A model generated the notes under the pieces. It was not told where the DNA came from and did no database searches. It saw only the letters and a list, made by a program, of their open reading frames with translations. 33,845 nt of DNA, taken from Terriglobales bacterium (GTDB lineage Bacteria; Acidobacteriota; Terriglobia; Terriglobales; Acidobacteriaceae). The translations under genes and the position numbers were made by a program. Positions within the stretch are counted from its first letter, which is position 1. Every line of letters begins with the position of its first letter. Below are positions 1-33,845 of this stretch, in pieces. The DNA is taken from positions 1 through 33,845 of the forward strand of contig JAATGG010000243.1 in NCBI GenBank assembly GCA_015654835.1, written 5' to 3'.

Positions 1-51
1 CAAATTCGCACATGAATCGGTTTTGCTCTGCCCTTGACACTATCCGGTGAG

Positions 52-1299
52 TCACTTAGATGGCGGGAGCGTCGATACGGACTGGCCTGTTAACTGGCGG
101 ATGATCTGCACTTCGCGAAGCCGATATGGTTTGCCGTCAGGATAGAAGACGTCGTGGAACCACACTGTGGGTTCGATCATCATATAGGGACGCTGCCAGG
201 AATCCCACGGTAGGTTGGTCTGTGTCTTCCCCTGTACGAAACCCCAGTTGATGGCTCCGACCTGATAGTGCTTGGCTATGGGCAGGATGGTGTCAAAAGT
301 GCTACCAGAGCCTCGCGCCATGTACTCCGTGCAGAGGATGGGACGGTGGTAGGACAAAAGTGTCTGGATAACATGCTCAAACTCTTCCGGCCATCCGTAG
401 TTATGGAAAGTGATGATATCGGACTCTTCGAGCTGGATTCGGTTGATGCGCGAGAGCGAGTCACCGGAAGTCCAGTCGCCCCGCCACACTCCGCTGGTGA
501 GAGGTTGATCAGGATGTGCAGAGCGCGCCCATGTGAAGACTTTCGGCAACAGAGCGGCGACTCGGTCGGACTTCTCCTTGAACTCTACGCGGCCATAGGA
601 AGACTCGTTCGCATTGTCGGGCTCGTTCCATAGATCCCATGCGAGAACGCGAGGGTCATGGGCGAACGCTCCGACGATACCCTCGACATACTGTTGCAGG
701 CGCGTTTCCTGTGCAGGATCGCGAAGCGCGTTCTCGCCGGGACTCTGGACCCAACCGGAGTTATGGACGCCGGGAATGGGAGGGTGCTGCGGGCCGAGTT
801 CTGGAAACGGGTTCCAGCAGGAGTCGAAGAGCACGAAGATGGGACGGATGTGATGACGCACGGCGATGGCGAGGAAGGTATCGATGCGTTTCGTGAAGTC
901 CGCGGAGTCCTGCTGCCAGAGAAGATCGTGGAGGAATACGCGCATGGTATTCATGCCGATCGACTCGGCCCATCCAAGCTCAAGATCAATTTCCTTGGGG
1001 TCGAATGTAGAGGTCTGCCACATTTCAAGCTGATTGATAGCGTTCGTCGGGATGTAATTGCTGCCGACCGGCCAGGGCTGTGTGCGATACCATTCCTGCG
1101 CACGCTGGGTGGACCACCGAGCGCGCGCAGACTCCGCCTGCAGGGGAGAGGCAGCAAACGCTAGGAGGCAGATGAAACAGGACAGCAAAGGCAGAAAACT
1201 CAGTGTGACGGAGTGCGCGTTACGAGAAGGAGAAAGCGTGAATGCAAGAAAATGAATATAAGAAGGCGATGTGCGAGCGCATGCGGGCCGGTTGCTCAT
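52..1299 (-). CDS. Secreted clan-A (GH5-like) glycoside hydrolase
   Basis: Predicted exported beta-glycanase of the cellulase/1,4-beta-xylanase type, 415 residues from the ATG at 1299; a TTG four codons upstream is also possible. A hydrophobic stretch at about residues 36-55 ends in a signal-peptidase-like SPLQA-E site, but the polar N-terminal region before it is unusually long. The remainder reads as a (beta/alpha)8 hydrolase. WDLWNEPDN places the acid/base Glu near residue 226, TFHNYGW holds the usual strand-6 His/Tyr, and CTEYMAR supplies the nucleophile Glu near 325. Family membership beyond clan A and the substrate cannot be fixed by eye. It lies upstream of, and divergent from, the sugar-binding protein/kinase operon, which suggests it is one of that system's targets. 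Confidence is high for the fold and low for substrate. Confidence 0.85.
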   Translation of the reverse strand: MSNRPACARTSPSYIHFLAFTLSPSRNAHSVTLSFLPLLSCFICLLAFAASPLQAESARARWSTQRAQEWYRTQPWPVGSNYIPTNAINQLEMWQTSTFDPKEIDLELGWAESIGMNTMRVFLHDLLWQQDSADFTKRIDTFLAIAVRHHIRPIFVLFDSCWNPFPELGPQHPPIPGVHNSGWVQSPGENALRDPAQETRLQQYVEGIVGAFAHDPRVLAWDLWNEPDNANESSYGRVEFKEKSDRVAALLPKVFTWARSAHPDQPLTSGVWRGDWTSGDSLSRINRIQLEESDIITFHNYGWPEEFEHVIQTLLSYHRPILCTEYMARGSGSTFDTILPIAKHYQVGAINWGFVQGKTQTNLPWDSWQRPYMMIEPTVWFHDVFYPDGKPYRLREVQIIRQLTGQSVSTLPPSK

Positions 1300-1591
1300 T
1301 GTATGGATCAACTTTCCTGAGGTCTTGTTTTATACGGCCACGAACGTCAGACGGCACCGTATGTGTGAAGCGCAACAGCGAATGACGTGTATGCCGGGCG
1401 CTCGATCAAGCAATAAAGGGTGAATCGGGTCGTTATCAATAGGGCATTTGGCCCAAAAGCGGTAGTACATATGCACCCCACCCGACTCGGCAATGTGCAT
1501 GAAAGCCGCTCTATATGCGGGGTTCAACGCGATACACGGCGGTGGGGGGCCGCAGGAGGCGATGCACCAGAAGAGAATTGAACGTGAAATA
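1300..1591. promoter_or_regulatory. Divergent intergenic region with a shared 10-mer
   Basis: This divergent promoter region separates the glycoside hydrolase from the sugar-binding-protein operon. It contains AATAGGGCAT at 1438-1447, followed by TTGGCCC, which makes a small GGGC/GCCC dyad. The identical 10-mer occurs at 5472-5481, between the response regulator and the TonB receptor. That makes it a candidate binding site for the response regulator. I saw no convincing -35/-10 pair. An AGGAGG at 1554-1559 does not sit at a good distance from any in-frame start. Confidence 0.3.
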
Positions 1592-2593
1592 ATGTGCGCG
1601 GTGACAGGGATGAGCGCACGAAGGACATTCGGGCTGGCGGTTTCTGTAGTCGCAATTTCAGTTTTCGTCATTGCGTTCGCGGTATGGAAGGGCAGACGGC
1701 CGAAAGTGATTGCCGTGGTTCCGGAAACGACGGCCCAGGAGATATGGGAAGCGGAGCACGCAGGTGCGACGGAGGCTGCGCGGGCTTTTGGCTGGAAGGT
1801 CTACTGGAACGGGCCGAGTCGCGAGGACGATTTTCCGCGGCAGGTGCAGATCGTTCGGCAGGCTATTGCGCGCAGGGTTCTCGGACTAGTGCTTTCGCCG
1901 GATCACGATGTGGTGCTGATTAGCACCGTGCAGGAGGCGCTCGACAAGAAGATTCCGGTGGTGATTACAGGAACACCGTTGGGTGTGTCGCTGGGGAATG
2001 GACTGACCTTCGTGCTCAACGACGACGCGGCGATGGGGCGCATGGCTGCAGCACGCGCGGCACGGTTGTTGAAGCCCGGCGATACTGTAGCTGTGCTGGG
2101 TGTGAATCCGAATGTGCTCAGCTCGATTGAACGCGCGAATGCGTTCGAAGATGCGATTCGGACGAAGGTTGAAGATGTGCGCGTCGAAGAGAAGCACAGC
2201 ACATCGGTGAGCACAGCGGAGGCGGAAGAAGTGGCCGAACGGCTGATCCGCGCGGACCCACATCTGCGCGTGATTATCGCGCTGAATGTGAATCAGGCGC
2301 GTGCCGCATACGGTGCTGTGCTGAACACGAGGACCGTGGATAGAATTCCGTTGATTGTGTGCGATCAGGATTTGGACCTGCTGCACCACCTGCGCTCAGG
2401 CAGGATCGACTCGCTGATCGCACAGAACTCCTATGGGATGGGCTACACGGCGATCCAGAATATACATAAGCAGCTTGCAGGTGAGGCAGTGCAGCCGTTG
2501 ACGGCGATAGCGCCGGTGCTGGTGACGCGGGAGAATGTGGACTCCGATGCCGTGCAGCAGGTTTTGAACATGGACTGGAGAGTCCGACAGTGA
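1592..2593 (+). CDS. Membrane-anchored periplasmic sugar-binding protein (LacI/RbsB-type fold)
   Basis: Periplasmic-binding-protein-like domain of the ribose/xylose type, 333 residues from the ATG at 1592. An in-frame reading extends upstream to 1493, but the part before 1592 looks non-coding. A hydrophobic segment (TFGLAVSVVAISVFVIAFAVW) at about residues 12-32 is followed by KGRR and lacks a clear cleavage site, so the protein is probably membrane-anchored. The two-lobed binding domain starts at PKVIAVVPET, with features typical of the family (LVLSPDH, KKIPVVITGTPLG, VIIALN, PLIVCDQD, SLIAQNSYGMG). No permease or ATPase gene is nearby. The stop overlaps the GTG of the histidine kinase (GTGA), so translation is coupled. 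It is best read as the ligand-binding co-sensor of that kinase, in the manner of ChvE/VirA or XylFII/LytS. Confidence 0.85.
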   Translation: MCAVTGMSARRTFGLAVSVVAISVFVIAFAVWKGRRPKVIAVVPETTAQEIWEAEHAGATEAARAFGWKVYWNGPSREDDFPRQVQIVRQAIARRVLGLVLSPDHDVVLISTVQEALDKKIPVVITGTPLGVSLGNGLTFVLNDDAAMGRMAAARAARLLKPGDTVAVLGVNPNVLSSIERANAFEDAIRTKVEDVRVEEKHSTSVSTAEAEEVAERLIRADPHLRVIIALNVNQARAAYGAVLNTRTVDRIPLIVCDQDLDLLHHLRSGRIDSLIAQNSYGMGYTAIQNIHKQLAGEAVQPLTAIAPVLVTRENVDSDAVQQVLNMDWRVRQ

Positions 2594-4764
2594 AGCGGAC
2601 GCGACGAAGCCTTGGAAGTGTTTGCACGGTGGTGATCATCACAGTCGCCGCAGGATGCGGCGTGCATGCGTGGCTGCGCTGGCATAGCGATCGCGTGCCG
2701 CCGAATCGCGTCTTCGCACTGAATGGGGGGCGGCTCGAAGGTGCACAGTCCTTCGGAGGAGTGTGGGAGGTGGCGCACGGCAATGTGCGCAACAACTCTG
2801 ACGAGCGCGGCGCGAAGCTGGTGACGGGGTCGCAAAGGTGGCGGGATTATACGCTGACGGCGGAACTGAAGTTCGACGGTGAGCACGGCGACATGGGCGT
2901 CATTCTGCGGTCCACGGATGAAGAGGAAGGTGTGGATGCGTACAACGGATACTATGTCGGACTGCGTACAACCGACGCAGCGCTGATTATCGGGCGATCC
3001 GACTATGGATGGATGGAGGCGAAGCCGGTGCCGATGCCGGGCGGCATTCATGCGGGCAACTGGTATCGACTTGTGGTCACCGCAGTGGGATGCCACATTG
3101 CTGCCTCGTCGCAGAACCTGACGACAGGGCAGATCGCGTGGATTGCAGTGGAGGAGCACCCGTGCGCTGAGGCAGGACGTATCGGGCTTCGCTCACTTGC
3201 CACGGGAGGAAGCTGGCGCCACATCAGCATCAAGCCGGCTATGCAGATCGACGATCTGACGATGCGTGGTCATGCTGCGTCGGTCGCGCAGCTGGAATTT
3301 CCGAAGCGAGAAGCGGACTACAACCGGATATTTCACTTCAGCTCCACGTATGAATCTCCGGCGCAACTGCTGGGGCCAGCCGAACCGCAGTCCGAAAAGC
3401 TTCTGCATATTGGCGATCTGACGGACCTCCCGCGATCACCTGACCGCGATGTATCTCTCCGAGGCGTGGTGACGCTGGCGACGCGCAATCTTTACGTGCA
3501 GGATGAGGAGAGCGGTATGTTGGTGATGGACGCACTCACACCGCCACTCAATGTGGGAGACGAGGTGGAAGTTGTCGGACACGCCCAGCCAGGCCTCTAC
3601 AGTTCGGTAATCCGCGGCGGGACGGTGCGGCTGTTGTGGAGCGGACAGCCCACGCCACCGATTGCGATCACGGCGCTTCAGGCGGCATCAGGAGTTTACG
3701 ACGCGCGCTTTGTGGAAGTGGAGGGACGGCTCACTCGGGTGCGACAGCCGAGGAAGACCGAGCAGACACTCGAGTTTATGCAGGGAGGGCAGTCATTCAC
3801 CGCGTTGTATGCAAGCCCTTCCGGAGCGTCTCTGCCGCCGCTCAAGATTAATAGCCTGCTGCGCATTCGCGGCGTATGCGTGCTGGATCGTAGAGTGACT
3901 CAGGAGATGACGCCGTTCGCGATCCTGCTGCGCTCGAGCGACGACGTGCAGATGCTGGCGCCGCCGCCATGGTGGACGCCGCGGCATGTGAGCATGCTCC
4001 TGGCTGTGCTGCTTGGCGTGGGATTGCTTATTCAGCTTCTCTACTTCCGGTTGAAGGTGTGGCAGGCAAATGCGGTTTCGCAGGAGCGCGAACGGCTCGC
4101 GCACGACATTCACGACACGATGGCGCAGAGCTTTGCAGGAGTCGGCTACCAGATACAGGGCATTCGCAGCGGGCTGCAACGCAAGAGCTATCCAGATTCT
4201 CGTGCGGTGGTCGAACAATTGGACATGGCCTACCAGTTGGTAAGGAAGTCACACGAAGAAGCAAGCCGTACGATTGCGACGCTGAATTCTTCGGCGCTGG
4301 ACATCCAGGGGTGCCTACTGGACTCGCTGATCCAAACGACGCGCAAGATCACCGGCGACAGTGTGGAGACCGATGCGCGCACCGAGGGAGCGCCGTTCCG
4401 GCTCAATCTGCGTCTGGCGAACGCGCTGTTGCACATCGGCCAGGAAGCGATTGCAAACGCGGTGAGTCACGCACATCCAACGACGCTCCGCATTACGATT
4501 CGCTATGAAGAGCCGCGCGTGGAACTGGCTGTCGAGGATAACGGAGCTGGATTCCACTATTCGCAGGAGAAGGCGGGCTTTGGCATATTCGGAATGCAAA
4601 AGAGAGTGCAGTCGGTCGGTGGAAAGCTGGAAATCTCCAGCACGCCGGGCGCGGGAACACGTGTGTACGTAACCGCGATCTCGCGGCCAAGCACACTACA
4701 CGCGAGGATTGCCGCAAAGACGACTGAGAAACTTCATCGCATAGCGCGTTTTCTAAATATCTAG
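2590..4764 (+). CDS. Sensor histidine kinase (NarL-type partner) with DUF1080-like and OB-fold periplasmic domains
   Basis: Membrane sensor kinase of 724 residues starting at a GTG that overlaps the preceding stop by four bases. An N-terminal membrane segment (residues 9-29) leads into a periplasmic LamG/DUF1080-like domain at about 38-215 (WEVAHGNV, YTLTAELKF, NGYYVGL, GNWYRLVV). Two OB-fold-like repeats follow at about 275-345 and 375-455. A second membrane helix lies near 467-486. The cytoplasmic part is HisKA_3 (RLAHDIHDTMAQ, phospho-acceptor His508) and HATPase_c (N box near 615, VEDNGAGF near 649, GFGIFGM). This is the NarX/DesK class, which signals to LuxR-type regulators. The convergent gene that follows encodes exactly such a regulator. 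The carbohydrate-binding-like domain suggests the kinase senses a glycan directly as well as through the coupled binding protein. Confidence 0.9.
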   Translation: MKRTRRSLGSVCTVVIITVAAGCGVHAWLRWHSDRVPPNRVFALNGGRLEGAQSFGGVWEVAHGNVRNNSDERGAKLVTGSQRWRDYTLTAELKFDGEHGDMGVILRSTDEEEGVDAYNGYYVGLRTTDAALIIGRSDYGWMEAKPVPMPGGIHAGNWYRLVVTAVGCHIAASSQNLTTGQIAWIAVEEHPCAEAGRIGLRSLATGGSWRHISIKPAMQIDDLTMRGHAASVAQLEFPKREADYNRIFHFSSTYESPAQLLGPAEPQSEKLLHIGDLTDLPRSPDRDVSLRGVVTLATRNLYVQDEESGMLVMDALTPPLNVGDEVEVVGHAQPGLYSSVIRGGTVRLLWSGQPTPPIAITALQAASGVYDARFVEVEGRLTRVRQPRKTEQTLEFMQGGQSFTALYASPSGASLPPLKINSLLRIRGVCVLDRRVTQEMTPFAILLRSSDDVQMLAPPPWWTPRHVSMLLAVLLGVGLLIQLLYFRLKVWQANAVSQERERLAHDIHDTMAQSFAGVGYQIQGIRSGLQRKSYPDSRAVVEQLDMAYQLVRKSHEEASRTIATLNSSALDIQGCLLDSLIQTTRKITGDSVETDARTEGAPFRLNLRLANALLHIGQEAIANAVSHAHPTTLRITIRYEEPRVELAVEDNGAGFHYSQEKAGFGIFGMQKRVQSVGGKLEISSTPGAGTRVYVTAISRPSTLHARIAAKTTEKLHRIARFLNI

Positions 4765-5393
4765 TCGTCGATGCGAATCAAGCCTCGCGTGATGGCCTTG
4801 GTAGAGGCTTCGGTGCGATCATTGGCTCCTAGCTTGATGAGACAGCTGGTCACGTGATTGCGTGCTGTCTTGTCGCTGATGAAAAGTTTCAGCGCTATTT
4901 CCTTGTTGGAAAATCCGCGCGCAACGAGAGCGAGCACTTCCAGTTCCCGGTCGCTTAGCTTATCGCGCCCGAGCGTGTTCAAGAGACGGCGGGAGATTTC
5001 CTCCGGGATATAGCGTCCGTTTCTGGATAAAGTGCGTACGGCCTCGACGATTTCTTCCTGGGGAGTGCACTTGAGCAGGTATCCCATGGCGCCTGACTGA
5101 ATGGCTTTCGAGATGTACTCGTCTTCCTGATAGTTGGTGAGTACGAGAATGCGGATCCCAGGCCAGCGACGGCGCATTTCCACGATTGCGTCTGTGCCGG
5201 CCATGCCGGGCATGCGGAGATCCATGAGGACGACTGTGGGGTCGGCTCGTTCGACTTCCTGCATGGCCTCGGCAGCGGAGCCTGCCATTGCGACGACGGA
5301 GATGTCGTCTTCGCTCTCGAGCATGGTTTTAAGGCCCATGCGCACAACCGGATGGTCGTCGACGATTAAAACGTGAATTGACTTCTCATGCAT
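4761..5393 (-). CDS. NarL/FixJ-family response regulator
   Basis: Response regulator of 210 residues, probable partner of the convergent kinase. The receiver domain shows the acidic pair VDDHP near residues 12-13, the phospho-acceptor Asp58 in VLMDLRMPG, the switch Thr in VLTNYQ and the conserved Lys in LLKCTP. The C-terminal LuxR-type helix-turn-helix runs from about 146 (LSDRELEVLALVARG, SNKEIA, VTSCLIKLG). I chose the ATG at 5393. A TTG seven codons upstream (5414) is possible, but the receiver begins immediately after the ATG. The stop is the reverse complement of the kinase stop: both genes end in the same CTAG at 4761-4764. Likely targets are the glycoside hydrolase, the receptor and its own operon (inference). 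Confidence 0.93.
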   Translation of the reverse strand: MHEKSIHVLIVDDHPVVRMGLKTMLESEDDISVVAMAGSAAEAMQEVERADPTVVLMDLRMPGMAGTDAIVEMRRRWPGIRILVLTNYQEDEYISKAIQSGAMGYLLKCTPQEEIVEAVRTLSRNGRYIPEEISRRLLNTLGRDKLSDRELEVLALVARGFSNKEIALKLFISDKTARNHVTSCLIKLGANDRTEASTKAITRGLIRIDD

Positions 5394-5637
5394 GTCTTCG
5401 GCGGCCTTTATCAATCGGAGTACATTCTATCGTCGCTACGCCGGGACGTATATGTGGATGAGCACGGATTGAATAGGGCATGTGCACTATCACAGATTGG
5501 TATTTACGCCACCTTGTGCATGATATTGCGCGAACCCTATTGTCTCCAGTGGCCGGAAGAAGGCACAAATTGTTGCATCAACGAACCACGCGATAACCAT
5601 TATCTCACGAGATTGCAATCCTGCTTGGAGGCAAGAC
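5394..5637. promoter_or_regulatory. Divergent control region for response regulator and TonB receptor
   Basis: This 244-base region separates the two divergent genes. AATAGGGCAT at 5472-5481 repeats the 10-mer seen upstream of the sugar-binding protein. It forms the left half of an imperfect 18-base dyad at 5473-5490 (ATAG-G-GCA-TG-TGC-A-CTAT). A CCCTATTG at 5535-5542 is the reverse complement of the core. The receptor gene has a clear ribosome binding site, GGAGG, at 5627-5631. Promoter boxes could not be assigned confidently. Confidence 0.35.
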
Positions 5638-8600
5638 ATGCAAAAAAGAAGCTGCATCAGAGGCCCGCATGGCATACGCAGTGCAGTTCGGTCCGCACTA
5701 TGCCTATTGGCTGTACTGGCGCTCACGGCTTTGTACGCAAATGCACAGGACTACCGCGCGAAACTGACCGTAACGGTATCGGACAGTACTGGCGCCGTCA
5801 TCCCGGGGGCGACCCTGGAATTGACACGTGTGAGCACCGGAATCGCGACGCCGGCGAAGTCCGATGCCGCAGGCACCTACATCTTCCAGTTCATCGAGCC
5901 GGACAGCTACACGCTGACGGCATCGGCGGCAGGTATGAGCACCGCGCAACGAACCGGAATCGTGCTTCAGTCCTATGCCGCAAGCAGCATCAGCATCCAG
6001 CTTGTACCCGCCGCTGTGAGTTCACAAGTGATGATCACGGCGGAACCTGCGCTGCTCGAGACGCAGAGCGCATCCCGCGCATTCAACATCGAAAGCAAGA
6101 TGGTACAAGAGCTGCCTGTAATCAACGGAAATCCGGTGATGCTCGGCAACGATGTTCCCGGTGTACGGGTTCGCCCTCTTGGAATCTATACCGATCCCTG
6201 GACAGTGACCTCGCAGTACATGATCAACGGTGGCCTGATGTATCTGAATGAGTTTCAGATTGACGGCAGCCCGAACGACGCGGAGTTCGGCGGCAACACC
6301 TATGCCTATACACCGCCGCAGCCTGCGGTCAAGGAGTTCTCCGTCAGCGCCAATAACTACGACGCCGAATATGGACACACCAGTGGCGGCGTGGTGAACT
6401 TGAGCACCCTGTCGGGGACCGACGTGTATCACGGAATGGTGTGGAGCTCATTTCGCCGGACGGACTGGAATGCAAACTCGTTCCAGAACAAGTACGCGAA
6501 CGTAGTGAATAACACCACATCGAATACGACGCCATTCAACGAGCAGACGCAGATCGGCTTTCAGGCTGGCGGTCCGCTCCGGTTACCGCGCCTGGTGCCG
6601 CACTCCGACCATTACAAGCCGTATTTTTTCTTTGCATTCGACCATTACCTAGAGAAGCTGCCGCGCAGTCTGTTGCTTTCATATCCCACAGCGAAGATGC
6701 GCACCGGTGATTTTTCAGAATTACTCAATCAGCCTGGCTATCCGTCGATCACGATCAACGACCCGGACAGTGTGCATCAGGACATCAACGGCAAGTGGGT
6801 GCGCGATTCCTTCCCGGGGAACATCATTCCGGCATCGCGGCTGAACCCGGTGGCTGTAGCCGTCGCGAAACTACTTCCTGACGTGAACAGCACACCTACC
6901 GGCCAGCGCGTCGGTACTGCTAACCTGGCCATTCCAAATAACCACTACGATTGGCATTTTCGCAATCTGCTTGGTCGCTTCGACTTCAATATCGGAGACA
7001 AGTACAAGTTCTTCCTACGCCCGTATTACTCCAGATTTACCGAAGTGAGCAATGCGGGAGGAATTATGGGACCGGGCGAAAACGGCGGTGAATTCTCGAG
7101 AAAGGCGAAGGGTTTTCTCTTCGACTTCGTGGATGTTCTCGGTGCCAAGACCGTGCTAAACGTACGCGCCGGATACACGAACTTCGCAGTGGTGTGGGCG
7201 AGTCCTAAGAACGAGGGCTTCGACCTGACGTCAATCGGTCTTCCCGCAGGATTCGTGGATGGACTGCAGCAGCCGGCACTGTTCGGCAACTGGAACTTTA
7301 CCGGCTACAACGGCATGGGCTGGTTTGCGAACAGCGAGCTTACCGGCACTTATTCGGCGCAGGGATCGTTGTCGCACTCGATGGGCAAGCACAATGTGCG
7401 CATGGGTGCCGACCTCCGCCTGACCCGGTTTAACTTTTACAATCCAGGCGCATTCACATTCAATAATGGACCGGACTGGACGGAAGATACGTACGCACAG
7501 CAAGACGGCACGGCGGTCGGTCGCAGCGGCGATGGCTTTGCAAGCTTCCTGCTGGGCACGCCGACTAGCGGCAACGTTGGCATCAACGCCGACGAGCAGA
7601 TATCAAGCAAGTACATCGCTCCGTGGATTCAAGACGACTGGAGACTCGCTCCGCACCTGACCATCAATGTCGGTCTGCGTTACGACGTGCTGACGGGGCC
7701 AATCGATCGGCACGATCAGATTATCACAGGCTTCGATCCTACGATCCCGAGTGCGGTGCAGCAGCAACTGCCGCCCAATGCCGCTCAGATTCTGCCGGCA
7801 GCGTCGAACTTGACAGGCGGCTTGGTATACGCGGGCGTCAACGGCGGCACGCGCAACGCCGTAGCCACCGTATACGACAACATTCAACCTCGCATCGGTT
7901 TCGCATGGCAACCAATCGATCGGATTGTCGTCCGCGGCGGCTATGGTCTGTTCTATACGAACTTCCAAAGCAACGGGATGATGAATCAGCTCGGGTTCTC
8001 ATCGAACACACCGCTGGTGACATCGAGTGACAACGGCATTCACCCAGTGGACAACCTGTTGGAAAACCCGTTTTCCGGCGGTCTGATCCAGCCGACAGGC
8101 GCAGCGCTGGGAACGATGACGGGCGTGGGCACGAGCATCTCCGCCTACAACCATAACTATCACCTTCCAAAGGCGAACGAGTTTTCGTTGGGCGTCCAGT
8201 ACCGGCTCTTGCATAGCGGGGTGCTGGATGTGGCGTATGTCGGAAACCGCGTGAATGGTTACGACATGAACTACAACGCAAACTATCCCACACACAACTT
8301 CCTGAAGACCTGTTCGTTGGCTTACGGCGATGCAGATGCGCAGTGGGGCAACTGCTGGGCGCCGGTTCAGAATCCATTCAAGGGTGTCCAGGCATTTTCG
8401 GGTACCGCTTACTACAGCAACGACACCAATCAAGCATTTGACATGAACCGGCCGCATCCACAGTTTCAGGATGTGACGGTGGCGGGCCTGAACGACGGGC
8501 ACGTCTGGTATGACGGCCTGCAGATTTCGTATCGGCAGCGCATGTCGCACGGCATCAGCTTCAACACCAGCTATGTCTGGTCGAAGCAGATTGAGCAGTG

Positions 8601-9297
8601 GGGCTGGCTGAGCCAGGACCTGAACCTGCGCCAGCGGAGCGTCTACTATCTTGAGGTTCCGAAGTCGTTCAAGATCGATGGTGTTTTCCAACTGCCGTTC
8701 GGTCGTACACGCCATTTCAACCTTGGCAATAGTCGTATTGCCGACGCCTTTGTCGGTGGATGGGACGTCTCGCCAGTCCTCACCATTCAGAGCGGCGAGC
8801 CAATCGCATTGCCGTCCGGCGCACGTCCACTGCCGCACAACAAATTCAACAAACACCCCGACTGGGGCAATCTCAATCCGATTGGATTCCTGGGTTGGGG
8901 ACACTGCGTACTGCATCACCTGGCGGGTGGAGGCGTGGAGCCGTTGGCCACGAACACCGCTTATGGTGCATGCCCGAGCGATCTGGGCGAGTATGACTGG
9001 ATCGTCTACGACACGTTACCGAACGAGGCAATCGAAGGGTCGAACTCTGATGTGATTCGGATGAAACCCATGTTGCTGAGCGACGCATCGCTGCAGAAGA
9101 GCCTCGCGATCCGTGAGGGGATGAACGTGATTGTTCGCCTCTCTGCCTCGAATGTTCTGAACCACTTCAACATGTTGACGGCTCGCTTTAACTCGAACGC
9201 GTGGGATCCGAACTTCGGTTCGATCATCCCCGGACAGACGCCGGCCGCGGATTCACCGCCGCGCAACCTCAACGTCCAGATCCGGTTCGAATTCTAG
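5638..9297 (+). CDS. TonB-dependent receptor with N-terminal carboxypeptidase-regulatory domain (Oar-like)
   Basis: Outer-membrane receptor of 1,219 residues, a size typical of acidobacterial Oar-like proteins. It has a signal peptide (hydrophobic core LCLLAVLALTALYANA, cleavage near residue 36) and a carboxypeptidase-regulatory-like beta-sandwich at about 40-130 (VSDSTGAVIPGATLELT, GTYIFQFIEPDSYTLTAS). A plug domain follows at about 135-255 (INGGLMYLNEFQIDG, HTSGGVVNLST), then a long beta-barrel ending in the C-terminal aromatic signal VQIRFEF. GGAGG precedes the ATG by six bases. The family imports or handles large glycans or peptides using TonB energy; no TonB, ExbB or ExbD gene is visible here. 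Its position next to the kinase/regulator pair suggests regulated uptake of the sensed polysaccharide. A hairpin terminator follows. Confidence 0.92.
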   Translation: MQKRSCIRGPHGIRSAVRSALCLLAVLALTALYANAQDYRAKLTVTVSDSTGAVIPGATLELTRVSTGIATPAKSDAAGTYIFQFIEPDSYTLTASAAGMSTAQRTGIVLQSYAASSISIQLVPAAVSSQVMITAEPALLETQSASRAFNIESKMVQELPVINGNPVMLGNDVPGVRVRPLGIYTDPWTVTSQYMINGGLMYLNEFQIDGSPNDAEFGGNTYAYTPPQPAVKEFSVSANNYDAEYGHTSGGVVNLSTLSGTDVYHGMVWSSFRRTDWNANSFQNKYANVVNNTTSNTTPFNEQTQIGFQAGGPLRLPRLVPHSDHYKPYFFFAFDHYLEKLPRSLLLSYPTAKMRTGDFSELLNQPGYPSITINDPDSVHQDINGKWVRDSFPGNIIPASRLNPVAVAVAKLLPDVNSTPTGQRVGTANLAIPNNHYDWHFRNLLGRFDFNIGDKYKFFLRPYYSRFTEVSNAGGIMGPGENGGEFSRKAKGFLFDFVDVLGAKTVLNVRAGYTNFAVVWASPKNEGFDLTSIGLPAGFVDGLQQPALFGNWNFTGYNGMGWFANSELTGTYSAQGSLSHSMGKHNVRMGADLRLTRFNFYNPGAFTFNNGPDWTEDTYAQQDGTAVGRSGDGFASFLLGTPTSGNVGINADEQISSKYIAPWIQDDWRLAPHLTINVGLRYDVLTGPIDRHDQIITGFDPTIPSAVQQQLPPNAAQILPAASNLTGGLVYAGVNGGTRNAVATVYDNIQPRIGFAWQPIDRIVVRGGYGLFYTNFQSNGMMNQLGFSSNTPLVTSSDNGIHPVDNLLENPFSGGLIQPTGAALGTMTGVGTSISAYNHNYHLPKANEFSLGVQYRLLHSGVLDVAYVGNRVNGYDMNYNANYPTHNFLKTCSLAYGDADAQWGNCWAPVQNPFKGVQAFSGTAYYSNDTNQAFDMNRPHPQFQDVTVAGLNDGHVWYDGLQISYRQRMSHGISFNTSYVWSKQIEQWGWLSQDLNLRQRSVYYLEVPKSFKIDGVFQLPFGRTRHFNLGNSRIADAFVGGWDVSPVLTIQSGEPIALPSGARPLPHNKFNKHPDWGNLNPIGFLGWGHCVLHHLAGGGVEPLATNTAYGACPSDLGEYDWIVYDTLPNEAIEGSNSDVIRMKPMLLSDASLQKSLAIREGMNVIVRLSASNVLNHFNMLTARFNSNAWDPNFGSIIPGQTPAADSPPRNLNVQIRFEF

Positions 9298-9299
9298 CC

Positions 9300-9332
9300 A
9301 ACTGCTGGGCCCGCGTCGCGGGGCCAGCAGTT
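9300..9332 (+). terminator. Hairpin terminator after TonB receptor
   Basis: AACTGCTGG at 9300-9308 pairs perfectly with CCAGCAGTT at 9324-9332, with a GC-rich inner stem, just after the receptor stop. The T tract is short (TTTG), so termination may be partial and allow readthrough into the sialidase-like gene. Confidence 0.6.
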
Positions 9333-9411
9333 TGTTCAGAAAGTCGTAATGAGCCATACGTAGACGATAGTGGCGTCCACGAAGCAGGACTGACTTGATT
9401 GGGAAGGAAAT

Positions 9412-11475
9412 ATGCTGAAATTCCTGGCGCAGTATTTACGTATCTTCTGCCGCGCGCTCTTCGACGGTGGAAAGCAACGACATTGCTCGTCGATCGGATG
9501 GCTGGTCTGCCTGCTCCTGCCTGCATTGTCGATGTCCGCGGTAGCGCAAACTCTACTCACGAACGACGCTGCCGCATACGCACGCACGGTACGTCTTTCG
9601 CACAGTGCAGACAGCACGAAGAACGGAAACATCGTCGTCGCCATGACCGCATTCCCAAGCACCGGAGCGGAAGCGTCGATCTACTCGAGCACCGACGGAG
9701 TGACGTTTACAAAAATCGGCGGGGTCAAAGACGCGGATTTCTCTGGTGGGCTTTGCTGTGGAACCCTGTACGAGCTGCCGTCCCAAGTAGGCGATCTGCC
9801 TGCGGGAATGTTGCTGTGGTCTGGATCCGTGGGACAGTCTTCTACAACCCAGGCGATGCAATTGAAGGTATACGCGAGCGCAGACCAGGGAAAGACATGG
9901 TCGTATCTCTCCAATTGCTCGACCGGGACGAAGCCTGGCACGACCGGTGGAGGATTGTGGGAGCCACAGTTTACAGTGGCCAGCGACGGAGCGCTGGTGT
10001 GCTTCTTCTCGGATGAGACAGTCGCCGGGCATAGCCAGTTGTTGCGGCAAGTGCGCACTTATAACGGTCTCACCTGGCAGGATTCGAAGTATACGGTGGC
10101 GAGCACTATGCAGTCCGACCGTCCGGGTATGGTTGTGGTGACGAAGCTGCCTAGCGGTCTCTACTTTATGAGTAACGAACTGTGCGGCCCCGCGGCCTGC
10201 ACGGTATTCACGCGGACCTCTGCGGATGGATGGAATTGGGGCGATGCGACAAACATGGGCAACCGCGTGGTGACGGAGACCGGCGAATGGCTGGAGCACG
10301 CGCCAACCAACGCGTGGGCGCCGTCTGCTGCCTCGCCGAACGGGACGATTCTGCTGATCGGCCAGATGATGTACAGCAGCACCGGGTCCGTTGCGAGCGG
10401 CAATGGCATTACGATTCTCACCAACCACTCTGCGGACGGGACGGGTACCTGGGGCACGATGCCCGCACCCGTGAAGGTGCCGACTGCATACGACAATTAC
10501 TGCCCGAACTATTCCTCTCCGCTGTTGCCCTCAATCGACGGACAAAGTGTGCTGGAGTTTGCGTCGAGCTATTCGGGTTCCGTTTGCAAGATGTATTACG
10601 CGACCGGGCCAATACTTGCGGGCACCCTGACGCCGACACTGACGGTGACACCGAGTTCGACGATCATCACGACGGCGCAGTCTGTGAACGTTACTGTAAG
10701 CGTGAATGGCGCTGCGAGAGCCCCGACGCCGACCGGTACGGTGACTCTAACAAACGGCGCGAGCTATACGTCGACCGCGGCGACACTGGGCAATGGAAGT
10801 ACGAGCATCGTAATACCGGCAGGGGCACTCGCGGACGGCTCTGTGACACTGACCGCGCAGTACAGTGGCGATGCGAACTACGCGGCGGCGAACGGTACCG
10901 CTAGCCTCACGGTGACGCCGGCGCCACAGCCTGGATTTTCGATTGGTGGCGGAAACACGTCCATCAAGGCAGGCGCCACCACAGGCAACACCGTGTCGAT
11001 CACGATCACGCCAACAGATGGGTTCACAGGCAGTGTGTCACTCTCGGCGCAGATTACGTCAGCGCCGAGCGGCTCGACGCGCTATTACCCCCTCTTGAAT
11101 TTCGGCTCGACGAGTCCGGTGAGCATCATGAGCACGTCGCCAGCGACGGCTACGCTCACAATCCTAAGTACCACCAGGAGCAATGCCCAGGCTCGCTCGT
11201 CCAGCGGACCGTGGCAGGCACTTGGGGCGGTGTCAGTGGCGCTGATTGGCTTTCCGCCGTTCTGTCTTGCTTCACGTCGCAGACGGAATCGCTGCGGCAT
11301 CTTGTGGTTGATTCCGCTGATTGCGGTGGGGTTGGGTATCACTGCGTGTGGCGCTACCACCAAGGCGTCCGGCCGCGCCGAATCTGGCACACAGGCAGGG
11401 GCATATGTCATCACAATCATCGGCACCTCAGCCGGCGTGAGCGCAACGGGCACAGCGATGGTGACTGTCCAGTAA
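9412..11475 (+). CDS. Sialidase-fold (BNR/Asp-box) surface protein with Ig-like domains
   Basis: Exported protein of 687 residues. After a long N-terminal region the signal core is WLVCLLLPALSMSAVAQ. The part at about 45-400 resembles a six-bladed sialidase/exo-hydrolase propeller: SADQGKTW is a clear Asp box and TSADGWNW a degenerate one. Whether it is catalytic is unknown. An Ig-like repeat follows at about 412-505 (PTPTGTVTLT, ALADGSVTLTAQYSGDANY) and then a second beta-sandwich (GFTGSVSLSAQ). The C-terminus has a hydrophobic segment, an Arg cluster (ASRRRRNR), a second hydrophobic segment ending GITACG, and a final beta-rich tail. The same ending occurs in the protein at 21212-22195. A GGAAGG ribosome binding site precedes the ATG. 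It is probably a cell-surface glycan-binding or glycan-cleaving partner of the receptor. Confidence 0.8.
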   Translation: MLKFLAQYLRIFCRALFDGGKQRHCSSIGWLVCLLLPALSMSAVAQTLLTNDAAAYARTVRLSHSADSTKNGNIVVAMTAFPSTGAEASIYSSTDGVTFTKIGGVKDADFSGGLCCGTLYELPSQVGDLPAGMLLWSGSVGQSSTTQAMQLKVYASADQGKTWSYLSNCSTGTKPGTTGGGLWEPQFTVASDGALVCFFSDETVAGHSQLLRQVRTYNGLTWQDSKYTVASTMQSDRPGMVVVTKLPSGLYFMSNELCGPAACTVFTRTSADGWNWGDATNMGNRVVTETGEWLEHAPTNAWAPSAASPNGTILLIGQMMYSSTGSVASGNGITILTNHSADGTGTWGTMPAPVKVPTAYDNYCPNYSSPLLPSIDGQSVLEFASSYSGSVCKMYYATGPILAGTLTPTLTVTPSSTIITTAQSVNVTVSVNGAARAPTPTGTVTLTNGASYTSTAATLGNGSTSIVIPAGALADGSVTLTAQYSGDANYAAANGTASLTVTPAPQPGFSIGGGNTSIKAGATTGNTVSITITPTDGFTGSVSLSAQITSAPSGSTRYYPLLNFGSTSPVSIMSTSPATATLTILSTTRSNAQARSSSGPWQALGAVSVALIGFPPFCLASRRRRNRCGILWLIPLIAVGLGITACGATTKASGRAESGTQAGAYVITIIGTSAGVSATGTAMVTVQ

Positions 11476-11660
11476 CGAAGGCATCGAGACTGGCAGAAAT
11501 CGCGCGCTGGCGGCAACATGCAGCCAGAAAAGAGCGGTATTGTGATCGATGGTTCGGTGGTGCGATCAGATCCGAATCCAGGGCACAGGAATAGCAGCGA
11601 TGGTGGGGACAGCTATCGAACCCAGGTAGGCAGGTTGCGCTCGATCCGCGCCCTGTTTCC

Positions 11661-13151
11661 TCATTGATGCGGATGAAGCATATCCGTATCTTTGATTAGG
11701 AAGAGCCGTTCGGCAGGGTCAGCGGAAAGCTGTTGAAGCTCGGGAGAGAAGCCACCCAAGGCGAAGAGAATGTAGCTTGACTTGTCTCGCCATCGCGCCT
11801 CAGGTAGGCTGGCGACCTTAGCTTGTAAGGCACTCAGGTCGCTAAGGCGCGTAACGCGCTCTGTGCGCCACTTGCACTCTCCGAAGAGAAAAGTACCGTC
11901 GTCGAGTTCCGCCATGAGATCGATTTCTGTACGGCCATCGCGGCTCCAGTAGCGCGCCATCTCGCGCACACTGAGACCCAAGCGCGGCTGCGCATTCCGT
12001 TGTAGCCACTGGCCGCAGATTTCCTCGAATACCGACCAGCCCATGTAATCGGCCAGTCGTGGTGCTACCTGTGCCGCGTAAACCGTAGCGGGGTCTGAGA
12101 ATTGCAAGGCGCTAGACAACGGCGCAACAAAGCGATACCAAAATGTCAGAAAAGGATCGGCGACACGATAGATTGCCCTGCGGTCGGAGCGCTCGCCAAA
12201 AGGAAGCTCGCGCCGAATCCAACCCAACTCCAGCAACGTGCGCAGGGAGGCCGAAAGCGCTCCACGCTCCACGCCGATCAACTGCTGAATACGATTAAAT
12301 TTCGTTTCGCCACTGGCAATAGCCGCCAGGATCGCATTGTAGGGAGCCGGGTCGCGGATTTGTTCGCTGCCCAGCAGGAACCGTACCTCGTTTTCGAGGA
12401 TTGCGCGGGGCTGCATGAGAAGCGTCACAATCTCCTCGGCTGGAGGGTGCGACGTATCTACCAGCGCGTGGTAACGCGGCGTTCCACCGAAGACACCATA
12501 CATCAGCAGCTTCTCGACCACGCCATACGCAGGACTGTTGGCGTAGAAGGCTGCCACGTCTTCGTAATGAAGCGGATCGAGGTGGAAGATTCCAGCATTG
12601 AAGCGCCCAAACAGAGGAGCGCTCTCTTGCCCTAGAGCAGCCATCGCCGAGAGTTGGGAACCGCATAGAACCACAAAAAGCGGGGAATGCACGCCCTCGC
12701 GGTCCCACCATGCTTGCAGGATGGAAGGCAACTCTGGAGTTTGGGCAACCAAATAAGGAAATTCATCGAGGATCAGAGCAAACCGGCCCGCTGTTTTTTT
12801 CCGTGACTGAGCCTGCTGTGAGGCGTAGCGAAGTAGAGCGTTCCAGGAAACGGCAATTTCCTCAGCGGCAACACCACCCTCGGAAGGCAGGGCTGCGATT
12901 AGTTGACGGGCCAGGGTAAGCCGCTGTGTGACGGCGGTAGACTGTTCCGCCAGAAAATAGCAGTGGGGCTTTTCCAGCTCGTTTCCGCCAAAACCTGCCG
13001 TGAAGTAGCGCTGCAAGAGGAATGTCTTCCCCAACCGCCTGCGCCCGTAAAGGAGCAGCATCTGTCCACCGGCCCCACGGCGCTTCCATGCGCGATCCAG
13101 GGCTGCGAGTTCGAGCGTCCGATCATAAAAGGGATCAGGTTTGATGGTCAT
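11661..13151 (-). CDS. Archaeal-type AAA ATPase with C-terminal DUF234 nuclease-like domain
   Basis: ATPase of 496 residues in the archaeal_ATPase/DUF234 group. Walker A is GRRRLGKT (36-43), Walker B is LILDE (126-130), and CGSQ near 163-166 is the likely sensor 1. A winged-helix stretch lies near 270-330 (FNRIQQLIGV, LRTLLELGWI), followed by the family motif DPFLTFWYRFV. The C-terminal region keeps a PD-(D/E)xK-like core: EID (Asp411), then ECK (Glu425, Lys427). Genes of this family are common in prokaryotic accessory regions; their biochemical role is poorly known and some authors link them to mobile elements or defence. Here it lies between the Ig-like gene and an intron/transposase relic, on the same side as the integrase. 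It is intact, with no visible partner gene. Confidence 0.88.
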   Translation of the reverse strand: MTIKPDPFYDRTLELAALDRAWKRRGAGGQMLLLYGRRRLGKTFLLQRYFTAGFGGNELEKPHCYFLAEQSTAVTQRLTLARQLIAALPSEGGVAAEEIAVSWNALLRYASQQAQSRKKTAGRFALILDEFPYLVAQTPELPSILQAWWDREGVHSPLFVVLCGSQLSAMAALGQESAPLFGRFNAGIFHLDPLHYEDVAAFYANSPAYGVVEKLLMYGVFGGTPRYHALVDTSHPPAEEIVTLLMQPRAILENEVRFLLGSEQIRDPAPYNAILAAIASGETKFNRIQQLIGVERGALSASLRTLLELGWIRRELPFGERSDRRAIYRVADPFLTFWYRFVAPLSSALQFSDPATVYAAQVAPRLADYMGWSVFEEICGQWLQRNAQPRLGLSVREMARYWSRDGRTEIDLMAELDDGTFLFGECKWRTERVTRLSDLSALQAKVASLPEARWRDKSSYILFALGGFSPELQQLSADPAERLFLIKDTDMLHPHQ

Positions 13152-13323
13152 GGCAGCACCGTATTCTTGACTTTCAATTATGAGTTGTCACTTCATACCA
13201 TGTCAACTCGTATCAAGACAATATGCCGCATGCAGGAACAGGGAGAAGGGGGGCAAGGTCACTAATTCCGAGATAGCGCTGGTCATGAGCGACACATAAC
13301 CCTTTCAGTGAAGCTTGCTGGGT

Positions 13324-13416
13324 GAGTTGTGTGAGGGAAAACTTCATGCACAGTTCTTATGGGGAGGGGCTGGAAACGGATTGAGGTTCAGATACCGCGC
13401 CAGTCCCTTACCCGAC
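13324..13416 (+). ncRNA. Group II intron 3' end (domains V and VI), truncated relic
   Basis: 13324-13356 folds as a group II domain V: the outer stem GAGTTGTGTG pairs with TGCACAGTTC, with a bulge before an inner stem and a GAAAA-type loop. The catalytic AGC reads AGT, and the element is 33 rather than 34 bases, which suggests decay. 13361-13373 pairs with 13400-13413 to form domain VI, leaving A13410 bulged. With the intron ending in ...CCGAC at 13416, that A is at position -7, the usual branch-point distance. The sequence from 13417 continues as transposase coding sequence, as a 3' exon should. No 5' intron domains or reverse transcriptase are present upstream. Confidence 0.7.
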
Positions 13417-13653
13417 AGAACAGGATCAAAGAACTGCATGCCATGGAGATCGACCGCACCAGTTGCAGTCGCTTTTGGGCCAACCAGTTCCGCGTGTTGC
13501 CCTGTCACGAAACCGCTGCTGCGCCTCCGTCAAACCCAAACCAGGTTCGTCGGCGCCCGTGGCTGCAACAAACTACGCCGTCACCATCGTTCTCGACAAT
13601 CTCGTGCCGGCCACAACGCCGTTCGTTGTGCGTTCATGAATAATGCAGGATAG
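13417..13653 (+). pseudogene. IS1380-type transposase fragment (C-terminal, frameshifted)
   Basis: Directly after the intron relic the forward frame reads NRIKEL..., then IDRTSCSRFWANQFRVL, a segment I recognise from the C-terminal part of IS1380-family transposases (recognition from memory). The frame is then lost. Similarity appears to resume in another frame (LLRLRQTQTRF), and a frame ending FMNNAG stops at 13651-13653. The N-terminal three quarters of the gene and both terminal inverted repeats are missing, so this is a dead fragment. It is the 3' exon of the group II intron. Confidence 0.6.
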
Positions 13654-13854
13654 AGACCGGTCAAGGAAGCCGCTCTGGATTTCGCAGCTCGTTTCTGGAA
13701 TCAGCAAGCGACCGTGACAAGCGCTTCCGTGCAGAAATCCCCATTCAAGAGGATTCGTCGGGTCGTGCTGGGTACCAATTGGGTCGCTTGAACACAGCTC
13801 CCTTGAGCGAGTGTGTTCCTTACCGTGTCGTGAATTCGGCGGCCAGCCAGGGCT
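13654..13854. other. Non-coding stretch after transposase relic
   Basis: I see no convincing gene, RNA or terminal repeat here. Short open frames exist but have no recognisable motif or ribosome binding site. It is probably more decayed mobile-element sequence. Likewise 13152-13323, between the ATPase start and the intron relic, shows nothing beyond AT-richer promoter-like DNA. Confidence 0.3.
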
Positions 13855-14400
13855 CTACGAGGTCGCACCACTGCTTTTACAGGCCGAGAGTAGCTGGTCG
13901 TTTTTCAACACCAAATCACCAACCAGTCGCTTCAAGCGGGCGTTCTCATCACGTAAAAGTTGCAACTCCTCGGCTTCATTGATCGCCACGGCTTTATCGC
14001 CCGTCGCCTTCAACGTTGGCGCAGATGCGGCTTTGGTGGCGGCAGCCTTTTGGAAAGTGGAAGAAGTTCTGGCGCGATCTTTGGGGTGCTTCAATACACC
14101 CGACCTAAGTGTTGTCGTTTTCTCGACACCTCGATTAGGTTCCTCAGGCGCTAACGTCATTGCTTTTCCATCGGTGACAACTTGGTCAGACCGTCGGGGC
14201 TCGCGCTTTCCTGAATCACGGCTCCCGATCCATTCCTCAACTTTTTCTCGATACCATCCGACTGCGCGGGCACCTAACGATATTTGCTGAGGGAACAGTT
14301 CCTTCCCGATCAAGTCGTACAGCATCGTTCGTTTGAGGCCCGTTCGATGCAAGACCTCCTCGATCCGTAGAATCGTTCTCGGATTCGGGTCCGCCGACAT
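13855..14400 (-). CDS. AlpA-like regulator with C-terminal leucine-zipper tail
   Basis: Small DNA-binding protein of 181 residues from the ATG at 14400; the frame extends to ATGs at 14418 and 14469, none with a good ribosome binding site. Residues about 10-60 match the AlpA/excisionase-type winged helix-turn-helix (ILRIEEVLHRTGLKRTMLYD, then WYREKVEEWI), which in phages and islands controls integrase expression or excision. A basic, Ala/Thr/Lys-rich linker follows. The C-terminus is a coiled coil, ELQLLRDENARLKRLVGDL, closely resembling the leucine zipper of IS3-family OrfA proteins. The AlpA/zipper combination is unusual. It lies immediately downstream of the integrase on the same strand. 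Confidence 0.75.
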   Translation of the reverse strand: MSADPNPRTILRIEEVLHRTGLKRTMLYDLIGKELFPQQISLGARAVGWYREKVEEWIGSRDSGKREPRRSDQVVTDGKAMTLAPEEPNRGVEKTTTLRSGVLKHPKDRARTSSTFQKAAATKAASAPTLKATGDKAVAINEAEELQLLRDENARLKRLVGDLVLKNDQLLSACKSSGATS

Positions 14401-14582
14401 ACTGTGGAGGTCTAGCATCACCACTATTGTCGGAGAAGCAAAGATTTTAGGGCAGTGGTCCCAGAACATATCTTTGCTTAGTTCTTACCTTTTCTGCTGA
14501 GGCGCCTCTGAGTCCTCCATTTCACCGACCCTTACATCTCTTCGATGCCACCGAGCAAGGTCAACGCCGAAAACGCGGCTAG

Positions 14583-15818
14583 CTAATGGCGCCGGAAATT
14601 GCCGGCGACCACCTCAGACTCAGTGATAATCGAGTCGACGTAATTCGCCCACCATTGCAGCATCCCTGTCCGCTGCTTCGCATATTCCGCACGATTGTAG
14701 ATGCCGGCAATGCCGCCTTTTTCATGGCTTAAAGCCTTTTCAATTACGTCTCTGGACCAGCCATTCTCCGAGGCATTCTCGTTGAGCAGGGTCGACGCCG
14801 TCCGTCGCTGGTCGTGAATGGTGAAAGGCTCCATGTCGAACGTCAAGCCTTCGAGTGCCTGGTTTAGCGCGTTTTTTGCGAATGGTTGGTTTAGCTTGCC
14901 CCGTCCAGGCAGGACGAACCGGGAACCTCCAGCAAGCGCTTTCAATTCGCGGAACATCGCCGCTACCTGCACCGACATATAAACGGTATGCTCGTGCTCC
15001 TCGCCCTTCTTCCCCTTCATGTGCTCTTTCGGAATCGTCCACTCGCCGGTCGAAAAATCTATTTCGTCCCAATTTGCAAGCAGGATCATGGACTTCCTCG
15101 CCAGCGTTAGGAGAAGGATGTGGAGGGCGAGTTTGAACTGACGGCGGATGTTACTCCGGTAGATGACGTGGAGGTACTCGCGTATCTCCTTGGGAGGTAG
15201 ATACCGGCTACGCCGCGTCGCCTTACCGATGTATCGAGTGGCCACCATCGCTGCCGGGTTCATTGCCGCGAGTTGCAACTCCACCGCGTAGTCGTACATG
15301 CGCTTGATCGTGTTTCGCAAGCAGATTGCAGCCGACGGGTGCCCGCCATCTCGCTTTGGATATACCACTGATTGAATGTCGAGTGCGGTGATGTCCTTGA
15401 GAGGCCGATCTCCCAAAGCAGGGTACAAATCCTTCTCTAGGTAGCGGAGCTCGCCGCTCGGATCTTTCCAGTTCTTTGCAACCTGTTCGTCGTAATAGCG
15501 CTGACCAAATTCCCTCACTGTCACTACCTTTGAATCAGCGACGCTCGCTTGGCGAAGCTGCCGCTTATCTTCCGCAGGTGATTTTCCCTCCGCAACCTGC
15601 GCGGCCAGCTTGTCGCGCATCTCCCGCGCTTTCTTCAAAGTGAGATCTGGGTACCGCCCCATGACGAGTTTGTCCTGCTTGCCGTTGATGGTGTACTTGA
15701 ATATCCAGCTCATCCCGCCGCTTGGATTTACTTCAATTAGCAGTCCTCTTTCGACCCGCTTGACGTAGCGTTTGATCGATGGCTTCAATGCGCTTATTTC
15801 TCTATCAGTTAAGCCCAT
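14583..15818 (-). CDS. Tyrosine recombinase / island integrase (DUF4102 arm domain)
   Basis: Integrase of 411 residues of the P4/genomic-island type. The N-terminal DUF4102 arm-binding domain covers about 1-90 (LTDREISALKP, GGMSWIFKYTING, MGRYPDLTLKKAREM). A core-binding SAM-like domain covers about 98-195. In the catalytic domain the residues appear complete: Arg241 (LARKSMI), His335 and Arg338 (IHDQRRTA), His365 (ALSHEKGG) and the nucleophile Tyr374 (GIYNRAEY). The ribosome binding site GGAG lies inside one of three repeats that cover the promoter. It starts 173 bases downstream of the mnmE stop and is transcribed in the same direction, the arrangement known from SGI1-type islands. It is probably active. 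Confidence 0.93.
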   Translation of the reverse strand: MGLTDREISALKPSIKRYVKRVERGLLIEVNPSGGMSWIFKYTINGKQDKLVMGRYPDLTLKKAREMRDKLAAQVAEGKSPAEDKRQLRQASVADSKVVTVREFGQRYYDEQVAKNWKDPSGELRYLEKDLYPALGDRPLKDITALDIQSVVYPKRDGGHPSAAICLRNTIKRMYDYAVELQLAAMNPAAMVATRYIGKATRRSRYLPPKEIREYLHVIYRSNIRRQFKLALHILLLTLARKSMILLANWDEIDFSTGEWTIPKEHMKGKKGEEHEHTVYMSVQVAAMFRELKALAGGSRFVLPGRGKLNQPFAKNALNQALEGLTFDMEPFTIHDQRRTASTLLNENASENGWSRDVIEKALSHEKGGIAGIYNRAEYAKQRTGMLQWWANYVDSIITESEVVAGNFRRH

Positions 15819-15820
15819 TA

Positions 15821-15880
15821 TTAGTCTCCAGAATTGTAAATCGAGTATACATCCGGCCTGGAGTCTAAATGGAGACTAAA
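15821..15880. repeat. Three TGGAGWCTAA repeats at the integrase start
   Basis: TGGAGTCTAAA (15859-15869) and TGGAGACTAAA (15870-15880) are tandem. TTAGTCTCCA (15821-15830) is the inverted third copy and contains the integrase ribosome binding site. An outer CCGGCC/GGCCGG pair (15853-15858 and 15884-15889) brackets the tandem copies. They are probably operator sites for the AlpA-like protein or arm-type binding sites of the integrase. Confidence 0.55.
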
Positions 15881-15991
15881 AATGGGCCGGAAGTCCTAGA
15901 ATGTGTTCGAACCAAGCAGAACACTATATTATTCATAATAAAGTAATTGTTTTAACATCATGGACAATTGCGGAACCCCGCGAACGGCGAT
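15881..15991. other. AT-rich leader between mnmE and integrase
   Basis: This spacer is markedly AT-rich around 15926-15958 (runs of TATATTATTCATAATAAAG), in contrast to the GC-rich genes on both sides. It holds no gene. Its position between the mnmE 3' end and the integrase is where attachment-site arms and the integrase promoter would be. Confidence 0.4.
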
Positions 15992-16009
15992 TTATTTTCC
16001 GATGCAGAA
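15992..16009 (-). other. Probable attachment site at the mnmE 3' end
   Basis: The last 18 bases of mnmE (TTCTGCATCGGAAAATAA, encoding FCIGK-stop) correspond to the 18-base core used by SGI1 and related islands at trmE/thdF. An integrase gene follows at the distance and orientation seen there. I could not find a second copy leftward in this window, so the far end of the element is decayed or lies beyond position 1. Confidence 0.5.
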
Positions 16010-17380
16010 GGTGGAAAAAATCAGATTCAGGATATCGTCCGCAGTCGTTTGGCCGGTGAGAGAGTCCAAAGCCCATAACGCGCGGTAGAGGTCCAGCAGG
16101 ATCATCTCGTGAGGAATACCCGTGGCGTTGGCTTGTTCCGCATCCCCTAAAGCCGCAAGGGTCGTAGTAATGGCGCGGTGATGACGCAGATTCGTCAACA
16201 TGCCCGGCTCGGCGGCGGCTCCGCCTGTTGCCAACGCCAGAATCCGCTCACGCAGTGCCGGAATGCCTTTCCCGGTGAGTGCGGAGGTCGGCAATGAGGG
16301 AAAGTTGTTCAACTCCGAAGCATCCGCCGCTAGGCATTTGTTTTTGGTCAGATCGCTCTTGTTGACGGCAACTACTGTCGGACGGTCCTGAACGGCGGCA
16401 AGCAGGCGGCGCTCTTCATCGTTGAGAGGCTGGGTTGCGTCCAGCACGATCAGCACCAGCGCCGCATCGGCCAGTGCTTCCCGGCTGCGGGCAATGCCCA
16501 ATTGTTCCGCCTCCTCACGGCCTTCGCGCAGACCGGCCGTATCCACCAGTTCCAACGGAATGCCGTCCAGGGAAATGCGCTCGGTTACCAGGTCGCGCGT
16601 GGTGCCCGGCGTCGCAGTCACAATGGCGCGGTCGCGCTCCACAAGCCGATTGAAGAGGGAACTCTTGCCTGCGTTGGGGCGCCCTACAATGGCTAGTGTC
16701 ATGCCATCGTGCACGATGCGGCCGCGGGCAAACGAAGCTTCCAATGCGGCGAGAGATGGAGTAAGCGCAGCGATGCGCCGCCGAATCTCGGCCTCGGGAG
16801 TGACATCCACATCGTCTTCTGCAAAATCGATGCCGGCCTCAAGCAGGGCGATCAGTTCGACCAGCGACTGCTTCGCCGGAGCCACGCGCCTGCTGAGAGA
16901 TCCGCCCATCTGGCTGGCTGCTTGGCGCGCCTGGGTGAGGGTCTGCGCATCAATCAGATCGCGGACGGCCTCCGCCTGCGTGAGATCGAGCCGCCCGGCC
17001 AGAAAGGCCCTTTGCGTAAACTCGCCCGGCTCGGCCAGCCTTGCGCCCAGATGCAGCGCTCGCCGCAACAGCATGTCCAACACCACGGGCGAACCGTGCG
17101 CGGCAATCTCCACCAGATCTTCAGCCGTGTAGGAGTTGGGCCCGGCGAAGAATGTAACCAGAGCCTCGTCGATGCGGCTTTCACCCGGTTCTTCCGCGTC
17201 GTCCAGTACATCTGCCAGGCGTGCGCGTGCGTGTTCCAGCGGCTGGCGCAGGTGCACCAATTGCGCGGCAATCGATGCCGCTTCGGGCCCGCTTAGCCGC
17301 ACGATGCCGATGCCTCCCCGGCCCGGTGGGGTCGAGATCGCGGCGATAGTGTCCGCCGTTGTTGTATTGGTATCCGTCAT
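15992..17380 (-). CDS. mnmE: tRNA modification GTPase MnmE (TrmE)
   Basis: MnmE of 462 residues, a normal length for the family. With MnmG it installs the carboxymethylaminomethyl group at U34 of certain tRNAs. The N-terminal tetrahydrofolate-binding domain opens with DTIAAISTPPGRGGIGIVRLSG and includes GEFTQRAFLAGRLDLTQAEAV. The G domain, inserted in a helical domain, has G1 GRPNAGKS (233-240), G2 TPGTTRD (257-263), G3 DTAG (280-283) and G4 NKSD (340-343). The C-terminal FCIGK, carrying the catalytic Cys, is intact. That shows the adjacent element reconstitutes the gene end instead of breaking it. mnmG is not in this window. Confidence 0.97.
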   Translation of the reverse strand: MTDTNTTTADTIAAISTPPGRGGIGIVRLSGPEAASIAAQLVHLRQPLEHARARLADVLDDAEEPGESRIDEALVTFFAGPNSYTAEDLVEIAAHGSPVVLDMLLRRALHLGARLAEPGEFTQRAFLAGRLDLTQAEAVRDLIDAQTLTQARQAASQMGGSLSRRVAPAKQSLVELIALLEAGIDFAEDDVDVTPEAEIRRRIAALTPSLAALEASFARGRIVHDGMTLAIVGRPNAGKSSLFNRLVERDRAIVTATPGTTRDLVTERISLDGIPLELVDTAGLREGREEAEQLGIARSREALADAALVLIVLDATQPLNDEERRLLAAVQDRPTVVAVNKSDLTKNKCLAADASELNNFPSLPTSALTGKGIPALRERILALATGGAAAEPGMLTNLRHHRAITTTLAALGDAEQANATGIPHEMILLDLYRALWALDSLTGQTTADDILNLIFSTFCIGK

Positions 17381-17568
17381 GGCCTTGGACCAGTGTAGAG
17401 GCTTGGCAAGCGATTGTGGGCGAGGCTGCCCTTCAGTCTCTGCTCACGGCTCTCTCTTTCAATTTTCAACGCTTCATCGGGAAGAGCGTGCAATCCTGTC
17501 CCGCTTTCGATTAGCTTGAATAAATCGGAGCGGCCCGGATGCTACATTCCGGCCACAGGGAGCGGCGA

Positions 17569-18324
17569 ATGCGTGCAACTGCCATCGAGTTTCGTTTGCG
17601 GGTTGTCATCATTACGTTCATCATCACTCTCGGCTTTTGGTCCCCATGGATCGAGACGCTTGGTATGGGCCGCCGCATTTCATTGCTGGAGTGGCTGGCC
17701 CTCGAACTTAGCCGCATGGGTCTGCTGCGGTTCAGCGAGGCCATCTCTGTGGTCATTGTCTTTGCCTCGGCGATGGCCGCATTAGGTGCCGTGCTACGCG
17801 TCTGGGGCACTGCTTATATGGGAACCGGCACAGTCAATCACCGTGAGATGAAGGCGGGGCCGGTCATGGCGAATGGTCCCTATCGTTATATGCGCAACCC
17901 GCTTTATCTTGGCTCATGGTGCATGATAGCTGCGATGTCTTTCATCATGTCCGCCACCGGCGCATTGTTCGCAATGGTGCTGCTCACGGTATTTTTGTGG
18001 CGGCTGATTCTCGGTGAGGAAGCGTTTCTAGCTGGTCGCCTCGGGGAGCCCTATCAGATCTATCGACGAACGGTGCCGCGTATCCTGCCCCATCTTCGCC
18101 TTGGCACCTTGATTCGCTCGCCGCAAAGCAGCGGCAAACCGCTCTGGCTCCACTCCGTGCTATCTGAGCTGAACCCTATCGGCGTGTTTGCGATCTTGGC
18201 TGGTCTTTCGTGGAGCTACGACAACAGGTTCATGGTCAGAGCCGTGATCGTCAGCTTTGGGCTGTCACTGGTGGTGCAGGCGCTGACACCTGAAACGCGG
18301 CACGAGGCTCGCTTGGCTGAATAG
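17569..18324 (+). CDS. Isoprenylcysteine/phospholipid methyltransferase-like membrane protein
   Basis: Integral membrane protein of 251 residues from the ATG at 17569, chosen because AGGGAG lies six bases upstream; an in-frame ATG ten codons earlier lacks such a site. Hydrophobic segments lie near 10-27, 58-78 and 120-145, with another near the C-terminus. The conserved ICMT/PEMT signature is present: NGPYRYMRNPLYLGSW, then GEEAFLAGRLGEPYQIYRRTVPR, which binds S-adenosylmethionine. The substrate (lipid or protein) cannot be told. The last 74 bases overlap the convergent DUF4260 gene. Confidence 0.85.
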   Translation: MRATAIEFRLRVVIITFIITLGFWSPWIETLGMGRRISLLEWLALELSRMGLLRFSEAISVVIVFASAMAALGAVLRVWGTAYMGTGTVNHREMKAGPVMANGPYRYMRNPLYLGSWCMIAAMSFIMSATGALFAMVLLTVFLWRLILGEEAFLAGRLGEPYQIYRRTVPRILPHLRLGTLIRSPQSSGKPLWLHSVLSELNPIGVFAILAGLSWSYDNRFMVRAVIVSFGLSLVVQALTPETRHEARLAE

Positions 18325-18751
18325 ATCCGCTGGGCTCACGCTTCGTTCTGCCCAGATGTGTCCACTCGAAGCCTGCCGGATATTTGAGTCCGTAGCCCAG
18401 CAACCGGTCGACACCGATGTGGTTGATCCAGATCAGCGCGAAAGGCAGCAGCACCGGCGCATGGAGCAACAAGGCCATCGCCGCCATGGTTCCAGCGGGC
18501 ACATAGGAGTGGAATGCATTGTAGATTCGAGATCCAAAGCCGGGCCCTGCGAGATAAGCCAGCATCGAGAGATCGGGGGCGAGCCATGCAAAGGAGAAGA
18601 GCCACCAACTGGCGCCAAGCTTCATATAAATTGCGGCACTGATCACTGCGACGATCAGCCCTTCAAAACGCAGGATCGACAAAACCGGCATACCCACAGC
18701 AGGGGCTTCGGGAGAAGCCGACCGGTCCGTTACTGAGGAGACAGAGAACAT
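18251..18751 (-). CDS. DUF4260 family membrane protein
   Basis: Small membrane protein of 166 residues that I assign to DUF4260. Motifs: LRFEGLIVAVISAAIYMKLG, WLAPDLSMLAYLAGPGFGSRIYNAFHSYVPAG, IWINHIGVDRLLGYGLKYPAGFEWTHLG. There are about four membrane segments, and a His/Asp pattern (FHSY, NHIGVDR, THLG) suggests metal binding or catalysis, but the function is unknown. The conserved domain ends near residue 138; the remaining tail is low-complexity and is encoded opposite the end of the methyltransferase gene. No properly spaced ribosome binding site was seen for this ATG. An internal Met at residue 21 is an alternative start. Confidence 0.8.
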   Translation of the reverse strand: MFSVSSVTDRSASPEAPAVGMPVLSILRFEGLIVAVISAAIYMKLGASWWLFSFAWLAPDLSMLAYLAGPGFGSRIYNAFHSYVPAGTMAAMALLLHAPVLLPFALIWINHIGVDRLLGYGLKYPAGFEWTHLGRTKREPSGSIQPSEPRAAFQVSAPAPPVTAQS

Positions 18752-18839
18752 TCCTCATTTTTGATGGCGCAAGGCTGTCGACGGATTGAATAAATTAACA
18801 ATTGATTTTTGCGGCTGTCCGGCGTTCCGCAATTCTGCG

Positions 18840-18873
18840 AAAAAAGGGAAGAGCACGTTGCCTCTCCCCCTTT
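18840..18873 (-). terminator. Rho-independent terminator of the HU gene
   Basis: On the reverse strand AAAGGGGGAGAG and CTCTTCCCTTT form a stem around GCAACGTG, followed by a T run (TTTTTTCGC). It lies about 17 bases past the HU stop. Confidence 0.75.
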
Positions 18874-18890
18874 GATCCGCCGTCCAAAAA

Positions 18891-19187
18891 CTACTTCTTG
18901 GTGGGGGCGATCACGTCCTTGGCGGCCTTGGCCACGCGGAACTTGACCACCGTCTTGGCCTTGATCTTGATGGCTGCGCCGGTCTGGGGGTTGCGGCCGA
19001 TGCGGGCCTTGCGCTCTGCCTTCACGAGCCGGCCGATGCCGGGGATCACGAAGACACCGTTCTTCTTGGTTTCCTTGATGGCAGTTTCGGCCAGCAGGTC
19101 AAGAAAAGCTGCGGATTGCTTGTTGGTGATTTCCAGCTTCTCCGCCAGGAGCCGCGTGAGGGCGGTCTTTGTCAGTCCAGTTGCCAT
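18891..19187 (-). CDS. HU-family DNA-binding protein
   Basis: Histone-like protein of 98 residues. The family pattern is clear: an N-terminal helical dimerisation part (GLTKTALTRLLAEKLEITNKQ), VFVIPGIGRLVKAERKARIGRNPQTG across the saddle and the DNA-binding arm, and a C-terminal KVVKFRVAKAAKD-like helix. It has a good AAGGAG ribosome binding site and its own terminator, so it is probably monocistronic and highly expressed. It could be a chromosomal HU/IHF paralogue; subtype cannot be set by eye. Confidence 0.95.
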   Translation of the reverse strand: MATGLTKTALTRLLAEKLEITNKQSAAFLDLLAETAIKETKKNGVFVIPGIGRLVKAERKARIGRNPQTGAAIKIKAKTVVKFRVAKAAKDVIAPTKK

Positions 19188-19495
19188 ATATGTTTCTCCT
19201 TCTGGGCATGCCCTTGGGCAGCCGATGTTGCCGGGTTCCGCCGCGTAACGCGTACCGCATGGGGGGAGTGCGACTGAGGCAACATTTGCACGAAACCCCT
19301 GTATTCATGCGGGTCCGAGAACCCTGTCGTTGGTTACAATGCGGCTTCTGACCGGGTAAAGTCAATGGCTAAAGATCGATTTCCACAATTTTCTTAGGTT
19401 TTTGTGCCATTTTTAGCTATTTTTACCGGATATTTAGGGTTTTCCCCTGTTTTCGCAGCCTTGGACATTGCACCACAGAGGTCGGCGCACCTTCT
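19188..19495 (-). promoter_or_regulatory. HU upstream region with candidate promoter
   Basis: This 308-base gap has no gene. On the reverse strand TTGACT (19360-19365) is followed, 18 bases on, by CATTGT (19336-19341), a plausible sigma-70 promoter for HU with a long leader. AT-rich runs at 19380-19440 could act as an upstream element. Confidence 0.35.
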
Positions 19496-20239
19496 TTAGT
19501 GCAAACCGAAAAGCACCCTCCTGCGTGGGGCAAGAGCCGCTTCCAACGGTGTATTTAGCGCATTCACCAACGGAGTCGCCAACTTGAATGATCGGATCAG
19601 CGTCGCGGCAAAGTTGGGCTCGAGAGCCGTTGCGGCCGGCAGGGTCATGCTCAGGCCCCATTGCCGACACCGCACCAGATCCAAAGCCGGGTGGTCCTTG
19701 GGAAATCCTTTCGGTGGGCGCGTGAGCGCGTTTCCCTCGAATTCAGTGAAGGTCTTTCGCACTGCGGGTCTTTGCAGCAGCTTGCGAAACTCCGCATGGT
19801 GTTCCAGCAGCCACATGCGAATCGCGGCCAGTTGATCCTTTTCCGGCATGTAGGCTCCGGCGGCGATCACAACTTCTTTCGCGCTGACGTGGAAGTAGTA
19901 ACCGGCCCCGGACGTTTTGCCGAAGCCCTGGTGCGACCACCAGGCGGCCACGTGCGTCTTATAGGGCAGCTTGTTGTTGCTGAAGCGGGTGTCGCGATAG
20001 ATGCGGAACAGCGATTTCTCAGCGGGCCGCACATGGTCGGGCGCAAACGTGACCATTGCGTCGGTCACCTTGCGAACGATGGCCAGCATCGGCTCTTTCA
20101 ATTGCGCCTCAAAAATGGACTTGCGCGGCGTGAACCATTCGCGGTCGTTGTTGCGGGCCAGGTTGCGCAAAAAAGTCAGGGCTTCTGGGCGAAAATACGG
20201 GAGCGTTGTGTCGGTGGTCGATTTAGCAGTGCGAGGCAT
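19496..20239 (-). CDS. DUF2461 (TIGR02453) family protein
   Basis: Soluble protein of 247 residues from the ATG at 20239; a GTG three codons upstream (20248) is an alternative. It matches the DUF2461 family: YFRPEALTFLRNLARNNDREWF, SLFRIYRDTRFSNNKLPYKTH, GAGYYFHVSAKEVVIAAGAY and the LEHHAEFRKLL helix. The biochemical function of this family is not established. It starts just after the ruvA stop on the same strand, so the two are probably cotranscribed, which may simply reflect gene packing. Confidence 0.88.
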   Translation of the reverse strand: MPRTAKSTTDTTLPYFRPEALTFLRNLARNNDREWFTPRKSIFEAQLKEPMLAIVRKVTDAMVTFAPDHVRPAEKSLFRIYRDTRFSNNKLPYKTHVAAWWSHQGFGKTSGAGYYFHVSAKEVVIAAGAYMPEKDQLAAIRMWLLEHHAEFRKLLQRPAVRKTFTEFEGNALTRPPKGFPKDHPALDLVRCRQWGLSMTLPAATALEPNFAATLIRSFKLATPLVNALNTPLEAALAPRRRVLFGLH

Positions 20240-20252
20240 GTTCAACACGAGT

Positions 20253-20843
20253 TTACCGGATCACCTTCAACGCGCCGCGGAACAACCCATCGAAATCGCC
20301 GGCAAGCGTCTTTTCTTTGGTGATCGCCTGTTCGATCGCTTTCTCGGCGGCAGGCCGTTGATAGCCAAGGTTGACCAGCGCCGACAGCACATCGTCCACA
20401 GCCGGCCCTTGCACGGCGGCCTGCGCCGGAACTACGGCAAAGTCGTCCAGCTTGTCTTTCAATTCCACCACCAGGCGTTCGGCCAGCTTTTTGCCCACGC
20501 CGGGAATGCGCACAAGCTGCGCATGATCCTGCCCGCGAATGGCTTGCACCGTGCGTTCTGAAGAAAGGCCGCTCAAAATGGTGATGGCCAGCTTCGGCCC
20601 TACCCCGGAGACGGTAATCAGCCGCTCGAACAGCCGCTTCTCCTCGCGCTCCAAGAAGCCGAACAGGGCAATCTGGTCCTCGCGCACCACGGTGTAAATA
20701 TGCAGCGAGGCCTCGGCGCCGACGGAAGGCAGCGCCGTAAACGTAGGCACCGAGATGGTCACGTCGTAGCCCACCCCGCCGGCATCGACAATGGCCTGAC
20801 CGGGTTGTTTATGGATAAGCTTTCCGCGCAGATGAGCGATCAT
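20253..20843 (-). CDS. ruvA: Holliday junction branch migration protein RuvA
   Basis: RuvA of 196 residues, a normal length. It binds Holliday junctions as a tetramer and loads the RuvB motor. The N-terminal OB domain (MIAHLRGKLI, GGVGYDVTISVPT, REDQIALFGF) is followed by two helix-hairpin-helix motifs (TVSGVGPKLAITILSGL and RIPGVGKKLAERLVVELKDKL). A linker precedes the C-terminal RuvB-binding three-helix domain (DDVLSALVNLGYQRPAAEKAI). ruvB and ruvC are not adjacent. It is divergent from the Ig-like gene at 21212. Confidence 0.96.
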   Translation of the reverse strand: MIAHLRGKLIHKQPGQAIVDAGGVGYDVTISVPTFTALPSVGAEASLHIYTVVREDQIALFGFLEREEKRLFERLITVSGVGPKLAITILSGLSSERTVQAIRGQDHAQLVRIPGVGKKLAERLVVELKDKLDDFAVVPAQAAVQGPAVDDVLSALVNLGYQRPAAEKAIEQAITKEKTLAGDFDGLFRGALKVIR

Positions 20844-21211
20844 GCTGCCCTATTGTAGAATCCTGATCCGCCTCGCCACACCCGCAAAATTGGCCACGGT
20901 GACGGTCGAGCTTGCCCTCGCCGCTTGCGGCGGAGTGCTCTTGCAGAGAAACTCGCGTCCGGGTTGCCGTCCGTACGTGCCATTCTTTCTTTCATTGCGT
21001 CCAAAGAAGCAGGGACCCGGCGAAAGAGCGTTGTCCTCCCGGCTCGCAACAAAAAAACCTGGGCGACCCGCCGAAAGCCAGTCCGGTGTGCAGAGCCGCC
21101 GGTGAAAAGGTCAAGGAAATGGCTCCGGCGCACCCGCGCCGGATACAATTGTTCTACGCTGCCACAAACGGGCGACACACGATTTTTTCTTCAGTATTGG
21201 AGTTGGTGCAC
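20844..21211. other. Divergent intergenic region ruvA / Ig-like gene
   Basis: This region is open in the forward frame of the downstream gene, but without family similarity or codon plausibility. A hairpin TCCGGCG/CGCCGGA (21124-21143) is followed by TACAAT (21144-21149), a possible -10 box for the Ig-like gene, although no -35 was recognised. Nothing else was seen. Confidence 0.3.
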
Positions 21212-22195
21212 GTGAGACGTATGATCTGCCGCGGTCTGCGGCTTGAAATGGTTGCGGGACTCAGTATCATGCTCGCGATGCCCGCGATGGCGCTTGCCGC
21301 GGACAATTCACAACCCGTGGGTACGCAGACCACGCTGACCGTGGAAACCCACGACAAGGCAGGCCGCACTCAAGCCACTGTGGCAGCCACCGTTACCGGC
21401 GCTGACGGACTGCCGGCCACTGGCCCCATCGTCATTACCGATCAAGGAAAGCAAATCGCCGGAGCGGCGCTGAATGCCGATGGCCAGGCTACGCTCGTAC
21501 TTGCTCTTCCCGCCGGTAGCCATTCTCTGGCCGCTTCCTATGTCGGCGACGTGGCGCACCAAGCCTCCGTTTCCGAGGCGGCAACGGTGCAAGCCCAGGT
21601 TTCCGCGACTCCCGGTTTTCAGCTTTCGCTCAACCCCACGACAATGACTCTCACTGCCGGGCAGACGGGCACGGCCACCGCGTCGCTCACACCGCAGAAC
21701 GCTGAAAATCTGACGGCCCCGATGTTTGTGACGCTCTCCTGCTCCGGCCTTCCTGACCAGACGTCCTGCACATTCACCCCTGAGAACGTCGAGATTCTGC
21801 CCAACGCCACCACGCCAGTCACCAGTTCGATGGTTCTCACCACCCAGGCCGGGTCGAACCCCACCCCCCCCACGGTCGGAAAGCTTCAAAACCCTCCGTC
21901 TGCCAGCCCTATTGCTTGGGCATTCTTGTTCCCCGGGGCGCTTGCTTTAGCCGGGCTTGCCTGGGGAGGTCGTCGGCGTCGCTGGTTGAACCGGCTCTCG
22001 CTGCTCGCCTTGGTTGGCTTGGTGACCTTGCTGGGGACGACGGCCTGCAGTCCCCGCTACAACTATTTCAATCACGGCCCACCGCCCGTGCTTCCTACCC
22101 CGGCCGGCACCTATACGGTCACGATTACGGCTCAGACAAGCAACGGAGTTACCGCCACAACGCAGCCTATCTCCATGGTGTTGACGGTCAAGTAA
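21212..22195 (+). CDS. Ig-like surface protein with C-terminal TM/Cys module
   Basis: Exported protein of 327 residues. I chose the GTG at 21212 because GGAG sits nine bases upstream and the signal peptide (LRLEMVAGLSIMLAMPAMALA) begins right after it. The ATG at 21221 is an alternative. An Ig-like repeat covers about 35-130 (TTLTVETHDKAGRTQATVAATV, GSHSLAASYVGD), with a second beta-sandwich at about 135-220 (TLTAGQTGTATASLTP, LPDQTSCTFTP). The C-terminus has a hydrophobic helix (WAFLFPGALALAGLAW), GGRRRR, a second helix ending TLLGTTACS, and a beta-rich tail (GTYTVTITAQTSNGVTAT). This matches the end of the sialidase-like protein at 9412-11475. The role is unknown, probably structural or adhesive. 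Confidence 0.8.
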   Translation: MRRMICRGLRLEMVAGLSIMLAMPAMALAADNSQPVGTQTTLTVETHDKAGRTQATVAATVTGADGLPATGPIVITDQGKQIAGAALNADGQATLVLALPAGSHSLAASYVGDVAHQASVSEAATVQAQVSATPGFQLSLNPTTMTLTAGQTGTATASLTPQNAENLTAPMFVTLSCSGLPDQTSCTFTPENVEILPNATTPVTSSMVLTTQAGSNPTPPTVGKLQNPPSASPIAWAFLFPGALALAGLAWGGRRRRWLNRLSLLALVGLVTLLGTTACSPRYNYFNHGPPPVLPTPAGTYTVTITAQTSNGVTATTQPISMVLTVK

Positions 22196-22250
22196 CCGCG
22201 AACCTGGGGCAAAAGAAAACAACTTCGGTAAACGAGTTTGGTAATCAATA

Positions 22251-22288
22251 AGGACCTGCAGCCAGTTTCAAGCTGCAGGTCCTTTTTC
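22251..22288 (+). terminator. Strong rho-independent terminator
   Basis: AGGACCTGCAG (22251-22261) pairs perfectly with CTGCAGGTCCT (22273-22283) and is followed by TTTTTCTT. It ends the Ig-like gene and insulates the alpha-glucuronidase downstream. Confidence 0.92.
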
Positions 22289-22369
22289 TTGTCGCCCGTA
22301 GGCGTCTGCTCACGCAAAGTGTCCAGCGAACGTGATAGAACGGTACGGTGATTCGGCAGGAGGCTCCAG

Positions 22370-24919
22370 GTGTTCCAGAGGAAAATCGATTTCTTCAAGG
22401 GGTTCGCGGGCATAATGGCTCTCGCGGCAGGCGCGGCATTAGGAGCACAAACGGCCGATCAGGCTTGGCTACGTTCTCCCGCCAGCCATGGTTCGGAACC
22501 TACATCTCTTCATATTCGCGCATTGGGCCCTGCCGCTCTGGAACAGACGGCCATCCGGGAATTACAGCGTGGCATTTCATCCTCGGCTGCAGCGGGGCCG
22601 AGCAGTGGCGCTGCTGAAGTCATCGTGGGCACAACGAAAGAAGTGCACCAGGCTTATCCCAAATTATCCGTACCCGGCGACCTGGGCCCCGACGGTTACT
22701 GGCTCACGCGGACCGGCACCGGCGGCCAATCTCGCTTTTTCATAGTCGGCGCGGACGAGTATGGCACCCTCTATGGCGCCTTCGACCTGCTCCGCCGCCT
22801 CGCAGCCGGTCCGGGCCCTGCCGATGCCGCAACGCAGTCGCTCGCTCACCTCGACGTTCGCGAGCATCCCGCGCTGTCCATTCGCTGGGTCGACGAGTGG
22901 GATAATCCCAACGGCTCTATCGAGCGCGGCTATGCCGGTCCCTCGATCTTCTTTGAGGGCGGCAATGTTCGTCAGGATCTGGCCCCGGTGGCCGAGTATG
23001 CGCGCCTGCTGGCCTCCATCGGCATCAACGGATGCAACGTCAACAATGTCAATGCCGCCCCACAACTGCTCGACTCCGACCATCTGAAGCAACTGGCCCG
23101 CGTCGCCGACGCCATGCGCCCTTGGGGAGTGCGTCTCGCCATGAGCGTAGCGATCGCCAGTCCTCAGAAGATCGGCGGCCTCAGCAGCTATGACCCGCTC
23201 GATCCGGCGGTGCGCGCTTGGTGGGCGGCCAAGGTGGACGAAATCTACACGCTCATCCCCGACTTCGCCGGCTTTACCGTCAAAGCCGACTCCGAGGGGC
23301 AGCCCGGCCCTGCCAGCTATGGCCGCACGCCCGCCGATGCGGCCAACCTGCTCGCCGGCGCTCTGCAACCGCATGGGGGAGTGGTGCTCTATCGCGGCTT
23401 CGTCTATAACCATCATCTCGACTGGCACGACCCCAAGGCCGACCGTGCCCGCGCCGCCTATGACATCTTCCATCCCCTCGACGGCAAGTTTGCCGCGAAC
23501 GTCATCGTCCAGACGAAGGAAGGCCCCATCGACTTTCAGGCCCGCGAGCCTGTGTCCCCTCTGTTTGCCGGCCTCCCTCACACCAGCCAGGCCATGGAAT
23601 TGCAAATCACGCAGGAATACACAGGCCAGCAGCGCCACCTGGTTTATCTCGCCCCCATGTGGAAGATGGTGCTCGATACCGATCTACGTGCTCAGAACCG
23701 TTCCACTCCGGTGAAGGATATTCTTGCCGGCAAAGCCTTTCATCAGCCCTTGGGCGGCATGGTCGGCGTGGCGGGTATCGGCCGCGATGCATGGCTGGGC
23801 TCGCCGCTGGCCATGGCCAATCTCTACTCATTCGGCCGCCTTGCCTGGAACCCCGAACTCGACCCTGCGCAGATCGCCGCCGAGTGGGCCCGCCAGACAT
23901 TCGGCGCCGGCTCCCACGGAAGCTTCGGTGCGCAAGATCTGCACACCGTCGTAACCCTGCTGATGCAGTCCTGGCCGACGTACGAAAACTACACCGGCCC
24001 TCTCGGCATGCAGACCCTTACCGACATTACCGGCACCCATTACGGCCCCAACATCGAATCCAGTGAAAACAACGGCTGGGGACAATGGCACCGCGCCGAT
24101 CACGAAGGCGTCGGCATGGACCGCACGATCGCCACCGGCACAGGCTACGCCGGTCAGTATCCGCCCCAGCTCGCCAAAATCTATGAGTCTGCCGCCACCA
24201 CTCCGGATGAGCTTTTGCTCTTCTTCCACCATGTGCCTTATACGTACCGGCTCCATTCCGGTAAAACCGTCATCCAGCACATCTACGACAGCCACTATGA
24301 CGGAGCGGCGCAGGCCACGCACTTTATCGAGGAGTGGGCTGCTCTCAAAGGCCACATCGATCCCAGGCTTTATGACGATGTGCAAGCGCGTCTTGCCTAT
24401 CAGGCCGGCCACGCCATGGTCTGGCGCGATGCCATCGTCCAATATTTTTTCAAGCTCAGCGGTATTCCCGATGCCCAGGGCCGCGCCGGCCATTTCCCCG
24501 GCCGTCTGGAAGCCGAAGATGCCCGCCTGAGCGGCTACAAGATGATCGACCTCAACCCGTGGGAAGATGCTTCGCGTGGCAAAGCCGTTTCGTGCTCGAT
24601 TACGAACATCGATCCGCAGCCCTGCTCCGCCGAGTGGACCTATTCCGGCGCAGCAGGCCGCTTCGATGTCGCGATCCAATATTTCGATCTGCAAGGCGGC
24701 GTGGCTCGATTCTCCTTCGCAATCAACGGACAACCGGCGGGCAGTTGGGCAGCCGGCGCCCTCTTGCCTTCCACACGCCCTCACGGCGATAACTCCACCC
24801 GTCACACGATCCGCAGCGTGGATCTCAAACCCGGCGACGTGCTGCGTGTCGAGGGAATCCCCGACAAGACCGATCCTGCTGCTCTCGATTTTATCGAAGT
24901 AACGTTGTCGGCAAAGTAG
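22370..24919 (+). CDS. aguA: GH67 alpha-glucuronidase
   Basis: Alpha-glucuronidase of 849 residues. It removes 4-O-methyl-glucuronic acid from the non-reducing end of glucuronoxylan oligosaccharides. It starts at a GTG with a perfect AGGAGG six bases upstream and has a signal peptide (GIMALAAGAALGAQ), so it is periplasmic. The N-terminal domain covers about 30-165, then a (beta/alpha)8 core. The three GH67 acidic residues are present: Glu309 in VKADSEGQPGP, Asp371 in IFHPLDGKF and Glu393 in FQAREPVSPLF. The C-terminal helical and carbohydrate-binding-like part extends to 849 (YKMIDLNPWE, FDVAIQYFDL). A terminator lies upstream, so it has its own promoter. No xylanase or xylosidase is adjacent. 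Confidence 0.95.
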   Translation: MFQRKIDFFKGFAGIMALAAGAALGAQTADQAWLRSPASHGSEPTSLHIRALGPAALEQTAIRELQRGISSSAAAGPSSGAAEVIVGTTKEVHQAYPKLSVPGDLGPDGYWLTRTGTGGQSRFFIVGADEYGTLYGAFDLLRRLAAGPGPADAATQSLAHLDVREHPALSIRWVDEWDNPNGSIERGYAGPSIFFEGGNVRQDLAPVAEYARLLASIGINGCNVNNVNAAPQLLDSDHLKQLARVADAMRPWGVRLAMSVAIASPQKIGGLSSYDPLDPAVRAWWAAKVDEIYTLIPDFAGFTVKADSEGQPGPASYGRTPADAANLLAGALQPHGGVVLYRGFVYNHHLDWHDPKADRARAAYDIFHPLDGKFAANVIVQTKEGPIDFQAREPVSPLFAGLPHTSQAMELQITQEYTGQQRHLVYLAPMWKMVLDTDLRAQNRSTPVKDILAGKAFHQPLGGMVGVAGIGRDAWLGSPLAMANLYSFGRLAWNPELDPAQIAAEWARQTFGAGSHGSFGAQDLHTVVTLLMQSWPTYENYTGPLGMQTLTDITGTHYGPNIESSENNGWGQWHRADHEGVGMDRTIATGTGYAGQYPPQLAKIYESAATTPDELLLFFHHVPYTYRLHSGKTVIQHIYDSHYDGAAQATHFIEEWAALKGHIDPRLYDDVQARLAYQAGHAMVWRDAIVQYFFKLSGIPDAQGRAGHFPGRLEAEDARLSGYKMIDLNPWEDASRGKAVSCSITNIDPQPCSAEWTYSGAAGRFDVAIQYFDLQGGVARFSFAINGQPAGSWAAGALLPSTRPHGDNSTRHTIRSVDLKPGDVLRVEGIPDKTDPAALDFIEVTLSAK

Positions 24920-24931
24920 CGGCCCTGCGAT

Positions 24932-24945
24932 AGCATTCGAATGCT
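24932..24945. repeat. Perfect 14-base palindrome between convergent genes
   Basis: AGCATTCGAATGCT lies in the 26-base gap between the alpha-glucuronidase and GGDEF/EAL stops. It has no T tract, so it is a weak terminator candidate at best. It could be a protein-binding site or chance. Confidence 0.4.
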
Positions 24946-27444
24946 CTAACTCGCACTTACCGTTTTCTCCGAGAATTCATCCGGCGGTAAGCCAGAATCG
25001 CAATGCACGGGGGCGGCTTGGGCAAATGCCGGATGAGCGGCCTCGACCAGGGTAGGGATTCGGTCGGGTGGCACGGGACACGACAGCAGATAGCCCTGCA
25101 GCAGGTCGCAATGCAGATCGCGCAGGCAAGCTAACTGACTTGCTGTTTCGACCCCCTCAGCCACAACTCGATGGCCGAGCGCGTGGGCCATCGAAAGAAT
25201 AGCCTGCACAATCGTGTAGGTGCCGCCTTGTCCGCAAAGCTGCTCGATAAACGAACGGTCGATCTTGAGTTCGGCAATCGGTAACTGGTGCAGCCGGCCC
25301 AGCGAGGAGTGCCCGGTGCCGAAATCGTCGATGGAAAATGCGATTCCCAGGGCGGAGATCGCAGCCATCTGATCCGTGACTTCAGCCAGGTTGCGCATGG
25401 CTGCGGTCTCTGTGATTTCGAGATGGATCCACTGGGGATCGACGGCGCCATGCCGAAGAGTGTCAATCAACCGCTGGGCAAAGTCCACATGCATCAGTTG
25501 CAGGGCGGAGACGTTGATGGCGACGGGCACCAGCATCATGCCCTGCTTCTGCCAACACTGCAGTTGACGGCAAACTTCCTCGATCACCCATTGCCCCAGA
25601 GGGATAATCAAGCCCGTCTCCTCTGCGATAGGGATGAACTTATCCGGTCCAACGGGTCCACGGTGCGGATGCGTGAGGCGCAGCAGGGCCTCCAGCGCAT
25701 GTATCTTTCCATCGAATCCATAGAGTGGTTGATAGGCCAGGTAAAATCCGCCCTCTTCGAGCTGCAGCCGTATATATGCTTCGATCTCGATCTGCTCTTC
25801 GGCGGCTTTGCTGAGTTCCGGTGACAACCAGATGGTCTGTCCGCCGCCCGCGGCCTGGGCGCGGCGCAGAGCGCTCTCGGCCCCCCGCCACAAGGCCACG
25901 GTATCGGTGCCATCGTCGGGACAAACGGCCAACCCCACGCTGAAGCAAAATTGGATCTTGTAGCCCTCAATGAACAGTGGTGCCGCGAACACCGCTCTTA
26001 AATCGTTGGCGGTCTGCTCTGCCGCGATCGCGCTCCGGATTCCGGTAAGAACGATCGCGAATTCATCCCCGCCCGTCCGGGCAATGATGTCCATCGAACG
26101 TACGTGGGAACTGAGAATGCCGGCGACGTGCTGAATGCACTTATCCCCGATGCGCGGTCCATAAATATCGTTGATGCGCTTGAAGCGGCAAATATCCATG
26201 CACAGCACGGCGAGCTTTTCTTCGGACTTTGCTGCCCGCTCTACGGCCTCGGTCAAACGCTCTTCGAATGACATGCGGTTCGAGAGCCCGGTGAGCGCAT
26301 CATGCTGCGCCTGGTGTACGAGTTGGTCCTGCAGCGCCTCGCGTTCCGTCACATCCAGGGCCAGTGCAAAACAGCACCGCTTGCCTTGAAACACGATGAT
26401 ATGGGACGTAATGTCCATCGGCACGATGGTGCCGTCTTTGCGAATGTGCCGCGAAGGCGTGCTGGAAATCGGCTGCGCCAATTTCATGTTTCTGAATGCC
26501 TTGGGAAGGACGTCCGGATGCAGGATATCGGTCAGTGTCAATCGCAGAAATTCTTCGCGCGTGTAGCCATGCAGGTCCAGTGCGGCCTGATTCACATTCA
26601 GAAGCCGCAGTGTCTCCAGTTCGAAGATCCAAAGAGCATGTGGATTGTTCTCGAACAGCAGACGGTATTCGTCGGTCAGGGCGCGTGACGCGCGCGCGTC
26701 TTCTTCCAGCACCATCAGGATCATGCCCGCGGCCACGCACGATTTGGGAATATTCCAGAAGTCGTTATCGACAAAAGCTTCGGGCCAAAGCTGCTGAAAA
26801 AAGTAGTCCAGCGGGAAAACGGTAGCCCAGCCGATCTGGCCCACCACGATGGTCTTCAGCGCCACCGTCCGCTCCCAGCCGTTGTTCCAAAAATCGATCG
26901 CGGCCACGAGATAGAGATCTGCCAGCAGAGCCCAGATCAGTCCCTCGGCTCGACCGTGCAGCGTGCAGTAAAGCATCCAACCGCCCGCGGCCACGCAGAT
27001 CGGGATAACGAACGCGGCAGTCGGCGCGCGATGCGGCCGTGCTCTTGCGGCCATCCAAATGGCCGCCGCTTGCCGCACGACGACTGCTGCCGACAGCACC
27101 CAGGCATTCTCAAACCCAACCGCTGCGAGACTTAGACAGGTGAGCGTCGGAATCGTGATGACGATCCATAAACGCAGGGCCACCCTGCGGCCTTCCGTCA
27201 GAATCATCGTGGAAACGACAAAGAAAATTCCGGCAATGGCAAGCGTATCCACCACCAGACATGCCTGCACACTGCGCCACAGAACGGCGGAGGGCTGCCA
27301 TAACTGGCTGCAGAAGTGAGCCAGAACGCAGAGCCAGCCCGCGATCCAGCACCTCAAGCGGTCGTCGGGCCGCAGCCACGAGACGGCCCCGAAGAGGAAG
27401 GCCAGCAGAGTCAGGAGCACGATTTCGATTACAATTTCCTGCAT
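24946..27444 (-). CDS. Membrane GGDEF/EAL protein with PAS domain
   Basis: Cyclic-di-GMP signalling protein of 832 residues. The N-terminal part (about 1-245) has six or more membrane helices and no recognised MASE family. A PAS domain follows at about 258-370 (LLFENNPHALWIFE, LHGYTREEFL). The GGDEF domain (about 380-545) keeps GGDEF at 458-462 and an inhibitory site RSMD at 449-452. The EAL domain (about 560-805) keeps EAL at 585-587, INVSALQ, LEITET, DDFGTG, the LKIDRSF Lys, AEGVET and LQGYLLS. Both synthesis and hydrolysis sites look intact, so it may be bifunctional with the PAS/membrane part as sensor. It converges on the alpha-glucuronidase gene. Confidence 0.94.
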   Translation of the reverse strand: MQEIVIEIVLLTLLAFLFGAVSWLRPDDRLRCWIAGWLCVLAHFCSQLWQPSAVLWRSVQACLVVDTLAIAGIFFVVSTMILTEGRRVALRLWIVITIPTLTCLSLAAVGFENAWVLSAAVVVRQAAAIWMAARARPHRAPTAAFVIPICVAAGGWMLYCTLHGRAEGLIWALLADLYLVAAIDFWNNGWERTVALKTIVVGQIGWATVFPLDYFFQQLWPEAFVDNDFWNIPKSCVAAGMILMVLEEDARASRALTDEYRLLFENNPHALWIFELETLRLLNVNQAALDLHGYTREEFLRLTLTDILHPDVLPKAFRNMKLAQPISSTPSRHIRKDGTIVPMDITSHIIVFQGKRCCFALALDVTEREALQDQLVHQAQHDALTGLSNRMSFEERLTEAVERAAKSEEKLAVLCMDICRFKRINDIYGPRIGDKCIQHVAGILSSHVRSMDIIARTGGDEFAIVLTGIRSAIAAEQTANDLRAVFAAPLFIEGYKIQFCFSVGLAVCPDDGTDTVALWRGAESALRRAQAAGGGQTIWLSPELSKAAEEQIEIEAYIRLQLEEGGFYLAYQPLYGFDGKIHALEALLRLTHPHRGPVGPDKFIPIAEETGLIIPLGQWVIEEVCRQLQCWQKQGMMLVPVAINVSALQLMHVDFAQRLIDTLRHGAVDPQWIHLEITETAAMRNLAEVTDQMAAISALGIAFSIDDFGTGHSSLGRLHQLPIAELKIDRSFIEQLCGQGGTYTIVQAILSMAHALGHRVVAEGVETASQLACLRDLHCDLLQGYLLSCPVPPDRIPTLVEAAHPAFAQAAPVHCDSGLPPDEFSEKTVSAS

Positions 27445-27673
27445 TGTTCCGTACGCATCCTAAGTGGCCTGCGTGTAACTCCAATCGGCGCGAAATCACG
27501 ATCAGAACAACTGGAACTTTCTGGTACGGGCGATTTTAGTCACTGAAGGTACTGTTATGGCCAGCAGTCAGGAAATTTTTTCCCGGTAGGGAACTGCTTC
27601 AAAGAAAAACAAGCCGTTGCCCTCTGTCACCGCTTCGCTGTTTACCCGTTCCGTCCGTGAGAATGCAGCCAGC

Positions 27674-29851
27674 CTACGCCTTCGCTACTTCCACCAGCGT
27701 CGAATAGAACGTAGCCGCTGCGCCCAGATCGGTCAACCGCTCGCTGGTGAGGGCGTTGACGTTCGCGCCGTCCGGGCTGAGCTTAGCCCAATCCATGTGG
27801 GCCGCCACCACCCCGGCCGGCACGCTGCCGTTCACCAGCGCCGTCAGCTTCAGCGATCCGCGCTCGTTGAAAATACGCACCGCGTCCCCGTCAGCGATGC
27901 CTCGCGCCCTGGCGTCCTCGGCGTGCATTTCCAGCCGCTGGCTGGTGCGCGCCTCCATCTTGCGGTGCCCGTCCAGATTGGCGAATGTCGAGTTCATGTA
28001 ATTGTCCGACTTGCGGCTCAGAAACTCCAGCGGAAACCGTTTCGCCGCCACGCCCCAGCGCGATTCCGTCGGTGGAACGAAGCCCGGAAGCGGATCGAGC
28101 CCCTGCGCGGCCAGCGTCTCCGAAGCAAATTCGATCTTGCCCGAAGGAGTGGCAAATGGCCCCGCCGTATAAGGCAAAAAAGGCTGTTTCTCGGGATCAC
28201 GATGGAAGCTGAGCGGGATATGTCCCTGCTCTTTCAAGTCCTCCAGCGTGATGTGCTCCATGCCGGCGTTGGTCGAGTGGCCATCCGCTCCAATCGCCAG
28301 CGCCTGCCGGATGATGTCCTCTGCCGTGTCTCGAAAACACTCTTCGGTGAACCCCATCCGCTGCGCAAGCTGGCCAAACAGCCACACATTTTGCCGAGCC
28401 TCGCCCGGAGCCTCGATGGCTTGCTGCGAAAGCTGCACAAAATAGTGCCCGTATGCGCCCTGAATATCGGTATGTTCCAAAAACGTCGTCGCCGGCAAAA
28501 TGTAGTCGGCATAATCCGTCGTATCGGTAAAAAATAGATCGTGAACCACGGTAAACAGGTCTGGTCGCTCCATTCCGCGCCGCACGGCATTTTGGTTGGG
28601 AGCCACAGCGCCGGGGTTTGAATTGTAGACAAACAGAGCGTGCACCGCCGGGCCATCTTCAGCCTTCGCGTCGGGACTCTGGCCCAGCTCCGTCAGCGCC
28701 TGCCCCAGCGCGGACATATTCACCACCCGCGCCAGCCGGCCCAGCGGGGAGGCCAACGCCAAATCCGGCCGCTCCACTGCCTGCTTGTCCCACGGGAAAG
28801 CGCCCGAGGTGGAGAGCTGCCCGCCTCCTCCGCGATGTTTCCATGCCCCCGTCAGCGCCGGCAGCATGGCGATGGCACGCGCCGCCGTCCCGCCATTCTC
28901 CGAGCGCTGCATTCCATAATTCAGCCGTAGCGCGGTGGGCCGCGTGGTGGCGTATTCGCGTGCCAGTTGCTCCACTTCGGCGGCTGTCATGCCGGTCCAT
29001 GCCGCCACCCGCTCCGGCGTGTAGTCGCGCACTCGCTCGGCGAGCCGGTCGAACCCGTGGGTCATCGCATCGATGTAGGCCCGGTCTTCCAGCCCTTCGC
29101 GCAAAATTACATGCATCAGTCCCAGCGCCAGCGCTCCATCGGTGCCCGGCCGAATCGCGATATGCCAGTCTGCCAGCGCCGCCGTCCGCGTCCGATAAGG
29201 GTCGATCACAATGAGTCGTGCGCCGTTCCGCCGTGCCTGCTCCACCATCGGCCACAGGTGAATATTGTTGCCGTGAATATTCGCGCCCCAGGCCACGATC
29301 AGCTTGGACAGCCGGAAATCCTCGATAGGCGTGCCGAACTTTTTGCCGTAGACCAGGTTCCACGCCACCCCGCCGGCCTCCGCGCAAATCGTCCGGTCCA
29401 ACTGGCTCGCACCTAAACGATGAAAGAATCGCCGGTCCATCGATCCGTAGCCCAGCACGCCGATGGTGCCCGCATAGCTATAAGGCAGAATCGATTCAGG
29501 GCCATACTCGTCGCTGATTCGTTGCAGCCGCCCGGCAATCCCCTCCAGCGCCTCGTCCCAGCTTATCCGTTCAAAGGCTTCGTGTTCGCGTCCGCGTTCC
29601 AACGGCCCTTTGGCCACGCCGGCCTTGCGCTTCAGAGGATAAAGAAGCCGCCCCGGCGCGTAAACGCGGTCGAGATATTTGGCTACCTTGCCGCATAAAA
29701 ATCCTTGCGTTACCGGCTGCGATGGGTCGCCCTGCACTTTTACGGCGCGGCCCTCCTCGTTTACCGTCACCAGCACAGCGCAGGAGTCCGGGCAGTCATG
29801 CGAACAGACTGTATGCACGATGCGAAACAGCGCGGAGACGGTTGCGGACAT
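27674..29851 (-). CDS. Molybdopterin-dependent oxidoreductase, cytoplasmic type
   Basis: Catalytic subunit of the DMSO-reductase superfamily, 725 residues. The N-terminal 4Fe-4S motif is intact: Cys16, Cys20, Cys24 and Cys53 (VCSHDCPDSC, QGFLCGK). The molybdopterin domain follows (ISWDEALEGIAGRL, IVAWGANIHGNN, IVIDPYRTRTAALAD). Cys154 in TICAEAGG sits where the Mo-ligand Cys of related enzymes is found. The C-terminal molydop-binding domain covers about 600-720 (MEARTSQRLEMHAEDARARGI). There is no Tat signal peptide, so it should be cytoplasmic. No iron-sulphur, membrane-anchor or cofactor-chaperone gene is adjacent, and the substrate is unknown. It resembles the BisC/YyaE-like group rather than nitrate or formate enzymes. 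Confidence 0.92.
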   Translation of the reverse strand: MSATVSALFRIVHTVCSHDCPDSCAVLVTVNEEGRAVKVQGDPSQPVTQGFLCGKVAKYLDRVYAPGRLLYPLKRKAGVAKGPLERGREHEAFERISWDEALEGIAGRLQRISDEYGPESILPYSYAGTIGVLGYGSMDRRFFHRLGASQLDRTICAEAGGVAWNLVYGKKFGTPIEDFRLSKLIVAWGANIHGNNIHLWPMVEQARRNGARLIVIDPYRTRTAALADWHIAIRPGTDGALALGLMHVILREGLEDRAYIDAMTHGFDRLAERVRDYTPERVAAWTGMTAAEVEQLAREYATTRPTALRLNYGMQRSENGGTAARAIAMLPALTGAWKHRGGGGQLSTSGAFPWDKQAVERPDLALASPLGRLARVVNMSALGQALTELGQSPDAKAEDGPAVHALFVYNSNPGAVAPNQNAVRRGMERPDLFTVVHDLFFTDTTDYADYILPATTFLEHTDIQGAYGHYFVQLSQQAIEAPGEARQNVWLFGQLAQRMGFTEECFRDTAEDIIRQALAIGADGHSTNAGMEHITLEDLKEQGHIPLSFHRDPEKQPFLPYTAGPFATPSGKIEFASETLAAQGLDPLPGFVPPTESRWGVAAKRFPLEFLSRKSDNYMNSTFANLDGHRKMEARTSQRLEMHAEDARARGIADGDAVRIFNERGSLKLTALVNGSVPAGVVAAHMDWAKLSPDGANVNALTSERLTDLGAAATFYSTLVEVAKA

Positions 29852-29926
29852 GCAGCCATTCTAAGCGGAATGAAAGTGAGCGGGGAACGAAACCGAAGGA
29901 GGGAAGAACGGGGAGGGAAGCTTCGC

Positions 29927-29963
29927 GTGCCGGGGCTGGCGGTACTTTTGCAAGCCCCGGCAC
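29927..29963. other. Strong hairpin between VWA and molybdoenzyme genes
   Basis: GTGCCGGGGCT (29927-29937) and AGCCCCGGCAC (29953-29963) form a perfect 11-bp stem in the 130-base gap between two genes on the reverse strand. There is no T tract on the reverse strand, so it is either a weak terminator or an RNA-processing site. Confidence 0.5.
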
Positions 29964-29981
29964 ACTGAGAGAAAAAATACC

Positions 29982-31301
29982 TTACTGCGCGTCTCGCGCG
30001 TTGGGGTAGTAACCGGTCTTGGCGATCACTTCCAACCCTGGCCGATCTACACGGACATCGATTGGGCGGAATTTGCCGTCGATCACCGGCTGGTGGCTGA
30101 GATAGCCCAGCGTATACCGTGTCCGCGCTTCCTCGGCAATTCTGGAATAGCTTCGTTCCATGCCGTTCAAGTCGCGCTCCGAGTCCAGCGTTCCGCCGGT
30201 CGCCAGCGTATAGGAGGCAAGCCGGTTGTCATACATGGTGAAGGGCAAATGAAGTCGGCTGATATAACCCTCGCCCCAGCGTGCGGAGTCGCCCACCAGC
30301 GTGCCGTAGACGGTAATATCGTTGGTTTCGAGGTAGCGCAGCACGTCGCGGTAGGTGGCCTTGCTGCCGTACTCCTTGCCGTCCGAAACGACATAAATGA
30401 TACGGCGGCGGCCCTTGGGCCGGGTAGAAAGCTCCTTCGCGGCGGCCAGAATCGCGTCGTTGAGAGTGTGGATTTCCTTGGGGATGGTCATGAAAGGACC
30501 ACCGCCGACCGAGCGACCCGGTTGCAGGTTAGGATCGACGCAATTGCCGTTTTCGCGGATGTTGCATCCCGCCAGCGGGCCGCTGTTGACCGGCGGAAGC
30601 ATCTCGCTGCCCGTCTCCTTGGTCATGGAAAGCACGTAGGGAACGCGCGCACTCTGCGCACCGGTAAACCCGCCCGAGCGGTTCTGCGCGCCATTGCTAT
30701 ACGAGAAGACCGCAATCTCGTCGTAAGGGGCCAACGCGCCCTGAATTGCCGCCAGCGAGTTGTTCACCTTGGCCATCACATCGGCCGTCACGCTCTGGTC
30801 GATCACAAAGGCCATCGACAGCGGAAACGCATCTGCCGTGAACAGCCGTAGCGGCTGGCGCTGGCCGTTCTCGAAGATTTTAAAGTTCCGATAGGTCAAG
30901 CCGGGGACCAGCACGCCCTTCGAGTCCTTTACCGTGACCGGAACTTCGACAAAGTTTACATTCAGCCGGATCAGGGTGCTGGTCTTTTCAAACCCCTCCC
31001 CCCCCTCCGGGATCTCGGGAGGCGCAGTCTGCACCTGATCCTTGCCCTCCTGGGCGGGAGGCTGGCTGCTGCTGGGTGTCGTCGGAGCCGGCTGCTGGCC
31101 CGCCGATGCCGCAGAAGAACTCGGCCCCGGCAGCGTATCGCCGGCACCCTTGCCTGGCGTAATCGGACCATTCACGTTCGACAACGGCGGCGGCGCCTGA
31201 GGCGCAGGATTGTCGGGAATGGCGGGTTGTTGTTGCGCAGGAGCCGCCAGACTCAAGCCTAAGAATGTTGCAAGCGCCATTGCACTTAAACCAAGCTTCA
31301 C
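29982..31301 (-). CDS. VWA-domain protein (acidobacterial VWFA-related type), Pro-rich
   Basis: Exported protein of 439 residues. I chose the GTG at 31301: AGGGAGG lies 11 bases upstream, and the signal peptide (LGLSAMALATFLGLSLAAPAQ) begins immediately. Starting at the GTG at 31331 would put that site inside the gene. A Pro/Gln-rich linker covers about 25-100, then the acidobacterial VWFA-related domain (LNVNFVEVPVTVKDSKG, GLTYRNFKIFENG). The MIDAS motif reads DQSVT in FVIDQSVTAD, and RRRIIYVVSDGKEYG is the later Asp site. It is closely related in layout to the divergent gene at 31705. The family is abundant in Acidobacteriota, probably binding metal and other surface proteins; the role is unknown. 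Confidence 0.88.
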   Translation of the reverse strand: MKLGLSAMALATFLGLSLAAPAQQQPAIPDNPAPQAPPPLSNVNGPITPGKGAGDTLPGPSSSAASAGQQPAPTTPSSSQPPAQEGKDQVQTAPPEIPEGGEGFEKTSTLIRLNVNFVEVPVTVKDSKGVLVPGLTYRNFKIFENGQRQPLRLFTADAFPLSMAFVIDQSVTADVMAKVNNSLAAIQGALAPYDEIAVFSYSNGAQNRSGGFTGAQSARVPYVLSMTKETGSEMLPPVNSGPLAGCNIRENGNCVDPNLQPGRSVGGGPFMTIPKEIHTLNDAILAAAKELSTRPKGRRRIIYVVSDGKEYGSKATYRDVLRYLETNDITVYGTLVGDSARWGEGYISRLHLPFTMYDNRLASYTLATGGTLDSERDLNGMERSYSRIAEEARTRYTLGYLSHQPVIDGKFRPIDVRVDRPGLEVIAKTGYYPNARDAQ

Positions 31302-31704
31302 AGGTATTCCGTCCTCCCTAAAATGCCGCACCGAATCCGTAGCGTTCCCTGAAAATAGTCCACCCGCAACATGATCGTGAAACAGGCTCCCAAGTTGGAG
31401 AACCGGTTCCCGACTGCTTTGCTATGGAGATGGCGAGAACGACAACCTTTATACATTGTCGCAACACTCGCTCGTTTTCAGAAAAAACGCCCTATTTAGC
31501 CGCGTCCCTAAGGACACTCCACCAGCCGGCAACCGGCCAATGGCACTCCACCCGTCAGAGTATCAGACGCGCCACAACGTCGGTGGTTGCCCGACGCTGT
31601 TGAAACAGTCCTGAATAGGGGGTCCGCCGCGTCCCAAATCCGAATCCTGTCCTTGCCCGAATCCGCGTTTCCCATTCCCCTGCAACTTCGTCTAATTTGA
31701 CAGT
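31302..31704. other. Divergent intergenic region of the two VWA genes
   Basis: This gap of about 400 bases has no gene. Apart from the ribosome binding site of the reverse-strand VWA gene (31310-31317), only short inverted repeats such as GCCGG/CCGGC near 31534 were seen. The forward VWA gene has no evident Shine-Dalgarno sequence; TTGACA directly precedes its ATG. Confidence 0.3.
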
Positions 31705-32727
31705 ATGCGTATTCGTTTGGGAATGGCCGCCTTGCTGCTTGCCCTGCCAATTCTGCCGGCGGCGGGATGGGCCCAGCTTGCCCCCTCGCCCGACGCCCCC
31801 CCCGTGAGCAATGCCCCCGCCGCTCCCGAGGAAGAATCCGTAGCCACGTTTCGCGTCAACGTCAACCTGGTGAATGTCTTCTTCACCGTCAAGGGCAAGG
31901 ACGGCCAGTTGGTGCCCCACATGACCATGGGCGACTGCACCGTCTCGGAAGATAAAGAGCCGCAGAAGCTCAAAAGCTTTGTGGCCGAGAACGACCAGCC
32001 CCTCACCCTGGGCATTCTGCTCGACACTTCTTATAGCCAATCCCGCGTACTCCAAATGGAGCAGGATGCCGGCGGCCAGTTCCTCTCCCGTGTGCTCCGC
32101 AAGAAGGACGAGGCTTTTGTCGTCTCATTCGATGTCAACGTCGACCTGCTCCAGGACTATACCAACAGCCCCCGCCTGCTCAGCCGAGCGCTCGACTCGG
32201 CCAAAATCAATGCCGGTGTCAGCATGGGCTCGGGTCCGGTGCCCTCCTCTACCGGACCTCGCGGCACTCTGCTCTATGACGCGGTTTACCAGGCCTCCAG
32301 TGAAAAACTGAATCAGGAAACCGGCCGCAAAGCCATGATCATCCTGACCGATGGCGAAGATCAGGGCAGCCAGCACAAAATCAACGATGCGGTGGCCGCC
32401 GCACAAAAATCCAACGCCATCATTTATGTCATTCTGTTGGCCGATGTCCATTCTTATGGCGCGTTCGGCTATAGCGGCTACTCCGCAGCCAAAAAACTGG
32501 CGGAGGAAACCGGCGGCCGCGTTATCGACGTCGGCAACAATGGCAACAAACTGCAAGCCGCCTTCGAACAAATCGAGGACGAGCTACGCACCCAATATGT
32601 CGTCACCTATACTCCCAGCAACACCAAGCTCGATGGCACCTACCGGCATCTCGCCGTCGAGTGCCGTGGAGATGGGCTCAAGGTTCAGGTCCGCAAAGGC
32701 TACTATGCCGCCTCCGCCGAAAACTAG
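31705..32727 (+). CDS. VWA-domain protein (acidobacterial VWFA-related type), short
   Basis: Exported protein of 340 residues with a signal peptide (LGMAALLLALPILPAAGWAQ) and a short Pro/Ala-rich linker. It then has the acidobacterial VWFA-related domain: FRVNVNLVNVFFTVKGKDGQLV, LGILLDTSYSQS with a canonical DxSxS MIDAS, KAMIILTDGEDQG, and a C-terminal QYVVTYTPSNTKLDG beta part. It is a shorter paralogue of the divergent gene at 29982-31301. No clear ribosome binding site precedes the ATG. Two paralogues back to back suggest duplication or a functional pair. Function is unknown. Confidence 0.88.
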   Translation: MRIRLGMAALLLALPILPAAGWAQLAPSPDAPPVSNAPAAPEEESVATFRVNVNLVNVFFTVKGKDGQLVPHMTMGDCTVSEDKEPQKLKSFVAENDQPLTLGILLDTSYSQSRVLQMEQDAGGQFLSRVLRKKDEAFVVSFDVNVDLLQDYTNSPRLLSRALDSAKINAGVSMGSGPVPSSTGPRGTLLYDAVYQASSEKLNQETGRKAMIILTDGEDQGSQHKINDAVAAAQKSNAIIYVILLADVHSYGAFGYSGYSAAKKLAEETGGRVIDVGNNGNKLQAAFEQIEDELRTQYVVTYTPSNTKLDGTYRHLAVECRGDGLKVQVRKGYYAASAEN

Positions 32728-33291
32728 CGTCTATCAGCGGAGGCCTTGCCGGAACCGGTCTCTTCCCCGATAGAAATTACACATAAAAATTTACCCGGAG
32801 TGTGAAGAAATTTCCTGCTTTCTCCCCTACAAAGCCCGGACTCAATCGATAAGCCCTCTTCGTATCATTCAACCATTTCATAATCAGATGTTTAGCAGAA
32901 GAGATCCGGCAGGATGCCTCAGGCATGAACGTGGCCCAATGTGGATATACGCACCACCGCCATCAATGACGTTTTGCCGGCGGGCAACGAGAACGGTCAA
33001 CCTTTCGCCAATGCGTCCGGAGCTTTTCTCGGCGTCAGGCAAAATGTTCATTTGGAGAGTGGAAGCCAGGTAGTTGTCGGTATTTCAGCGGCAACGCATC
33101 CATAAAGACGTTGGAGTAGATCGCCGAGAGTGTCCAAATTTCGGACATTCTCGGGCGCAACAAATTACCTTAGTTGTACAAAAGGGTAATCTAGCGCACA
33201 AAATCAGTTGTCGCTAATATCGGCGGTAACGGAGAGAACTTGAGGCCTTTGCAAAAATAAATTTTTAGGCCCCCCCCCCCAGGAGTTTGCC
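32728..33291. promoter_or_regulatory. Long leader with two operator-like dyads and a C11 tract
   Basis: No gene is visible in this 564-base stretch. GAGAGTGTCC (33126-33135) and GGACATTCTC (33143-33152) form a 10-base inverted repeat with one mismatch. ATTACC (33164-33169) and GGTAAT (33185-33190) flank TTGTACAA (33174-33181), forming a nearly symmetric second dyad. Both lie upstream of the 83-residue gene. A run of 11 C (33270-33280) sits directly before the ribosome binding site AGGAG (33281-33285). Confidence 0.45.
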
Positions 33292-33543
33292 ATGTTTTCT
33301 GATTCCACAGTCCACGATGGCTTCGAAATCAGTCCCCGGTTTCGCCAAATGATCACAGAGCGAGTAGAACGGTTGGAACGGGATGCAAATCAGGACGAGG
33401 CCCAGGTGGCCTTGCTCGAAAGCGGCGATCATATCCGCCGTCAGATGCGCCTCGTCGCTGTGCAGCGCGCCGAAGCACTTCGTATGAGGCTCTTCCTCGA
33501 TCGCGCCAGAACCCGCCTGCCGCGTCCACTCATCGCTCTCTGA
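33292..33543 (+). CDS. Small charged protein, unknown function
   Basis: Predicted protein of 83 residues that I do not recognise. It is supported by AGGAG six bases before the ATG and by a terminator 70 bases after the stop. It has no signal peptide or membrane segment. The middle is helical and rich in Arg and Glu (RFRQMITERVERLERD, HIRRQMRLVAVQRAEALRMRL), suggesting a coiled coil or helical hairpin, perhaps dimeric and nucleic-acid- or protein-binding. The elaborate upstream region suggests tight regulation. It could instead be a small structured regulator. Confidence 0.6.
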   Translation: MFSDSTVHDGFEISPRFRQMITERVERLERDANQDEAQVALLESGDHIRRQMRLVAVQRAEALRMRLFLDRARTRLPRPLIAL

Positions 33544-33610
33544 AGCAGTTTGTTAAATGACGAAGATCATGAAAAGGGCAGCCTAATCGCGCAGTAAAAG
33601 ACATTACAAG

Positions 33611-33653
33611 GCCGTTCTCTCGAATCAGAGAAAGCGGCTTTTCTGCTTTTTTA
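33611..33653 (+). terminator. Terminator after the 83-residue gene
   Basis: GCCG-TTCTCT and AGAGAA-AG-CGGC form an interrupted stem (33611-33620 with 33627-33638), followed by TTTTCTGCTTTTTTA. It ends the small gene before the opposing tRNA. Confidence 0.75.
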
Positions 33654-33693
33654 TTTAGCTTCGTCTAACCTAAGTTAGCCATTTCAAAGATTA

Positions 33694-33769
33694 TGGAGCA
33701 CCGGGCGGGTTTCGAACCCGCGAATACAGGTTTTGCAGACCTGCGCGTTAGCCACTTCGCCACCGGTGC
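33694..33769 (-). tRNA. tRNA-Cys(GCA)
   Basis: Complete cloverleaf on the reverse strand. The acceptor stem GCACCGG/CCGGTGC is followed by discriminator T and an encoded CCA. The D stem is GCG/CGC, the anticodon stem CAGGT/ACCTG carries loop CTGCAAA with anticodon GCA, and the T arm is GCGGG-TTCGAAA-CCCGC. U73 and GCA are the identity marks of tRNA-Cys. No integrase lies beside it here. Confidence 0.96.
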
Positions 33770-33845
33770 TTCTCTCAACTAACTCCACTTACTAACTCTG
33801 CAACGATTCATTGAGGCCGCATGTGCCGCGCCTCAATGGCAGTTA

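Follow-up and report, generated by a model that had tools for sequence, protein, structure and literature searches.

Positions 1592 to 5393 of the window (the whole 33,845-nucleotide stretch of Terriglobales DNA that was analyzed) hold genes for a periplasmic sugar-binding protein (SBP), a sensor histidine kinase, and a convergent response regulator. These likely form, at a probability of roughly 0.73, a three-component sugar sensor that resembles XylFII-LytS and CuaDSR in kind, differs from them in its ectodomain, and governs a local regulon, which probably takes in the flanking GH5-like and TonB-receptor genes (Table 1). All three genes of the set were real when the open reading frame coordinates were checked. 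The SBP stop codon (TGA, 2591 to 2593) and the kinase GTG start (2590 to 2592) have four bases in common, as an earlier note on this DNA had claimed, and the kinase and regulator stop codons overlap in CTAG. The convergent regulator described there was a Response_reg plus GerE protein in the Pfam scan, and the flanking glycoside hydrolase and TonB receptor were likewise confirmed by Pfam matches. What the earlier note had observed was borne out almost entirely, the exception being a second OB fold, for which sequence support was lacking; its interpretation was supported in part.

Table 1. Features of the window that belong to, or flank, the predicted sugar sensor
Feature	Position	Strand	Description
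GH5-like glycoside hydrolase	52..1299	-	PF00150, E 5e-6; divergent from SBP gene
Candidate operator copy 1	1438..1457		between GH5-like and SBP genes; 3 departures from general form
Candidate operator copy 2 (weaker)	1461..1480		between GH5-like and SBP genes; 3 departures
Periplasmic sugar-binding protein (SBP)	1592..2593	+	Peripla_BP_4, N-terminal hydrophobic helix, no lipobox-like Cys
Sensor histidine kinase	2590..4764	+	TM1 - DUF1080/CBM66-like - OB-like region - TM2 - HisKA_3 - HATPase_c
DUF1080 (PF06439)/CBM66-like lectin-fold domain	2722..3234	+	kinase residues 45-215
First beta-rich unit, OB-like	3445..3639	+	kinase residues 286-350; model; PF01336 in relatives, not in the window's own
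Second beta-rich unit	3709..3960	+	kinase residues 374-457; AlphaFold2 model; no match to first unit
HisKA_3 + HATPase_c	4084..4674	+	His508 at 4111-4113
NarL/LuxR-type response regulator	4761..5393	-	receiver with Asp58 + GerE HTH; convergent with kinase
Candidate operator copy 3	5472..5491		between regulator and TonB-receptor genes; 1 departure
TonB-dependent-receptor-like outer membrane protein	5638..9297	+	PF25183, E 3e-142; divergent from regulator gene

The SBP matched Peripla_BP_4 with an E value of 3.5e-39 in the Pfam scan and combines this sequence profile with a type I SBP fold. Its N-terminal hydrophobic helix spans residues 9 to 33, and a cysteine test found no lipobox-like Cys. 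In a structure comparison, the fold was as near or nearer to ordinary transport SBPs, so the fold is no argument for a sensor role. The canonical pocket residues of RbsB, which we take to be Asp89, Arg141, Asn190, Asp215, and Gln235, appear by alignment to correspond to Gly127, Arg181, Asn232, Asp258, and Gln278 of the window SBP, with the pocket Asp replaced by Gly and the other four residues kept. Among the clade SBPs, Arg181 is kept in 49 of 58 and Asp258 in 47 of 58, and two sugar-ligand positions are less kept (Asn in 9 of 58 and Gln in 31 of 58). A fused SBP-kinase gene, which would be proof of contact, was not seen; the longest SBP frame among the matches listed was 565 aa.

Both HisKA_3 and HATPase_c were present in the kinase in the Pfam scan, its His508 is invariant in 29 aligned kinases, and the catalytic core gave a DesK/VraS-like model. 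PF06580, which we take to be the His_kinase catalytic core of the LytS family, was absent at E ≤ 0.01; because the catalytic core differs, membership in the LytS family was rejected. The HisKA_3 kinase and the GerE-type regulator make up a NarL/LuxR two-component pairing. The DUF1080-like domain that had been noticed in the kinase was recovered as a PF06439 match (E = 2.8e-8, residues 45 to 215), and its predicted structure has a CBM66 fold, being nearest to that carbohydrate-binding module. Searched alone, the domain had no sequence match to PDB chains (0 at E ≤ 1). DUF1080 is kept in all 59 of the kinase-coupled systems described below, whether fused or encoded on its own; in 6 of the 59, the CBM66-like domain is a partner protein distinct from the kinase. 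Two OB-fold-like repeats had also been claimed. The first is supported through relatives: OB family PF01336 matched 8 of 14 aligned segments at E ≤ 0.1 (best, 2.2e-9), and in the sole case located (L048) the match lay in the first half, just below the curated cut-off; the window's own OB-like segment matched no Pfam family. The second lacks such support: the two halves did not match each other (hhalign probability of 0.5%); the AlphaFold2 model has beta-rich stretches in both. Proteins with no SBP close by (L107 to L111, chosen because their lists showed no SBP) carry the OB-like region as well. Therefore, it need not be an SBP docking site, and this candidate role was rejected.

The view that this SBP goes with a kinase and not with a transporter was upheld in several ways. 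An independent scan of named genomes found the SBP paired with this type of kinase at 24 of 24 Acidobacteriota loci. No ABC genes were detected within 5 kb in the 59 kinase-coupled systems found in all, using one ATPase and one permease as queries and with 14 of the 60 SBP rows, the window among them, having a flank on one side that falls short of 5 kb. The SBPs of these systems form one side of a single branch of the SBP tree, which omits the weaker genus SBP matches (L053 to L059 and L061 to L063), the Amycolatopsis and Aureimonas loci (L088 to L097), and three rows of fewer than 240 aa (L046 and two of L060), and in which three long end branches (L003, L098, and L143) are uncertain in placement. 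The 27 other SBPs in the tree comprise 14 that are ABC-linked and 13 with neither ABC genes nor a kinase. The neighborhood survey for permease-free pairing that the earlier note had proposed thus came out in its favor; homologous SBPs consistently beside permeases, which it had named as contrary evidence, were found only outside the clade and there only in part (14 of 27). Since "kinase-coupled" denotes a nearby OB-kinase match, that part of the 59 of 59 is true by definition; the 24 of 24 pairing, the absence of ABC matches, and the tree are independent of the definition. The rows were gathered by homology to the window, so the sampling favors its clade. Shared descent by itself would be expected to produce a distance correlation, and agreement between nearest rows was limited to 28 of 55 cases. 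By pairing in genome lists, there are at least 31 systems in at least 22 of 299 genomes; 29 of the 31 listed were then read in DNA, and the other two are the window and L003. A regulator lies within 4.5 kb in 57 of the 60 kinase-coupled rows. Taken from sequence comparison, the SBP-kinase-regulator set appears to be a conserved, jointly inherited signaling unit.

If the protein were instead a transport SBP for a permease elsewhere or of another family, the kinase would sense glycan via its own CBM66-like domain and the pairing would reflect co-regulation only. This seems clearly unlikely. The stretch examined has no ABC permease, as had been claimed for the adjacent DNA (the contig begins 1591 bases before the SBP gene, so the far upstream side is beyond view), and PF02653, the ribose-type permease family that adjoins the ABC-linked SBP relatives, had no matches in this 4.7-Mb, 91.65% complete genome in a search that was positive for 12 of 14 control genomes. 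Its absence from 32 of the 36 genus genomes searched, this one included, argues against a transport role, as does the pairing with a kinase at every Acidobacteriota locus scanned. A separate observation, which counts against the dedicated-sensor reading, is that another permease family, PF00528, has eight matches elsewhere in the genome and none on contig JAATGG010000243.1. A variant of the three-component reading makes the SBP a negative co-sensor or modulator, which would inhibit the kinase when ligand free, or buffer the ligand, with the CBM66-like/OB ectodomain carrying the main signal. The retention of DUF1080 in every system is consistent with this variant, and so is CuaDSR, the sensor pair of which still responds without its SBP according to the available passages of PMC10384115. 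The SBP pocket is altered, yet Arg181 and Asp258 are mostly kept, which speaks against the variant. Overall, the variant is somewhat unlikely.

Control of a local regulon by the three-component sensor is suggested by a 20-bp dyad, about nATRGTnCAnnTGnACYATn, which lies upstream of both flanking gene pairs with 1 to 3 departures in the window. A model built from nine window-clade sites had its best match upstream of system genes in 34 of 55 held-out loci, compared to 4.2 expected and 4 to 6 in controls. For a shorter form, 34 of 36 matches were upstream of SBP, TonB-dependent receptor (TBDR), or regulator genes and none occurred in 27 non-kinase SBP loci; this exact pattern was written after the sites had been seen, so the nine-site model is the sole held-out test. 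The strict dyad was absent from 14 genomes that lack a clear system; in 14 genomes with a system, 4 of its 5 sites were at system loci, and it was present in only 5 of those genomes. The dyad is lacking at the own-genome paralog (L003) and at L047 to L050. At L066 (Granulicella sp. S156), only a weak dyad was found, and no regulator is near the SBP-kinase pair. When up to 3 mismatches are allowed, the general form has 6 matches in the window taken by itself, compared to 2.0 expected, with 3 of 100 shuffles reaching 6, and a generic repeat finder returned one short palindrome (1465 to 1476) from the two intergenic gaps and nothing in the regulator/TBDR gap; the dyad is therefore known only from the comparison of loci, and the case for it is made there. 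In line with the control of flanking genes proposed earlier, the two flanking gene pairs are probably under the control of the regulator via the dyad that they share. Likely regulon members are the GH5-like gene, homologs of which occur in some related loci, and the TonB-receptor-like gene, a homolog of which is within 9 kb in 53 of the 60 SBP rows. The dyad could instead be the site of another regulator common to TonB-receptor loci, with the system's own regulator acting elsewhere. It was not the best upstream match in 21 of the 55 held-out loci, and one of the 5 strict genomic sites is at no known system (G253:C8), as this explanation would predict; however, the lack of strict sites in system-less genomes, the other four strict sites at system loci, and the placement of the shorter form make it very improbable. 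A wide regulon was rejected: a pattern modeled on two sites of the window matched 88 rows in the own genome compared to 46 for a control pattern, and among 20 loci fetched, 3 were rows of those two intergenic sites and all 17 non-window ones were inside open reading frames of at least 120 aa. The GH67 gene at 22370 was also unsupported as a regulon member, with no site nearby among the window's 12 best.

Several known systems bear comparison. PDB titles 5xsj and 5xsd (XylFII-LytS) were among the matches, and we take these to be XylFII-LytS of Clostridium beijerinckii. The ectodomain of LytS is small and helical, and its target is an ABC xylose transporter, whereas the window system combines CBM66-like and OB-like parts in its ectodomain, the kinase is of the HisKA_3 type, the regulator is of the NarL/LuxR type, and the neighbors are TonB receptor and glycoside hydrolase genes. 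Common to the XylFII-LytS/CuaDSR kind and the window system are an SBP gene that conservedly adjoins kinase and regulator genes and its location outside an ABC transport operon. A periplasmic binding protein is also the kinase co-sensor in ChvE-VirA, TorT-TorS (3o1i was among the structures listed), and LuxP-LuxQ, which differ in ectodomain and in target; ChvE has a role in transport as well. Another match, 2x7x, entitled "sensor protein," is presumably BT1754, a Bacteroidetes hybrid two-component regulator of polysaccharide loci. Such hybrid regulators are similar in their SBP-type sensing and in acting locally on glycan loci that encode TonB receptors and glycoside hydrolases, but their SBP domain is part of the hybrid kinase-regulator protein itself, whereas SBP, kinase, and regulator are separate genes here. 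CBM66 of Bacillus subtilis (4azz) is known for its terminal-fructoside binding residues and activity; compared to it and to the DUF1080/3-keto-disaccharide hydrolase family (PF06439), the domain here is a putative kinase input domain. In the available passages of PMC10384115, CuaDSR of Ruminiclostridium cellulolyticum is a sugar three-component system of a dedicated lipoprotein SBP, a kinase, and a regulator, the SBP of which was shown by two-hybrid assay to bind the ectodomain of the kinase. The window system has a corresponding set of SBP, kinase, and regulator, and a similar contact is predicted for it; unlike it, CuaDSR, by those passages, has a Clostridium-group host and a helical ectodomain and controls cuaABC-cbpA, which are ABC uptake genes, while another SBP serves transport (PMC10384115). 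The earlier impression that the arrangement was undescribed thus holds in part: SBP-kinase-regulator systems are known (XylFII-LytS; CuaDSR, PMC10384115), and a search of an open-licence literature library found neither the layout of SBP, CBM66-like kinase, and regulator nor its Acidobacteriota lineage, nor a glycan-sensing system for Acidobacteriota. In PMC7074687, the available passages refer to TonB and two-component proteins and lack the terms "sugar-binding" and "histidine kinase."

In the proposed mechanism, the SBP, anchored in the inner membrane, would bind a small periplasmic sugar and, in one ligand state, touch the kinase ectodomain, and this contact would alter autophosphorylation at His508. 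Phosphate would move from the kinase to Asp58 of the regulator, which would bind the 20-bp dyad (AATAGGGCATGTGCACTATC in the window, plus two weaker copies) in both divergent promoter regions. It would thereby control its own gene and the TonB receptor on one side and the GH5-like gene and SBP-kinase operon on the other. The least certain step is a second input, probably provided by glycan binding to the CBM66-like domain.

A transport SBP family apparently gave rise once to a dedicated sensor clade with an altered sugar pocket. A broader idea, possible but tentative, is that of clade-wide dual-input control of polysaccharide loci in Acidobacteriota, in which a permease-less, tethered SBP would report released sugar and the CBM66-like domain the polymer or a second sugar to one kinase with a dyad-marked local regulon. 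If true, this system would fill in Acidobacteriota the role of the hybrid two-component systems and SusR in Bacteroidetes. Acidobacteriota are abundant soil degraders, and their choice among plant polymers is little known. With its sensor set named, its operator predicted, and a relative known from an isolate-type record (Granulicella sp. S156, there with no regulator close by), the unit makes its ligand and regulon testable.

Sequence analysis and a Pfam scan placed three genes at positions 1592 to 5393, encoding a periplasmic sugar-binding protein (SBP), a histidine kinase, and a NarL/LuxR-type regulator. The SBP stop codon and the kinase GTG have four bases in common, and the regulator gene is convergent with the kinase gene, the stop codons of the two overlapping. 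Because the window is a complete contig, the upstream view ends at the GH5-like gene, whose product also weakly matches a mannanase in the PDB (E 0.0036). The integrase gene beside mnmE is possibly a trace of a mobile element.

Features of the window, with candidate operator (dyad) sites
Feature	Position	Strand	Remarks
GH5-like gene	52-1299	minus	PF00150 E 5e-6; upstream of and divergent from SBP gene
Dyad copies	1438-1457, 1461-1480, 5472-5491
TonB-dependent-receptor-like gene	5638-9297		divergent from regulator gene
Big_3_5 Ig-like protein	9412-11475	+	C-terminal anchoring domain invert_tail (NF058595 E 7e-15)
Tyrosine-recombinase integrase gene	14583-15818	minus	adjoins mnmE
mnmE	15992-17380
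Big_3_5 Ig-like protein	20912-22195	+
GH67 alpha-glucuronidase gene (xylan side-chain enzyme)	22370-24919	+	PF07488 E 8e-144; ~17 kb from the three-gene unit
tRNA-Cys gene	33694-33769		sole tRNA gene of window

The earlier note had named conserved pairing without permeases as a point to check, and the neighborhood survey found such a pairing of SBP and kinase. The SBP search found matches in 29 of 60 genomes (the window's own and relatives), and scanning named genomes yielded 34 loci, of which 24 are from Acidobacteriota. In all 24, the SBP gene is followed by a gene for a kinase with a DUF1080 domain and an OB-like outer region (OB-kinase); in one of them, L086, the contig end falls before the catalytic part. 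These are also the 24 nearest named loci, all Acidobacteriota by title, with Acidobacteriaceae or Granulicella accounting for 14. The remaining 10 loci (9 Amycolatopsis and 1 Aureimonas) have no DUF1080-OB-kinase, and 2 of the 10 have ABC genes. Across 299 genomes of the class, profile searches matched the OB region in 84 genomes and the SBP in 174, and at least 31 systems in at least 22 genomes, matched by eye, pair the two within 2 kb. DNA was read for 29 of the 31 systems and for the earlier loci, and removal of identical proteins left 88 SBP rows, 60 with a nearby OB-kinase and 28 without. The 60 kinase-coupled rows correspond to 59 loci and 59 systems, one SBP being in two pieces (L060, 7710-8734, two overlapping frames; a pseudogene or an assembly error). 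In 57 of the 60 rows a regulator gene is found within 4.5 kb, on the same strand in 49 and on the opposite strand, as in the window, in 8; the one at L103, 4.3 kb away, may be unrelated. Among the three other rows, L049 and L086 reach a contig edge, and none was detected at L066 (Granulicella sp. S156). In 53 of the 60 rows there is a TonB receptor no more than 9 kb away.

Kinase and DUF1080 domain are fused in 54 of the 60 rows (53 of 59 systems); in the other 6, DUF1080 is a separate gene, on the same strand at L003 and L098 and on the opposite strand at L047 to L050. That the domain is found both split and fused suggests that it and the kinase work together. L047 to L050 are a branch of systems with the separate gene between SBP and kinase and with strongly altered SBP motifs. 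The window's own genome carries a second copy of the system, L003 (G000:C106, about 5107-12396), which is diverged and adjoins a TonB receptor as well as GH43 and GH115 genes. Of 106 neighbor proteins picked, 63 were scanned, and GH127 beta-L-arabinofuranosidases and TPR families made up 12 each (E ≤ 1e-5). The systems thus lie in plant-polymer loci whose gene content varies. Some proteins without an SBP likewise contain the OB-like module (L107, G000:C16, 4319-6649; L108 to L111), for example together with GGDEF in L107 or a HisKA_3 kinase in L111, which makes it a wider Acidobacteriota input module.

The ribose-type permease family PF02653 had no match in the window's genome (91.65% complete), and 12 of 14 control genomes were positive; it is present in 4 of 36 genus genomes (G001, G008, G012, and G015), the window's own being one of the 36. 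The broad family PF00528, covering other ABC permeases, had eight matches elsewhere in the genome and none on the window contig. No ABC genes were detected within 5 kb in the 60 kinase-coupled rows, although in 14 of them one flank is shorter than 5 kb. The 28 rows without an OB-kinase comprise 14 with ABC genes and 14 with neither; among the latter, L046 stops at a contig end next to a TonB receptor and probably represents a truncated system. Several genus genomes also have a second SBP that is only weakly related (21-25% identity; L054 to L058 and L061 to L063); the one scanned, L054, is Peripla_BP_4, no window-type OB-kinase was found beside these loci, and most genomes carrying them lack PF02653.

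In an 85-row SBP tree, a branch with support of 99/95, present in 100% of 200 bootstrap trees, separates the 58 kinase-coupled proteins from the other 27 (14 ABC-linked and 13 with neither). Provided that the root is among the 27, the tree fits a single switch from transport to sensing. All 27 non-kinase SBPs have an Asp that aligns with a sugar ligand of RbsB, versus 8 of 58 kinase-coupled ones. At the other RbsB-type ligand positions, the kinase-coupled SBPs mostly retain Arg (49 of 58) and Asp (47), whereas Gln is retained in 31 and Asn in 9. Their N-terminal hydrophobic stretch ends in a lipoprotein-like Cys in 50 of 58 and is without that Cys in 8, including the window's; with or without it, the SBP would stay at the membrane.

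A candidate operator, a 20-bp dyad, was found by comparing the window's two divergent intergenic regions with those of three other loci (L033, L065, and L141). When L033 and L065 alone supplied the GH/SBP sites for a two-site model, window site 5472 was the top site outside the GH/SBP region (18.4 bits; next, 11.1), and 4482 was the top site of L141 (25.8; next, 8.6); the other site of L065 scored just 9.0, and nothing clear was found in L066 and L067. A nine-site model from window-clade sites, scanned over 55 other kinase-coupled loci, had its best match upstream of the SBP, TonB receptor, or regulator gene in 34, compared to 4.2 expected by area and 4 to 6 for complemented and column-shuffled control models. 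Among 28 SBP loci without a kinase, the best match was upstream in 4 (1.2 expected), one being L046. The pattern RGTNCANNTGNACY, written after the model scans and hence no independent test, matches 36 times in the 844 kb of system loci; 34 of these matches fall within 63 kb of upstream regions, in 31 of 59 loci. After thinning at 60% SBP identity, 19 of the 20 remaining matches were upstream (18 of 32 loci); 27 non-kinase loci gave 0 matches. The strict form ATRGTNCANNTGNACYAT has five sites in 14 genomes with systems (5 of the 14), four at system loci, and none in 14 genomes lacking a clear system (13 without an SBP profile match plus G102, with a weak one). A strict dyad in genome G253 (C8:482532-482549) lies at no known system; the same genome has a system on contig C7.

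The window copies show 3, 3, and 1 departures from the strict form, and the window alone has 6 such matches versus 2.0 expected (3 of 100 shuffles reach 6). A window-fitted pattern matches the genome exactly solely at 1439 and 5473, by construction, and 17 further sites fetched from the own-genome pattern search were all inside ORFs. No dyad near the GH67 gene was among the 12 best window sites. Motif score followed regulator similarity (Spearman 0.64, n = 51; the rows are related, and this is not a strict test), and the dyad is missing from the four systems whose regulators have diverged most (L145, L146, L148, and L149). It is also absent in L003 and L047 to L050 despite their well-scoring regulators. 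The simplest reading is that the dyad marks a local, autoregulated regulon.

Inferring from known systems, we propose that a sugar would bind the SBP, that the SBP would act on the kinase ectodomain, and that phosphate would pass from His508 of the kinase to Asp58 of the regulator; the regulator would then act at the candidate dyads, a step with indirect support. The window unit is set apart from CuaDSR and from XylFII-LytS, another known SBP-kinase system, by its ectodomain, the classes of its kinase and regulator, its lineage, and its neighbors. CuaDSR is the nearest tested case, its lipoprotein SBP binding the kinase and aiding detection of low cellobiose (PMC10384115). Many SBP-activated kinases are encoded adjacent to their SBPs, according to another paper (PMC11113362). 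No description of the window-type arrangement was found in open-licence PMC papers. We regard the unit as a real three-component sugar sensor that is conserved and represents a new form of a known kind; its predicted operator makes it directly testable.
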